Shown here: piece after piece, positions 1-48,682 of the stretch | Position numbering within the stretch: position 1 is the first letter of the stretch | How the letters are laid out: each line of letters begins with the position of its first letter | From: an uncultured bacterium | GTDB taxonomy: Bacteria; Vulcanimicrobiota; CADAWZ01 | Length of the DNA stretch: 48,682 bases | Direction: 5' to 3' | Assembly: GCA_902790465.1 (NCBI GenBank) | Contig: CADASF010000034.1 | Location: 1 to 48,682, forward strand | Translations under genes and position numbers: made by a program | The notes under the pieces: generated by a model | What the model was told of the DNA's origin: nothing | What the model saw: the letters and a program-made list of their open reading frames with translations, nothing else | The model's database searches: none

Positions 1-261
1 GGACGAGCAGATTTGGTTATTCCATTTGAAGATAAGATTATCATAATCGAATTTAAATTTGCCAAGAGTTCAAAAGAAGTAGATAAAAAGAGAGCAGAAG
101 GTCAAGAACAAGTAACAAGATATGCAGAAAGTTATAAAAATGAACTAATAGTTAAAAACTCTGACGAGTTTTTAAAAAATAACCCCCACAAGGGGGCAGG
201 GAAGAAGATAATCACAGTCGTTTTAGTTGCAGATAATGAGAAAAAGCAAGTTGTTGGGTAA
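1..261 (+). CDS. AAA-ATPase-like/PD-(D/E)XK protein, C-terminal part (5' end outside window)
   Basis: The reading frame is open from base 1, so only the last 86 residues are present. They begin GRADLVIPFEDK and run into IIIIEFKFAK, which supplies the D...E-x-K signature of the PD-(D/E)XK fold found at the C-terminus of the AAA-ATPase-like (DUF1703) family. A helix with EGQEQVTRYAESYKNE and a final strand KKIITVVLVAD follow, as is usual for the family. The biological role of the family is not established; it is often multicopy. Related copies lie at 42559-44025 and 48620-48682, but both end differently: the helix between EFKF and KKIIT is present here and missing from the 42559 copy. Family assignment is firm from motif and paralogue comparison. 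Confidence 0.85.
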   Translation, partial: GRADLVIPFEDKIIIIEFKFAKSSKEVDKKRAEGQEQVTRYAESYKNELIVKNSDEFLKNNPHKGAGKKIITVVLVADNEKKQVVG

Positions 262-318
262 AAAAATATTGTGGAAATATATTTTATTATAGAAGTTCTT
301 AGGAGAAATAAAATTTAT

Positions 319-1830
319 ATGAATTCAATAGAAATTGAAAAAGAAGTTAAGGAAATATTAAAAGAATTACCTTCTGAAAGTGTTGAGCTTGATTATAAAC
401 AAAGATTTTATAAGGTTGATAAAAAAATTGATTTTGTAAAAGATGTTATTGCAATGCTTAATTCTCTTGAATCTATTGGAGAAAATAAATATATAATTTT
501 TGGGGTTTCTGATGAAAAAAAACTTATCGGAGTAGATGATGAGCAAATAATTAATGATAACATATTTCAAGATTGGGTTAAAAATTATATTTTTCCAAAA
601 CCTATAATAAAAACTGGAATTGTTGAATTTGAAAATAAAAAATTTGGTTATATTTGTATTTCAAAAAATAATAAATATTGTATTTATGAAGCTAATGAAA
701 ATGTTATAGGGAATTTTCAAATTAAATCGTTGACTAAGAATGCAGTTTTAAAAGGACAAGCATTTTTTAGACGAGGAAGTAAAAATGAAGTAATGACTCA
801 AGAAGATAGAGAAAAAATTCTTTTGAATGAAAATTCTGTTTTTTATCAACAACATATTTTAAATTTAAAGAATAGAATAAAAGAATTTGAAAACAGAATA
901 CCAAATTTAAAACTTGGTTTAAAATTACTTGGCAGTATTACTGATGAAGAAAATAAATTTGAGAAGAATGAATATAACTTTTCTAAAATTATAAAAATTA
1001 AAGGAAAAAATGTTCAACAAATTTATTTTTCTAAAAAACTATACAATTTTGATGAATTTTCAGAAGATGATAGAAAATATATTAGCAAAGAATATATTGA
1101 TAATTATAATAAATCAATAATTGATAAGTCAGCTGAAATTGATAAATATAATATTGATAGATTTTTATATAGTTCTGTTTTTGATAATGGACAAATATTT
1201 GATTTTTGTATAAAAAATGAAGGAACAGTCGAAGCAAAAAATATAAATATTATTATTGAGTTTCCAGAATATATATTTATAAAATTTAAAGATAAAGCCA
1301 AAGATATAATTTCTGAAGATAATCAAAAAAAAATGATTATTGCTCTTGATATTCCAGAAAATCCAGTAGAAAAAATTGAGATGGAAAAGAGAAAACAAGA
1401 ATTAGCTAATAATAAAATATTAACTCCCTTTTTAGCTAATGTTGAAAAAACAAATAAATTATTTTATTATTTAAATTTAAATACAGAAAAAATATCAAAT
1501 TTTGAGAAAATAATTAATATTCATTTAGAAAATTATAATAAATTATCAGAAGAAAAAAAGTTATTTTCTCAGGCAATTTTAAATTCTGTTAATAATAATT
1601 TTGAAACATCTATAAATAATACTTCTGAAAATCCTAAAGTAGATATTAAAGAACACAAAATAGAGATTGAAATAAAAGAAGGCTTGTTACATACTTTTTC
1701 AGAAGAAATTGATAATATTTGTATTATTCCAACTAAAACAGGAAAATTTGATGTTAAAGTTTCCATTTTCTGTAAAGAATATTTAAAATGGCAAGAATAT
1801 ACAATTACATTTGAAGTTGAAGATAAATAA
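319..1830 (+). CDS. AlbA_2 (Schlafen-type) domain protein
   Basis: About 503 residues. The first 170 or so match the AlbA_2 (divergent AAA-4/Schlafen) pattern: ESVELDYKQRF, then FVKDVIAMLNS, YIIFGVSDEKKLIGVDD, and later AFFRRGSKNEVMTQEDRE. Proteins with this domain bind nucleic acid, and several take part in phage defence. The remaining 330 residues are Lys/Glu/Asn-rich and I recognise nothing in them. I chose the ATG at 319 because AGGAG (301-305) precedes it; an in-frame GTG at 271 has no ribosome site. The next item downstream, 22 bp on, is a restriction-gene scar, so the gene sits at the edge of the defence island. A defence role is inferred from domain and context. Confidence 0.75.
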   Translation: MNSIEIEKEVKEILKELPSESVELDYKQRFYKVDKKIDFVKDVIAMLNSLESIGENKYIIFGVSDEKKLIGVDDEQIINDNIFQDWVKNYIFPKPIIKTGIVEFENKKFGYICISKNNKYCIYEANENVIGNFQIKSLTKNAVLKGQAFFRRGSKNEVMTQEDREKILLNENSVFYQQHILNLKNRIKEFENRIPNLKLGLKLLGSITDEENKFEKNEYNFSKIIKIKGKNVQQIYFSKKLYNFDEFSEDDRKYISKEYIDNYNKSIIDKSAEIDKYNIDRFLYSSVFDNGQIFDFCIKNEGTVEAKNINIIIEFPEYIFIKFKDKAKDIISEDNQKKMIIALDIPENPVEKIEMEKRKQELANNKILTPFLANVEKTNKLFYYLNLNTEKISNFEKIINIHLENYNKLSEEKKLFSQAILNSVNNNFETSINNTSENPKVDIKEHKIEIEIKEGLLHTFSEEIDNICIIPTKTGKFDVKVSIFCKEYLKWQEYTITFEVEDK

Positions 1831-1851
1831 TATTTTTTGAGGCTAAATACA

Positions 1852-1995
1852 ATGCACTTTGAAGAGATAATCACAAAACTAAATACAGAAGCCACGAGTG
1901 AAAGAGACAAGGGCTATAAATTTGAGCTTTTGATTAAGAATTGGCTTCTTTATGAAAAACTTTACAGAGAAAATATAGACAAGAACAAGTCTTAA
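1852..1995 (+). pseudogene. N-terminal remnant of a type ISP-like restriction/helicase gene
   Basis: A 47-codon reading frame from ATG 1852 ends at TAA 1995. It contains TSERDKGYKFELLIKNWLL followed by YEKLYRENID. This closely resembles the start of type ISP restriction-modification enzymes and related Mrr-domain helicases, where a short helix is followed by an S-E-x-x-K-G-x-x-F-E-x-L motif. Those proteins are normally far longer, so this is a stump. The matching C-terminal tail appears in the same orientation at 7134-7274 and 10389-10484, so the genes between look like replacements of the body of this gene. Family naming is from memory of the motif, without alignment. Confidence 0.6.
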
Positions 1996-2100
1996 ATTTT
2001 TAAATATCTAATTAAAGAAGATTTTTTGTTAAAAATATAGAATAAAACAAAAATTTATATATTATATTATATATTATAATTGAAATAAGAGTAAGAAAAA

Positions 2101-3105
2101 ATGTCTTTTGATATTTGGAATAGGCGTTACACAGGAAGTAAATTAAAATTAATTGATTGGATTGATGAATTGATAAATAAAAACTGCAAAGGAAAATCTT
2201 TTTGTGATATATTTGCGGGAACTGGAATAGTGAGTTTTAAAGAAATTGAAAAATTTGATCATATCATAATTAATGATTTTCTTTATTCTAATAATGTTAT
2301 ATACAATGCTTTTTTTCTTCAAGAAAATTATGATTTAGAAAAATTGCAAAATTTTATTAATAATACAAGAAAATCAATAGAAAATATACAAGATAATTTT
2401 TTTTCAATTAACTATGGGGGAAAATATTTTTCATATAATGACTGTAAAATAATTGGAAATATAAGAAATGATATAGAAAAATATAAAAATGAATTCAATA
2501 AAAAAGAATATTGCATTTTAATTGCAAGTTTATTATATTCAGCTGATAAAATATCAAATACAGTAGGTCATTATGATGCTTATATAAAAGGAAAAGAGAT
2601 AAAAGATAAGTTTATTTTTGAATTAATAAAGCCTTATATTTTTGAAAACAAAATTATTGATATATACAGAATTGATTCCAATAAATTAGCAGAACAAATA
2701 AAATGCGATATTGTTTATATTGATCCTCCATATAATTCTAGACAATACAGTCGATTTTACCATATTTTAGAAACTTTAACAAAATGGGATAATCCAAAAT
2801 TAACTGGTGAAGCATTAAAGCCACCTGGAGAAAATATGAGTAATTATTGTAGAAGTTCTGCTAAAAATGTATTTGATGATTTAATTTCTAAATTGAACTG
2901 TAAATATATTGTTGTTTCTTATAACAATACATATAATTCAAAAAGTAAATCTTCAAAAAATAAAATAGAATATGAAGATATTGTTAAATCTCTTCAAAAT
3001 CGTGGAGAGGTAGATATTTTTAGCAAAAAACATCAATTTTTTAATGCAGGAAAAACAGATTTTCAAGATCATAAGGAATTTTTATTTATAACAAAAGTTG
3101 GTTAA
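2101..3105 (+). CDS. D12-class DNA adenine methyltransferase (M1 of type IIS system)
   Basis: A 334-residue N6-adenine methyltransferase. The N-terminus RRYTGSKLKLIDWI is the AdoMet-pocket entry, motif I is CDIFAGTGIVS (residues about 35-45), and the catalytic motif IV is DPPY at 208-211 within YIDPPYNSRQY. It transfers methyl from S-adenosylmethionine to an adenine in the recognition site. The next gene starts 8 bp downstream and encodes a second, divergent D12 methylase, followed by an AlwI-type endonuclease. Two methylases are expected when the site is asymmetric and each strand needs its own enzyme. TATAAT-like AT-rich sequence at 2058-2085 could hold the operon promoter, but base composition makes that uncertain. 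The exact recognition site cannot be read from sequence. Confidence 0.9.
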   Translation: MSFDIWNRRYTGSKLKLIDWIDELINKNCKGKSFCDIFAGTGIVSFKEIEKFDHIIINDFLYSNNVIYNAFFLQENYDLEKLQNFINNTRKSIENIQDNFFSINYGGKYFSYNDCKIIGNIRNDIEKYKNEFNKKEYCILIASLLYSADKISNTVGHYDAYIKGKEIKDKFIFELIKPYIFENKIIDIYRIDSNKLAEQIKCDIVYIDPPYNSRQYSRFYHILETLTKWDNPKLTGEALKPPGENMSNYCRSSAKNVFDDLISKLNCKYIVVSYNNTYNSKSKSSKNKIEYEDIVKSLQNRGEVDIFSKKHQFFNAGKTDFQDHKEFLFITKVG

Positions 3106-3113
3106 ATTAAATT

Positions 3114-4013
3114 ATGGATATATTACGTTCTCCCTTTTTTTATGTTGGGGATAAATATAAATTAATGCCACAGTTAAATAAATTATTTCCCAAAGAAATA
3201 AAAACTTATTATGAGCCTTTTTGTGGTGGTGGCAGTAGTTTTTTAAATACAAAAGCAGAAAGATATATAGTAAATGATATAAATTTTTATATCTTTAAAC
3301 TCCATAAATTATTTAAACAAAATGCTAAAAAAGAAGAATTTTTTGTAAATATATTATTTGACTTAATAAAAAAATATGGTTTAAGTTGTTCTTATATTGG
3401 TATAAATGTTCCAGAAGAATTAAAGAAAAAATATGTAAAAACTTATTATGCAAAATATAATAAAGAGGCATATAAAAAAATGCGTGATGATTTTAATATA
3501 AATCAAGCAAATTTTTATTTGTTATATTTATTATTAATTTATGGATTTAATCATATGATCCGATTTAATTCCCAAGGTTTATTTAATTTGCCAGTAGGAA
3601 ATGTTGATTATAATAATAATGTTGCTAAAGCTATTAAGTCATATTTAAATTTTTTAGCACTAAATAATGTTATTCTAAAAAATTTTGATTATAAGATTTT
3701 TTTAAAAAAACAATCTTTTGAGGAAAAAGATTTTGTTTTTTGTGATCCACCTTACTTAATTTCACAATCAGAATATAACAAAATATGGAACACAGAAGAA
3801 GAAAAGAAATTATATGAAATTTTAGATGATTTAGATAAAAGAAATATAAAATTTGGATTGACAAATTTAGCATACCATAAGGGAAATAAAAATGAAATTT
3901 TATTAAAATGGTCAGAAAAATATAATTGTTATTCTGTAAATAGTAACTATATTAGTTTTAATGACAACACAATAAAAAAAGATTCTAAGGAAATTTATGT
4001 AACAAATGTATAA
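3114..4013 (+). CDS. D12-class (Dam-like) DNA adenine methyltransferase (M2 of type IIS system)
   Basis: A 299-residue Dam-family enzyme. It starts SPFFYVGDKYKLMPQLNKLF, has motif I EPFCGGGS at 34-41, a helical target-recognition region with NHMIRFNSQGLFNLPVG, and DPPY at 211-214. It belongs to the same broad class as the preceding methylase but is not a recent duplicate: the sequence outside the motifs differs throughout. The stop codon overlaps the start of the endonuclease gene by 8 bp, so translation is probably coupled and the three genes form one operon. It most likely methylates the second strand of the asymmetric site. Length is normal for the family, and all key residues are present. 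Confidence 0.9.
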   Translation: MDILRSPFFYVGDKYKLMPQLNKLFPKEIKTYYEPFCGGGSSFLNTKAERYIVNDINFYIFKLHKLFKQNAKKEEFFVNILFDLIKKYGLSCSYIGINVPEELKKKYVKTYYAKYNKEAYKKMRDDFNINQANFYLLYLLLIYGFNHMIRFNSQGLFNLPVGNVDYNNNVAKAIKSYLNFLALNNVILKNFDYKIFLKKQSFEEKDFVFCDPPYLISQSEYNKIWNTEEEKKLYEILDDLDKRNIKFGLTNLAYHKGNKNEILLKWSEKYNCYSVNSNYISFNDNTIKKDSKEIYVTNV

Positions 4014-5592
4014 GAAAAAACCTTTATCTTTTAATACTACTTTAAGAAATCCAAATAGAATAGCTGGTTTTTTATCTGTTTTAAATAAATATGAAGGACA
4101 AATTTTAACAAATGATTTAATTTATCAAATCTGTTATGATATTATTTCTAAAAAATTATATAAGCCAACTGCTATATCCAAAAATAGAGAATGGCAAGAT
4201 ATATATAATTCACCAACAATTTATTTTACAGTAAATGAAGCTCAAGAAATTTTAAATTTATCACCGCAAAAACATAAAGAAGCAGGTTTTGATTATGGAT
4301 GGGCTTCTCGTTTTGATACTTGGTATAAATTAATAATGGAATTTGGATTATGTTTTTATGAGATGAATGCTCCTATTGAAATCAGCACATTAGGAAAAAA
4401 TTTAATAAAAGCATACGATGAATCAGCTACAGATGATGACTTAATACAAAATATATTTCTAAATATTTTGGCAAAATTTCAAACATCTACACCATTTAGA
4501 AAAAATGCAAATAATAATATTCCCTTAATGTTATTATTAAAAGTGATTAAACTCCTAAAAAATGATAAAAAAGAAAATAATGCAGGAGTATATAAGAGAG
4601 AAATTCCTTTTTTCTTATGTTGGCAAAATAACAATGCAGAAGAATTATATAAATATATAAAAAATTTTAGAAAACAATATAGTTTTGAAGCAAGCGATGA
4701 AATAATATATGAACATTGTTTAAATTTATTTTTAGATGAGCATAACAAAGATATTGAAAGCCTAAAAACATATATAAAATCTTCAAAACTTTTGAAAGAA
4801 AGTGTAGATGAATATATTAGAAAAATGAGAATTACAGGGGTAATATCTCTAAGAGGCAATGGTCGTTTTTTAGATTTCAATATGTTTGAAATAGAAAAAA
4901 TTGATTATCTAATAAATAATTATGGGGATTGCATAAATTTTATTAGCAAAAGAGAATATTATAATTACATTCAAAAAAAAGATTCATTTTTATTTAAAAA
5001 TTTTGAAAAAGATCAAAAAGATTTGCAAAAAATAAAGCAATCGGTAATAAAAAAATATGCAGAAATATATAGTGAAGATAAATTAATAAATGAGCTAATT
5101 TTTACTTATAAGGGAACAACGAAAGACGATTTATTAAAATTTATAGATAATCCTGTTCGATTAGAATTTTTAACTGCGATTGCTTTAGTAAAATATTTTG
5201 AAAATATAACAGTAATAGCAAATTATTCATCTGATGACGAGGGACTTCCAAAATTTACAGCTCGTGGTGGAATGGCTGACATTGAATGTTTTCAAAAAAA
5301 TTGTTATGCTTTAGTTGAAGTAACTTTAATGACAGGAGCAAGCCAACAAACCGAACATGAAATGACATCAATTTCAGATCATTTAAAAACGGCTTCTAAA
5401 AATTCAGAAAAATACACAATAGCTTTATTTATTGCCCCCATTCTTCAAGAAAGAGCTATTGATTATATGGAATATATGAATGAAAGAAAATTGATTAATA
5501 AAAATTGTGGTGGAATTATTTCAATGAGAATTTTAGATATGATTCCTAATTTTAAAAAAGTTGATGAAATCACAGATTTTGTAAATATCTAA
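4006..5592 (+). CDS. AlwI/BstNBI-family type IIS restriction endonuclease
   Basis: A 528-residue protein. The opening KPLSFNTTLRNPNRIAGFL and the C-terminal block are typical of the AlwI family (AlwI, PleI, MlyI, BstNBI). The catalytic core is GMADIE (D425, E427), then ALVEVTLMTGASQQ (E438), then YTIALFIAPIL. This matches, residue class for residue class, the nuclease core of BstNBI as I remember it. Such enzymes read short asymmetric sites and cut (or nick) a few bases away. The upstream AAGGAA (3987-3992) lies inside the methylase gene. The gene is intact, while a decayed second copy of its last 45 or so codons lies at 6216-6359. Family call is strong; specificity is unknown. Confidence 0.85.
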   Translation: MYKKKPLSFNTTLRNPNRIAGFLSVLNKYEGQILTNDLIYQICYDIISKKLYKPTAISKNREWQDIYNSPTIYFTVNEAQEILNLSPQKHKEAGFDYGWASRFDTWYKLIMEFGLCFYEMNAPIEISTLGKNLIKAYDESATDDDLIQNIFLNILAKFQTSTPFRKNANNNIPLMLLLKVIKLLKNDKKENNAGVYKREIPFFLCWQNNNAEELYKYIKNFRKQYSFEASDEIIYEHCLNLFLDEHNKDIESLKTYIKSSKLLKESVDEYIRKMRITGVISLRGNGRFLDFNMFEIEKIDYLINNYGDCINFISKREYYNYIQKKDSFLFKNFEKDQKDLQKIKQSVIKKYAEIYSEDKLINELIFTYKGTTKDDLLKFIDNPVRLEFLTAIALVKYFENITVIANYSSDDEGLPKFTARGGMADIECFQKNCYALVEVTLMTGASQQTEHEMTSISDHLKTASKNSEKYTIALFIAPILQERAIDYMEYMNERKLINKNCGGIISMRILDMIPNFKKVDEITDFVNI

Positions 5593-5626
5593 AATAAAAC
5601 AGAGAAATATATATTTTATAAAAAAT

Positions 5627-5664
5627 AAAAAGGGGAGAACTTCTTTGATTTTCTCCTTTTTTAT
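5627..5664 (+). terminator. Rho-independent terminator after the restriction operon
   Basis: AAAAGG(G)GAGAA pairs with TTCTCCTTTT across a short loop and is followed by TTTTTTATTT. It lies 34 bp after the endonuclease stop codon, which fits the end of the three-gene operon. Confidence 0.75.
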
Positions 5665-5913
5665 TTAGAAAATTTATTTGTAAAATTTCAATTAGCCAAT
5701 TTTGGAGTATAATATGCCTTTTGTCGGTAAATTTAATTTTTTTTAAATAATAAAAGTAAATAGAAATATAGAAGCATAGAAATAAATAGTTAATTTGTCA
5801 TATCTTATTTTAATTCTTCTAAATTTTTTTTTGAAAAGCTCTTTTTATAATATTTCTTGTTTTATATAAAATATCATTTATAGTATATTAATAAAAAAAC
5901 AAGTAGTGAGGGG

Positions 5914-5942
5914 TTGACGAACTCCTTTTATTGCGTGATAAT
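5914..5942 (+). promoter_or_regulatory. Sigma-70-type promoter in front of a dead gene
   Basis: TTGACG (5914-5919), a 17-bp spacer and GATAAT (5937-5942) form the best consensus promoter in this spacer. A small hairpin TTCCTA...TAGGAA lies downstream (about 5985-6010), then AAAGGA and an ATG at 6034 whose frame stops after 13 codons. The promoter therefore now serves no intact gene directly, though it could drive the Abi-alpha gene at 6383. Confidence 0.55.
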
Positions 5943-6033
5943 AAAGATATTATATTTTATATATTATAATAAGAATATATATATAAAGATATTCCTATTA
6001 TAATTTAGGAATTATAAGTTAAAAGGATTAATA

Positions 6034-6172
6034 AATGAGTGGAAGGTTTATTGAAGTTATAAAAGAGCTATCATGAAAAAATAAAGGTTGTAGTCAAATT
6101 AGGAAATGAATTTGTGTAGGAATGTTATGGAAAATATTTAGGAGCAGTTATGGAATGAGATTAAAAAAATAT
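6034..6172 (+). pseudogene. Degenerate unidentified coding remnant
   Basis: ATG 6034 opens MSGRFIEVIKELS and stops. In the shifted frame the protein-like sequence continues YHEKIKVVVKLGNEFV, stop, ECYGKYLGAVME, stop. At least one frameshift and two in-frame stops are needed to join it. I do not recognise the family. It lies between a good promoter and a decayed copy of the AlwI gene tail, and the rest of 5665-6215 shows only AT-rich sequence. Confidence 0.4.
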
Positions 6173-6215
6173 TTTAAATTTTGATAATAAAGAATAAGAT
6201 TTCTATCTCTGTAAT

Positions 6216-6359
6216 AAAGAGCTATTGATTATATATATGAATGAAAGAAAATTGATTAATAAAAATTGTGGTGGAATTATTTCAATGAGAATTTCAGATA
6301 TGATTCCTAATTAAAAAAAATAATGAAATCAAAGATTTAATAAATATCTAAACTAAAAT
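6216..6359 (+). pseudogene. Decayed second copy of the AlwI-type endonuclease 3' end
   Basis: This stretch matches 5450-5600 almost base for base (AAAGAGCTATTGATTATAT, then ATGAATGAAAGAAAATTGAT and on through the stop region). It differs by small indels (loss of GGAATA near the start, loss in TTTTAAAAAAGTTG) and substitutions that create stops. It is a partial duplication of the last 45 or so codons plus a few bases beyond the stop. The copy ends about 25 bp before the Abi-alpha gene. Confidence 0.85.
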
Positions 6360-6382
6360 ATATAAAATGGATTGATCAAATT

Positions 6383-7129
6383 ATGGATAAAATAAAAGAT
6401 ATTGTACCTATAGATAAAGTTTATGAAGATTTACTTCGTCCTTCAATGAAAGAAGCTGGTGATATTGTCAAAAATGTAATCAAAGCTGCAAGGTGTTTAT
6501 TGATTCCATTAGATTTGTTGTCGGCTCAGCAAGATCGTTTTCAGAATTATTTAAAAAGGATTGTAGAAAATGTAGATGAAGAAAATTTAGTTAATGCCCC
6601 TGCAAGGATTGTAGGAAAAGTTTATGAAGAATTAAAATATTTAGAACAAGATAGTATTTTGACTGAATTATTTCTTAACTTGCTTACAATTTCTATTAAT
6701 AAAACTCAACAGAGTAAAGTCCATCCTGCATTTCCAACAATTATAAGTCAACTTGCTCCTTACGAGGCAGTTATATTATTTTATCTGAATAAACAATCAT
6801 TTGAGTTGAAAGAATATATGAATTTAGATATTCAAAAAAATATATTTACGGATAAAAAAATATTATATAATAAATTATTAGATAAATTTAAATCAGATAA
6901 ACTTGATATTAAGGAAGAGTATATCTATATATACATAGATCATTTGACTAGTTTAAATATTATATCTGCAATGCAAAAGGGAAATCAAGTTCCAGTTTTT
7001 GATGATACAGGTAAACAAATTGGCTTAGAAATTTATTATAATATTGAGTTAACAGTTTTTGGTAAATTATTCGCATCTGTAGTTATTCCAAATAACCTTG
7101 AAACTTTTTCTGATATAAAAACAAAATAA
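6383..7129 (+). CDS. Abi-alpha (DUF4393) family protein
   Basis: A 248-residue protein. It matches the DUF4393/Abi-alpha pattern: an N-terminal helix with IVKNVIKAARCLLIPLDLL, then DRFQNYLKRIVENV, PARIVGKVYEELKY, LTELFLNLLTISIN and the very typical VHPAFPTIISQLAPYEAVIL. The C-terminal third carries LTSLNIISAMQ and ends LTVFGKLFASVVIP, also usual in the family. These proteins are linked to abortive infection of phage; mechanism is unknown. No signal peptide and no clear membrane span are seen. The ATG at 6383 has no good Shine-Dalgarno site. The gene ends a few bases before a restriction-gene tail scar, so it probably arrived as one of several exchanged cassettes. Confidence 0.8.
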   Translation: MDKIKDIVPIDKVYEDLLRPSMKEAGDIVKNVIKAARCLLIPLDLLSAQQDRFQNYLKRIVENVDEENLVNAPARIVGKVYEELKYLEQDSILTELFLNLLTISINKTQQSKVHPAFPTIISQLAPYEAVILFYLNKQSFELKEYMNLDIQKNIFTDKKILYNKLLDKFKSDKLDIKEEYIYIYIDHLTSLNIISAMQKGNQVPVFDDTGKQIGLEIYYNIELTVFGKLFASVVIPNNLETFSDIKTK

Positions 7130-7133
7130 TATA

Positions 7134-7274
7134 AAGAAACATTATGACTATGCAAGAGAATACGGCAATCAATACTATATCTTCGAATTGGCTAAAAATG
7201 TAATCAACATCGCAGTCCATACAGTCAAAATCCTCGACGAGTTGAACAAAATCGAAGTAGAAATAGGAGTATAA
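7134..7274 (+). pseudogene. C-terminal tail of the lost type ISP-like restriction gene, copy 1
   Basis: Open frame with HYDYAREYGNQYYIFELAK, then NVINIAVHTVKILDELNK and IEVEIGV before TAA 7274. The I-F-x-L-x-K-x-V-I-x-I-x-x-x-T-V-x-I pattern is how type ISP enzymes end. It has no start codon or ribosome site of its own. The last codons contain AGGAG, which now acts as the ribosome site of the next gene (ATG 7278). A near-identical tail is at 10389-10484 and a short version at 8187-8232. Confidence 0.65.
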
Positions 7275-7277
7275 TTT

Positions 7278-8210
7278 ATGGAACAAACTCAGAATAATTC
7301 ATTTAATTTACTTAGAAATGCAGGAATATATGCTATTTTAGATGGCGATAGTAAATTTGAAGAATATAAATTTTCTGATAATGGTGCAAATATAACAATA
7401 GCTATGCCATATTTAAATGGAGCCGACTTACGGAATTTGTCTTCTTCCTTTGGATTAATACAAAAAAATACTGGTATTAGTCGTTGGCAATATCTTGATA
7501 ATTTATTTGAATATTGTATAAAAGAAGATCTTTGTTCTGATTTATTATTAAATTTTTTTGATAAGAAAAAGTTTAAATGTAAATTTTGGGGGCATAGTGT
7601 CGATGTAATTGATGAAGCATATAATACTTTTGTTCAAACAATACTAAAAAAAATAAATGGATTTTTATATTTTGATGATTATGAACTTATCTTAAAAGAT
7701 AATCAATTTAGTGTAAGGCAAATAGGTTGTAATGTTGAAATACAAGCTCCTTCTCTAAAAAATATCAACTATGACTATATAACAGGTATATATAAAAGAG
7801 CCACGGAAGATATTGAGAATAAGAATTTTGATAGTGCAATTACAAAATCTCGGAGTTTACTTGAAGAGATTTTCTGTTTTGTAATAGAAAAGAAAAATGC
7901 AATTCCTCCTAAAACTGGTAATATTTATGAATTATATAAGAAAGTTAAGGACTTATATAATATGCATAATAAATCTAATATTGATAAGTGTATTAATGCT
8001 CTTTTATCAGGATTAGTAAATATTGTAAAATCAATTTCAGAAATGAGAAATAGTGTAAGTGATGCTCACGGTTTAGGTTCTAAGAGATTCAAGGTAGATG
8101 AACATCATACTCGATTATGTGTAAACTCTGCTATAACTATGTCTGAATTTATCTTAGCGGTAGAACAAAAAGCTAATTCTAAACAAAATAAAATAGAAGT
8201 CGAAATATAA
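7278..8210 (+). CDS. Abortive infection protein with HEPN-like Abi_C domain
   Basis: 310 residues. The N-terminal 170 are unassigned. The C-terminal part is an Abi_C domain: IYKRATEDIENKNFDSAITK, SRSLLEEIFCFVIEKK, then NIVKSISEMRNSVSDAHGLG, where R-N-x-x-x-D-A-H-G is the HEPN-like signature linked to RNA cleavage in phage defence. AGGAG at 7265-7269, inside the preceding gene scar, is its ribosome site. Its last residues NKIEVEI and the bases after its stop (ATATTTGGCGAATGAC) repeat the tail of the lost restriction gene. The gene therefore seems joined at both ends to copies of the same scar. Domain call is good; the substrate is unknown. Confidence 0.75.
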   Translation: MEQTQNNSFNLLRNAGIYAILDGDSKFEEYKFSDNGANITIAMPYLNGADLRNLSSSFGLIQKNTGISRWQYLDNLFEYCIKEDLCSDLLLNFFDKKKFKCKFWGHSVDVIDEAYNTFVQTILKKINGFLYFDDYELILKDNQFSVRQIGCNVEIQAPSLKNINYDYITGIYKRATEDIENKNFDSAITKSRSLLEEIFCFVIEKKNAIPPKTGNIYELYKKVKDLYNMHNKSNIDKCINALLSGLVNIVKSISEMRNSVSDAHGLGSKRFKVDEHHTRLCVNSAITMSEFILAVEQKANSKQNKIEVEI

Positions 8211-8232
8211 AAAAAAATATTTGGCGAATGAC
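8187..8232 (+). repeat. Short third copy of the restriction-gene tail and its flank
   Basis: AATAAAATAGAAGTCGAAAT with TAA and then ATATTTGGCGAATGAC corresponds to 10461-10504 (AACAAGTTACAAGTAGAAAT, TAA, ATATTTGGCGAATCAC). Coding sense is kept (NKIEVEI), so the Abi_C gene now ends with this borrowed tail. Confidence 0.6.
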
Positions 8233-8265
8233 TTTTTTTTCATCAATATAATAAAGGATAAATAA

Positions 8266-9663
8266 ATGAGATTATATCGTTATAGAAATATTAAAAATGC
8301 TCTACTAGAACTTGAAAAGGGAACATTTTATTTTGCTAACTATAAGGAATTAAATGATCCTATTGAAGGATATATGAGAGTATATTGGCAAGGTGATAAA
8401 TATGCTTGGGAAGGATTATTTAAAAATTATATTTGTAGTTTGTTTAATGCTCTTCTATACTATTACATATCTGATAATGAATATTATATTGATTCTAAAC
8501 AAGACTTTGAAAATGCTGTTAAAAAAGTAGGAATAATTCTTGATTTAAATAGGTTTAATAATGTAACTTTTGGTAAGATTTTCCAAAAATTATATGAAAA
8601 ATTTTTAAAAAATGAATTTGTTCAAAGGATTATTTGTTTTTGTTCTGATAACAAGAAAATTTTTTCTAAACACATTAAATTATTTTTTTTATTTATACAT
8701 AAGATTGCGTTATATATTTGTTTAGAAGAAATAAAAAAATATATAAATATTGATTTATATGAATTAAAATTGTTGGAAGAATTTTGCCACAATATTGGTT
8801 ATTTTATTAATTTTGAACAATTAAATATTATTTATGAAGATGACAAATCTCATATAGATTTTTTAAATTCTTTTTGTAAAAGTGAAATAGAAAACATATT
8901 TTTAAAATTATTTTCAACTGATAGTGATTTGTATAAGAAGAGAAGATATAGACATTATTATTCAGTTCGTGATGAATTTCCAAATATTTATATAGAAAAA
9001 TTAAGAGATATTATTTATCCAGATGGTCATATTGTATGTTTTTCAAAAAATTCAGATAATTCTTCAATGTGGGGAAATTATGCAGATAACCATAAGGGCA
9101 TATGTTTTATATATGAAACAAAGAATATTGATAACAAAGAAGTGATACCAGTTGAATATTTCAAGATAGATATAAAACCTGTAAAGTATGAGAACAATCT
9201 TATTGAACGAAATTTTTTTCTCTCTTTAGGTAGATTGACATTACAGCAGATAAATACTTGGTTGAGCGGAATAAATCCAAATGAGTTAAGTGATTTATTA
9301 CATGATTATTTATCTATTAGAGAAGGTAAAATAGAAGAAAATAAATGGAGAAATGAATATTGGAAAAATTTCGAGGAAATATTTTTTAGAAAAATGATTG
9401 ATTGGAAATATGAATCAGAATATCGTATGCTTATGGCAGATTCGTTACATGAATTAAAAGATAAAACAAAAAGAGTAAAGCAATATGATAAAGAATGTTT
9501 AAAAGGTATTATTTTTGGAATTAGAACAAATATAGAAGATAAAATGAATTTGATAGAAAAAATAAGAAATTTAGGGAAAAATATAAAAGAATTTGAATTT
9601 TATCAGGCTTCGTATGATGAAGAAGATAAGAAAATTATCTTGAATAGGTTATACTATGAATAA
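8266..9663 (+). CDS. DUF2971 family protein
   Basis: A 465-residue protein with the hallmarks of DUF2971: N-terminal RLYRYRNIKNALLELEKGTF, then FANYKELNDPIEG, central IVCFSKNSDNSSMWGNYADN, HKGICFIYE, and near the end FFRKMIDWKYESEYRML. It is longer than many members because of an insert (about residues 60-220) rich in Ile, Phe, Lys and Asn. The family often occurs in defence islands, but its biochemical function is not known. AAAGGA about 10 bp before the ATG is the ribosome site. A restriction-gene tail flank lies just upstream and a palindromic element just downstream. It probably acts alone or with the small gene at 10021. Confidence 0.8.
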   Translation: MRLYRYRNIKNALLELEKGTFYFANYKELNDPIEGYMRVYWQGDKYAWEGLFKNYICSLFNALLYYYISDNEYYIDSKQDFENAVKKVGIILDLNRFNNVTFGKIFQKLYEKFLKNEFVQRIICFCSDNKKIFSKHIKLFFLFIHKIALYICLEEIKKYINIDLYELKLLEEFCHNIGYFINFEQLNIIYEDDKSHIDFLNSFCKSEIENIFLKLFSTDSDLYKKRRYRHYYSVRDEFPNIYIEKLRDIIYPDGHIVCFSKNSDNSSMWGNYADNHKGICFIYETKNIDNKEVIPVEYFKIDIKPVKYENNLIERNFFLSLGRLTLQQINTWLSGINPNELSDLLHDYLSIREGKIEENKWRNEYWKNFEEIFFRKMIDWKYESEYRMLMADSLHELKDKTKRVKQYDKECLKGIIFGIRTNIEDKMNLIEKIRNLGKNIKEFEFYQASYDEEDKKIILNRLYYE

Positions 9664-9682
9664 TTAGCATTTTTTATTAAAA

Positions 9683-10005
9683 TAACTCGTTCTGCTAATT
9701 GATTCTTAAAAAAATAAGTAAATAAAAATTTGCTATAAACTATTCAATATATGCCTGTATACTGCCATTTTGTCATTGCGAGGCTTTAGCCGTGGCAATC
9801 TAAGCCTGTAAATTATTATTTACTTAAAAATTAAGTCGATCGTATATATTTAAAATGTTGTACTCGATTTATTTAATAAATCACAAAATTTAAATTAAGT
9901 GGTTGAGATTGCCACGGTCGCACAGCTCCCTCGCAATGACCTCACCTCTAAATAGAGGCTGTTTGGGGAGATTTTAAAATATTAATTAACTAATATAACG
10001 AGTTA
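9683..10005. repeat. Spacer bounded by a 9-bp inverted repeat
   Basis: TAACTCGTT (9683-9691) is repeated inverted as AACGAGTTA (9997-10005), enclosing the palindromic element at 9772-9940. No gene is seen in this 357-bp spacer. A short hairpin CCTCTAAATAGAGG lies at about 9945-9960. The outer pair is short and could be chance. Confidence 0.35.
9772..9940. mobile_element. Dispersed palindromic element (MITE/REP-like)
   Basis: The left end GTCATTGCGAGG...CCGTGGCAATCT and the right end AGATTGCCACGGTCGC...CCTCGCAATGAC are inverted copies with AT-rich sequence between. GTCATTGCGAGG...GGCAATC is a well-known dispersed bacterial palindrome type. The ends have more G+C than the surroundings. It has no reading frame, so it would depend on an enzyme elsewhere. 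Confidence 0.65.
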
Positions 10006-10020
10006 AAAGAGAGATAAGAA

Positions 10021-10374
10021 ATGAAAAGTGAAGAGATTTTTTTTCAAAATTTAAATAATATTTATGATGTTATACAAGTGATAAATTCTTGTCAAGAAAT
10101 ATTAAAAGATTCTATTACTCTTATTGAACATAAATTTGTGATAGAAAGATATATGATAACTAAGTATTTAGATAGGAAACAAGCAATAGATATTTATAAA
10201 AAATTTAATCTTGAAAATCCAGAATATTTATTAGGAATAAATCTTTATCTTGTATTAAATCCTAATAATTGTGTAAATCTTGAACTATCATCTAATGAAG
10301 TTATTATTGAGAATTTATCATTACAACTTTTATGTTTTTGTTTTAAGAAAACTATAAAATATTTGAACAAATAA
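10021..10374 (+). CDS. Small protein of unknown function
   Basis: 117 residues, acidic/basic mixed and probably all helical at the N-terminus (SEEIFFQNLNNIYDVIQVIN, then EHKFVIERYMITKYLDRKQA), ending in a hydrophobic helix LQLLCFCFKKTIKYLNK. No signal peptide and no motif I recognise. AGAGAG lies just before the ATG. It sits between the palindromic element and the second restriction-gene tail, in line with the defence genes on both sides. It could be an accessory factor or antitoxin-like partner of the DUF2971 protein, but only position suggests this. Confidence 0.55.
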   Translation: MKSEEIFFQNLNNIYDVIQVINSCQEILKDSITLIEHKFVIERYMITKYLDRKQAIDIYKKFNLENPEYLLGINLYLVLNPNNCVNLELSSNEVIIENLSLQLLCFCFKKTIKYLNK

Positions 10375-10388
10375 AATATTGGCCCCCA

Positions 10389-10484
10389 CGCTATATCTTC
10401 GAATTGGCTAAAAATGTAATCAATATAGCCATAAAAACAGTCGCAATCCTCGACGAATTAAACAAGTTACAAGTAGAAATATAA
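10389..10484 (+). pseudogene. C-terminal tail of the lost type ISP-like restriction gene, copy 2
   Basis: Frame YIFELAKNVINIAIKTVAIL, then DELNKLQVEI and TAA 10484. It is nearly the same as copy 1 (7134-7274) but shorter at its 5' side and with its own substitutions. The bases after the stop (ATATTTGGCGAATCACT) match those after the Abi_C gene. It has no start site. Confidence 0.65.
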
Positions 10485-10531
10485 AAATATTTGGCGAATC
10501 ACTGTATTATAAAAAATTTAAGGAAAAAATA

Positions 10532-11836
10532 ATGAAAATTAAAGAACTTTATTTAAAAAATTTCCGTTGTTTTGAAGAAACAAAAATAGATTTCAATACA
10601 GATTATACTATTTTTGTTGGAATAAATGGAGCAGGTAAATCATCAATTTTAAATGCAATACAAATTATGTTATATCCAATTATGGAAGTATCTCAATATG
10701 ATATTCGTAACACTGGAATATCGAGTGATCCAAATATTAAAGATAGTGATATAACAACAAAAACAAAGAAATTGGGAAGTATTCTAAATCAAGAATTACA
10801 ATATCCAATGATTTTAAAATCTACTTTTCAAAAGTCAGATGATATAGAAATTCCTTTAGAATATACATTAAATAAAAATCATATAAATACAAGTGCAGAA
10901 ACAGAACCTCTTGTTGAATATGTAAGATATTTGCAAAATAAAGTAACAGAAGATGAAAAAACAATACTTCCAGTAATTGCTTATTATGGAACAAAAAGGC
11001 AGTGGGAGAAAACAGGACAAGAAGCTACAGATGAAATTTTATTTATGCCACAGATGAATGGCTATATAAATGCTCTAAGTGCAGAACCATTTAATATTAT
11101 GAGAATGAGACATTGGTTTTCTCGTATGTTATTAATTTCAAGAAAAAAGCCTGTTCTCGAATTTGAAGCAGTAAGAAATGCCATTGCAAATTGTTATAAA
11201 GAAATTGATGATAGGGAAGAATTGCAAGAAGTTAAAATTGACTATGATGCTGAAAAAGAAGATATAGAGATTCAAATGTATTTTGAAGATAAGACTGAAA
11301 TTTTACCATTGAGTTATTTGAGTGATGGAATGAAAAGCATTTTGGCTATTGTTTCAGACATTGCATATCGTATGGCTACCTTAAATCCTAATCTTCTTGA
11401 CAATGTGATAAAAGAAACAGATGGTATTGTAATGATAGACGAAATCGACATGCACTTGCACCCTTCTTGGCAAAGAAAAATAGTAGATAGTTTGACAAAA
11501 ACATTTCCAAAAGTTCAATTTATTTTTACGACTCATTCTCCTACAGTTTTAACAAATGTACCAAAAGAAAATATTAAAATAATATCTAATGGTAATATAT
11601 TTGATACAAATATAAATACTTATGGTCGTGATGTAAATTCAATCCTTAGAGAAATAATGCACAGTAAAATTCGTCCTTCTGAAACTCAAAAAATATTAGA
11701 TGATTTTTCAAATGCAATAGCAGATTCAGATTTAGAGAATGCAGAAAAAATACTTGAACAATTAAAAAGTATTTTAGGCGAAAATGACAGTGAAGTTGTA
11801 AACGCACAAGTAACTCTTGATCTTGAAAAAATATGA
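10532..11836 (+). CDS. ptuA: Septu-like ATPase PtuA (AAA/ABC-type)
   Basis: 434 residues. It starts MKIKELYLKNFRCFEETKID, with Walker A GINGAGKS at 30-37, a signature-like PLSYLSDGMKSILAIVSD, Walker B GIVMIDEIDMHLHP (D303, E304) and FTTHSP (H335). This is the SMC/RecF-like ATPase layout used by PtuA and by the ATPases of some retrons. The partner 10 bp downstream is an HNH nuclease of the PtuB/TIGR02646 type, which makes Septu the best name. PtuA is thought to form the oligomeric sensor that holds PtuB. No reverse transcriptase or structured RNA is visible nearby, so a retron is unlikely. AAGGAAAA precedes the ATG. Confidence 0.8.
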   Translation: MKIKELYLKNFRCFEETKIDFNTDYTIFVGINGAGKSSILNAIQIMLYPIMEVSQYDIRNTGISSDPNIKDSDITTKTKKLGSILNQELQYPMILKSTFQKSDDIEIPLEYTLNKNHINTSAETEPLVEYVRYLQNKVTEDEKTILPVIAYYGTKRQWEKTGQEATDEILFMPQMNGYINALSAEPFNIMRMRHWFSRMLLISRKKPVLEFEAVRNAIANCYKEIDDREELQEVKIDYDAEKEDIEIQMYFEDKTEILPLSYLSDGMKSILAIVSDIAYRMATLNPNLLDNVIKETDGIVMIDEIDMHLHPSWQRKIVDSLTKTFPKVQFIFTTHSPTVLTNVPKENIKIISNGNIFDTNINTYGRDVNSILREIMHSKIRPSETQKILDDFSNAIADSDLENAEKILEQLKSILGENDSEVVNAQVTLDLEKI

Positions 11837-11846
11837 GGTTTTAATC

Positions 11847-12548
11847 GTGATTTACATCAAAAAAAATTCTCCGCCTAAAAAATTTGTTGAATTTGTACAA
11901 AAAAATAAAAAAGCACATTTTAAAGCACATTTTGATGATATGCCTTCTGATGTTAAACAGATTTTAAGAGAGTCTCTTTTAAAAGAACAGGGATATTTAT
12001 GTGCTTATTGCATGAGTAGAATTAATATAGAAGATAAAAATACAGAACAAAATACCACAAAAAATAAAATATTAAATAAAATAGAACATTATGTACCACG
12101 AAATAGTGAAAATGAACTTGATTATAAAAATCTTTTAGCTGTTTGTGGTGGAAATTCTTTTGGAAATGAGGAAAAACATCAGCATTGCGATACAAAGAAA
12201 GGCAATAAAACTTTAAAAATTAATCCTCAAAATAAATACCATATAAGTCAAATTTCTTACAAACCAGATGGCACTATTTATTCAAAAAATAAAGAGTTTG
12301 ATGATGATCTTAATAAAGTTCTCAATTTGAATGATGATGAAGGTTGTCTTAAACAACGCAGAAAAGAAGCATTGGATACACTAAAAAGTGAAATTCATAA
12401 AATTTATAAAGATAAAACAGCAACTTTAAATTTTCTAAAAAAAACATTAAATTTTTATACAAGTTTAAATGAAAAAGGAGAGCTACAACCATATTGTGGT
12501 ATTCTTATTGAATATTTAGAAAAGAAAATAAATAACTGGCACAAATAA
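11847..12548 (+). CDS. ptuB: Septu-like HNH nuclease PtuB
   Basis: About 233 residues. The HNH/zinc layout is clear: CAYC at 52-55, IEHYVPR with H81, then NLLAVCGG and CDTKKGN (C114). This is the TIGR02646/PtuB pattern, a DNA-cutting effector partnered with PtuA. I chose GTG 11847 because TGAGGT lies 8 bp upstream and the protein then follows the ptuA stop by 10 bp; an upstream TTG would overlap ptuA without a ribosome site. The final residues KKINNWHK, the stop region and the terminator are repeated at 14637-14730, after the next cassette. Confidence 0.8.
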   Translation: MIYIKKNSPPKKFVEFVQKNKKAHFKAHFDDMPSDVKQILRESLLKEQGYLCAYCMSRINIEDKNTEQNTTKNKILNKIEHYVPRNSENELDYKNLLAVCGGNSFGNEEKHQHCDTKKGNKTLKINPQNKYHISQISYKPDGTIYSKNKEFDDDLNKVLNLNDDEGCLKQRRKEALDTLKSEIHKIYKDKTATLNFLKKTLNFYTSLNEKGELQPYCGILIEYLEKKINNWHK

Positions 12549-12619
12549 TTTTTATTTACTAAAAACATAAAAAAATCGTGTTGAGAAATTTTTCTTAACA
12601 CGATTTTTTTACTCACTTA
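12524..12619 (+). repeat. Direct repeat: ptuB tail plus terminator, copy 1
   Basis: GAAAATAAATAACTGGCACA and following bases through the hairpin to CTCACTTA match 14637-14730 with few changes. It contains the ptuB 3' end and the bidirectional terminator. The repeat ends at the TTA that, in the second copy, is the stop codon of the STAS gene. Confidence 0.85.
12569..12610. terminator. Bidirectional terminator hairpin after ptuB
   Basis: AAATCGTGTTGAGAAA pairs with TTTCTTAACACGATTT, flanked by A-runs on the left and T-runs on the right, so it can work on both strands. The same hairpin occurs at 14685-14722. Confidence 0.85.
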
Positions 12620-12655
12620 TTTTATATTTGAAATAAAACTCACTGAATTTTTATT

Positions 12656-12678
12656 AAAAGGAAAAATATTTTCCTTTT
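12656..12678. terminator. Perfect 10-bp hairpin, possible second terminator
   Basis: AAAAGGAAAA pairs exactly with TTTTCCTTTT around a 3-base loop and is followed by TATTTC. It lies 100 bp upstream of the next cassette and may shield it from ptuAB transcription. The rest of 12620-12777 shows only AT-rich sequence. Confidence 0.5.
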
Positions 12679-12777
12679 TATTTCAAAAAAATATTATTTT
12701 TTATCATTTTTCTAAATGAAAAGGAAATTTAATTTACCTTTAGAATATAATTATAAAATAAAATAAGGAAAATAATA

Positions 12778-14034
12778 ATGGAAATACAAAGAGTTTTTAT
12801 AGATGGATTTAAAAATTTATCAAATATTAATATAAATTTTGATAAATTAACTGCTTTAGTTGCATTAAATAATTTTGGTAAATCAAATGTATTATCTGCT
12901 TTAGAATTTGGAATATCTTTCATTCAAAGAAGACCTATTGACAAAGTAAAATTAATGTCAAGTACAAAGTTTATTCCTCTTAATAAAGCTATTGATAATA
13001 AAAGTTTTACTTTTGCCATTGAATTATTAATGAATTTAAATTCTCAAAATTATTATGTTTATTATGAATTTAAATTTAACTGGGCTTTACCTAATCCTAA
13101 AATAATATACGAATCCTTAAAAATTAAAACAGATAAAAAAGGTAATAAATTTACTCAACTAATAAATAGAAATGAAGAAGAAGCAAAATATAAAAGTTCA
13201 AAAACAAGTAAATGCTCTACGAAAATTAAAATAGAATCTAATGAGCTTGTTATTAATAAATTGCAGGCATATGATAATATATATTATTTAGAAGTCATAA
13301 AACAAATAAATTCTTTGACTTTTCACACAGAAAAAACTTTAGATGCTAAAAATAGTCTTTATGTTCAAGAAATTGTTATTAACAGAACTGAAAATGAAAT
13401 TTCTGTTGAAAGTCTGCCAAGTATTATATTTGAATTAAAAAATAGATACCCAGATAAATATGAATTACTAATAAATACATATAAAGAGTTATTCCCCAAT
13501 ATTGAAGATTTACAAGTTAGAGAATTTTCTTTAAATGCAACAGATATTAATAATATACAAAATAAAAATATTATTTCCCCTAAAGCATATTTCTTGACAG
13601 TTAAAGATAAAAATTTGATAGATTATGTAAATTTTTCTTCAATGTCTGATGGAGCAATAAGAATTTTTACAATCCTAACTAAAATTATTATTGCATCTAT
13701 AAGTAACATCTCATTAATAGCAATAGAAGAACCAGAAAATTCAATGCATCCAAAATTATTTAAAGCATATATTCAAATAATTTTGCAACTTTTAGATCAA
13801 TGTAAACTTATTATTACAAGTCATTCTCCTTATATTATTAACTTTATAGACCCTAAATGGATTTATGTAGGTTTAAATAAAAAAGAAGGAGTAGCAGAAT
13901 TTTTTTCTTTCAAAAAAACAGGTAGAAAAAAATTATTGAAAGATGCAGAAGATTTAGATATGGGGATGGGGGATTATCTATTTTCTCTTATTAGTGATAA
14001 CTCTTCAAATATTGATGAATACTTGGAGCGTTAA
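12778..14034 (+). CDS. AAA ATPase of an OLD/PARIS-like two-gene cassette
   Basis: 418 residues. It opens IQRVFIDGFKNLSNININFD. The Walker A region is ALNNFGKSN (29-37), a relaxed P-loop; a signature-like SSMSDGAIRIFTIL follows, Walker B is IAIEEPENSMHP (E317, E318), and ITSHSP carries H349. This is the OLD-family/RecF-type ATPase form (AAA_15/AAA_21). It has no TOPRIM domain of its own; a TOPRIM-like protein is encoded 4 bp downstream, so the pair resembles a split OLD nuclease or a PARIS-type AriA/AriB pair. AAGGAAAA precedes the ATG. The cassette is bounded by the ptuB-tail repeat. Exact family is not certain. Confidence 0.75.
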   Translation: MEIQRVFIDGFKNLSNININFDKLTALVALNNFGKSNVLSALEFGISFIQRRPIDKVKLMSSTKFIPLNKAIDNKSFTFAIELLMNLNSQNYYVYYEFKFNWALPNPKIIYESLKIKTDKKGNKFTQLINRNEEEAKYKSSKTSKCSTKIKIESNELVINKLQAYDNIYYLEVIKQINSLTFHTEKTLDAKNSLYVQEIVINRTENEISVESLPSIIFELKNRYPDKYELLINTYKELFPNIEDLQVREFSLNATDINNIQNKNIISPKAYFLTVKDKNLIDYVNFSSMSDGAIRIFTILTKIIIASISNISLIAIEEPENSMHPKLFKAYIQIILQLLDQCKLIITSHSPYIINFIDPKWIYVGLNKKEGVAEFFSFKKTGRKKLLKDAEDLDMGMGDYLFSLISDNSSNIDEYLER

Positions 14035-14038
14035 TCAA

Positions 14039-14635
14039 ATGAATAAATGTATTGTTTTATTTGTTGAGGGACAAACCGAAGTAGAATTTTATAATAAAAT
14101 TATATCTTATATAAGAGAACAACTACCCAACAAAAAATTTGATGTTAAAATTAATTGTATAAATGTAGAAGGTGTAGGCGGTTTTAAGAAAGAGGCTTTA
14201 AAAAAATTCAAAAAAGAAATTAAAATAAAATACAAAAATCATCAATTTATAATTTTTTGTTGTTTAGATTCAGATGTTTTTGAAGGTTCACAACAACCAC
14301 CAATTAATTTAAATAAAATACAAAAAGATTTAAAAATTAATGGAGCTAATAAAGTTTTTATAATACAAGCTGTACACACTATAGAGGATTGGTTTTTAAT
14401 AGACATTGAGAGTATTTTATCCTTTTTAAAATTAAAACCAACTACGAATATTAATGGAAAAAATGGTCTTGATAAAATGAAAACTATTTATAAAAAAGCA
14501 AATAAAACATACATAAAGGGTGGTAATACTAAAGATTTTATAGAAAAACTAAACATAAATAAAATAATACAAAACGAAGAAGTTAAAGAAAAATTAAAAC
14601 CTTTATTTGATGAATTGAATTGCAAATTTCTTTAA
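14039..14635 (+). CDS. TOPRIM-like effector partnered with the AAA ATPase
   Basis: 198 residues from ATG 14039, next to the ATPase stop at 14034 (an upstream in-frame TTG would overlap the ATPase). The N-terminus KCIVLFVEGQTEVEFYNKII gives the TOPRIM glutamate (E10) and the second strand gives FCCLDSDVF with D77 and D79. These are the metal-binding residues of a TOPRIM nuclease. The remaining part has VHTIEDWFLIDIESILSFL, where the W-F-L-x-D motif recurs in DUF4276/RloB-like proteins. The likely role is a nuclease released or activated by the ATPase on phage infection, by analogy with OLD and PARIS. Subfamily is not settled. Confidence 0.65.
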   Translation: MNKCIVLFVEGQTEVEFYNKIISYIREQLPNKKFDVKINCINVEGVGGFKKEALKKFKKEIKIKYKNHQFIIFCCLDSDVFEGSQQPPINLNKIQKDLKINGANKVFIIQAVHTIEDWFLIDIESILSFLKLKPTTNINGKNGLDKMKTIYKKANKTYIKGGNTKDFIEKLNINKIIQNEEVKEKLKPLFDELNCKFL

Positions 14636-14636
14636 A

Positions 14637-14730
14637 GAAAATTAAAAACTGGCATAAAGAGTTTATTTAAAAAAACATAAAAAAAAATCGTGTTGAGAAA
14701 TTTTTCTTAACACGATTTTTTATTCACTTA
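14637..14730 (+). repeat. Direct repeat: ptuB tail plus terminator, copy 2
   Basis: GAAAATTAAAAACTGGCATA and following bases, in frame as KIKNWHKEFI, then the hairpin AAATCGTGTTGAGAAA...TTTCTTAACACGATTT (14685-14722) and TTCACTTA. It lies directly after the TOPRIM gene stop and ends in the STAS stop codon, so here the terminator serves both converging units. Confidence 0.85.
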
Positions 14731-15078
14731 GTTCGCTTCTATTTCATCAAGTACCATTTGTACATTTGGATATATTTTCATAACTTTACTCAATCCCGTT
14801 ATGTCAAATATCTTGTTTATTTCAGTTTTGGAGCTTACAAGATATAGCTTTCCATTCAATGAATTTACTTTTATGTTTGCAGATGTTACAGCACCGATTC
14901 CGCTACTGTCAATATGTTTTGTGTCTGTAAAATCTATTATGATATTTTTATGACCAGATGATATCAATTTGGAAAACAGTTTTTTTAGTTCAGAGTAAGA
15001 GACATAATCAATATCTCCAGTCAGTTCTACAATTGTAAGACCAGGTCTTGTTTCCTTCAAATCTTTTAGTACCTTCAT
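14728..15078 (-). CDS. STAS-domain anti-sigma factor antagonist
   Basis: 116 residues, one STAS domain of the SpoIIAA/RsbV type: IVELTGDIDYVSYSELKKLF, then NIIIDFTDTKHIDSSGIGAV, where S58 is the expected phosphorylation site, and GKLYLVSSKTEINKIFDI. In this family the unphosphorylated form binds an anti-sigma kinase and frees a sigma factor. No kinase (RsbW/SpoIIAB-like) or sigma factor is present in the window, so the partner is elsewhere. The gene is the last of the long minus-strand run, 14 bp after the zinc-ribbon membrane protein, with AGGAGC in front of its ATG. Confidence 0.9.
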   Translation of the reverse strand: MKVLKDLKETRPGLTIVELTGDIDYVSYSELKKLFSKLISSGHKNIIIDFTDTKHIDSSGIGAVTSANIKVNSLNGKLYLVSSKTEINKIFDITGLSKVMKIYPNVQMVLDEIEAN

Positions 15079-15092
15079 TTTTGTAAGCTCCT

Positions 15093-15899
15093 TTATTTAT
15101 TATTATTTTTATTTTCTTGATTCATAACTTGATCTTTTCTGTATGCTATAAAAGTAAGCAGAAAAACAAATGGGATAGCAAGAACTATGCCCAAAATACA
15201 TAACAATTTATTGCCTGTTAAAAATAACAATGTTGTCAAAAGAATTGCAGAAAATTTTGTTGTATAAAACAGTTTTTGCCATCTTGGGACCATTTTTATA
15301 TTGCCTTTACATTGTTTACATAAATTGTTTGTAATCTTTGTTTTACAGTGTGGGCAATAATTTTCTACCCCTATAATTTCCTGTTTTATCTTTGGCTCAT
15401 TTGTTCTTATTTCATCTACAAGTTCCTGCATATTAGGAAAAGACATTCCATAAGGATTGTTGTCTATTTCCGTTATATTAGGCAGTTGTTCTTGTGTTTG
15501 AGGTTTTCTCAATATTAACTTCCTTGGCATAATGCCTTTGTTTTGTTGTGCATATGGAAAATATCCATATATTATTGTTGAATTAGTCAATTCATGCCAA
15601 GAAAATTTGATTTCTTTTGTTGAATCAGATACGGTAAGTCCCTTTCTTGATGTTGTAACTTGTATCCTATTCTGCCTAAATCTTCGGCTTAGATGAGACA
15701 TTGGAACAAATAAAAGCAATATAACTAAAACAATTTGAAATGGTGTTACAAATTGTTTTGGAATGCCAACTCCATTTTGAAGATTTGTAAAATCTTTTAC
15801 TGTAAATGAGATATAAAACCAAATTATAATTGGAATAATACTTCCAATTATATTCATTATATTTGCAACTTTATTTTCTTTATACTGATACTGTGCCAT
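15093..15899 (-). CDS. Zinc-ribbon membrane protein, unknown function
   Basis: About 268 residues. Two hydrophobic spans lie near the N-terminus (IMNIIGSIIPIIIWFYISF and IVLVILLLFVPM), then a soluble stretch. A treble/zinc ribbon CPHCKTKITNNLCKQCKG follows, and two more spans near the end (FSAILLTTLLFLTGNKLL and ILGIVLAIPFVFLLTFIAY). The ATG at 15899 is preferred because AAGGAAA precedes it and it follows the previous stop by 1 bp; an upstream TTG at 15914 has no support. No known family is recognised. Coupling to the secreted toroid-like protein upstream suggests a shared role at the membrane, but that is position only. Confidence 0.65.
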   Translation of the reverse strand: MAQYQYKENKVANIMNIIGSIIPIIIWFYISFTVKDFTNLQNGVGIPKQFVTPFQIVLVILLLFVPMSHLSRRFRQNRIQVTTSRKGLTVSDSTKEIKFSWHELTNSTIIYGYFPYAQQNKGIMPRKLILRKPQTQEQLPNITEIDNNPYGMSFPNMQELVDEIRTNEPKIKQEIIGVENYCPHCKTKITNNLCKQCKGNIKMVPRWQKLFYTTKFSAILLTTLLFLTGNKLLCILGIVLAIPFVFLLTFIAYRKDQVMNQENKNNNK

Positions 15900-15900
15900 G

Positions 15901-17874
15901 TTATTTTCCTTCAAAAATTAAATATCCATAAGCAGGAAGTAATACTTCTGAAGAATTATTTATTTTTGCATTTGAAATTCCTGCAGAAGAAGTATATGTG
16001 CAGTCTTCTAAATTGTAATTATCTTTTGAAAGATTGGAGAGAGCATATTTTTTATTATCTCTGTGAAAACTTTTTACTATTGTGAGCTTTTCTCCTTCTT
16101 CATTTTCAAAAGTTCTTCTCTGTGAAAGTGGTTGTAATATGACTGAATCTATTTTTGCTGCTTTTCCAAGTAAAAGACCACTAAATTTTATTCCCATGCT
16201 GTGTAATCCAGCTTGTAAAATTCTTCTTTCAAGAACTTCTTGCATAAACATAAATGTATCTTCTTGAGAGCCTGCAAGTGGAACTGTATAAATTTTATCT
16301 CCATCTATTCTCATCAAAATAGATGTTGAGACTCCAAAACCACTCTGTTTGAGATAACAAAGATGAAAAGCATATTCATCATCTTCTTCTATTGAAAAAC
16401 GAAGCCAGAAAGAATTTTCTTTTCTTATTGCTACAAGAGAACCCATCATGCCACTTGGATAGCCTATGTCTTCGATTTCATAGTCTTTTCTAACGGCTTT
16501 TCCCTCTTCTGCTTGTAAAATTATATAGCTATGTGGCTTTTTTAATTCCTTATATAATCTGTAATCCCAACCTTCTGTTTTATATATTGAAACCAATGTG
16601 GAAAGTGCTTCTATTGCAGATTCAAGGTTTGTATCATCGGAAACACCATTTCCTGCTAAAAATACTTTTGATTTTCCTGTTTTTGGATCGTAAATATTTT
16701 TTCCTGCTGTATTACCTTTATAAAACCAAGAAGCTGAAATTCCTGCAAGTGTTTCATATTTTTTGTCATTTGTAGCTTCAGCCAATGCTATCAAATTTTC
16801 TGTTATGACCTGAGCTCCTTGTGATGTTTGTGGATATACAACAGGACTTGGAGCCATTCCACATATTGGACCGTAAGATGATAAAAGATGAACAATCAAA
16901 TTATCTGCTTCATTTTTTGCAGATGTTGTTAGTTCTTTGTCTTTTAATAGTTCTCCAGCTTTTGCAAGTGCTTCTGTCTGTCTGTTTGCTGAAAGTGTAA
17001 AAATATGTGGATTTGCAACGCTTTCATAGTGGGCACAATATGGAAATTCATCATATTTTAAAGTTGTAAATTGTTTTACACCATCTGAAAGCATTTTTAT
17101 ATAATTTTTTGTCTCTTCACTTTTGTCTTTTTTGTACATTTCACAAAGTGCAAGGATATATAATGAACTTGTGTCGCCTCTTCCTTCTACAAGCCAAGTA
17201 GGAGCATTAACTCCGTCTTTTTCGAGGTGTTCATTTTTTGAATAGTTGCTTGTCAATGGTATTATCTTTGTTTTTACAATATCATCTATTATTTTGTCGA
17301 TCTTGTCTTTTAATTCACCATTTGCAGTTGCTCTTTTCTTAGCAAGGGCTAAGAAAGAATATGCAGAAGTTATTGAATCTGCGTCTTCATCACTTGAATC
17401 TGATTTACAAAATCTTCCCTGTCCTTTGTACATGTCTGCAACAAAAGAGATACAATCTTCTGAAATATCTGTTTTTATGCCTTTCTCTCTACAATTTTCA
17501 AGGAGAATAGCAAGTTGAGCCATGTTATATGTGTTTATATCTTTGCCATGGTCTGCATATAATAAATAATTTTTATACATCTTTTTTAAAGATTTTATTT
17601 CAGAGAAGTTTATTTCCCTTGCATCGGCTATTTTGGCACTTTTATTCGATTTTGTCTGTTTGACTTCTTTTTTATTTTTGTCATTAGATTTTTTATCTTT
17701 TTTGTTTTTATCTTTAGATTTAGTATCTTTTTTATTTTTATCTTTAGATTTAGTCTCTTTAGCATTTTGTGCTTTTGTTGCTTTATATCTTTTTGCATAT
17801 ACATCTTGTACAGTGCAGAAAAGCAACATAATTATCATCATAAATATGCAAATTATTTTTATATTTATCTTCAT
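15901..17874 (-). CDS. Secreted protein with Lys-rich repeats and helical toroid-like body
   Basis: 657 residues. A signal peptide (KIICIFMMIIMLLFCTVQDVYA) is followed by a very basic low-complexity stretch built from KSKDKNKKD units (about residues 40-75). The body has repeated helix pairs typical of an (alpha/alpha) toroid, e.g. SITSAYSFLALAKKRATANG, DTSSLYILALCEMYKKDKSE, NRQTEALAKAGELLKDKELT and QVITENLIALAEATNDKKYE. Six-hairpin glycosidases and polysaccharide lyases look like this, but I see no catalytic signature I can name. The C-terminal 200 residues look beta-rich. An envelope or polysaccharide role is inference. It starts at ATG 17874 with a weak ribosome site. Confidence 0.6.
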   Translation of the reverse strand: MKINIKIICIFMMIIMLLFCTVQDVYAKRYKATKAQNAKETKSKDKNKKDTKSKDKNKKDKKSNDKNKKEVKQTKSNKSAKIADAREINFSEIKSLKKMYKNYLLYADHGKDINTYNMAQLAILLENCREKGIKTDISEDCISFVADMYKGQGRFCKSDSSDEDADSITSAYSFLALAKKRATANGELKDKIDKIIDDIVKTKIIPLTSNYSKNEHLEKDGVNAPTWLVEGRGDTSSLYILALCEMYKKDKSEETKNYIKMLSDGVKQFTTLKYDEFPYCAHYESVANPHIFTLSANRQTEALAKAGELLKDKELTTSAKNEADNLIVHLLSSYGPICGMAPSPVVYPQTSQGAQVITENLIALAEATNDKKYETLAGISASWFYKGNTAGKNIYDPKTGKSKVFLAGNGVSDDTNLESAIEALSTLVSIYKTEGWDYRLYKELKKPHSYIILQAEEGKAVRKDYEIEDIGYPSGMMGSLVAIRKENSFWLRFSIEEDDEYAFHLCYLKQSGFGVSTSILMRIDGDKIYTVPLAGSQEDTFMFMQEVLERRILQAGLHSMGIKFSGLLLGKAAKIDSVILQPLSQRRTFENEEGEKLTIVKSFHRDNKKYALSNLSKDNYNLEDCTYTSSAGISNAKINNSSEVLLPAYGYLIFEGK

Positions 17875-17950
17875 TTTTCTAATTACTCTTTTATATCTTT
17901 AAAATTTTTTGCCATATATTATACTATATTACAAAATAAAAAGCAAATAA

Positions 17951-17979
17951 AAAATCCAGCAAATTTTCACTGGATTTTT
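17951..17979 (-). terminator. Terminator after the third paralogue
   Basis: AAAATCCAG pairs with CTGGATTTT around a 10-base loop, with A-rich sequence on its left that reads as a T-run on the minus strand. It lies 24 bp after the stop of the gene at 18003-18662 and so divides the long minus-strand run. Confidence 0.65.
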
Positions 17980-18002
17980 AGAATTTTTGTTGTTTATCTA
18001 TT

Positions 18003-18662
18003 TTATATTTTTAATGACTCTTTCATATCTTCTGATATTTTCTTTAATTCTTCTAAATTTTCTTTATTTACTTTTTCAAGTAAAAATATTTCTTCTGTTT
18101 CTTTGTTTTCAAATTTATTTGGAATAGTCTTGCGTAATAGCAATATTAAATTCAAAACTCTTCTTTTATAACTTCTCTTTCCGCAAGATTCTGTAATTTC
18201 AGACTCTTTCACATATATATTAGCTATATTTAAAGATTCAATAAAAATAGGTTCTTTTTTGGGGGTATTTGGAATTATTTCCAATCCATTTTGGGAAAAT
18301 TTTAATGTAATTTTTTCTATTTTTGTGACCAATTTTTTTTCTAAGGATGTAAAGAAAGGCCAAAAGATAACCATGAGAACAATAAATATTATAATGGCTA
18401 TACATCCTCCAAAAAGACCAGCCAAATCACCGAAATATGGCTTAAGTATAAGGATTGATATTGTAACAGCAAATAACAATAAAATAATAATGATACCATT
18501 AAATATTAGTTCGTAAATTTTATTATTATTTTTTTCTTTTTTGGTAAAAAATAGTTCTTGCAGAAGTTTATGATAAACTGTATTTATTTCGATAGTCAGA
18601 TTTGTCTCATTTTTCACATAACTTGTTATTTGAAATATATTTGTTAATTTAGATTGATTCAT
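18003..18662 (-). CDS. Two-span membrane protein, paralogue 3 of 3
   Basis: 219 residues, related to the two genes upstream. Shared pattern: an N-terminal soluble part, then LLQELFFTKKEKNNNKIYEL leading into a first membrane span (IIIILLLFAVTISILIL), a second span (IIIFIVLMVIFWPFF), then TKIEKITLKFSQNGLEIIPN and PIFIESLNIANIYVKESEI, and a final helix. This copy is the most diverged. The layout (two spans followed by a beta-type domain) recalls YcxB-like proteins, but I cannot confirm this. No aroA tail lies in front of it. Function unknown. Confidence 0.6.
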   Translation of the reverse strand: MNQSKLTNIFQITSYVKNETNLTIEINTVYHKLLQELFFTKKEKNNNKIYELIFNGIIIILLLFAVTISILILKPYFGDLAGLFGGCIAIIIFIVLMVIFWPFFTSLEKKLVTKIEKITLKFSQNGLEIIPNTPKKEPIFIESLNIANIYVKESEITESCGKRSYKRRVLNLILLLRKTIPNKFENKETEEIFLLEKVNKENLEELKKISEDMKESLKI

Positions 18663-18752
18663 TTTTTTATTTTCCTAAAAAATATTATTTTTTTTATTAC
18701 TGTAACGCAAATTTATTACCCAAAGGACTGTTTTAGAATTTATAAAAAAAAT

Positions 18753-19475
18753 TTATACACTTAATTTTAATGCTTTTTTTAGTGTTTCTGCTAATTTTAT
18801 TGCTTGTTCTAAATCTTTTTTATCTATTTCTTCAATTATGGCAATTTCTTTTATTTCTTTATTTGTAAATTGTTCTTCGATAGATTTTTGTAATACTACA
18901 ATTATATTCAAAATTTTTACTATATATGAATTATGTTCAGATTCTCTTTTTATTTCTTGTTCTCTTATACATATTTCTTTAATATTTAAACTGTCAATAA
19001 AAATAGGTTCTTTATTGGAATTTTTAGTATTAGGATTTATTTCTAATCCATTTGAAGAAAATGTCAATTTTACATCTTTTATTTTTGTAACCAATGCTTG
19101 TTCTAAAAACATATAAAAAGGCATTGAGATAAGAATAAGAATAATAAGTGTTGTACAACTTAGACATCCGCCAAACAGATATTTAAATATTTCTCTAAAC
19201 ATATCTATAAAAACATCTAAATCAGTTTGAGAAAGACTTGAATTATTTACTAAATTGTTATCAAGCATAAAGCTGGGTATCAGGCAAGCAAATATTGAAA
19301 TAATTACGCCACCACCAACTAATAGATCGTATATTCTATTATTATCTTTTTCTTTTTTTGTTAGAAATAGTTCTTGAAAAAAAACAGAATTTATAGTCAT
19401 TTCTACTATTGTATTTGTGTCATTTTCTGTGATGTTCACTTTATATTTATCTACGAATTGGGCATAAGAACTCAT
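18753..19475 (-). CDS. Two-span membrane protein, paralogue 2 of 3
   Basis: 240 residues. It starts MSSYAQFVDKYKVNITENDT and carries the shared QELFLTKKEKDNNRIYDLL block, two membrane spans, then TKIKDVKLTFSSNGLEINPN, EPIFIDSLNIKEICIREQEI and EIKEIAIIEEIDKKDLEQAI. It is close to paralogue 1: the C-terminal half is nearly the same. Its start overlaps a copied aroA stop (ATGA), and the ribosome site GGAG lies inside that copied aroA tail, so the translation start was duplicated together with the gene. Function unknown. Confidence 0.65.
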   Translation of the reverse strand: MSSYAQFVDKYKVNITENDTNTIVEMTINSVFFQELFLTKKEKDNNRIYDLLVGGGVIISIFACLIPSFMLDNNLVNNSSLSQTDLDVFIDMFREIFKYLFGGCLSCTTLIILILISMPFYMFLEQALVTKIKDVKLTFSSNGLEINPNTKNSNKEPIFIDSLNIKEICIREQEIKRESEHNSYIVKILNIIVVLQKSIEEQFTNKEIKEIAIIEEIDKKDLEQAIKLAETLKKALKLSV

Positions 19476-19515
19476 TTTGTCAATTTCTCCAGTGTTTCTA
19501 TAAAATTTGGATATG
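19462..19515 (-). repeat. 54-bp exact copy of the aroA 3' end and paralogue start
   Basis: Identical over 54 bases to 20177-20230. On the minus strand it encodes (M)SYPNFIETLEKLTK-stop, the last residues of AroA, overlapping the ATG of paralogue 2. The copied fragment even begins with an ATG, so a 15-codon leader peptide could be translated and coupled to the paralogue. Confidence 0.9.
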
Positions 19516-19521
19516 ACATAT

Positions 19522-20190
19522 CTATATTTTTAATGCTTTTTTTAGTTTTTCTGCTAATTTTATTGCTTTTTCTAAATCCTCTTTTTCTATTTCTTCCATT
19601 ATGGCAATTTCTTTTATTTCTTTATTTGTAAATTGTTCTTTGATAGATTTTTTTAATACTAAAATTATATTCAACATTCTTACTGTATATGAATCACGTC
19701 CAGAACCTTTTAATATTTCTTGTTCTCTTATACATATTTCTTTAATATTTAAAGTGTCAATAAAAATAGGTTTTCTATTAGAATTTTTAATATTAGGATT
19801 TATTTCTAATCCATTTGAAGAAAATGTCAATTTTATATCTTTTATTTTTGTAACACATTTTTTCTTAAAAAATTTTAGTATAGGATTTAAAATAAATACT
19901 AAAATTATAAAAATAAATAACATTAAGAAACATCCTTGTAGAGACATACCTCCTGATGGAGAAGGTTTCTCTCCTAAGATTAACAGTTGAATAAAATAGG
20001 AAGCAACAAATGTTGTAAAGCCAATAACTGACATTATTGCCTCATAAATCATATTATTTGTCTTTTCTTTTTGGGTAAAGAATAGTTCTTGACAACATCG
20101 CAAATTTGTAATCATTTCTACTGTTGTATTTGTGTCATCTTCTATAATGTTCACTCTATGTTTAGCTACTAATAGTGCATAAGAACTCAT
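19522..20190 (-). CDS. Two-span membrane protein, paralogue 1 of 3
   Basis: 222 residues from ATG 20190, which overlaps the aroA stop as ATGA; a longer frame reaching to 20244 would run through aroA and is unlikely. It starts MSSYALLVAKHRVNIIEDDT, then CQELFFTQKEKTNNMIYEAI, membrane spans near VIGFTTFVASYFIQLLIL and GCFLMLFIFIILVFILN, then TFSSNGLEINPNIKNSNRKP and IFIDTLNIKEICIREQEI. It is translated by coupling from aroA, with GGAG inside the aroA tail. The family is unknown; two further copies follow. Confidence 0.65.
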   Translation of the reverse strand: MSSYALLVAKHRVNIIEDDTNTTVEMITNLRCCQELFFTQKEKTNNMIYEAIMSVIGFTTFVASYFIQLLILGEKPSPSGGMSLQGCFLMLFIFIILVFILNPILKFFKKKCVTKIKDIKLTFSSNGLEINPNIKNSNRKPIFIDTLNIKEICIREQEILKGSGRDSYTVRMLNIILVLKKSIKEQFTNKEIKEIAIMEEIEKEDLEKAIKLAEKLKKALKI

Positions 20191-21449
20191 TTTGTCAATT
20201 TCTCCAGTGTTTCTATAAAATTTGGATATGAAATATTTATGCAATCAATCTCTTTTATTTTGCAAGGTGAATCTGCAATAGTTGAGGCGATAATTAATGA
20301 CATTGCAACTCTGTGATCTCCATGAGATTCAAGTTCTGCACCTTTTAATCTTGTTTTTCCATCTATTTCAAATCCATCTTCAAATTCTTTTATATTTGCC
20401 CCCATTTTTTTTAGTTCACTACACATTGAAAAAATTCTGTCACTCTCTTTTTTCCTCAGTTCACCTGCACCTGTTATTTTTGTTTTGCCTTCTGCTTGTG
20501 TAGCAAGTACAGCTAAAATAGGAATCTCATCTATCATTGACGGGACATCTTTTGCTTCTATTTCTATGGCTTTTAAATTGCTTGTTTTTGCTATTATATT
20601 TCCAATTGGTTCTCCTGCTTCATTTGATCTAATATCTTGTATTTCAATAAAGCCGTTCATTTTTTTTACAGCATTTAAAAATCCTATTCTGTGTTCGTTT
20701 ATGCCTACATTTTTTATTGTTACATTTCCATTTTTTGAGAGTAGAGCAGAGGCAATAAAAAATGAAGCTGAAGAAATATCTGCAGGTATTGTAATTTTAA
20801 AGCTATTTAATTTTGCATTTCCTGTTATTTCTATTTTATCTCCAATTTTATTTAATTTTGCACCAGATAAAAGCAATAGTTTTTCCAAATGGTCTCTTGT
20901 TGGAATTGGTTCTATATATGAAGATGTTCCTTCTGCATTTAATGAAGCAAGAAGAAAACAAGATTTTACTTGGGCACTTGCTTTTATTTGTCTGTAAGAA
21001 GTCGCATGTAATTTAGAAGGGTAAAATGTTAGTGGGGCTTTTCCATTTGAACTTGTTATTTTAGCCCCTAATTGTGTAAGAGGCTGTATAATCCTTTCCA
21101 TTGGGCGTTTTTTTAATGATTCATCACCTGTTATTGAAGAAATAAAAGGAAGAGAAGACAAAATGCCTGATAAAAGCCTCATTGTTGTTCCTGAATTTCC
21201 TGCATTTAAAGTGGAACATTCATAAAAATTATTGCCTTTGACAAAACATTTATTGCCTTCTCTTATTATTTTAGTTCCCAATTTTTTCATACATTCATCA
21301 GTTGATAAGCAATCTTGACCATTGGGAATATTGTATATCTCAGATGTTGATTCTATCAGCGATCCCAAAATTACGGCTCTGTGATATATTGATTTATCTG
21401 CAGTAACATCTATTTCACCTTGTATTTTTGAAGTTGGATAGAATATCAT
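20187..21449 (-). CDS. aroA: 3-phosphoshikimate 1-carboxyvinyltransferase (EPSP synthase)
   Basis: 420 residues, full length. It adds enolpyruvate from PEP to shikimate-3-phosphate, the sixth step of the shikimate pathway, in the cytosol. Diagnostic blocks: ADKSIYHRAVILGSL (the lysine and arginine that bind substrate), NAGNSGTTMRLLSGIL, ERIIQPLTQLGAKI, RKKESDRIFSMCSELKKMG and SHGDHRVAMSLIIAS. The upstream gene (PrsW) ends 11 bp away and the downstream paralogue overlaps, so it lies within an operon otherwise without aromatic-pathway genes. Its 3' end is duplicated at 19462-19515. Confidence 0.95.
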   Translation of the reverse strand: MIFYPTSKIQGEIDVTADKSIYHRAVILGSLIESTSEIYNIPNGQDCLSTDECMKKLGTKIIREGNKCFVKGNNFYECSTLNAGNSGTTMRLLSGILSSLPFISSITGDESLKKRPMERIIQPLTQLGAKITSSNGKAPLTFYPSKLHATSYRQIKASAQVKSCFLLASLNAEGTSSYIEPIPTRDHLEKLLLLSGAKLNKIGDKIEITGNAKLNSFKITIPADISSASFFIASALLSKNGNVTIKNVGINEHRIGFLNAVKKMNGFIEIQDIRSNEAGEPIGNIIAKTSNLKAIEIEAKDVPSMIDEIPILAVLATQAEGKTKITGAGELRKKESDRIFSMCSELKKMGANIKEFEDGFEIDGKTRLKGAELESHGDHRVAMSLIIASTIADSPCKIKEIDCINISYPNFIETLEKLTK

Positions 21450-21460
21450 TTTCCTATTTC

Positions 21461-22279
21461 TTATTCTTTTTCACTATCATTTTCTGTTGTATCTTCAATA
21501 ATTGGCTCTTTTATTTCAGTTTTATCGCTAACTGTTGGAATAAATTCCATAGTGCAATATTTTTCTGTATCTTTTTTGAAATCAATAAGAATTTTAATTT
21601 GAATTATGAAAAAAGCAATAACAGCTATAATGCCTAAAATTATACCTATCATTATTGTGTTATCATCTTTACTTTTCAAAAGATAATTGCAAGCTGTACA
21701 GGCATCATAAATTGTATGAAGGGCTATAGGAATTATTAGTGCTAAAGCATATTCTTTGGCAACATTTCCCTTGCCTGTAATCTTATTATATTTGGCTATA
21801 CCTAAGTGTTTTGCCATAATTATTCCGAGAAACATATGCATTGCAATTATGATAACCCTTGCAATCATAGATATTCCATTTGAACCATATAAAAATTCTT
21901 CAAATAAAGTGAAACCAAATCCAACTCCAGCACCTATCAACATGTATTCATATACATTTCTAATTTTTTTACGGAATATCCATAATGACAAAAGGATCAT
22001 CAATAGTTTTGCTATTTCTTCTGGAAGACCAGCGACTAAAAAGGCTGAAATTAATGAACTTAATACATCAACTTTGTCTTTGATGGAATAGCCAAATTTA
22101 GAACAAACAATTGCAATTGAAAGAAAGAATGCAAAAGATAATAAAAGTGATATAAGCCCACCAAAAATAGGAGCAATAGCTTGAGCCTTACCAATAGGTG
22201 ATGGTGTCTCTCTCTTAATCATTTTTGAATAAATGAATCCCAATATAATCAAGGATACTATGAATTGAATAAACGCCAT
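21461..22279 (-). CDS. PrsW-family intramembrane metalloprotease
   Basis: 272 residues with about seven hydrophobic spans. The PrsW signature is present: GLPEEIAKLLMILLS (paired glutamates), GAGVGFGFTLFEEFLYG (second glutamate pair), IIAMHMFLGIIMAKHLG and IIPIALHTIYDAC (histidines). PrsW proteases cut membrane-held anti-sigma factors in Bacillus. Here the target is unknown; the STAS protein further down the run hints at sigma control nearby but is not evidence of a link. AGAAAGGAC precedes the ATG. The C-terminus is a short acidic tail. Confidence 0.8.
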   Translation of the reverse strand: MAFIQFIVSLIILGFIYSKMIKRETPSPIGKAQAIAPIFGGLISLLLSFAFFLSIAIVCSKFGYSIKDKVDVLSSLISAFLVAGLPEEIAKLLMILLSLWIFRKKIRNVYEYMLIGAGVGFGFTLFEEFLYGSNGISMIARVIIIAMHMFLGIIMAKHLGIAKYNKITGKGNVAKEYALALIIPIALHTIYDACTACNYLLKSKDDNTIMIGIILGIIAVIAFFIIQIKILIDFKKDTEKYCTMEFIPTVSDKTEIKEPIIEDTTENDSEKE

Positions 22280-22310
22280 ATTTTTTGTCCTTTCTATGTA
22301 AACATAAGTT

Positions 22311-23207
22311 CTACTTTGTCAAAATATATCCAACACCACCTGCAGAAGAAAACCAAGCTGATGCATATTCATTTCTTTTATATACCGTTATCCCTACTTT
22401 TTCATCTTTTTCGGCAGGATCGCAACATATAATATCCCCATTTTCATCAAATCCACATATAACTGTTACATGTCCAAGTGAACTTTCTGTCTTTGAACCT
22501 GTCAATTCTCCTTTTTTGTAACTTATACATGAAATTACAGGGATTCCCAAATTTAAGTAATATTCAACCTCTTTAAATGATTCAAAGTATCTCACAAAAC
22601 CATTTAATCCAAATTTATGGGCTGTTTGAATCGATCTCCACCAAAGACCAAACATTTTATAATAATCATCATATGTAATATTTGCAAATTCTTCTGTTTT
22701 TATATTTATCCCATAATATTCAGCAACAGCACAAACAGAAGTAGAAGAACAAATATTTTGTGCTATTTTGGGATTTTCTTTCATTTGACTTCTAAATGGA
22801 ACATTTAATAATATCGGTTTTGGGATATATCCATCATCTTTTATTTTTTCTATTTCAAATATTTCATCACTAAATGATAAAGCTATTGAATTTACTTTTA
22901 CAGATTCATCTGAAATAAATTTTAACTTACAGGCTTTTAATTTTTTCTCAGATGTTATTAAATCTGTATCTATAGAAATTTTGCCTTCATTTAATTTTCT
23001 TTCTTGTTGTTTATCAAAATACCAATAGCCAAAATCGAGCCATGTTGATTCTTTGTTGTCGATGTCAAGAAATTTTATCTGTACATAAAAATGATCATTA
23101 TCTATATTAAATGAAGGAATGGCTTCCATAAATGAAAAATTTGGCGATATATAAGGAGTCTCTTTTATATTTTCTCTATTATAATTTAATATTGTCGTTG
23201 ACTTCAT
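22311..23207 (-). CDS. C39-like cysteine peptidase domain protein
   Basis: About 298 residues. The C-terminal half is a papain-like C39_2 domain: NICSSTSVCAVAEYYGI with the nucleophile C153, SSLGHVTVICGFDENGD with H246, and ICCDPAEKD with D263. The N-terminal 130 residues form a beta-rich region (FYVQIKFLDIDNKESTWLDF) that may bind the substrate or a sugar. No signal peptide is seen, so either it acts inside the cell or export is unusual. ATG 23207 is chosen; a TTG at 23213 is the alternative. It follows the DUF3084 gene by 2 bp, so the pair is probably co-translated. Confidence 0.75.
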   Translation of the reverse strand: MKSTTILNYNRENIKETPYISPNFSFMEAIPSFNIDNDHFYVQIKFLDIDNKESTWLDFGYWYFDKQQERKLNEGKISIDTDLITSEKKLKACKLKFISDESVKVNSIALSFSDEIFEIEKIKDDGYIPKPILLNVPFRSQMKENPKIAQNICSSTSVCAVAEYYGINIKTEEFANITYDDYYKMFGLWWRSIQTAHKFGLNGFVRYFESFKEVEYYLNLGIPVISCISYKKGELTGSKTESSLGHVTVICGFDENGDIICCDPAEKDEKVGITVYKRNEYASAWFSSAGGVGYILTK

Positions 23208-23209
23208 GA

Positions 23210-24136
23210 TCAATCTATATCCATGTATATTTCAAGTGGTCCTCTGTTATCAGTTTCTTTTAATGCTTTTATAGTAACCTTGCAAGTAGTCCCTTTTGCA
23301 GATATTTCTTTTGCTGTATTTATTAATTCACTTCTACTTATTTCTATTAGTGTTTGGGTTATTGGGTTTTCTATCATTCCTTTATTTATGGCAATTATTT
23401 TGGCTCTTATTATTAATTTAGAAAGATTTGCCAATACTTCTTCATTTTGTTTTGTTCCGTCTATATATCCATATATAATAGGGTCGTCTTGATGAAATAC
23501 ACTTGGAATATATTTTTGTATTTTAAATCTTACAGAAAATTTATCACCTAGAAGAACATAGTTTTCAGATATTGGCTCAACTATCATTTTCCCTTTTAAT
23601 TTGTATAGTGTCTCAACTAAAGCATTCATTTCATTTGTGTAATATCCAGCTATTTTTCCGTCATCAGGGGGAGTAAACTCTGTTTTCATCGTTTCAGCTA
23701 CACTTTTATTCTTTTGTATGGCTTCTCTGTTAACATAAGACATCAATTCTTCTATTTGTTCACGAATTTGATCTTTTTCTAAAGTTCCGTCAATAACGGC
23801 TGTTAATATAGGCTCATTGGGTTTGTATATTACTCCTCCTGTCTGTGCTTGCTCTATTGTCTTTGCTGTTACTTCTGAAACTCTATTTCCAAATTCATTT
23901 AATCCTGTTGTAAAAAGAGTTTTTACTTCCCAAGATGAAAAATAGGCAAAAGTCAATGTCAATGTTGCAATAAGTGATCCTGTGAGGCATGTTATCAAAA
24001 TTGAAGTATGTCTTGGTCTCAGGTTTAGAATAGACATTTTTTGTCTTCCAATATATCTGCCAAGCATGTTACCTAAATATGATATTCCTGCTCCTAATAA
24101 AAAGAGAACTAAATATATTAAAACCAATCTTACCAT
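23210..24136 (-). CDS. DUF3084 family membrane protein
   Basis: 308 residues. The N-terminus has two membrane spans (VLIYLVLFLLGAGISYLGNM and ILITCLTGSLIATLTLTFAY) separated by LGRYIGRQKMSILNLRPRHT. This R-x-G-x-x-x-x-S-x-x-N-L-R-P-R-x-T linker is diagnostic of DUF3084. The rest is a soluble domain, probably outside the membrane. The function of the family is not known. It is the first gene of the minus-strand run and lies divergent from the TPR gene, with an extended -10 promoter in the space between. Confidence 0.8.
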   Translation of the reverse strand: MVRLVLIYLVLFLLGAGISYLGNMLGRYIGRQKMSILNLRPRHTSILITCLTGSLIATLTLTFAYFSSWEVKTLFTTGLNEFGNRVSEVTAKTIEQAQTGGVIYKPNEPILTAVIDGTLEKDQIREQIEELMSYVNREAIQKNKSVAETMKTEFTPPDDGKIAGYYTNEMNALVETLYKLKGKMIVEPISENYVLLGDKFSVRFKIQKYIPSVFHQDDPIIYGYIDGTKQNEEVLANLSKLIIRAKIIAINKGMIENPITQTLIEISRSELINTAKEISAKGTTCKVTIKALKETDNRGPLEIYMDID

Positions 24137-24171
24137 TATAAAACCTTAATTTCTGTAATTATCTATTTTTT

Positions 24172-24180
24172 ATTATATCA
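24172..24180 (-). promoter_or_regulatory. Extended -10 promoter element for the minus-strand operon
   Basis: Read on the minus strand, TGATATAAT is an extended -10 (TGnTATAAT), 36 bp before the DUF3084 start. No good -35 is visible, as is common with extended -10 promoters. Confidence 0.45.
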
Positions 24181-24273
24181 TACTTTGTCGAATTTTTGTA
24201 GATAAATTTTGTAGGAAATTTAAAAATCTAAAAGAAAAATAATAGAAATATTTTTTGAGGAATTTTTTATCTA

Positions 24274-25008
24274 ATGGAAGAAGAAATAAAAGAAGAAAAC
24301 ATGGATAATATAGACATATCCAATATGATTGATGAACCTAAGAAAGTATATGCTCTTGTTAGGCAATTTCACTCAAAAAAAGAATTTTTAAAAAGCAAAG
24401 AAGTTTTAATTAAATTTCTCGAAAAAGAACCTGATTCAGTTATTGGTAACTTATATAGCGGATTGACTTATTTGCACTTGAGAGATATTGAAACTGCTAA
24501 AAAACATTTTTCTCATAGTTCTAAATTATCTCCTAATAATTATCTTGTACAGGATTTGGACATGCTCTGTGATTTTATGTTGGGAAATGATGATATTTTA
24601 GAAAAATTTGATCTAAAATTGTTACATGCCTCAGCTGATTTTACGGCTTTTTTATCTATTGCCCTTGTGGAAAAAATGTATGATTTGAGAAAGAAACAGG
24701 GCAATGAGTTGGTACCAGCTCCTGACGATGATTACATAAAAGAAGAAGCAGAAAACAAAGAAGAAGCAGAAAACAAAGAAGAATCAGAAAACAAAGAAGA
24801 ATCAGAAAACAAAGAAGAGACAGAAAACAAAGAAGAAGCAGAAAACAAAGAAGAGACAGAAAACAAAGAAGAGACAGAAAACAAAGAAGAGACAGAAAAC
24901 AAAGAAGAGACAGAAAACAAAGAAGAGACAGAAAACAGCAGAAAACAAAGAAAAAGCAGAAAACAAAGAAGAAGCAGAAAAAAAGAAAAAAAGTTCTCTT
25001 ACAGATGA
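24274..25008 (+). CDS. TPR protein, 5' part of a frameshifted gene
   Basis: Residues 1-150 form TPR-like helix pairs (KVYALVRQFHSKKEFLKSKE, then GNLYSGLTYLHLRDIETAKK and HFSHSSKLSPNNY). They are followed by eleven tandem KEE(A/S/T)EN hexapeptides (24739-24936). After that the frame shifts: the annotated end SRKQRKSRKQRRSRKKEKKF is a frame artefact. In the +1 frame the repeat resumes (AENKEKAENKEEAEKKKK) and runs into the second TPR half at 25013. The intact ancestor was one protein spanning 24274-25477. Partners are unknown; a scaffold role is the usual meaning of TPRs. GAGG lies upstream at a long distance. Confidence 0.7.
   Translation: MEEEIKEENMDNIDISNMIDEPKKVYALVRQFHSKKEFLKSKEVLIKFLEKEPDSVIGNLYSGLTYLHLRDIETAKKHFSHSSKLSPNNYLVQDLDMLCDFMLGNDDILEKFDLKLLHASADFTAFLSIALVEKMYDLRKKQGNELVPAPDDDYIKEEAENKEEAENKEESENKEESENKEETENKEEAENKEETENKEETENKEETENKEETENKEETENSRKQRKSRKQRRSRKKEKKFSYR
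24739..24936 (+). repeat. Eleven tandem 18-bp units encoding KEE(A/S/T)EN
   Basis: Units of the form AAAGAAGA(A/G)(G/T/A)CAGAAAAC are repeated eleven times in register. The next unit lacks 8 bases (AAAC then AGCAGAAAAC), which throws the frame. Whole-unit gains or losses keep the frame, but partial slippage does not. Confidence 0.95.
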
Positions 25009-25012
25009 ATTT

Positions 25013-25477
25013 ATGGCTATGATCTATTTTTACATTGCAAAATTTTTGTCTTCAAGAGAAAAATTTGAAAAAGCTGAGCCTTATTTTGAAAAAGCATTTG
25101 CTCGTTATGATGGTTTAATGAGAATGAATTATACTTATGGAGAAAATTTGTTCTTTCTAAAGAAATATTCAGAAGCTGTAAAACAATTTGAACAAGCTAT
25201 TGAAAAAGAGGGAGAAGCACCTGAAACAATGTTTTATATGGGAGTATCTCTCAAAGAAATTGGGTTTGTAAAAAAATCACAGTATTATTTTAAAAAGGCT
25301 ATTGAAAAATTTTCTAATTTTCCAGAAGTTTTGTTTGAACTTGGAGAAATTGCTGTATTTGAAGGTAGATATGAAGATGCCTTTGATCTTTTTTATAAAA
25401 CAGCAGGTGATGCATCTATGTTAAAAGAGCTTTTGGATAATGTAAAAGAAGATATTTTACAAAAAAATAAAAAATAA
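25013..25477 (+). CDS. TPR protein, 3' part of the frameshifted gene
   Basis: 154 residues from ATG 25013, with four TPR-like units: AMIYFYIAKFLSSREKFEKA, YGENLFFLKKYSEAVKQFEQ, MFYMGVSLKEIGFVKKSQYY and VLFELGEIAVFEGRYEDAFD. The frame is open upstream as far as the repeat tract (24937), so the ATG is only the first possible start and no ribosome site stands in front of it. It is best seen as the C-terminal half of the gene that begins at 24274. If it is translated alone it would need reinitiation. Confidence 0.65.
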   Translation: MAMIYFYIAKFLSSREKFEKAEPYFEKAFARYDGLMRMNYTYGENLFFLKKYSEAVKQFEQAIEKEGEAPETMFYMGVSLKEIGFVKKSQYYFKKAIEKFSNFPEVLFELGEIAVFEGRYEDAFDLFYKTAGDASMLKELLDNVKEDILQKNKK

Positions 25478-25491
25478 ATATAAAATTAATA

Positions 25492-25520
25492 TTGCATATT
25501 TTTTTTTATTGTGTTAAAAT
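25492..25520 (+). promoter_or_regulatory. Likely promoter of the speD-speE operon
   Basis: TTGCAT, a 17-bp spacer and TAAAAT (25515-25520) precede a leader of about 165 bases before the speD start. Confidence 0.5.
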
Positions 25521-25689
25521 AGGTAATTGTAATAATTCAATTATCTATTATTTTTTTGCGGTTTTGGCAAGTTACCGTCAGAATTATTTCTGGAATCTAT
25601 TATTTTAGAGAATTTGTCAACCTAAATAAATCGGAGGTGGGATCTCCACAAAAAAAATATAAAATTTTATAAGGAAGGGGTGGCGTGCC
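25521..25689 (+). promoter_or_regulatory. Long speD leader with small hairpins
   Basis: The leader holds GCGGTTTTGGCAAGTTACCGTC (arms CGGT/ACCG) and GGAGGTGGGATCTCC (arms GGAG/CTCC), then AAGGAAGGGG as ribosome site. The second hairpin carries a Shine-Dalgarno-like GGAGG that is not next to a start codon. Polyamine or SAM control is possible but I match no known riboswitch. Confidence 0.3.
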
Positions 25690-26112
25690 ATGAAAGCTAT
25701 GGGTTGTCATATTATTGCTGAAATGTCTCATTGCAATGAGGATATTCTCAGTGATCTTTCGAAAATAAAGGACATCATGGTAAAGGCTGCCTTGGAAGCC
25801 AAGGCTATAATTAAAGAAACCGCTTTTCACAGATTTATGCCACAAGGAGTAAGCGGTGTTGTTGTAATTGCTGAATCACATCTATCTATACATACTTGGC
25901 CTGAATTGGGCTATGCAGCTGTTGATGTCTATACATGTGGTGAAAAAACAAAACCTAATAAAGCATGTGAATATCTTGCAAAGTATTTAGGGGCAAAAGA
26001 TGTATCTATAACAGAGATTAAAAGGGGATTACCAAATAGTAGCAATTCCTTCACTCACATAATATCGAGAAGTAATGTTTCTGGAGGTGATCAAATTGTC
26101 CAAAGTGCGTAA
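25690..26112 (+). CDS. speD: S-adenosylmethionine decarboxylase proenzyme
   Basis: 140 residues. It makes decarboxylated SAM, the aminopropyl donor for spermidine synthesis. The self-cleavage site is in AESHLSIHTWPELGY: cutting between E62 and S63 turns S63 into the pyruvoyl cofactor. H68 and C83 (VYTCGE) are the expected processing and catalytic residues. Length and spacing are those of the short bacterial class 1B enzyme (SpeH). The strong AAGGAAGGGG site supports ATG 25690. It overlaps speE by 17 bp, so the two enzymes of the pathway are co-translated. The C-terminal 20 residues extend beyond the core. Confidence 0.95.
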   Translation: MKAMGCHIIAEMSHCNEDILSDLSKIKDIMVKAALEAKAIIKETAFHRFMPQGVSGVVVIAESHLSIHTWPELGYAAVDVYTCGEKTKPNKACEYLAKYLGAKDVSITEIKRGLPNSSNSFTHIISRSNVSGGDQIVQSA

Positions 26113-27022
26113 TTGGTGGTGGTTTATAGATAGAATAGGGGACTATGAAGCCCACATGCATGCGATTACAAGGACAGTTCACCATGAAAATACAGAATTT
26201 CAAGAAGTTGGAATAGTTGATAGTGCAACTTATGGAAAGATTCTTGTTCTTGATGGTGACATGCAATCATCTCAGAAAGATGAATTTATATATCATGAAT
26301 CTTTAGTGCAGCCTGCTATGATGTCTCATCCAAATCCTGAAAAGGTTTTGATTTTGGGCGGTGGTGAAGGTGCTACATTGAGAGAAGCACTTCGTTCAAA
26401 AACCGTCAAAAAAGTAGTAATGGTTGATATTGATAAGAGACTTGTAGAAATTTGTAAAGAGTTTCTTCCTGAATATTCTTGCGGTGCTTTTGAAGACCCA
26501 AGAGCTGAATTAGTTATAACAGATGCTTTGCATTGGCTTGAAAATTCAAATGAAAAATTTGATGTTATTATTGGAGATTTGACTGATCCATGGCCACAAG
26601 CACCTTCACATGGTATTTATTCTGTTCCATTTTTCAAACTTATAACAGACAGATTAAATGAGGGTGGCTTGTTTGTAACTCAATCTTCAAGAATAACTTT
26701 TGCAGATATGCATCTTCATAATATATTATTTGAGACCATGTCAAAAGTTTTTCCTATTTTGAGAACAGAACTTGTTTATATTCCAGGATATGATATGCCT
26801 TGGTCTTACACAATAGCTTCTTATACTACAGATCCATTGAAGATTTCAAAAGAAGAAATTGATTCAAGAATAGCTGAGAGAATTGGCGATTGCTTAAAAT
26901 TCTATGATGGAGAAATGCACCATAGTATTTTTGCTCTTCCTAAATATATAAGAGAGAAAAGAAAACAATTTCTTGAATCACCTGATAAAAGAGAAGAAAA
27001 GGAATCTGTTTTTATAATATAA
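26096..27022 (+). CDS. speE: Spermidine synthase (polyamine aminopropyltransferase)
   Basis: About 308 residues. It transfers an aminopropyl group from decarboxylated SAM to putrescine or a related amine. Key blocks: GKILVLDGDMQSSQKDEFIY, YHESLVQPAMMSHPNPEKVL, LILGGGEGATLREALR (donor site) and VIIGDLTDPWPQAPSHGIYS (catalytic aspartate). The start is TTG 26096, because GGAGGTGA (26083-26090) stands 5 bp before it; the in-frame upstream codon lies deep within speD without such a site. It is followed by a strong terminator. No putrescine-forming enzyme is in the window. Confidence 0.92.
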   Translation: MSKVRNWWWFIDRIGDYEAHMHAITRTVHHENTEFQEVGIVDSATYGKILVLDGDMQSSQKDEFIYHESLVQPAMMSHPNPEKVLILGGGEGATLREALRSKTVKKVVMVDIDKRLVEICKEFLPEYSCGAFEDPRAELVITDALHWLENSNEKFDVIIGDLTDPWPQAPSHGIYSVPFFKLITDRLNEGGLFVTQSSRITFADMHLHNILFETMSKVFPILRTELVYIPGYDMPWSYTIASYTTDPLKISKEEIDSRIAERIGDCLKFYDGEMHHSIFALPKYIREKRKQFLESPDKREEKESVFII

Positions 27023-27041
27023 TATATTTTTAATAGTAAAT

Positions 27042-27089
27042 AATGGGAGCTGTTGGCGGAATTTAAAGTCTGCTTCAGTTCCCATTTTT
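27042..27089 (+). terminator. Terminator after speE
   Basis: AATGGGA-CTG pairs with CAG-TCCCATT around a 23-base loop, then TTTTTAATTTTTA. It lies 20 bp after the speE stop and separates the polyamine and c-di-AMP operons. Confidence 0.75.
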
Positions 27090-27131
27090 AATTTTTAGAC
27101 TAAATTTTTAAAAATCGGAAATTAAACAAAT

Positions 27132-28019
27132 ATGTCTGATGTTGATTTTTTACAATATCTACAAACTATTACCGTTTTAGATATTATAGATATTTTAGTT
27201 GTTTCTGCAATCATTTATAGTGTCCTTGTTTTGATAAAGGGAACTAGAGGAATGGAGATTGCAAAGGGACTTTTATTTTTAGTATCAGTTCTTATTATAT
27301 GTCGTTTTTTAAATTTGAGAACAGTTAGATGGCTTGTTCAAACGGCTTTATATGGTATTGTTGTTGCTCTTCCTATTGTCTTTCAACCTGAGTTAAGAAG
27401 AATGTTGGTGAGCCTTGGCTCAGGAAGTGGTTTCACAAATGCTTTAAAAAGGCTTACTGAAATAACAAATCATATACAGTCTGTAGATGGTTTGATGTGG
27501 GCTATTGAACAATTATGTGAGACGAAAACTGGAGCTTTAATTGTTATAGAAAGGCAGACAGGGCTTGATGACTATTGCGAAACAGGTACCATTTTAAATG
27601 CTGATATTTCTGCAAAATTGTTATACAGTATTTTTAATACAAAAGCTCCACTTCATGATGGAGCGGTTATAATAAGAAATTTTAGAATACTTGCTGCAAG
27701 TTGTTATTTACCTCTTTCTGAGAATGTTATAAATAAAAGTGGTACTGGTAAAAAGGGATATGGGACAAGACATAGAGCTGCTATAGGACTTTCAGAACAG
27801 ACAGATGCTGTTATTATTGTAGTATCTGAAGAAAGAGGAGTTGCTTCTGTAGCCCATAATGGAAATATTGCTGTTGCAAGTTTAGAAACAATAAGGCGAC
27901 TTCTTCAAAATTTATGGCAAAATCCAAGGTATTCACTTATACTTGATACTGATTTATCGGAGGAATTGTATGGACATTCAGAGCCTGTTAAAACAAAATC
28001 TAGGGTTAAAGATATTTAG
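27132..28019 (+). CDS. cdaA: Diadenylate cyclase CdaA (c-di-AMP synthase)
   Basis: 295 residues. Three N-terminal membrane spans (VLDIIDILVVSAIIYSVLVL, GLLFLVSVLIICRFL and LVQTALYGIVVALPIVFQPE) are followed by the DAC domain. The catalytic motifs are APLHDGAVII (DGA) and GYGTRHRAAIGLSEQTDAVI (RHR), with VVSEERGVASVAHNG after them. It joins two ATP into cyclic di-AMP, which controls potassium and cell-wall balance. The order cdaA-cdaR-glmM is the conserved bacterial operon. Its 3' end overlaps cdaR by 50 bp. Confidence 0.95.
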   Translation: MSDVDFLQYLQTITVLDIIDILVVSAIIYSVLVLIKGTRGMEIAKGLLFLVSVLIICRFLNLRTVRWLVQTALYGIVVALPIVFQPELRRMLVSLGSGSGFTNALKRLTEITNHIQSVDGLMWAIEQLCETKTGALIVIERQTGLDDYCETGTILNADISAKLLYSIFNTKAPLHDGAVIIRNFRILAASCYLPLSENVINKSGTGKKGYGTRHRAAIGLSEQTDAVIIVVSEERGVASVAHNGNIAVASLETIRRLLQNLWQNPRYSLILDTDLSEELYGHSEPVKTKSRVKDI

Positions 28020-28920
28020 TATTTTTATAAGTATTGCACTTTGGGCATCTATTAAATATACTTCTCCAGCAACGCTATATAATTATTACCAGACAAGTTT
28101 ATATGTTCCAGTAAAATATGTAAATGCTCCTAAAGGATTAGTTCCTGTCCATACAGATGAACAAGTTTTGATAGAATTAAAGGGAGAACCTGCAAAGATT
28201 GCCTCTATTTCTTCCTCAGATTTTAGTGCAGTTGTTGATATGTCAGGTTGTAAAAAGGGGAGTAACATGGTAGATGTTACATTAAAATTTCCCTCAGAGG
28301 TTACAATTACAAATGTACAACCTTCAAAAATAAATTTTGAGCTTGAAGAATATAGTTCTGTTCAAATGCCTATTTCTTTAAGGACAACTGGAGTTCCGTC
28401 ATCAGGTTATAAATTGGCTTCTTCTAAAGTCTTTCCTGATGAAGTTACTATTTCAGGTCCAGTATCTTCAACAAATAAAGTAAAGAAAATTTTGGCAGAT
28501 GTTGATATTTCAGGAATAAATACATCAACAAAATTTTTTATTCCATTAAAGGCATTTGATTCTCTCGGAAACGCTTTAGATGATGTACATTTATTGCCAG
28601 CAAATGTCTCTGTTGTATGTCATGTTGACAGAGGATTTAGAGTTCAGGCAGTAAGTGTTATACCCTCTTTTAAAGGTGATATACCCAATGATATTGATGT
28701 TAAATCTATTGATATAGAACCTGATATTGTTTCTTTAAAAATACCAGATGGTGTTAATTTTAAATCAAATATTGTAAGGACTAGAGTTATAGATTTAGGC
28801 AATCTTAAAAAGAATTTAGAACAGAATGTTAGATTAGAATTGCCAGAGGGAGTTTCAGCAGTTGACTCTAATATAGTAAAAGTCAATATAATTGTCAAGA
28901 AGAAAGGGACTAAAAAATAA
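27970..28920 (+). CDS. cdaR: YbbR-domain protein CdaR, regulator of CdaA
   Basis: About 316 residues from ATG 27970, with CGGAGGA directly upstream; an in-frame ATG at 27943 has no such site. A short N-terminal tail and one membrane span (LGLKIFSIFISIALWASI) lead into extracytoplasmic YbbR repeats, e.g. VPVKYVNAPKGLVPVHTDEQ, PISLRTTGVPSSGYKLASSK, VFPDEVTISGPVSSTNKVKK and VSVIPSFKGDIPNDI. CdaR binds CdaA and tunes c-di-AMP output. Its stop overlaps the glmM start by one base. Confidence 0.9.
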   Translation: MDIQSLLKQNLGLKIFSIFISIALWASIKYTSPATLYNYYQTSLYVPVKYVNAPKGLVPVHTDEQVLIELKGEPAKIASISSSDFSAVVDMSGCKKGSNMVDVTLKFPSEVTITNVQPSKINFELEEYSSVQMPISLRTTGVPSSGYKLASSKVFPDEVTISGPVSSTNKVKKILADVDISGINTSTKFFIPLKAFDSLGNALDDVHLLPANVSVVCHVDRGFRVQAVSVIPSFKGDIPNDIDVKSIDIEPDIVSLKIPDGVNFKSNIVRTRVIDLGNLKKNLEQNVRLELPEGVSAVDSNIVKVNIIVKKKGTKK

Positions 28921-30239
28921 TGGGAAAGTTTTTTGGAACAGACGGTATAAGAGGAGTTGCAAATAAAAAATTGACATCTGAACTTGCTCTTTCTGTTGGA
29001 AGAGCTTGTGCTATTGTTTTTGGTAAAGGTAGTAAGGTTTTTATTGGTCGTGATACTCGAATTTCAGGTTCAATGCTAGAACAGGCTTTTGTATCAGGAG
29101 CAACTTCTATGGGGATGAATGTCATTGTTGGGGGAGTTTTGCCTACACCAGCTGTTGCACTTATGACAAGAACTTTAAAATGTGATATAGGGGTTGTTAT
29201 TTCTGCATCTCACAATGGAATAAATGACAATGGGATAAAGATTTTTTCATCAGAAGGATTTAAGCTTTCAGATGAACTTGAAGCAAAAATTGAAGAATTG
29301 ATGGAACAGAAATTTGACGATCTTCCAATAGGTACTGGCATAGGTACTGTACAGTATGATTTTGAAGCAGGAGATATTTATATAAAACATATTCTTGATT
29401 CTGTAAAGACAGATTTATCTGGTCTAAAAATTGCCATTGATTGTGCTTGTGGAGCTTCTTATGCACTTGCAGGAAAATTATTTAAAAAAGCAGGGGCAGA
29501 TGTTGTTGTAATAAATAACGAATGTGATGGTTCTCGTATAAATGTTTCCTGTGGATCAACGAATCTTTCCAAAGTTTCTGACTTGACAGTTAAAGAAAAT
29601 TGTAATTTTGGTGTTGCCTATGATGGAGATGCCGATAGAGTCTTATTTGTTGATGAGAACGGAACACCTGTTGATGGAGATCAAATTATGGGAATGATTG
29701 CACTTGATCTCAAATCAAGAAACGAATTGAACAACAACATACTTGTTTCAACAGTTATGAGCAATATGGGATTTGAGCTTGCAATGAAGGAAAAAGATGT
29801 CGAGTTTTTGAGAACTGCTGTTGGTGATAGATATGTTTCTTTGGAGATGAGGAAAAGAAATGCTTCAATAGGTGGAGAGCAATCAGGACATATTATTTTA
29901 AGTAAATATAATACAACAGGGGATGGCATGTTGACATCCGCAGTTGTCGCTTCTATTTTAAAGAGAGCTTGTAAGAAATTGTCTGAAATGTCAAAAATTT
30001 TTACATCAATTCCACAGATTTTGATTAATGTAAAAGTTGAAGATAAAGAAGCATGGAAGAAATCAAAAGAAGTTACTGATTTGATTGATCATTATTCAAA
30101 ACAACTTGAAGGAAGAGGTAGGATATTGATTCGTCCTTCAGGCACAGAACAACTTGTAAGAGTTATGGTTGAAGGCAATAAGGATGAGGAAACAAAAGAA
30201 ATTGCTGGCAAGATTGCAAGCAAGATCGAAGCCTTATAA
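28920..30239 (+). CDS. glmM: Phosphoglucosamine mutase
   Basis: 439 residues, normal for the family. It converts glucosamine-6-phosphate into glucosamine-1-phosphate on the way to UDP-GlcNAc, hence wall and lipid precursors. Signatures in order: KFFGTDGIRGVANKKLT, VISASHNGINDNGIK with the phosphoserine S97, AYDGDADRVLFVD (D235, D237, D239 bind magnesium), GGEQSGHIIL and the phosphate-binding RPSGTEQLVRVMVEG. GlmM is known to bind and inhibit CdaA in other bacteria, which gives the operon its sense: wall-precursor flow and c-di-AMP are tuned together. Confidence 0.95.
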   Translation: MGKFFGTDGIRGVANKKLTSELALSVGRACAIVFGKGSKVFIGRDTRISGSMLEQAFVSGATSMGMNVIVGGVLPTPAVALMTRTLKCDIGVVISASHNGINDNGIKIFSSEGFKLSDELEAKIEELMEQKFDDLPIGTGIGTVQYDFEAGDIYIKHILDSVKTDLSGLKIAIDCACGASYALAGKLFKKAGADVVVINNECDGSRINVSCGSTNLSKVSDLTVKENCNFGVAYDGDADRVLFVDENGTPVDGDQIMGMIALDLKSRNELNNNILVSTVMSNMGFELAMKEKDVEFLRTAVGDRYVSLEMRKRNASIGGEQSGHIILSKYNTTGDGMLTSAVVASILKRACKKLSEMSKIFTSIPQILINVKVEDKEAWKKSKEVTDLIDHYSKQLEGRGRILIRPSGTEQLVRVMVEGNKDEETKEIAGKIASKIEAL

Positions 30240-30308
30240 ATGATTAAAGGAAGAAAAAGAGAAAAACAATTTCCTTTGTTTTAGGAAATAGGACAGAAGA
30301 GGGGAAAA

Positions 30309-32327
30309 ATGATTCCATTTGCAAAAGAAAAAGAATTTTTTACAGAAATACATGGGGTAAAGTTATCTGATCCATATAGATGGCTTCAAGATAAAGATAA
30401 TCCTGATGTAATGAAATATATTGATCAAGAAAATGATTATGCAGAGAGTATTTTATCAAAAGCAGGTGATTTGAGAGACAAGTTGTTTGCTGAGATGAAA
30501 GATCGACATAATCCAAATGAGATAACTGCACCTAGAAAAGAGGGCAATTATTTGTATTATGCCAAATATTCAGATGGTTCTGCATATCCTGTTTTTATAA
30601 GAAAATCAGCTGAAAGTGGCAAAGAAGAAATTTTGATTGATCAAAATGAACTTGCAAAAGAAAAAGATTTTTGTTCCATCAGCCTAATGAGAATTTCTCC
30701 TGATGAAAAAAAGATGTTATATGCTGTCGATTTTAAAGGCGATGAGTTATACGAATTACATATTGTTGACATAGATTCTAAAAAAGAGATTGAAGCACCT
30801 ATTCCAAATATTTTTGGAGATTTTGAATGGGCAGGAGATAGTAAATCTTTTTTCTATACACTATCAGATGAAGCACATAGACCTTGTGTTTTGTTCTATC
30901 ATGTTATAGGTGATTCCTTAAATAGAGATGTAAAAATTTGTGAACAAGAAAATGAAGAATATGGGCTTTATATTTCTGTTTCTAATAGCAAAAAATATCT
31001 ATTTATAAATATGGGAGCTATAGATTCTTCTTATGTTTATATTCTTCCATTAAATGATCCACTTGCGGATATTGTTGCACTTTCTCCTAATAAAAAGGGT
31101 GTTGAATATCATCCATATCATGTCAAAGATAGATTCTTTTTAAAAACAAATGAAAATGCACAGAATTTTAAAATATTGTCTGCCTCTGATGTTGATTTTG
31201 CATCTTGGACAGAATTTATTCCAACAGATGATTCTATTTTTATAGATGATTTTGAGGCTTTTGATTCTTTTGTTGCTCTTAAAATTAGAAAAGATGGAAG
31301 ATTTGAAGTTAAATTATTGTCAATAGATTCCAAAGAAGAAGAATATGTAGAGCTTCCAGAAAAATTTGGCACAGTTGAATTTGTAGGAAACAGAGAATCT
31401 TCTTCTGACTATTTGAGATTTTCTTTTGAATCTTTTGTAACACCTGTTTCTATTTTTGAATATCATTTTTCTTCGAAAAAATTGGAGGAAATTTGGGAGA
31501 GAAAAATAGGTAATTACAATAAAGAAAATTATTCTATGGATCGTATTTTTGCAACTTCACATGATGGAGTTAAAATACCTATAACTATTTTCTATAAAAA
31601 AGACATATTTAAAAAGGGAGAATCACCTTGTTTCTTGATGGGATATGGTGCTTATGGTTATTCCTATGATCCATCTTTCTTTACTGATTGGATTTCATTG
31701 GCTGACAGAGGATTTCTATGTGCAGTTGCCCACATAAGAGGTGGAGAAGAATTGGGTAGAGCTTGGTATGACAATGGCAAACTTCTCAACAAAAAGAATA
31801 CATTTCTCGATTATATAGCTTCTGCAGAATTTTTGAAAGAATCAAAATTTGCAGATAGAATAGTAGCCTATGGAAGAAGTGCTGGTGGATTGCTTATGGG
31901 AGCAGTTTTAACGATGAAGCCTGAAGCATTTGACTTGGTCTCTGCAGAAGTTCCATTTGTTGATACTTTGAATACAATGTTAGATGAAACATTGCCATTG
32001 ACCATAGGTGAATATAATGAATGGGGAAATCCAAATGTTAAAAAATATTTTGACTATATAAAATCTTATTCACCTTATGACAATATAACAAATAAGCTAT
32101 ATCCTCCAGTTTTTATGTACACAGCATTGAATGATACTCGTGTAATGTATTGGGAGCCTCTTAAATTTATGGCTAAGTTTAGGAAAGTTGGAATAGATAC
32201 AGAAAAATCCATTTTACTTATAGATAAATCATGTGGACATGGTGGATATTCTGGAAGATATGGTAGAATAAAAGAAAAATCTGCACTATATTCTTTTATT
32301 TTATTAAATTTAGGTTTAATAAAATAG
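30309..32327 (+). CDS. Oligopeptidase B-like prolyl oligopeptidase family serine peptidase
   Basis: 672 residues, typical of the S9A family. The N-terminus IHGVKLSDPYRWLQDKDNPD is the family start, a beta-propeller follows, and the C-terminal hydrolase domain has FLMGYGAYGYSYDPSF, AYGRSAGGLLMGAV with nucleophile S524, LNDTRVMYWEP with D609 and SCGHGGYSGR with H644. It cuts short peptides in the cytosol; the sequence around the hydrolase domain is more like oligopeptidase B (cuts after Lys/Arg) than true prolyl oligopeptidase. No signal peptide. GAGGGGAAA precedes the ATG. It stands alone between operons. Confidence 0.9.
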   Translation: MIPFAKEKEFFTEIHGVKLSDPYRWLQDKDNPDVMKYIDQENDYAESILSKAGDLRDKLFAEMKDRHNPNEITAPRKEGNYLYYAKYSDGSAYPVFIRKSAESGKEEILIDQNELAKEKDFCSISLMRISPDEKKMLYAVDFKGDELYELHIVDIDSKKEIEAPIPNIFGDFEWAGDSKSFFYTLSDEAHRPCVLFYHVIGDSLNRDVKICEQENEEYGLYISVSNSKKYLFINMGAIDSSYVYILPLNDPLADIVALSPNKKGVEYHPYHVKDRFFLKTNENAQNFKILSASDVDFASWTEFIPTDDSIFIDDFEAFDSFVALKIRKDGRFEVKLLSIDSKEEEYVELPEKFGTVEFVGNRESSSDYLRFSFESFVTPVSIFEYHFSSKKLEEIWERKIGNYNKENYSMDRIFATSHDGVKIPITIFYKKDIFKKGESPCFLMGYGAYGYSYDPSFFTDWISLADRGFLCAVAHIRGGEELGRAWYDNGKLLNKKNTFLDYIASAEFLKESKFADRIVAYGRSAGGLLMGAVLTMKPEAFDLVSAEVPFVDTLNTMLDETLPLTIGEYNEWGNPNVKKYFDYIKSYSPYDNITNKLYPPVFMYTALNDTRVMYWEPLKFMAKFRKVGIDTEKSILLIDKSCGHGGYSGRYGRIKEKSALYSFILLNLGLIK

Positions 32328-32412
32328 TTAAGTTTTTGTAATTTTGAAGGAAATATTGATATAAAAAACTAAAACAGAATTTAATTAGATTTTATTCGGG
32401 GGGAAAAAATTA

Positions 32413-32811
32413 ATGGCTAGACCAGTTAAAGCTCATAAAATAGTGCCATGTTTCTTTCACCAAGATAGAGAGGGAACAACTCGTTGTTTTACTTGCAATA
32501 AATCTCTTTGTTCAGAGTGTGCAAAGACTTATGATGGTGAAGTTTATTGTAGTCCTCAGTGTGCTGAGAATGCAAAAAAATTTGATGCTAGAGCAGAAGA
32601 TTTAAAGGAAATGGATGAAGTTTACAAGAGGCGTGAGCTTGTAAATAATTTTCAAGGTTTAATTATAAATGTAATTATTTTTATTGTTATTTGTTTAGTG
32701 GCTTTTTTCCTATGGAAAAGTGAGCTCATTTTTTCTACTGCAGTAAAAACAAATATTGTTAATAATATGCCTGAATGGGCTGGTTTTTTAAAGGATATTT
32801 TGAAACCTTAG
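32413..32811 (+). CDS. B-box-like zinc-finger protein with one membrane span
   Basis: 132 residues. The N-terminal 55 hold a cysteine/histidine cluster like a B-box: PCFFHQDREGTTRCFTCNKS, then LCSECAKTYDGEVYCSPQC. A basic and acidic linker follows and one span (LIINVIIFIVICLVAFFLW) near residues 80-98. Short proteins of this plan are widespread and of unknown function. A G-rich ribosome site (CGGGGGGAAA) precedes it. The next gene starts 15 bp after its stop, so the zinc-finger protein and the PLD-like protein are probably made together. Confidence 0.7.
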   Translation: MARPVKAHKIVPCFFHQDREGTTRCFTCNKSLCSECAKTYDGEVYCSPQCAENAKKFDARAEDLKEMDEVYKRRELVNNFQGLIINVIIFIVICLVAFFLWKSELIFSTAVKTNIVNNMPEWAGFLKDILKP

Positions 32812-32826
32812 AATAAAGGAGGATTT

Positions 32827-35178
32827 ATGGATATAAGTTCTACAATAAGGTCCCAAAATTTATATAGATTATCTGGAAGTGTAAATAATATAAGTTCAAA
32901 TACAAAAGCTCTTCATGTTGATATGAAAAATATTGATACTAGAGATGGTGCTTATCTTGCCGATTCTTTTGTTCTTGACGGTAATGCTTCTCTTCTTGGG
33001 GATGTTCCAGATTTGCGTTCAATTATTAAAACAGTAAATAAAGATGGTTCTTTTTCTTTTCCTTCAGATAAAGAGAGCCTTGAAAATATGGCTTCTCTAT
33101 CTGGAAAGCCTCTTTCTGCAGATGAAATTTCAGTTGCTAAAAAACATCTCAAAGAAATTAAAGAAACAATTGTTTCAGAAAATAATACTAATCCTAATGA
33201 ACCAAAACTTCAATGGATTAACTTAGCTGAAAGCAGTATTAAGGCTTCTGCACAGGACATAAAAGCAGAATCAAGAAGTATCGCTTGGGATAAAGTAAGG
33301 GCTTCATATAAAGGTGATATTTCTCCTGTTTATGAAAAATACTTTAAAACTTCTGGTGTTTCTCCTGCTGAGATGTTGAAAATTCTTGAAATTTCTGATG
33401 ATTTATCTTCAGATAATTCAAAAATGAAACTTGAAGGTAATAATGTTGTTCCTCTTATGAGGGGAAATATTTGGCGTACTAAAATGTCATTACTTGATGA
33501 AGTTGCCAAAAATCCGATAGGTAAAGATGGCAAACCTGTTGAAGTTGATGCTGAATATTATGAGCTTTCAAGTCATGAAATGATTGATAAACTAAGAAAT
33601 GCTGCTAAAGCAGGAGCTACTGTCAAAGTAGTAATGGACCCAGGACAACTTCAATATATTTCTTCAGGAATTTATGATGCAAGTGCTGTTGCTTCAAAAA
33701 TTGGTTCTATGGAGGAATTAAAAAGAGGATTACCTGCTGAAAATATGTCTGCAACATTTTATCCTATTCAACAAAAACTTGGTGGCAGTGGCGAAATCAT
33801 GCACCGTAAGATTTTTAGAGTAGGTGAAGAAGTTGTATTTGGTGGTATGAATGCCAATAAAGGTTCAAATGAAAATGTTGATTTTGCTATGAAAATAAGT
33901 GGTTCTGCTGCAAATAAAATTGGTTCAATGTTTGCAGAAGATGCTAAGTATTCAGCAGGAAAAAGCATGGTAGAGGTTTATGGCTCTCGTTTGGAACCTC
34001 TTTTAAATAAACATAAAACAGTAATGATTTCAAGAGAGGGTATTGAATCTATTCTTTCAGCAAGTTTTGCAGAAAAAGCTGGACTTAACGGCTCAGAAAC
34101 ACATGATGAAAAGATAGATAAGCTCATTGTAGCTGCAGATAAAGCAGGTGTCGATCTTGGAAAAATTGCTTCTTTCCCAAATAAGAAGACACAATCACAT
34201 GATGCAGCTAATAAGAGAGTTGCTGAATTCCTCAAAAGTAAAAATAAGGCAAAAATCAAGCTCCATGATGATGGAAAACGATTGATGATGAATGCTATAA
34301 AGGGAGTCTTTGATTCAAATAATTCGTCTAAAAATGTCAAGAATTTGAAAAATGCAGTTCCTCCAGAAGGAAAGATTATAGGAAAGAATGCTTCATCAGA
34401 AGTTGTAGCTGTTGCTGGCACTGGTGAAGAGAGGCAAGGAGTTCTTTTAAATGCTATTAATTCAGCAGAGAAATATATAAAAGTTTCCTGTTTTGTTATG
34501 ACAAAAGATATTGCAGATGTTCTTGTTGAAAAGAAAAAAGCAATGGAAGAACAGGGAAAGCCTTTTGATATTGAAGTTGTAATGGATCCTGGAATTTATG
34601 CTTTTGGTGCTACCCCAAATGAAGAAGGGTATAAGACACTTGAAGATGCAGGAATAAAAGTAAAATGGAATCTTCTTGAGAGATCTTCAAATCAGCATGA
34701 CAGAAAAAATCACTCGAAATTGATGATAACAGATAAAATGTTGCTTACAGGCAGTACAAACTTTTCTTCAAAAGGTCTTAGAGATAATTGGGAAGACAGT
34801 GATATTGTATATTTCAATGAAAATAGTAAAGAAAGTCTTGCAAATCAAAAACTTGTAACAGATGAATTTGACAAGATGTTCTCAAGACAGGCTGTTTCTG
34901 TTGACACAATTAGGCTTGCTAATGAGGAATTTAAGGATTATGATGGAGTAGATAAGGAAGTATTGAAAGATAAGTTTAGAAATACTGCAATAAGAAAAAT
35001 GTGTGGCAAAATTGAAACTTATGAAAAAATGAGTGCTACATATATAGCAGGTCATCGTCCTGAAAATGTTCCAGATGAATTTGGAGGCTATGATCTTCTC
35101 GATACACTTGATGATGATTATATTGATAAGATGAGAGCAGACCTTCATGTTTGGAAAGATATAAAAAGTATGGCATAA
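32827..35178 (+). CDS. Phospholipase D-like protein with two HKD motifs
   Basis: 783 residues. Two PLD-type active-site motifs: IMHRKIFRVGEEVVFGGMNA (H326, K328) and KNHSKLMITDKMLLTGSTNF (H629, K631). Both are complete and spaced as in a pseudo-dimeric enzyme. Around them are AKAGATVKVVMDPGQLQY and FDIEVVMDPGIYAFG, the usual strands before each motif. About 230 N-terminal residues are Ser/Asn/Asp-rich and unassigned, and the 100 C-terminal residues are helical. No signal peptide or membrane span. PLD enzymes include phospholipases, cardiolipin synthases and nucleases; the lack of a membrane anchor does not settle which. AAGGAGG precedes the ATG. Confidence 0.85.
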   Translation: MDISSTIRSQNLYRLSGSVNNISSNTKALHVDMKNIDTRDGAYLADSFVLDGNASLLGDVPDLRSIIKTVNKDGSFSFPSDKESLENMASLSGKPLSADEISVAKKHLKEIKETIVSENNTNPNEPKLQWINLAESSIKASAQDIKAESRSIAWDKVRASYKGDISPVYEKYFKTSGVSPAEMLKILEISDDLSSDNSKMKLEGNNVVPLMRGNIWRTKMSLLDEVAKNPIGKDGKPVEVDAEYYELSSHEMIDKLRNAAKAGATVKVVMDPGQLQYISSGIYDASAVASKIGSMEELKRGLPAENMSATFYPIQQKLGGSGEIMHRKIFRVGEEVVFGGMNANKGSNENVDFAMKISGSAANKIGSMFAEDAKYSAGKSMVEVYGSRLEPLLNKHKTVMISREGIESILSASFAEKAGLNGSETHDEKIDKLIVAADKAGVDLGKIASFPNKKTQSHDAANKRVAEFLKSKNKAKIKLHDDGKRLMMNAIKGVFDSNNSSKNVKNLKNAVPPEGKIIGKNASSEVVAVAGTGEERQGVLLNAINSAEKYIKVSCFVMTKDIADVLVEKKKAMEEQGKPFDIEVVMDPGIYAFGATPNEEGYKTLEDAGIKVKWNLLERSSNQHDRKNHSKLMITDKMLLTGSTNFSSKGLRDNWEDSDIVYFNENSKESLANQKLVTDEFDKMFSRQAVSVDTIRLANEEFKDYDGVDKEVLKDKFRNTAIRKMCGKIETYEKMSATYIAGHRPENVPDEFGGYDLLDTLDDDYIDKMRADLHVWKDIKSMA

Positions 35179-35197
35179 CTAAGGAATTTAGAGGTTT

Positions 35198-36865
35198 ATG
35201 AGTATGGAGTCTAAGTCTATTACTATTGGTATTTCTAATGGCTGGAAGTTGTCTGTGCCAGAGGGGATAACTTTTGCTGAAATTGAAAAATCTTCTGGAA
35301 TGGAATTTAAATATCCACCACTTGCCGCAAGAGAAAACAACGAATTAAGAACTTTGAGTGAAGAAGCTCATGATGGTTGCAATGTCTCTTTTATAGATGG
35401 AAGATGTGAAGAAGGAAGAAGAATATATCGTTATAGTATGGTTTTTATGATGTTAAAGGCTTTCTATAAACTATTTCCAAATGCTTCTATCACTGTTGAT
35501 CATTCTGTAACAGGTGGAGTTTGGTGTACTCCAAATATAGGTGAAACATTTAGAAGTTCACATATGAATCAATTAAAAGAGGAGATGATTGCTCTTTCTG
35601 AGCAGAATATTCCTTTTAATTCATCCAAAGTAAAAGTTTCTGAAGCTATTGAGATATTTAAGAAACAGGGAAATCATTCAGATACATTGAGATTGTTCGA
35701 ATGTTTTGACAACACTGATGAAATCATTGAATTATATGATTGTGGTGGATATGTTGACTATATGTTGACAAGAAGTGTTCCACATACAGGTTATTTGAAA
35801 GTATTTGATCTCTTGTATTATCCACCAGGTTTTATACTTCGTTTTCCAAGACCTAAAAATCCACTTGTTCTTTCTGAGTTCAACATGGAAAGACAGATAT
35901 TTAAAAAATATAGTGAATTTAAGCAGTTGGGAAAAGCAATCCAAGTTTCAGATGTAGCTGATTTAAATGCAAGTGTTGTCGCCAAAGAAACTCAGGATAT
36001 TGTAAGAGTTTCGGAAGCTATTCAAGAAAAGAAACTTGCTGAAATAGCTGATATGATCTATAGGCAAAAAGACAATATCAAAGTTATTTTGATTGCAGGT
36101 CCATCTTCATCTGGTAAGACTACATTTGCAGGTAGATTGGGAATTCAACTTAGAATAAATGGAATGAAGCCTGTGGCGATTTCTGTTGATGATTATTTTG
36201 TTGACAGAGAACATACTCCAAGAGATGAAAATGGAGAATATGATTTTGAAGTTCTAGAAGCACTTGATTTGAACTTGTTTAATGAGCATCTTGAAAAATT
36301 ATTGGCTGGTGAAGAAATCGAATTGCCAAGATTTGATTTTGCTCAAGGTAAGAGATTTCCAAGTGGTAAAAAATTGAAATTACAACCAAATCAGCCAGTC
36401 GTTATAGAAGGACTTCATGGATTGAATGACAGACTAACAGAATCTGTTGCAAGAGAAAATAAATTCAAAATTTATATAAGTCCTCTTACTTCTCTAAATC
36501 TCGATAATCATAACAGAATCCATACGACAGATACTCGAATAATTCGTCGTATTGTAAGAGATAAATTGTACAGAGGAAGAGATGCACTTGGTACATTGAA
36601 AAAATGGGATTCAGTGAGAAGAGGGGAGAGATTGTATATCTTCCCATTCCAAGAAGAGGCTGATGTAATGTTCAATTCATTCTTGGTATATGAAATTTCT
36701 GTTTTGAGGAATTTTGTTGAAGAACCACTCAAAAATATTTCAAATGAACATCCTGAATATTCAGAGGCTCAGAGACTTTTGAAATTGTTGCAGTTCTTCA
36801 GACCTATTGGAACAGAAGATATTCCACAAAATTCTATTATAAGAGAATTTATCGGAAAAGCATAA
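35198..36865 (+). CDS. Nucleoside (uridine) kinase with N-terminal TGS-like region
   Basis: 555 residues. The N-terminal 60 or so look like a TGS domain (ITIGISNGWKLSVPEGITFA), followed by a ThrRS-editing-like segment (YSMVFMMLKAFYKLFPNASI, TVDHSVTGGVWCT). The C-terminal half is a uridine kinase/PRK domain: VILIAGPSSSGKTTFAGRLG (P-loop G301-T308), AISVDDYFVDREHTPRDENG, ELPRFDFAQGKRF and VVIEGLHGLNDRLTE. Long kinases of this plan occur in clostridia and spirochaetes; the true substrate is not settled. AGAGG stands before ATG 35198. It is the last gene of this plus-strand group. Confidence 0.88.
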   Translation: MSMESKSITIGISNGWKLSVPEGITFAEIEKSSGMEFKYPPLAARENNELRTLSEEAHDGCNVSFIDGRCEEGRRIYRYSMVFMMLKAFYKLFPNASITVDHSVTGGVWCTPNIGETFRSSHMNQLKEEMIALSEQNIPFNSSKVKVSEAIEIFKKQGNHSDTLRLFECFDNTDEIIELYDCGGYVDYMLTRSVPHTGYLKVFDLLYYPPGFILRFPRPKNPLVLSEFNMERQIFKKYSEFKQLGKAIQVSDVADLNASVVAKETQDIVRVSEAIQEKKLAEIADMIYRQKDNIKVILIAGPSSSGKTTFAGRLGIQLRINGMKPVAISVDDYFVDREHTPRDENGEYDFEVLEALDLNLFNEHLEKLLAGEEIELPRFDFAQGKRFPSGKKLKLQPNQPVVIEGLHGLNDRLTESVARENKFKIYISPLTSLNLDNHNRIHTTDTRIIRRIVRDKLYRGRDALGTLKKWDSVRRGERLYIFPFQEEADVMFNSFLVYEISVLRNFVEEPLKNISNEHPEYSEAQRLLKLLQFFRPIGTEDIPQNSIIREFIGKA

Positions 36866-36874
36866 AATAGTAAA

Positions 36875-36956
36875 AAAAAGGTACTGTGAAAAAAGTAAAT
36901 AGAATAGATGTCATTAATTATATAAAAATACTTTTTTCATAGCCCTTTTTTTTTGT
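36875..36956 (+). terminator. Long hairpin terminator after the nucleoside kinase
   Basis: CTGTGAAAAAAGTA pairs with TACTTTTTTCATAG around an AT-rich loop of about 40 bases, then a run of T. It also separates the converging gene at 36967. Confidence 0.7.
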
Positions 36957-36966
36957 TTTATTATTT

Positions 36967-37584
36967 TTAAAATTCTTTTGCAAATTTTTCGTTTAGTTCT
37001 TGTATTTCTTTGATTTCATCCCTTTTTTGTAATTTTTCTGGTGTTGTATCTTCCGCTTTTATTCTAAATAATACAAGAGTATTGATAATTAAGATATTAT
37101 TTTTTTGTATAATATATGTAACCATATATAAATCATGTTTTTGTGCAGAAGGATTAATTAATTTGCAGATTTTGGCACCATCAAGTTTTTGACTTATACT
37201 TTCTTGACAAATACTATTTCTAATCACATCATCTTCAATGAAATTAATAAGAAAATTATGTTTAATATTATCTTTGTATCTATTATAACTTTTTATTGCA
37301 TTTTCTTCATTGTCAAATTCAAAGAAATTGAAATCAATTACAAAATCTGATTTTCCATTTTTTTCACCAACATTTTCTTTCAATGCTTCCACATAAGAAA
37401 TCATACCATTATTTTTTAATTCTATTTTTTCATCTTCAGAGATTTCTTTTTCATTTAGTTTAAAATTATGTTTTTCTAAAATTTCTGTGAATTTTTTAGC
37501 AGTTAGATCTTTAGCATAAGAATTATGTGCAAATATAAATATTGATAATAAACTTATTGCAAATAGTATAAATATTCTTTTCAT
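36967..37584 (-). CDS. Secreted protein of unknown function
   Basis: 205 residues. A clear signal peptide (IFILFAISLLSIFIFAHNSY, cut near AYA-KD) is followed by a mixed domain with FVIDFNFFEFDNEENAIKSY, SISQKLDGAKICKLINPSAQ and a strand YMVTYIIQKNNILIINTLVL. It has two cysteines (around residues 130 and 141) that could pair. I recognise no family. Repeat R1 lies just upstream of its start; the spacer 37585-37679 shows only AT-rich sequence that may hold its promoter. Confidence 0.65.
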   Translation of the reverse strand: MKRIFILFAISLLSIFIFAHNSYAKDLTAKKFTEILEKHNFKLNEKEISEDEKIELKNNGMISYVEALKENVGEKNGKSDFVIDFNFFEFDNEENAIKSYNRYKDNIKHNFLINFIEDDVIRNSICQESISQKLDGAKICKLINPSAQKHDLYMVTYIIQKNNILIINTLVLFRIKAEDTTPEKLQKRDEIKEIQELNEKFAKEF

Positions 37585-37679
37585 TTTGTTATTATTTCTT
37601 GTGAATAATTCTATTTATTTTTTATAATTATACAGTTTTGTTATTATAATTTCAAGTGTAAAGCATATTTTCTCTATTA

Positions 37680-37902
37680 TACCTACAAATCGAGTTTTTT
37701 TCTCCTAAATGGAATTTAGGAGCGAGTTCTTACTTTGGCGAACCTTTAGAAAGTAAAAATAAAAAATTGTAAAAAAACTATGAAGTAGATAAAATAAATG
37801 AATAAGAAACTATAAATATACTTTAACAATAGGGGAAAGAGGGAGAAAATAAAAAATTCCTCATCTTTGATTTTTCAAAAGATGAGGAATTAGGGAAAAT
37901 TT
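37680..37902. repeat. Intergenic repeat R1 with terminator hairpin
   Basis: About 220 bp from ACCTACAAATCGAG to GGGAAAATTTTT. It shares long stretches with R2 (41485-41680) and R3 (44112-44252), above all TAGGGGAAAGAGGGAGAAAA and the hairpin ATTCCTCATCTTT...AAAGATGAGGAAT (37856-37890). It lies 8 bp beyond the stop of the minus-strand gene at 37911. The hairpin can terminate that gene, but the conserved part goes on well past it. An extra hairpin CTCCTAAATGGAATTTAGGAG is at 37702-37722. Confidence 0.85.
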
Positions 37903-37910
37903 TTAATATT

Positions 37911-39998
37911 TTATTTTACACCAAATTCTGTTTCCATTATTTTTTCAAACATTTCATAAGCATGTTGTCCACCATTTGAGATCATCATTTTACTAACTTT
38001 TCCATCTTTTACTTTAAAATGAATTGAAACTTCTTGTGGAAATCTTTCTTTTGGGATAGTATAATTATAATAATAAATTCCTTGATACCTATTAAGATTT
38101 TCTCCATATTTTTCGCATAATTTATTTTCAGAGTCTCCAACTTGGATTCCATTATTAGTTTTTAAACCATTTCTCCCTGATGATATTATATAGTGTCCAT
38201 CTATTGATTTGATAGAGTTTTTAAAATATTTTACGGTCATATTTACGGTATTAGTATTCATTCCATAAGGGATTACATATTGCTGAGTTACAACTTCTGT
38301 TGGATCACCAAGTAAATAATCATTTCCATAAATTTGCTCTAATGTATATGAAATTTCTGGCATTTTATTCGAATCCAATGCACCCCAAGGCTGACCACTT
38401 GCTGATCCGTCATAATATACATAAGGAACATTTGCAAAAGCCTCTTCGCCTATTGCCTGTACTTCATCTGGAATAATAACTTTATTAAGAGAAACACAAT
38501 TTGAAAATGCCCATTTATTAATAATCATACAAGAACTTGGAATATTTAAACTTTCCAATGCTCTACAACCTGCGAATGCACTTGTTCCTATGTATGTAAG
38601 ATTTTCAGGAAGAGATATTTTTTTCAATGATTTACATTTATAAAAAGCCATGTCACCGATTTTATTAACACTATTGGGAATTTCAATTTCACTTAAAGAA
38701 ATGCAATTATAAAATAAACTGTCTCTGATTTCTGTTATTCCGTTTGGAAGATTTATTGTTTTTAGAGCTTTGCAATTTGCAAAAATATTGTTGTTTATTT
38801 TATTTATACTATTTGGAAGATTTACTGTTGTTAGAGCTGTGCAGTTTTCAAAAGCAGAAACGCCTAAAATCTGCACTCCTTCTTCAATAGTTACTTTTTG
38901 TAATGCTCCGTAATTATAAAAAAGTTTTTCTCCAACTTTTGTTATTTTATAATGATTTCCTTTAAATTCATAAGTAGCAGGTATTTTTACAGATGTAAAA
39001 TTCTTTTTATCTGCAGGATTGTAACCTAACTGATACAAAACTTGTTTATCAAGAACAACTTCTGTATATTTTATGTTTTGTGTTTGAGTTTGTATAGGTT
39101 GTGGTACTACTTTAGGAGTTTCTGTATTTGTATAATTTGAAGTTGTTGTAACAGTGCTTGTTTGATGAGTTTTTGGAAATTTAGAATTAAATGTTGATAT
39201 AACAAGGAAACAAAAAGCATTTAAAATTACAAGTAAAATTATACAAATTATAAATATTACTATATTTTGTTGTTTATTTTCTTCTGATTTAGTTCTATCA
39301 TTATAATTTGTTGCTGATAAATTTAATAATAATAAATTTTTTATTGCTTTTTCATTTATTGTAGAAGGAGTCCCACAATTGTTACATACAATTTTTCTTA
39401 TTTTTCTATTATAAATTTTAGAATCCGAAAAAAAATTTTCTTCTAAAGACTCTGTCAGATTCTTAGGCAATACATAATAATAAATATAATTTGCTATATT
39501 ATAGAATAAAATTGGTAAAAGTATTATAGATGTAAAAACTAAATATGTTGTATTAGCCCAAGTGTAAGCATCTGGTTCTGAGAAAATAAAACTCCAATTA
39601 ATGCCTAAAGATATAAGTATAAAAAAAATGATAAATACTAATTTAGGAGAGAATAAAATAGAAGATGTATTTTCTGAAGATGTAGTACTCTCTTGGAGTT
39701 GAGAATCTAAATAGGTGATATTTGTAGATTTACATTTAGGGCAACAAGGATCAGATATATCATCTTCTATTTCTTCTTTTTTAGATATTCCTTTCCTTGC
39801 TAAGCGTAATTCTATATTTTCATCTTCTATTTGTTTTATAGTATCATTTTCTTCTTTAATCTCATTATTTTCAGATTCTTTTGTAAGATTTATTTTTGGA
39901 TTTTTTTCTGTTATATTTTCTACTTTGTTTCCATCTATTGGATTTATTGTTGATTTTCTTTTTCTAATTATTTTGAATTTTTTATTTTCTGTATTCAT
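37911..39998 (-). CDS. Zinc-ribbon membrane protein with BspA-like leucine-rich repeats
   Basis: 695 residues. A charged N-terminus leads to a zinc ribbon (CCPKCKSTNITYL paired with IVCNNCGTPSTINEK later), two spans (LVFIIFFILISLGINWSFIF and YLVFTSIILLPILFYNIANY), and a third (IVIFIICIILLVILNAFCFL). The outer part has LRR_5/BspA repeats: AFENCTALTTVNLPNSINKI, IFANCKALKTINLPNGITEI, LFYNCISLSEIEIPNSVNKI and four or so more, to FANVPYVYYDGSA. A C-terminal domain (about 150 residues) is unassigned. BspA repeats bind proteins or surfaces in other bacteria. The join of a cytosolic zinc ribbon to an outer LRR is unusual. Repeat R1 follows the stop. Confidence 0.75.
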   Translation of the reverse strand: MNTENKKFKIIRKRKSTINPIDGNKVENITEKNPKINLTKESENNEIKEENDTIKQIEDENIELRLARKGISKKEEIEDDISDPCCPKCKSTNITYLDSQLQESTTSSENTSSILFSPKLVFIIFFILISLGINWSFIFSEPDAYTWANTTYLVFTSIILLPILFYNIANYIYYYVLPKNLTESLEENFFSDSKIYNRKIRKIVCNNCGTPSTINEKAIKNLLLLNLSATNYNDRTKSEENKQQNIVIFIICIILLVILNAFCFLVISTFNSKFPKTHQTSTVTTTSNYTNTETPKVVPQPIQTQTQNIKYTEVVLDKQVLYQLGYNPADKKNFTSVKIPATYEFKGNHYKITKVGEKLFYNYGALQKVTIEEGVQILGVSAFENCTALTTVNLPNSINKINNNIFANCKALKTINLPNGITEIRDSLFYNCISLSEIEIPNSVNKIGDMAFYKCKSLKKISLPENLTYIGTSAFAGCRALESLNIPSSCMIINKWAFSNCVSLNKVIIPDEVQAIGEEAFANVPYVYYDGSASGQPWGALDSNKMPEISYTLEQIYGNDYLLGDPTEVVTQQYVIPYGMNTNTVNMTVKYFKNSIKSIDGHYIISSGRNGLKTNNGIQVGDSENKLCEKYGENLNRYQGIYYYNYTIPKERFPQEVSIHFKVKDGKVSKMMISNGGQHAYEMFEKIMETEFGVK

Positions 39999-40060
39999 AA
40001 ATGAAATTCTCTCTTTATTTGTTATTTGATTGTGTAAAATTTTTTCTGTATTTTTCTAAA

Positions 40061-40133
40061 TAGTTTTCTGTGTAATACAATGAATTGAATAGAGCGAAGC
40101 GGAATTGAAGTGAATGTATTACACAGAAAACTA
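40061..40133. repeat. 19-bp perfect inverted repeat with 35-bp loop
   Basis: TAGTTTTCTGTGTAATACA (40061-40079) is exactly inverted at 40115-40133. The loop has GAGCGAAGCGGAATTGAAG, with its own GAGCGAAGCG and the AATTGAA repeated on both sides. It lies between two minus-strand genes. A terminator is possible, but no T-run follows on the minus strand, and the length suggests a small palindromic element. Confidence 0.75.
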
Positions 40134-40145
40134 GCACAGACTCTT

Positions 40146-41186
40146 TTATTTTCTATTTTTGCTTTTTAATATTTCTTTTTCATTTGTTTCTAAAGATGGA
40201 GATTGTTGTTCTAATTCTTTTAATGCTTCTTTTGCATCTTCGTTACCTTGATCAGCTGATTTTTTGTACCAATATTTAGCTTGTTCTATATTTTCTTCTG
40301 TACCTTCTCCATTTTCGTACATAGCCCCAAGATTATATTGTGCTTGGCTATCTCCTTGTTCAGCTAATTTTTTTAATAATTCAAAAGCCTTTTTATATTT
40401 TTTTTGATTGTAAAATGAATTTGCCATTTCAAACATATCAAATTCATTAGAATTGTTCTTTTCTTCTGTTTTTTCTGTTTCTTCATTTTCATCCTTTTTT
40501 ATTTCATTAGATAAATTGTTTTCAGATGATTCTATATTTTCTGTTTTTGGGATAAGATTATTATCTTTTTCAAAATTGTAACCACAAACATTACAGACAA
40601 ATATTTTTTCTGATTTTGTTTCAATTATTTTGTAAAGCAAACATATTAGTGAACAACATATAATTAATAAAAATATACCAAAATTTATTAATTTTGAGTA
40701 ATCAATAGTTTCAGATTTTGTCATTGTCATTATGATTGGATATAAGGGAGTATTAGAAGAAAAACCAATTATTAAAGATATAATTCCAAATAATATGCCA
40801 CCAAGATTGATGTAATAAAGTAGCATAATAATAACATTATAATAATTACTTTGATTTGTACTTAGATTTTGAAAACCCATAAATATTTCATATAGTTTAA
40901 TTATTGGAAATGATATAATTATAATAATTATGCAAAAGCCTAATAAAGTAACAAATATTGAACAAATTATGTCCATACCTGAAATATTTGAGTTTGAGAA
41001 GAAAAAATCTCCTGAAATAAGATTTTGTATAACACCAATTAAAACAAGAGTAAGAAAAAAAAGAAAAATTGCTAATCCGAATCTTATAAAAATTCCTTGT
41101 AGCCATAATAAAAATTTTAAACCAAAATCATTATTTTGTAATTTTGTTACACTTGATGATTTACATTTAGGACATTGTAATTTCAT
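40146..41186 (-). CDS. Zinc-ribbon membrane protein with Sel1 repeats
   Basis: About 346 residues from ATG 41186 (AGAGGC upstream; a TTG at 41204 is less likely). The N-terminus MKLQCPKCKSSSVTKLQNND is half of a zinc ribbon; the other half is IFVCNVCGYNFEKD after four membrane spans. A Glu/Lys/Asn-rich linker leads to Sel1-type repeats: SFYNQKKYKKAFELLKKLAE, QGDSQAQYNLGAMYENGEGT and EENIEQAKYWYKKSADQGNE. The plan is the same as in the LRR protein upstream and the gene at 44256: split zinc ribbon, spans, then a protein-binding repeat. Function unknown. Confidence 0.7.
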   Translation of the reverse strand: MKLQCPKCKSSSVTKLQNNDFGLKFLLWLQGIFIRFGLAIFLFFLTLVLIGVIQNLISGDFFFSNSNISGMDIICSIFVTLLGFCIIIIIISFPIIKLYEIFMGFQNLSTNQSNYYNVIIMLLYYINLGGILFGIISLIIGFSSNTPLYPIIMTMTKSETIDYSKLINFGIFLLIICCSLICLLYKIIETKSEKIFVCNVCGYNFEKDNNLIPKTENIESSENNLSNEIKKDENEETEKTEEKNNSNEFDMFEMANSFYNQKKYKKAFELLKKLAEQGDSQAQYNLGAMYENGEGTEENIEQAKYWYKKSADQGNEDAKEALKELEQQSPSLETNEKEILKSKNRK

Positions 41187-41270
41187 ATTTATTTTGCCTC
41201 TCAAAATTTATTTTTGATTTTATTATTAGGGCGTTTTGGTAAAGTCCCTAATTTTCAAGTTACAGCAATT

Positions 41271-41372
41271 TTAAATTAAATACTTTTCATAAGTAAAAGC
41301 CAAAGAAGAACAGTTAAGTATTATAAAACTTAAACAAAAAAAATAAAAAACAAACGATAAATATTTTTTCAT
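41271..41372 (-). pseudogene. Truncated copy of the small secreted protein gene (41718-42155)
   Basis: From ATG 41372 the frame gives MKKYLSFVFYFFCLSFIILN, then CSSLAFTYEKYLI and a stop. This is the signal peptide of the gene at 41718-42155 with few changes. The upstream GGAGG, promoter region and ATGACA-N5-TGTCAT palindrome (41426-41442) are also kept. Only 33 codons remain, so the mature protein is gone. The rest of 41205-41270 holds nothing I can name. Confidence 0.8.
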
Positions 41373-41425
41373 TTTTTACCTCCATTTTTGTAAAAAAATA
41401 TATATTTATATTATACACATATACT

Positions 41426-41442
41426 ATGACAGAATGTGTCAT
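41426..41442. promoter_or_regulatory. ATGACA-N5-TGTCAT palindrome, copy at the truncated gene
   Basis: A 6-bp inverted repeat with a 5-base spacer, upstream of a TATAAT-like box (minus strand, 41409-41414). The arms are the same as at 42209-42225 while the spacer bases differ, which fits an operator. Confidence 0.5.
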
Positions 41443-41484
41443 TTTTAAAATTTGATAATTTTTTTTAAAAAAATTTAACTTTGC

Positions 41485-41680
41485 TACCTACAAATCGAGG
41501 TTTTTTCTCCTAAGACCAACCGCTAAGAAGTAAAAATAAAAAATTGTAAAAAAAATATAAAGCCGATAAAATAAATGAATAAGACACTATAAATATATTT
41601 TAACAATAGGGGAAAGAGAGAGAAAATAAAAAAATTCCTCACCTTTGTTTTTTCAAAAGATGAGGAATGAGTGGAAAATG
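41485..41680. repeat. Intergenic repeat R2 with terminator hairpin
   Basis: About 195 bp from CTACCTACAAATCGAGG to GAGTGGAAAATG. It matches R1 closely (AAAAATTGTAAAAAAA, ATAAAATAAATGAATAAG, CACTATAAATATA, TTTTAACAATAGGGGAAAGA) but lacks the CTTTGGCGAAC section. The hairpin at 41634-41668 has one mismatch (CACC against GATG). It follows the stop of the gene at 41718 by 37 bp. Confidence 0.85.
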
Positions 41681-41717
41681 AATTATAGTAAATTTTATTT
41701 AAATCCTAATTGTTTCA

Positions 41718-42155
41718 TTAATAATCCGTTTTATAAAATTTTTTCCCTTTTAAAATTTGAAAAATTAAATTACCTGTAGGGAGTATAACTCCAGTTTCTG
41801 CCCAACTACCAGTTGTAGGAACATATTCATAAACACCGTATTTATTTTGTACATACATTTTATTTGCGAGTAAATCATATTTATAGTATTTATCATAACT
41901 ATCTGTAATCTTTTTGGTTCTTTCTTCTGCTACACAAATTTTTGCCCATGCTTTTAATTCATATTTATTAGATTGGGATGAAATTTTTATAGAATCTTTT
42001 ACTAAATAAAATCCATATCCCATATGCCCATCAACTAATATGAAATTTTTATTTCCATTTAAATATTTTTCATAAGCAAAAGCTGAAGAAGAAAAGTTAA
42101 GTATTATAATACTTAAACAAAAAAAATAAAAAACAAAAGATAAATATTTTTTCAT
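41718..42155 (-). CDS. Small secreted protein of unknown function
   Basis: 145 residues. Signal peptide YLSFVFYFFCLSIIILNFSS with a cut near AFA-YE. The mature part is about 115 residues, beta-rich and Tyr/Lys-rich: NFILVDGHMGYGFYLVKDSI, KYELKAWAKICVAEERTKKI and KYYKYDLLANKMYVQNKYGV. The pattern of surface-type substitution and a WAETGVILPTGNLIFQIL end recalls small bacterial envelope proteins of unknown role. GGAGG stands 6 bp before the ATG. A truncated copy with the same promoter lies 350 bp away at 41271-41372, which means the locus has been duplicated. Confidence 0.65.
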   Translation of the reverse strand: MKKYLSFVFYFFCLSIIILNFSSSAFAYEKYLNGNKNFILVDGHMGYGFYLVKDSIKISSQSNKYELKAWAKICVAEERTKKITDSYDKYYKYDLLANKMYVQNKYGVYEYVPTTGSWAETGVILPTGNLIFQILKGKKFYKTDY

Positions 42156-42208
42156 TTTTTACCTCCATTTTTATAAAAAAATATATATTTATATTATACA
42201 CATATACT

Positions 42209-42225
42209 ATGACAGAAATTGTCAT
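42209..42225. promoter_or_regulatory. ATGACA-N5-TGTCAT palindrome upstream of the small secreted gene
   Basis: Inverted repeat next to a TATAAT box (minus strand, about 42192-42197), 55 bp before the ATG. It is kept in the duplicate at 41426-41442 with a different spacer, so it is a candidate binding site for a dimeric regulator. Confidence 0.5.
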
Positions 42226-42401
42226 TTTTGCAGATAGATTATAAAAAAATATAAAATTTTTTTTGTACTTTTTTTATAAAAATTTTTGCTATATAGAGCT
42301 AAGGTAAACTTCGCTCTTTCATTTTAAAGTGAAGGAAAAAAAAGTATGTGCTTTGAGTATAAATTTGAAAAATAGAAATGTTAATATAGTTAAAAATAAA
42401 A

Positions 42402-42438
42402 AATCGAGGCTTTCGCCCTATTGGCGAAAACCTCGATT
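42402..42438. terminator. Strong hairpin between converging or tandem units
   Basis: AATCGAGG-TTTCGCC pairs with GGCGAAA-CCTCGATT around CTATT with one mismatch. It sits at the 3' side of the AAA-ATPase-like gene and at the left border of the 185-bp direct repeat. The arm AATCGAGGTTTT is also the left end of R1 and R2. The rest of 42241-42401 is AT-rich and I see nothing in it. Confidence 0.6.
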
Positions 42439-42621
42439 GGTCTTAATATTAGTCTTCTCTAAATAGAGAATATCTGCTTCACAAAGCGATCGCTTTGTGA
42501 TATTTAATTTTCATAAAAATACTTTTTCTATTTTTGCAAATATTTTCCTTCTATGTTTTCACATCACAATTTGTTTCTGCTTGTCATTAGCCACAAAAAC
42601 GGCAGTAATTATCTTTTTATT
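42437..42621. repeat. 185-bp direct repeat, left copy, with a 22-bp perfect palindrome
   Basis: It runs from TTGGTCTTAATATTAG into the 3' end of the AAA-ATPase-like gene and matches 48496-48682; the last 63 bases (coding) are identical. TCACAAAGCGATCGCTTTGTGA (42479-42500) is a perfect palindrome. Confidence 0.9.
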
Positions 42622-44025
42622 AAATTTGAATTCAATAATAATTATTTTATCATCGAATTGAATTATAACATCAGAACGCCCTTGGTATGTATGAACTTCG
42701 GCAAAATATATGATTTTTGCAACACTAAGTAACATTAAGAATAAAGAACGATACCAATACTCGTCTCTATCTTTATAATCATCATAAGGAATCCCTTTTA
42801 ATCCCTTATTGAAAGTTTCAACGATTTTATTTATATTTTCTTCATCCAATGCTTCCCAAATATCATCACTAAATATGGCATATTCTTTTATATTGTAAAA
42901 ATTCTCAAGAAATAAAGAATACATCGAACTACGCACTTCTTCATTTGGATAATCAAGAATTATTACATTCCCTCTTTTTTCCTTTATCGTCAAATATCCA
43001 GCTTGAAATAAAAAACTTTCAACATCTGCTGTTTCTATTTCACTTGCATTTGTAAAATCAATTGTAACTTTTTGATTTATATACTCTTTTGGATTTTTTA
43101 TTTTATGTTTTTTAAGATATTTTGCAAGAAAAGATGGTGTAGCAGAATTATACCAATAGTTATAAAAATATTTTTCTTTAAAGAATTTTAAAACAGAAAA
43201 TGGATTATATACTCTTGTTATTCCATCAAAAGAAAAACCATCATAATATTCTTTAATTTTATCTAAAAGCTCTTTTTTACTCATTGATTTTTTTTGAGCA
43301 GTTATTTCGAGCCACTCAGAAAAATTGTCTTCAAGTTCTTGCTGTGTGTAACCTACAATGTCCCCATATTCTTCAGACATAGAGATATCATCTAAATTAT
43401 TTAGCCCAGAAAAAATTCCAACCTTTGTAAATTTAGAAATTCCAGTTATAAAGACAAATCTTAAATATTTGCTATAAGTTTTTAAAGTAATATAGAAATT
43501 GCGTAAAAATTTTCTTACTTTCTCTGCCATTTTTATATTGTCAATATATTCAGTAATAGGAAAATCATATTCATCAATGAGAACAACAACTAATCCAAAT
43601 TTTTCATAAAGTGTATAAATGAGTTTTTTAAACATAGCTTTTGCATTTCGTTCTTTATCTATGCTTAATTTATACTCATTTGCTATATGTTGAAGATCAT
43701 TTATGAGAGATTCGTCTATTTCTTTAATATTTTCATAAGAATCTAAACCACTCATGTCCAATGTTATAATAGGATTTGGATGTTTTGATTGTTCTTTTGC
43801 CCATTCCTCAGCATAAAGACCCTTGAATAATTCAATTTTACCTTGAAACATTGATTCAAGTGTAGAAATAGTAAGTGATTTTCCAAATCTTCGAGGACGA
43901 GAAAGGAAATAATATTTACTATTATCTATCATTTGTAATATTTGTTTTGTTTTATCAATATAAAGCCAGTTATTTTTACGAATTGTTTCAAAATTTTGTT
44001 CACCAATAGGTAAAACTTTTAACAT
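42559..44025 (-). CDS. AAA-ATPase-like/PD-(D/E)XK protein with internal C-terminal deletion
   Basis: 488 residues. N-terminal AAA-ATPase-like domain (PF09820 type): LPIGEQNFETIRKNNWLYID, a P-loop SRPRRFGKS at 42-50, LDMSGLDSYENIKE, Walker B VVVLIDEYDFPITEYI and VFITGISKFTKVGIFSGLNN. C-terminal PD-(D/E)XK part: GRSDVIIQFDDK, IIIIEFKF. Right after EFKF the chain jumps to NKKIITAVFVAND, so about 43 residues present in the copy at 1-261 (including QEQVTRYAESY) are missing, without a frameshift. The nuclease-like D...E-x-K is kept but the fold has lost a helix. The role of this often multicopy family is unknown. Confidence 0.85.
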   Translation of the reverse strand: MLKVLPIGEQNFETIRKNNWLYIDKTKQILQMIDNSKYYFLSRPRRFGKSLTISTLESMFQGKIELFKGLYAEEWAKEQSKHPNPIITLDMSGLDSYENIKEIDESLINDLQHIANEYKLSIDKERNAKAMFKKLIYTLYEKFGLVVVLIDEYDFPITEYIDNIKMAEKVRKFLRNFYITLKTYSKYLRFVFITGISKFTKVGIFSGLNNLDDISMSEEYGDIVGYTQQELEDNFSEWLEITAQKKSMSKKELLDKIKEYYDGFSFDGITRVYNPFSVLKFFKEKYFYNYWYNSATPSFLAKYLKKHKIKNPKEYINQKVTIDFTNASEIETADVESFLFQAGYLTIKEKRGNVIILDYPNEEVRSSMYSLFLENFYNIKEYAIFSDDIWEALDEENINKIVETFNKGLKGIPYDDYKDRDEYWYRSLFLMLLSVAKIIYFAEVHTYQGRSDVIIQFDDKIIIIEFKFNKKIITAVFVANDKQKQIVM

Positions 44026-44111
44026 ATATGTTTTTTCCTCTTTCGGATTTTTTTCTCTTAAATTTTATTTTATCATATAGAAATAAATAATACAAGATTT
44101 TTTATATTGTA

Positions 44112-44252
44112 CTAACAAATATACTTTGGCGAACCACTTAAGAGTAAAAAATAAATATTAAAAACAATAAAGAAAAAATAGGGGAAAGAGGGAGAAAATA
44201 AAAAATTCCTCATCTTTGATTTTTCAAAAGATGAGGAATTAGGGAAAATTTT
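44112..44252. repeat. Intergenic repeat R3 with terminator hairpin
   Basis: About 140 bp. It keeps ATACTTTGGCGAACC, the AATAGGGGAAAGAGGGAGAA block and the hairpin (44205-44239) exactly as in R1, but lacks about 70 bp in the middle. It ends 3 bp from the stop of the gene at 44256. Confidence 0.85.
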
Positions 44253-44255
44253 TAT

Positions 44256-45440
44256 TTATACTAATTTTTTTATTTCATCTTTATATAATGTTACTATTCC
44301 TGTAAAATCATCTTTATTTATTTCTAATAAGTCTTTAATTTGTTTATCTATTGAATGATAATCTTCTTTTTCCATTGCTATGATATATGTCAATTGATAT
44401 TTTAGAGGGTTTATTTCGTCTAATTTATCTAATAATATTTTTCTATTTTCTATTTGTTTTGATAATTTACTTTCTATTTGTTTGATTTTGTTTTCTTTTT
44501 CTATTTTGTATAAAGGATCTTTATCTAAAGAATTTTTATTTGTATTTAATAATTTAACTTTATAATTTTTTGATTCATCAATTTCTTTTTCTAATTTATT
44601 TATTTTTTTATATTCTTCTTCTATTACTTCTGTTACTATATTTAAAGCAGTTTGATAATCTTTTTTATCTATTATTAAATGAGCAATGTAAAATTGTTTG
44701 ATTTTTTCTTTTGAATTAAATTTATTAGGGGATTCTAATATTTGTTTGTACGCTATTTCACTATTTGCTTCATGAATTTTTTTTTCTAATTTAAGTTTAT
44801 TTTCTTTTTTTGTTTGAAAGTTACAAATAACTATTGAAAGCATAATGAGAAGCAGGAAAATTACTGATCCAAAATCTTTTGCGAAATATCCAAAAAACAT
44901 TATAAATATTATTCCTATAATTGAGCTTACTATTGGACCAACAATAGATATTTTTTCAAATGTAAATTGTTTTTGTGATTCTTTTATTTTACTCATTGAC
45001 AATATTAATCTTTTCCTTATTGTCAATGAAATATTTTTAAATAATTCTTTTCTATTTTCTTTAATTTTTTCTATTTTTTCTTTTTGTTTTTCATTTCCAA
45101 ATTGTATAACTCTTTTATAATTTTTATTTTCTTTTAATGAAGATAAAAAAATATATTTATCTGTTATACATTTTTTATACCTAAATCAATAAATAATTTT
45201 CCTAAATATGCATCTGCATTTTCAGGATCTAAATTTAAAATATTGTCTGCAACTTCGCCTGCTTTCTTAAACTCTTCATCTTCAAGTAACAAAGACATTC
45301 TTTTTATTAAAGTGGAAATTTTACTTTGCTCTGAAATGGCAATTCCTCTAACAACAGTTTCTTCACCAATATCTTTGAGATTTGTTTCATAACCGCAAAA
45401 AGAGCATTTAGCAATGGTATCTCTGCTTGTGTCAAGTAGA
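44256..45440 (-). pseudogene. Zinc-ribbon/TPR membrane protein gene, truncated and frameshifted
   Basis: Read on the minus strand, the frame from the GC-rich border gives DTIAKCSFCGYETNLKDIGE, then a TPR-like stretch ending NADAYLGKLFIDLGIKNV-stop. One extra base in the T6 run (45171-45176) would join it to KCITDKYIFLSSLKENKNYK, RVIQFGNEKQKEKIEKIKEN, a two-span region (IVGPIVSSIIGIIFIMFFGY) and a long coiled coil (44256-44996). AYLGKL...YKRVIQFGNE is a known pattern of zinc-ribbon/TPR proteins, so this was one gene. The 5' end (first zinc half) is lost where the GC-rich island begins. The part 44256-44996, with ATG 44996, might still be translated. Confidence 0.7.
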
Positions 45441-45610
45441 AACTAAAAATTTCTTTCTATGCCGTGAACTATCTCCCGGCCCTGCCCCACGGCCTATTGC
45501 AGAGATGAGGCCGCGAATTTTCAGCGCTCCCCTCTTGCCGAGGCTGGGCAGAGAGCAGGATGTTTTCCCTTTTGGCCAGTTGGGTTTTGCTCTCCACATT
45601 CTAAAAACTC
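45441..45610 (-). other. GC-rich border segment with short open frame
   Basis: After the recombinase stop, a frame starts MWRAKPNWPKGKTSCSLPSL and reads GC-rich codons into the AT-rich border, stopping in the zinc-ribbon gene. I do not recognise it. It marks the change from AT-rich native DNA (below about 45440) to the island. Confidence 0.35.
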
Positions 45611-46459
45611 CTATTCGTCTCCATTAAGGCAGTCACGGAACCGCCACTGCACTTCAATCCGCGCATCCAGATAAACCAGAATCCTGTCCACAAAGGCATG
45701 TGCCATGTCATAGGTCAGGGATTTTTCCTTGCGGAACGCCTCGCACATGTCCTCAAATGCAGTGTGCATGACACGGGATTCCGTCATCTCCGCTTCATTT
45801 AGCTCCTGTGACGCTTCAATTTAGGCTTGCATACGGGATTTTTGCATCAATTTCTCGCTTCTTTTGCAGATATTTGTCCTTGCTTATGCCACCAGAGGTG
45901 TACTGCTCATACTCACGGAATTTGCTACGCTTCAAAAATTCGATGCGTCGCCCTAACTTTTCCACATTCGTATGGCTGGCAGCAGTTGTTTTGCGTGATT
46001 CGCAGAGTTTCTGCTCTTTTTTTATGCGTTTCTGCTCTGCAATCCGCATATACTCTTGAATTCCTTGTTCTTCGTGAGGAAGTCCGGCGTGAAGGTCTTT
46101 TGGATGCGGGCGCAGCCCGTGTACTTCTCGTTGGCGAGGACTCCGTTGATGGTGGCGGCATTCCACTTGCTCTTGCCCGTGACCGTCAGGATTCCCCGTC
46201 TTGTAAGTTCCTTGGCGATGGCGCAGGGAGTCAGCCCCTCAATGAACAACCCGAAGATGAACCGCACGGTCTTGGCTTGCTCCTCGTTGATGGCAAGGTT
46301 GCCGTTCTCACCCTTGTCGTAGCAGAGGAAACGGGAGTAGCCCACGGAGAATTTCCCGTCAGCGAACTTTTTTCTCAGTCCCCAAGTCACATTCTCCGAA
46401 ATACTCCGCGCCTCCTCCTGGCTAAGGGACGAGAGGATTGTGAGTAAAATTTCGCCTTT
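45611..46459 (-). pseudogene. Decayed large serine recombinase (5' truncated, frameshifted)
   Basis: Minus-strand fragments in three frames form a serine recombinase without its catalytic N-terminal domain: GEILLTILSSLSQEEARSIS, ENVTWGLRKKFADGKFSVGY, then LTPCAIAKELTRRGILTVTG and WNAATINGVLANEKYTGCAR (Recombinase domain), a frameshift near 46070, YMRIAEQKRIKKEQK, REYEQYTSGGISKDKYLQKK, a second shift near 45815, and the last part MTESRVMHTAFEDMCEAFRK ending at TAG 45611. Such enzymes move integrative elements; this one cannot be active. Base composition is much richer in G+C than the neighbouring genes. Confidence 0.85.
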
Positions 46460-46569
46460 ACTAATAATTCCTGATACAATCTAACGATGAACCCCCTTGC
46501 CCCCCCTGCCTATCGTTAAGCGAGTATGCCTCGGAAGCCGCACGGGACAAGGCTTCGAGAAAAAGAGAA

Positions 46570-46589
46570 GGGGGTGCATTTGCACCCCC
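46570..46589. terminator. GC-rich hairpin downstream of the amidase
   Basis: GGGGGTGCA is exactly inverted as TGCACCCCC with a 2-base loop; A-rich bases on the left read as a T-run for the minus-strand amidase. A second hairpin (GAAGCC...GGCTTC) lies at about 46530-46558. The rest of 46460-46669 carries no gene I can see. Confidence 0.7.
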
Positions 46590-46669
46590 AAGGCTCATAA
46601 TATCTTCCCTGCCATACTAAATGTGTGGTCTCAGTAGGCTAAAACAAGCCCTTTTTGTTACCCATAATA

Positions 46670-48271
46670 CTATTTTTCATTCCTGAAATCCGGGAAACGC
46701 CCATCCTGATAGAGAGGAGCAATGACTTTTGACAGGGCGTATGCCACACGGAAAGCATTCAAATCATCATAGGTGTTGCTGACAATCTGCACGCCCACGG
46801 GAACATTTTTATCGGACAGTTCCACCGGCATATCCACAACCGGATATCTGCTGGCAAGATTCCAAATTGGTGTCAGCATAAGGTTGGTGCTCGTATAGGT
46901 TTTCCCGTGAATCTGGGCTGCTTTATCAGGCGTCGCTTCAAGATCGGCGGGGAAATACGGCGTTGCCAGCGTGGGCATGACCAAGGCGATACAACCCTTC
47001 TCAAAAATCTTATGCTGAACTTCCTGGTGCAACTTCACCAACATCATTTCTGCGTTAACCTGATCCTGCGGAGTCAGCTTGCCTGCATACGCCTCCAAAT
47101 TTTTCACGTAAGCACTGAACTTATCGCGATGCTGGTCTAAACCATCAAAGATGACGTACATGCTTGTGGTCATGAGTCCCTTGAAGAAGGTCGGCATGAA
47201 CCCTTCGGCATTGATGTCGAGTTCTACCCGTTCAACTTGCGCTCCGGCCTTCTCCAGCGCCGCAACTGCGGTGTCAATGGCATGGTCGGATTCCTGGCTC
47301 AGACCGCCCTGGAGCCAGTTCTTGAAGTAGGCGACGGCGACCTTCTGCCCCCGAATCGGAGCGTATTTCTGGGGATAGTCCAGCTTGGGCTTGATCGTGG
47401 AATGAACCTCCGGGCTGGGGCCGGCAATGACGTCCTGCATGAGCACCATGTCGGCAAAAGTGCGGGCCATGGGACCCAAGGTTTCGTAGGCAATTTCCGA
47501 CGTGGCGACACGACCAAAGGGCGGCTTGAAGCCGTACACCCCGTTCATGGAAGAGGGAATGCGGATGGAGCCGCCCATGTCGGAGCCAGTGGCCAGGGTG
47601 CAGAAGCCCGCAGCCAGTGCCGCACCAGAACCGCCGGAGGAACCGCCGGTGCCGTAGTAGAGGTTCCATGGATTACGGCTGACACCGTAGAGACGCGACC
47701 ATGTCATGGGGCTGAGGTACTGCTCGGATACCGTGGTCTGGAAGACAAATATCGCTCCCTCTTCGCGGAGTTTCTTAATCATGGCACCGTCAGCGGCGCT
47801 GGGCGCGATGTCCTTCAGAATAATGGATGCGCAGTCGACGCGCCAGCCCTTGACTGCATTCTCGTCCTTGACGCCGACGGTAATCCCTTCAAGCCTGCGT
47901 GCAGAGCCTTTCCGGTAGCGTTCATCGGCCTCCTTTGCCAGCTTCCTGGCCTCGTCAAAATTGTCGAAGGTGATGGCATTGACCTTGCCAGCGTTGAAGG
48001 TGTCCAGCTCGTTTAGCAAATCCCGGCGCGATACATTGTATTCGCCATTGTACTTCTTTACACGGCTGATCTGCGCTTCCAAAACTTCGCTGGGCGTTGT
48101 TTCACCTTTTTTGAACAGCTCTATGAGTTGTACGGCTGGCATGTATGCCAGCTCTTCTTGGGAAAACTTCGATGCGGCATAAACCGCATTTGCGCCTGAT
48201 GCAAAGAGCGTAATCAGCACTCCTGCCATGAAACGCAAAAAAACATTCCTGAAAAAAAATCTGTTCTTCAC
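46670..48271 (-). CDS. Exported amidase-signature family hydrolase
   Basis: About 533 residues. GTG 48271 is the likely start because AGGAGG ends 4 bp before it; a signal peptide follows (FMAGVLITLFASGANAVYAA). The amidase signature is complete: LEGITVGVKDENAVKGW (K135), YYGTGGSSGGSGAALAAG (S211) and GSDMGGSIRIPSSMNGVYGF (nucleophile S235), forming the Ser-cisSer-Lys triad. It hydrolyses amide bonds of an unknown substrate, outside the cytosol. Codon use is GC-rich, with GCC, CTG, GGC and ACC common, unlike every native gene here, and the reading frame is intact. It lies beside a dead recombinase, so it was probably brought in by horizontal transfer. Confidence 0.9.
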   Translation of the reverse strand: MKNRFFFRNVFLRFMAGVLITLFASGANAVYAASKFSQEELAYMPAVQLIELFKKGETTPSEVLEAQISRVKKYNGEYNVSRRDLLNELDTFNAGKVNAITFDNFDEARKLAKEADERYRKGSARRLEGITVGVKDENAVKGWRVDCASIILKDIAPSAADGAMIKKLREEGAIFVFQTTVSEQYLSPMTWSRLYGVSRNPWNLYYGTGGSSGGSGAALAAGFCTLATGSDMGGSIRIPSSMNGVYGFKPPFGRVATSEIAYETLGPMARTFADMVLMQDVIAGPSPEVHSTIKPKLDYPQKYAPIRGQKVAVAYFKNWLQGGLSQESDHAIDTAVAALEKAGAQVERVELDINAEGFMPTFFKGLMTTSMYVIFDGLDQHRDKFSAYVKNLEAYAGKLTPQDQVNAEMMLVKLHQEVQHKIFEKGCIALVMPTLATPYFPADLEATPDKAAQIHGKTYTSTNLMLTPIWNLASRYPVVDMPVELSDKNVPVGVQIVSNTYDDLNAFRVAYALSKVIAPLYQDGRFPDFRNEK

Positions 48272-48347
48272 TATACCTCCTATCTCAAACATCAAAATAC
48301 TTAACCTTCCCTACTGGGAAAGGCTTGTACGGCATTGATAAAGACTT

Positions 48348-48453
48348 TTATAGTGAACGCATTTAGATAATTTATATGACTGCGAGTATCATATTGTGTA
48401 TTCTTACTGTAGTGTAACAATGAATGTAAATTTTCTTTCTGCGTTCACTATAA
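48348..48453. mobile_element. 106-bp element with 14-bp perfect terminal inverted repeats
   Basis: TTATAGTGAACGCA (48348-48361) is inverted as TGCGTTCACTATAA (48440-48453); with mismatches the pairing runs to about 27 bp. No gene lies inside. TA at the outer ends is reminiscent of IS630/Tc1-type ends, so this may be a miniature element (MITE). It sits at the right edge of the GC-rich island. The remaining spacer 48272-48347 holds the amidase leader. Confidence 0.65.
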
Positions 48454-48495
48454 TATATAGCAAACGTCAGAATCAATGCTTATACCACCGCATAG

Positions 48496-48682
48496 TTGGT
48501 CTTAATATTAGTTCCTACTAAACAGGGAATTTTTGGTTCACAAAACGATCGTTTTGTGATATTTAGTTTTTATAAAAATATATTTTTTCTATTTTTGCAA
48601 ATATTTTCCTTCTATGTTTTCACATCACAATTTGTTTCTGCTTGTCATTAGCCACAAAAACGGCAGTAATTATCTTTTTATT
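48496..48682. repeat. 187-bp direct repeat, right copy, with a compensated palindrome
   Basis: It matches 42437-42621. Here the palindrome is TCACAAAACGATCGTTTTGTGA (48538-48559): both arms carry the same change (G to A, C to T), so pairing is kept. Confidence 0.9.
48620..48682 (-). CDS. AAA-ATPase-like/PD-(D/E)XK protein, 3' end only
   Basis: The minus-strand frame gives NKKIITAVFVANDKQKQIVM and TGA at 48620, identical to the end of the gene at 42559. The rest lies outside the window. The residue before KKIIT is N, as in the deleted copy at 42559, so this copy may carry the same deletion. Confidence 0.8.
   Translation of the reverse strand, partial: NKKIITAVFVANDKQKQIVM

Follow-up and report, generated by a model that had tools for sequence, protein, structure and literature searches.

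The window analysed here, 48,682 bases long, is a complete contig (C34) of a 3.05 Mb draft genome that is 97.8% complete and distributed over 121 contigs. From position 1 to 14,635 all genes point rightward and belong to defense, and a chromosomal block running leftward begins at 14,728. Read from left to right, the defense families are the end of a PDDEXK_9 gene, a Schlafen/AlbA_2 gene, two D12 methyltransferases with an AlwI-type nuclease, Abi_alpha, AbiJ/Abi_C, DUF2971, an open reading frame without a family, the Septu genes PtuA and PtuB, and an AAA ATPase with a DUF4276 partner. The type IIS restriction-modification module (2101-5592, on the + strand like every island feature given below) is composed of two D12-class adenine methyltransferases (2101-3105 and 3114-4013) and the AlwI-type nuclease (4006-5592). 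It is followed by the Abi_alpha family gene (6383-7129; PADLOC PDC-S47), the AbiJ/Abi_C gene (7278-8210), a stretch at 8266-10374 that holds the DUF2971 gene (8266-9663; PADLOC PDC-S31) and a 117-codon ORF (10021-10374), the Septu pair (10532-12548; PtuA 10532-11836, PtuB 11844-12548), and the AAA ATPase with its DUF4276/TOPRIM-like partner (12778-14635). PDDEXK_9/DUF1703-type ATPase-nuclease genes occur in several copies (window 1-261 and 42559-44064; L014:3833-5458), and the left end of the window falls inside one of them. Outside the island, at 18003-20244, three related membrane-protein genes stand in tandem, with blocks 68-90% identical.

Scattered between these genes are one head and three tails, all of them genuine termini of type ISP restriction-modification genes. 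The head (1838-1982) comprises a 14-base leader, a start codon at 1852 and the first ~44 codons. Positions 1849-1983 align with residues 1-45 of the protein encoded by an intact ISP gene on contig C25 of the same genome (E = 1.1e-14), and the head DNA is 97.9% identical to the start of a second ISP gene copy (C30:98-242). Tail 1 (7144-7265) covers the final 40 codons, with the AbiJ leader standing in place of the stop, and is 85% identical in DNA to the 3' end of the intact C25 gene (E = 4e-34). Tail 3 (10385-10499) holds the last ~32 codons and some 3' flank; its positions 10385-10484 are 82% identical to the same 3' end (E = 3.5e-22), and its nearest relative is an orphan tail on contig C66 (88%). 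As peptides, tails 1 and 3 match residues 1635-1683 and 1648-1683 of the C25 protein, with E values for head and tails of 1e-10 to 1e-14. The site thus contains no intact ISP reading frame: residues 1-45 and 1635-1683 are represented and the body is absent. The original prediction had placed the head at 1852-1995 and the tails at 7134-7274, 8187-8232 and 10389-10484, all in one orientation; the shared orientation is confirmed, and the last head codons, up to 1995, are not homologous. As a separate observation, the Schlafen/AlbA_2 gene may sit within the leader of the ISP head, with TTGTGGAAATAT on its left (262-290) and AGGCTAAA-ACAATG on its right (1825-1852), both of which are present in the unbroken leader on C30.

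Tail 2 (8186-8232) overlaps the end of the AbiJ gene in the same reading frame, and DUF2971 and the 117-codon ORF stand between it and tail 3. Its coding part, of ~25 bases, is weak evidence when taken alone. The AbiJ profile match ends at residue 299 of 310, 11 residues before the end of a protein whose last ~8 codons (NKIEVEI) resemble an ISP end. Just past the stop, the 15-mer AAATATTTGGCGAAT forms a 3' flank common only to tails 2 and 3: it has exactly two exact copies in the 3.05 Mb, the second one after tail 3. The alignment of 8186-8269 with 10460-10535 scores 49, and the best of 500 shuffles reached 40. We judge tail 2 to be real because of this exclusive flank and because its alignment beats all 500 shuffles. 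Two other roles for the tails were considered and rejected: they are not small proteins, as the ISP frame has no plausible start codon, nor promoters, as promoter-like matches are no commoner in the region than in shuffles.

The assignment to type ISP goes back to the 1683-codon intact gene on C25 (L005:5774-10825). We counted as type ISP a single chain that carries an Mrr-family nuclease, an SF2 helicase, a coupler, a gamma N6-adenine methyltransferase and a C-terminal recognition domain, and the C25 protein has Mrr_cat_2, ResIII, Helicase_C, ISP_coupler, Eco57I and Type_ISP_C. In the PDB it hits both LlaGI (E = 2.7e-283) and LlaBIII (E = 7.8e-276; PMC4872093), aligning over nearly its whole length with an equal order of domains. 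In separate searches with the ends, its last 40 residues align to the extreme C-terminus of both enzymes and its first residues to the N-terminus of LlaBIII, so that the head and tails of the window correspond to the first and last residues of such an enzyme. Unlike LlaGI and LlaBIII, the window keeps the ends only, and nothing functional of an ISP enzyme remains. Searched alone in the PDB, the head and tail peptides gave no ISP match because they are too short and too divergent, and the family assignment therefore runs through the intact C25 gene. The proposal that the pieces are type ISP ends, which was to be checked by aligning the peptides to LlaBIII and LlaGI, is borne out by this indirect route and not by the direct one. 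A scan of a separate collection of genome contigs with the ISP protein returned no relatives, and neither tail nor head DNA was found in viral contigs.

The original prediction also held that all pieces fit one original gene, and this did not survive comparison of the tails. Tails 1 and 3 are 84% alike, tail 1 is 85% alike to the C25 gene, and tail 3 is 88% alike to the orphan tail on C66; the two are thus about equally distant from each other and from the intact gene. Tail 1 shares KIEVEI with the C25 allele, and tail 3 has the KLQVEI of the C66 tail, a split that agrees with the substitution pattern in separating them. Pairwise comparisons of tails give dN/dS of 0.11-0.28 at dS of 0.36-0.9 (ratios that are rough, as they rest on 32-45 codons), with 0.28 and 0.54 for tails 1 and 3. 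Unlike in decayed fragments, the differences are biased to synonymous sites, and the tails therefore diverged as parts of working genes. Since tails 1 and 3 diverged in this gene-like way and each is nearest to a different allele, at least two ISP alleles contributed tails to the island.

The second ISP gene of the genome is found in pieces on C30, C28 and C98, with contig overlaps of 79 bases (C30/C28) and 99 bases (C28/C98), and it ends at a contig end with its last ~110 codons missing. It has two different starts, both on the minus strand: L029 (C30) 1-231, where the head is intact, and L014 (C28) 1-1570, a version that lacks about 127 bases (a frameshift) and lies behind a TIR-domain gene. 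The two starts point to a duplicated gene or to a population that is mixed.

ISP sequence is not the only source of scars, as an AlwI-type nuclease and PtuB have left tail repeats too. Three pairs of direct repeats stand at module joints (5447-5607/6213-6366, 8186-8251/10460-10521 and 12521-12622/14634-14733), none of which is ever reached in 500 shuffles. In the first pair, a degenerate copy of the 3' end of the AlwI-type nuclease gene (5447-5607) lies at 6213-6366, directly left of Abi_alpha (88%, with two frame-breaking gaps). The second pair brackets DUF2971. In the third, the left copy (12521-12622) is the 3' end of PtuB with the terminator hairpin that belongs to the neighboring STAS gene, and the right copy (14634-14733; 86.5%) is a decapitated PtuB end with the terminator, directly right of the AAA/DUF4276 pair, which therefore sits between two copies of one PtuB-terminator junction. 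The copies within pairs are 74-88% alike, which excludes a simple recent duplication; either the donors were divergent or the events are old. A site-specific attachment site was rejected because the tails differ in their left ends; the left break points of the scars vary, and no fixed integration site was seen.

The right edge of the island is set by a sister species (G001), in which this terminator likewise follows the STAS gene and the sequence alignable to the window extends only to 14681; the terminator is therefore chromosomal and the island ends there. This genome, which is a different species and not a conspecific strain, carries the terminator and STAS gene once, with neither the island nor PtuB. 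An intact ISP gene at the site of the island was not found in the sister species, where the neighboring STAS gene stands without the island.

Elsewhere in the genome, a 137-base ISP tail stands on C66 after a cas operon (cas3 to cas2) and a repeat. Behind this tail is a 44-residue remnant that is 75% identical to the Rpn-like gene after the intact ISP gene on C25, an arrangement which suggests that the cas operon took the place of an ISP gene body at its original locus. The operon itself (L015, contig C66, 1363-9170) is I-B/I-C-like and precedes the repeat GTCTACTATTGTAGAT, with one more degenerate copy; L008, at about 660-830, is listed with this observation. We take this repeat to resemble that of Cas12a systems. 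Another contig, C22, holds a 43-base ISP tail. Apart from the second, broken ISP copy, no orphan middle fragments of ISP genes were found in the genome. In 387 other genomes the tail matches lie in large open frames with one ambiguous exception, a 48% match that contains a stop and lies at the very start of a contig.

We consider it fairly probable that the region 1-14680 is a co-directional defense island that grew as insertions or replacements piled up at the 3' ends of defense genes already in residence. This reading starts from the identity of the fragments, the different allelic origin of the tails, the direct-repeat pairs at the module joints and the right edge at the STAS terminator. 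The modules would have been stacked successively, and the ISP head and tails would be scars and not working parts, each marking a joint where a module joined, or replaced most of, a resident defense gene. The right-hand crossover would fall in or just past the 3' end of the resident gene and leave behind a tail of only 25-137 bases, including the stop and part of the 3' flank; such a crossover would either duplicate the tail, as an insertion, or cut off the rest of the gene, as a replacement. The tail donors would be at least two ISP alleles, the AlwI-type nuclease gene and the PtuB gene. We infer both the order of events and the origin of the repeats, which would have arisen from insertion with long target duplication or from a single crossover between gene tails on incoming DNA. 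With all genes counted, tails stand to heads at about 7 to 1, small numbers (seven tails, one head) that are too few to press and that suggest a bias of the scars toward 3' ends. Insertion at a tail would keep the resident gene intact, which would explain the survival of such events.

The island had originally been read as a record of successive replacements at one spot, and the layered record at one place stands, but not its restriction to the scars of a single ISP gene. In the version with one resident gene, the type IIS and Abi_alpha genes would have taken the body in place, and later modules would have duplicated parts of the remaining tail. The head and tails do keep the order and orientation of an intact gene, and the C66 tail retains the right flank of the intact ISP locus, so that replacement in place does occur in this genome. 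However, one gene has one tail, and tails 1 and 3 differ at a dS of 0.54 with a dN/dS of 0.28 and are each nearest to a different ISP allele; genes unrelated to ISP have moreover left the same scars. We therefore find a single resident gene unlikely.

Alternatively, the tails could have arrived already joined to the genes on their right, if ISP genes were the upstream neighbors of AbiJ and Septu in the donors and their ends were kept at the crossover. AbiJ and PtuA start only 13 and 48 bases past the tails, which leaves no space for a long leader of their own, but the right flank of the C66 tail is an ordinary ISP flank and not a defense module, and tails 2 and 3 share a flank yet precede different genes, which makes such an arrival quite improbable. 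A draft or metagenome-derived assembly could also have misjoined repeats. The genome is in 121 contigs and its ISP copies stop at contig ends with exact overlaps (99 bases for C28/C98, 79 for C30/C28), so ISP repeats did confuse the assembler. The scars of the window, however, lie inside a 48.7 kb contig, differ by 10-18% from every other copy and have unique flanks, and we hold an artefact to be very improbable. Returning to stacking at the 3' ends of resident genes, orphan ISP tails lie to the right of four modules (type IIS with Abi_alpha, AbiJ, DUF2971 and the cas operon), in addition to the one on C22. A doubtful extension is that ISP 3' ends might be sites at which unrelated defense modules repeatedly land or stack in this lineage, with tail-ended modules gained and lost by tail recombination.

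The island falls within a known kind of rearrangement, of which it is an instructive example, and does not represent a novel type of system. That rearrangement, insertion with long target duplication, was reported from Helicobacter pylori restriction genes (Nobusato et al., 2000, cited in PMC3031569, PMC1643837 and PMC4978471). Common to both cases are restriction and defense modules flanked by direct repeats, roughly 50-160 bases long, which duplicate part of a neighboring gene. The flanking copies of the target that this mechanism requires are present around AAA/DUF4276 (12521-12622/14634-14733) and DUF2971 (8186-8251/10460-10521). In contrast to the nearly identical repeats of those accounts, the repeats here are gene 3' ends that are 74-88% alike; there are several in a stack, and abortive-infection-type and Septu genes are among the modules. 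The variable defense loci of Streptococcus suis (PMC5398294), whose systems change from strain to strain, similarly hold different defense elements at a single chromosomal place, but many strains were compared there and the history here is read from the scars of one genome. Legible scars at the joints make testable a model in which defense islands acquire and exchange their modules by recombination at gene tails. They also call for caution in interpreting short ORFs of such islands, which can be the ends of dead genes and not small defense proteins.

Finally, a dispersed repeat (TCATTGCGAG...CCGTGGCAATC) occurs at 9770-9963 of the window and at L014:5918-6063, L005:10124-10157 and L018:292-329. 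It is intergenic in the window but in frame within both ISP genes, where it adds residues such as LSLRGEAVAI. Palindromic elements are likewise inserted in frame in Rickettsia genes, adding residues to their products.

Follow-up and report, generated by a model that had tools for sequence, protein, structure and literature searches.

The cargo of integrons includes many toxin-antitoxin or defence genes, and Ter sites, which form fork barriers, are polar elements of about 20-30 bp that are oriented along replication. The sites known as pdif alternate in orientation. In Acinetobacter, such short sites flank accessory modules including toxin-antitoxin pairs, also in chromosomes, as described in one source (PMC12907356), and the pdif modules of this genus are likewise the topic of a second paper (PMC6160057). 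Here we characterize three long repeats, R1, R2 and R3, in a 48,682-nt stretch of DNA that was analysed as a whole (the window; source genome G000), and we propose with moderate confidence that they are polar sites at the junctions between accessory modules that are exchanged, acted on by a putative enzyme.

A sequence-only reading of the window had described R1-R3 as terminator hairpins with a long extension, each lying directly after a minus-strand gene, and had suggested that they are recombination sites for swapping modules or a small RNA. The repeats proved to be real, with a gene-end terminator hairpin and a further 100-150 bp in common at 86.6-93.4% pairwise identity, and the gene coordinates place each of them directly after a minus-strand gene. 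Over the block that begins behind the core and closes with the hairpin, identity was 93.4% for R1/R2, 92.8% for R1/R3 and 86.6% for R2/R3. The 20-mer TAGGGGAAAGAGGGAGAAAA is present at positions 37830 and 44179 and, with one mismatch, at 41607; the expectation for a shuffled window is 0.01 matches, and three copies occurred in 0 of 100 shuffles.

R1 (37680..37905, plus strand) consists of a left part common with R2, a hairpin sequence in place of the left core, a partial core, an A/G-rich stretch and a terminator hairpin. The left part comprises 29 bp that R1 and R2 have in common (37680-37708 and 41485-41513, 97% identity), and the right part of the core is found at 37734-37751 (profile match 37731-37758, E 0.036). 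The terminator hairpin within R1 (37855..37891, minus strand), which is self-complementary and followed by a T-run on the minus strand, belongs to a gene encoding a BspA-type LRR protein (37911..39998, minus strand), the 3′ end of which lies at R1. Between R1 and R2 a zinc-ribbon-like/Sel1-repeat protein is encoded (40146..41204, minus strand). R2 (41485..41680, plus strand) is an R1-like block with the core mostly deleted, located 3′ of a small secreted-protein gene (41718..42155, minus strand) whose product gave no Pfam family match. R3 (about 44116..44254, plus strand) contains the core (44116-44141, profile E 3.3e-8), a shorter A/G-rich stretch and a terminator hairpin (44204-44240), its block being about 30 bp shorter than that of R1. 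Downstream of R3 lies an AAA-ATPase-like gene (PF09820; 42559..44025, minus strand), and a zinc-ribbon/TPR-like gene (44256..45423, minus strand) ends at the repeat. Simple gene duplication is insufficient to account for this arrangement, as the LRR, secreted-protein and zinc-ribbon/TPR-like genes adjoining R1, R2 and R3 are mutually unrelated.

Comparison of the copies with other weak matches revealed a dispersed motif that the sequence-only reading had not noted, the core CAAATATTCTTTGGCGAAYCRCTGGA. The core spans 26-28 bp, its left edge being sharp and its right side A/G-rich; its inverted-repeat character, judged by eye, is weak. It is complete in R3 and mostly lost in R2; R1 has, in place of the left part, a hairpin sequence that also occurs at C5:260-321. 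A profile built from 20 copies, which match by construction, detected 19 places in G000 at the cut-off applied to all site counts (E<0.002), R1 itself lying outside this limit. Matches of E 0.01 or worse and the match at C10:1486 were dropped, as were those on C104 (E 0.03), which fall inside glycosyltransferase-like ORFs. Two of the further cores are in the window, both on the plus strand: a weak one at 8211..8236 (E 0.0015), overlapping the end of an AbiJ-like gene, and one at 10481..10506 (E 3.1e-6), just 5′ of a PtuA-like gene. The congener G001 (RUG13696) carries six cores, all with E<4e-7, and several cores sit at corresponding places in the two species (C78/C19, C47/C111, C5/C107). In the more distant relatives G002 and G004 the profile reached E 0.2 or worse, nothing convincing, and in G003 E 0.03-0.1 only, within a tandem repeat at contig ends. 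The exact 23-base core pattern was found in the genome collection on three contigs of RUG13696 and nowhere else. The core sites are scattered over many contigs, with no single array. A viral or plasmid origin was considered and rejected: six viral pattern matches scored 22-27 on the profile, compared to 19-45 for the source copies, and have no tail in common, and were therefore counted as chance. Searches of phage sequences gave no match for R1 or the whole stretch, and for the C47 array the sole match was a RelE/ParE toxin gene carried by two plasmids.

The cores have a uniform direction. A single core orientation was observed on all six contigs with at least two cores (15 sites; 25 cores in G000 and G001 together). 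GC3 skew was higher on the strand of the core in 13 of the 14 contigs that have genes on both strands in the examined stretches, C88 being the exception and C5 and C11 weak, which indicates that the core is oriented with the leading strand; the chance of at least 13 leading-strand contigs among 14 is 0.0009. A control repeat, X, from the same stretches showed 8 copies in the same and 5 in the opposite orientation. Gene direction does not account for this polarity, since every core of the window is on the plus strand, although the genes at R1-R3 are on the minus strand and only the genes at 8-14 kb share the strand of the cores. Such an orientation along replication, together with the about 20 copies, the core length of 26 bp and the copies at equal places in both species, would fit a polar replication or segregation site, that is, a Ter-type fork barrier or an FtsK-type orienting sequence, next to which accessory genes would gather because stalled forks make their surroundings prone to rearrangement. 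We regard this explanation as clearly improbable, as the sites have no convincing copy in relatives of the same family, are tightly placed at gene starts and ends and have a conserved A/G-rich tail.

All six core-to-core intervals shorter than 3 kb contain toxin-antitoxin or defence genes: an HTH gene with a toxin remnant and HigBA-like genes on C47, an HTH/IrrE protein on C88, a PDC-S31-like gene in the window interval 8211-10481, HigBA-like genes on C101 of G001 (by homology to C47) and a PIN protein on C19 of G001. In the window, the AbiJ-like gene (7278..8210, plus strand) lies to the left of core 8211, the PDC-S31-like gene (8266..9663, plus strand) between the two cores, and Septu-like PtuA and PtuB genes (10532..12548, plus strand) to the right of core 10481. 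Counted by single sites, and after the annotations were known, 13 of 25 have a toxin-antitoxin or defence neighbour. Eight of the 19 in G000 do so (three on C47, one on C88, C5:312 with Abi_2, C8 with HicB, and 8211 and 10481 in the window), as do five of the six in G001 (two on C101 and one on C107, assigned by DNA homology, and two on C19). For gaps in core-free stretches the count was one in ten, a HigB-like match below Pfam's cut-off (one-sided Fisher 0.024). Beside another control gap we noted a helicase/PLD protein, which could be a defence protein and would then weaken the contrast between sites and controls. Ordinary genes (NifU/FMN reductase, MFS) adjoin several core sites.

Nine site pairs with homology extending more than 100 bp rightward of the core were compared. 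In six of the nine pairs homology stops within 22 bp of the left edge of the core, although loss of similarity in AT-rich DNA can look like a break, and the pairs represent fewer than nine independent events since several have members in common. These breaks are in C47_1572/C101_3593 at -1, C78/C19_996 at -15, C47_208/C101_4967 at -19/-22, C47_2964/C101_3593 at -6, C88_5645/C89 at +4 and R1/C13 at +9, the last being caused by the hairpin sequence in R1. The remaining three pairs keep homology on the left (C47_18772/C111 to -104, C47_1572/C47_2964 to -521, R3/C13 to -800). The toxin-antitoxin units of C47 and C101 match each other from one core's left edge until 107 bp beyond the next core, where repeat X follows in G001. 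No locus with both flanks retained and the core absent was found among the compared loci.

The genes between the repeats do vary between the two species, a point that the sequence-only reading had proposed to check. C26 of G001 does not contain window 37603-42541 (4.9 kb), which includes R1, the LRR and Sel1 genes, R2 and the second secreted gene; instead, the secreted gene at 36967 and the 3′ part of the AAA-ATPase gene have orthologs there (91% and 93%, respectively) that are adjacent. Neither break of this difference falls at a core, and R1-R3 were thus ruled out as its ends, the breaks not coinciding with R1 or R2. The gene pair on C26 adjoins a ClpC-like gene at the place of a uridine-kinase-like gene in the window, indicating that more than one change separates the loci of G000 and G001.

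The genome-wide search that had also been proposed yielded, besides the dispersed cores, a fourth copy of the block at C13:1663-1835 of G000, where three had been noted before. It lies in a paralog of the R3 neighbourhood (C13:1-3011, 77% identical to window 42622-45423), in which the zinc-ribbon/TPR-like gene, frameshifted and truncated in the window, is intact and encodes 405 aa beginning, by eye, with a zinc-ribbon-like CGNCG...CPFCG stretch. The protein behind R3 had no relative in the genome collection, and the C13 paralog was the only one in the five genomes searched. Despite this position, the C13 block has 97.8% identity with R2 and 94.1% with R1, but 87.6% with its positional partner R3, which argues that the block moved or was homogenised independently of its genes. 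The likeness of R1 and C13 reaches the last coding bases, the end of the C13 gene being the end of the LRR gene in another frame. By this comparison, the block together with a few bases of the coding end has been moved or converted between loci with unrelated genes.

These data bear directly on the main rival of our proposal, a passive intergenic repeat that spreads as segments carrying genes and their ends are duplicated, and whose 150-bp blocks are kept similar by gene conversion; breaks would then fall nearby since repeats seed ordinary homologous recombination. Segmental duplications are indeed clear, both between C13:1-3011 and the R3 neighbourhood and between 41268-41446 and 42051-42229 of the window, the identity of the blocks is high relative to their flanks, which fits gene conversion, and G000 is rich in other repeats. 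Nevertheless, a passive repeat predicts neither the leading-strand orientation across distant contigs nor the toxin-antitoxin and defence genes in every short interval, and we consider it a possible but somewhat unlikely explanation.

Alternatively, the core might act as a promoter or leader, either giving rise to a small RNA or driving the gene on its right. In several copies a plus-strand gene begins shortly past the core, after an A-rich leader with an RBS-like AGGGA. This reading appears very improbable to us, as no conserved -35 was seen by eye, many copies including R1-R3 face gene 3′ ends, Rfam gave no match, and single-strand folding of 27 sites revealed no conserved structure (mean z -0.34). 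In the searched part of the window nothing reached Rfam's gathering level, and two other loci gave only chance-level mir-999 matches. The small-RNA idea of the earlier reading thus found no support.

We return to polar junction sites. In this proposal R1-R3 would belong to a genus-restricted family of intergenic sites, each made up of a 26-bp core and an A/G-rich stretch, which in the R subfamily would continue into the terminator hairpin of the facing gene. The sites would mark the joins of accessory modules, such as toxin-antitoxin pairs, defence genes, LRR and zinc-ribbon proteins; recombination at or beside the core would alter what lies beyond it, and gene conversion may afterwards keep the copies alike. 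The copies, their one-way orientation, their neighbours and the homology breaks at the core were observed directly, and we infer that the core itself is a recombination substrate. The sites cannot be very active, since recombination between far-apart sites in direct orientation would cost the genome essential DNA. The suggestion of module-swapping sites is partly supported: it gained from the additional copies, the gene differences between species, the breaks at the core and the gene content of the short intervals, but the ends of the 4.9-kb difference are elsewhere than R1 or R2, the searches identified no recombinase, and the blocks could be nearly identical owing to gene conversion.

Four proteins of G000 match PF00589: a Xer recombinase (C5:130525), an enzyme of 268 aa encoded close to an HsdS-like gene, a phage-like protein and a weak match. 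By score and sequence the PF00589 matches of G001 are of the three kinds that in G000 also score on the NCBIfam integron integrase model, and G002 has a single match, which we take to be its Xer. The sole tyrosine recombinase common to the three genomes is a Xer. The 268-aa Xer-like integrase is encoded on C69, with a nearly identical copy on C202 of G001, and was considered as a genus-specific candidate; it was rejected as it lies about 1.7 kb from the HsdS-like gene (named from sequence, with no family search) with no core nearby, and is probably a type I restriction shuffling enzyme.

A more specific version of the proposal, which we consider unlikely, is an integron-like cassette system of one rumen genus that operates without an integron integrase, by a resident enzyme (perhaps Xer) or by single-strand capture at the replication fork; toxin-antitoxin, defence and surface-protein modules would be inserted and exchanged at the core. 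Like integron cassettes and CALIN arrays, the core sites are in direct orientation around small accessory modules. In contrast to these, they are scattered rather than arrayed, and the core is conserved rather than variable. A canonical integron was ruled out. Three PF00589 proteins of G000 score on the NCBIfam integron integrase model, the best with 145.5 bits against a cut-off of 265, in genomes that are 98% (G000) and 89% (G001) complete; the attC boxes RYYYAAC and GTTRRRY are absent from both strands of two consensus forms of the core; and the 27 folded sites showed no attC-like structure or common pairing, Markov shuffles serving as a rough control. With dif/pdif the core sites share the accessory modules including toxin-antitoxin pairs at short sites and a genome that encodes a Xer, but the core is not dif-like and all sites have one orientation. 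Canonical dif copies were likewise ruled out: in G000 and G001 the dif pattern gave only 2-mismatch matches, at or below the reversed control and none at a core. By eye, the core lacks the TTATGTTAA half of dif; an 11-6-11 layout like that of XerC/XerD-type sites, with 7/11 inverted matches, can be drawn on one consensus form, which we do not count as significant.

In the literature on integron-like arrays, pdif and chromosomal integrons, in the parts accessible and with subscription journals thinly covered, the core was not described; a text search for TTTGGCGAACC returned only unrelated papers, and one for RUG13696 no mention. The core sites often lie where toxin, defence or surface-protein genes join and may mark places of gene trading. 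If the core is a recombination site, it would show how a little-known rumen genus gathers toxin-antitoxin and anti-phage genes in the absence of integrons, and newly sequenced genomes could be screened with the core for cargo of this type. A fork-related core would instead represent a lineage-specific polar replication element with accessory genes gathering beside it. Direct predictions for closed genomes follow from either reading.

Like MITE and REP repeats, the core is short, dispersed, intergenic and restricted to one genus; unlike them, it is strictly polar, has no fixed right end and is placed at module junctions, and no reverse-oriented partner that could form the terminal inverted repeats of a MITE was found near the cores in the mapped stretches. 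With Ter fork barriers it has in common about 20 polar sites of 20-30 bp along the direction of replication, and it differs from them in its accessory-gene neighbours and A/G-rich tail. Arrangements in which short sites surround accessory modules are already known; the variant described here lies in the missing integrase, the polarity of the sites and the core itself.

The defence island at window positions 2101-14635 comprises two type II methyltransferases, one restriction enzyme, and AbiJ-like, PDC-S31-like, Septu-like PtuA/PtuB and HEC-01-like genes. The same terminator hairpin was detected at 12569-12611 and 14680-14721, flanking the HEC-01-like genes on either side. In the one congener (RUG13696), contig C114 retains solely the sequence to the right of position 14681, and the onset of this homology also coincides with the HEC-01-flanking hairpin. 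Since the same hairpin is present on both sides and at the start of the C114 homology, the HEC-01-like module, too, has a repeated terminator as its boundaries.

A remnant derived from the start of the small secreted-protein gene at 41718-42155 and from its upstream region was found at 41268-41459, located between the Sel1 gene and the repeat R2 (41485-41680) and showing 93% identity to 42051-42242. AAA-ATPase-like genes (PF09820), represented in the window at 42559-44025, occur in more than 20 places in the congener alone, many of them at contig ends; such a gene is likewise present at the end of C34 and at the start of C13, the contig with a fourth copy of the R block. The zinc-ribbon/TPR-like gene behind R3 is cut into by a stretch at 45427-48295 with a GC content of about 50-60% (surroundings, 20-28%), where an amidase gene lies together with a serine recombinase that is broken.

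Repeat X, of which the window has an example at 9670-10007, is about 330 bp long and partly self-complementary, and it is present in dozens of copies across both genomes in both orientations. Several elements of the dispersed 26-bp core motif have copies of it within or adjoining them.

Outside the window, a tyrosine recombinase of 268 aa is nearly identical in both species (G000:C69:11643-12449 and G001:C202, G000 being the genome carrying the window and G001 the congener), with an HsdS-like gene nearby in G000. A stretch of about 590 bp including a small secreted-protein gene (G001:C111:5011-5603) is absent from G000 C47, and about 20 bp of G000 sequence were matched at each of its ends.
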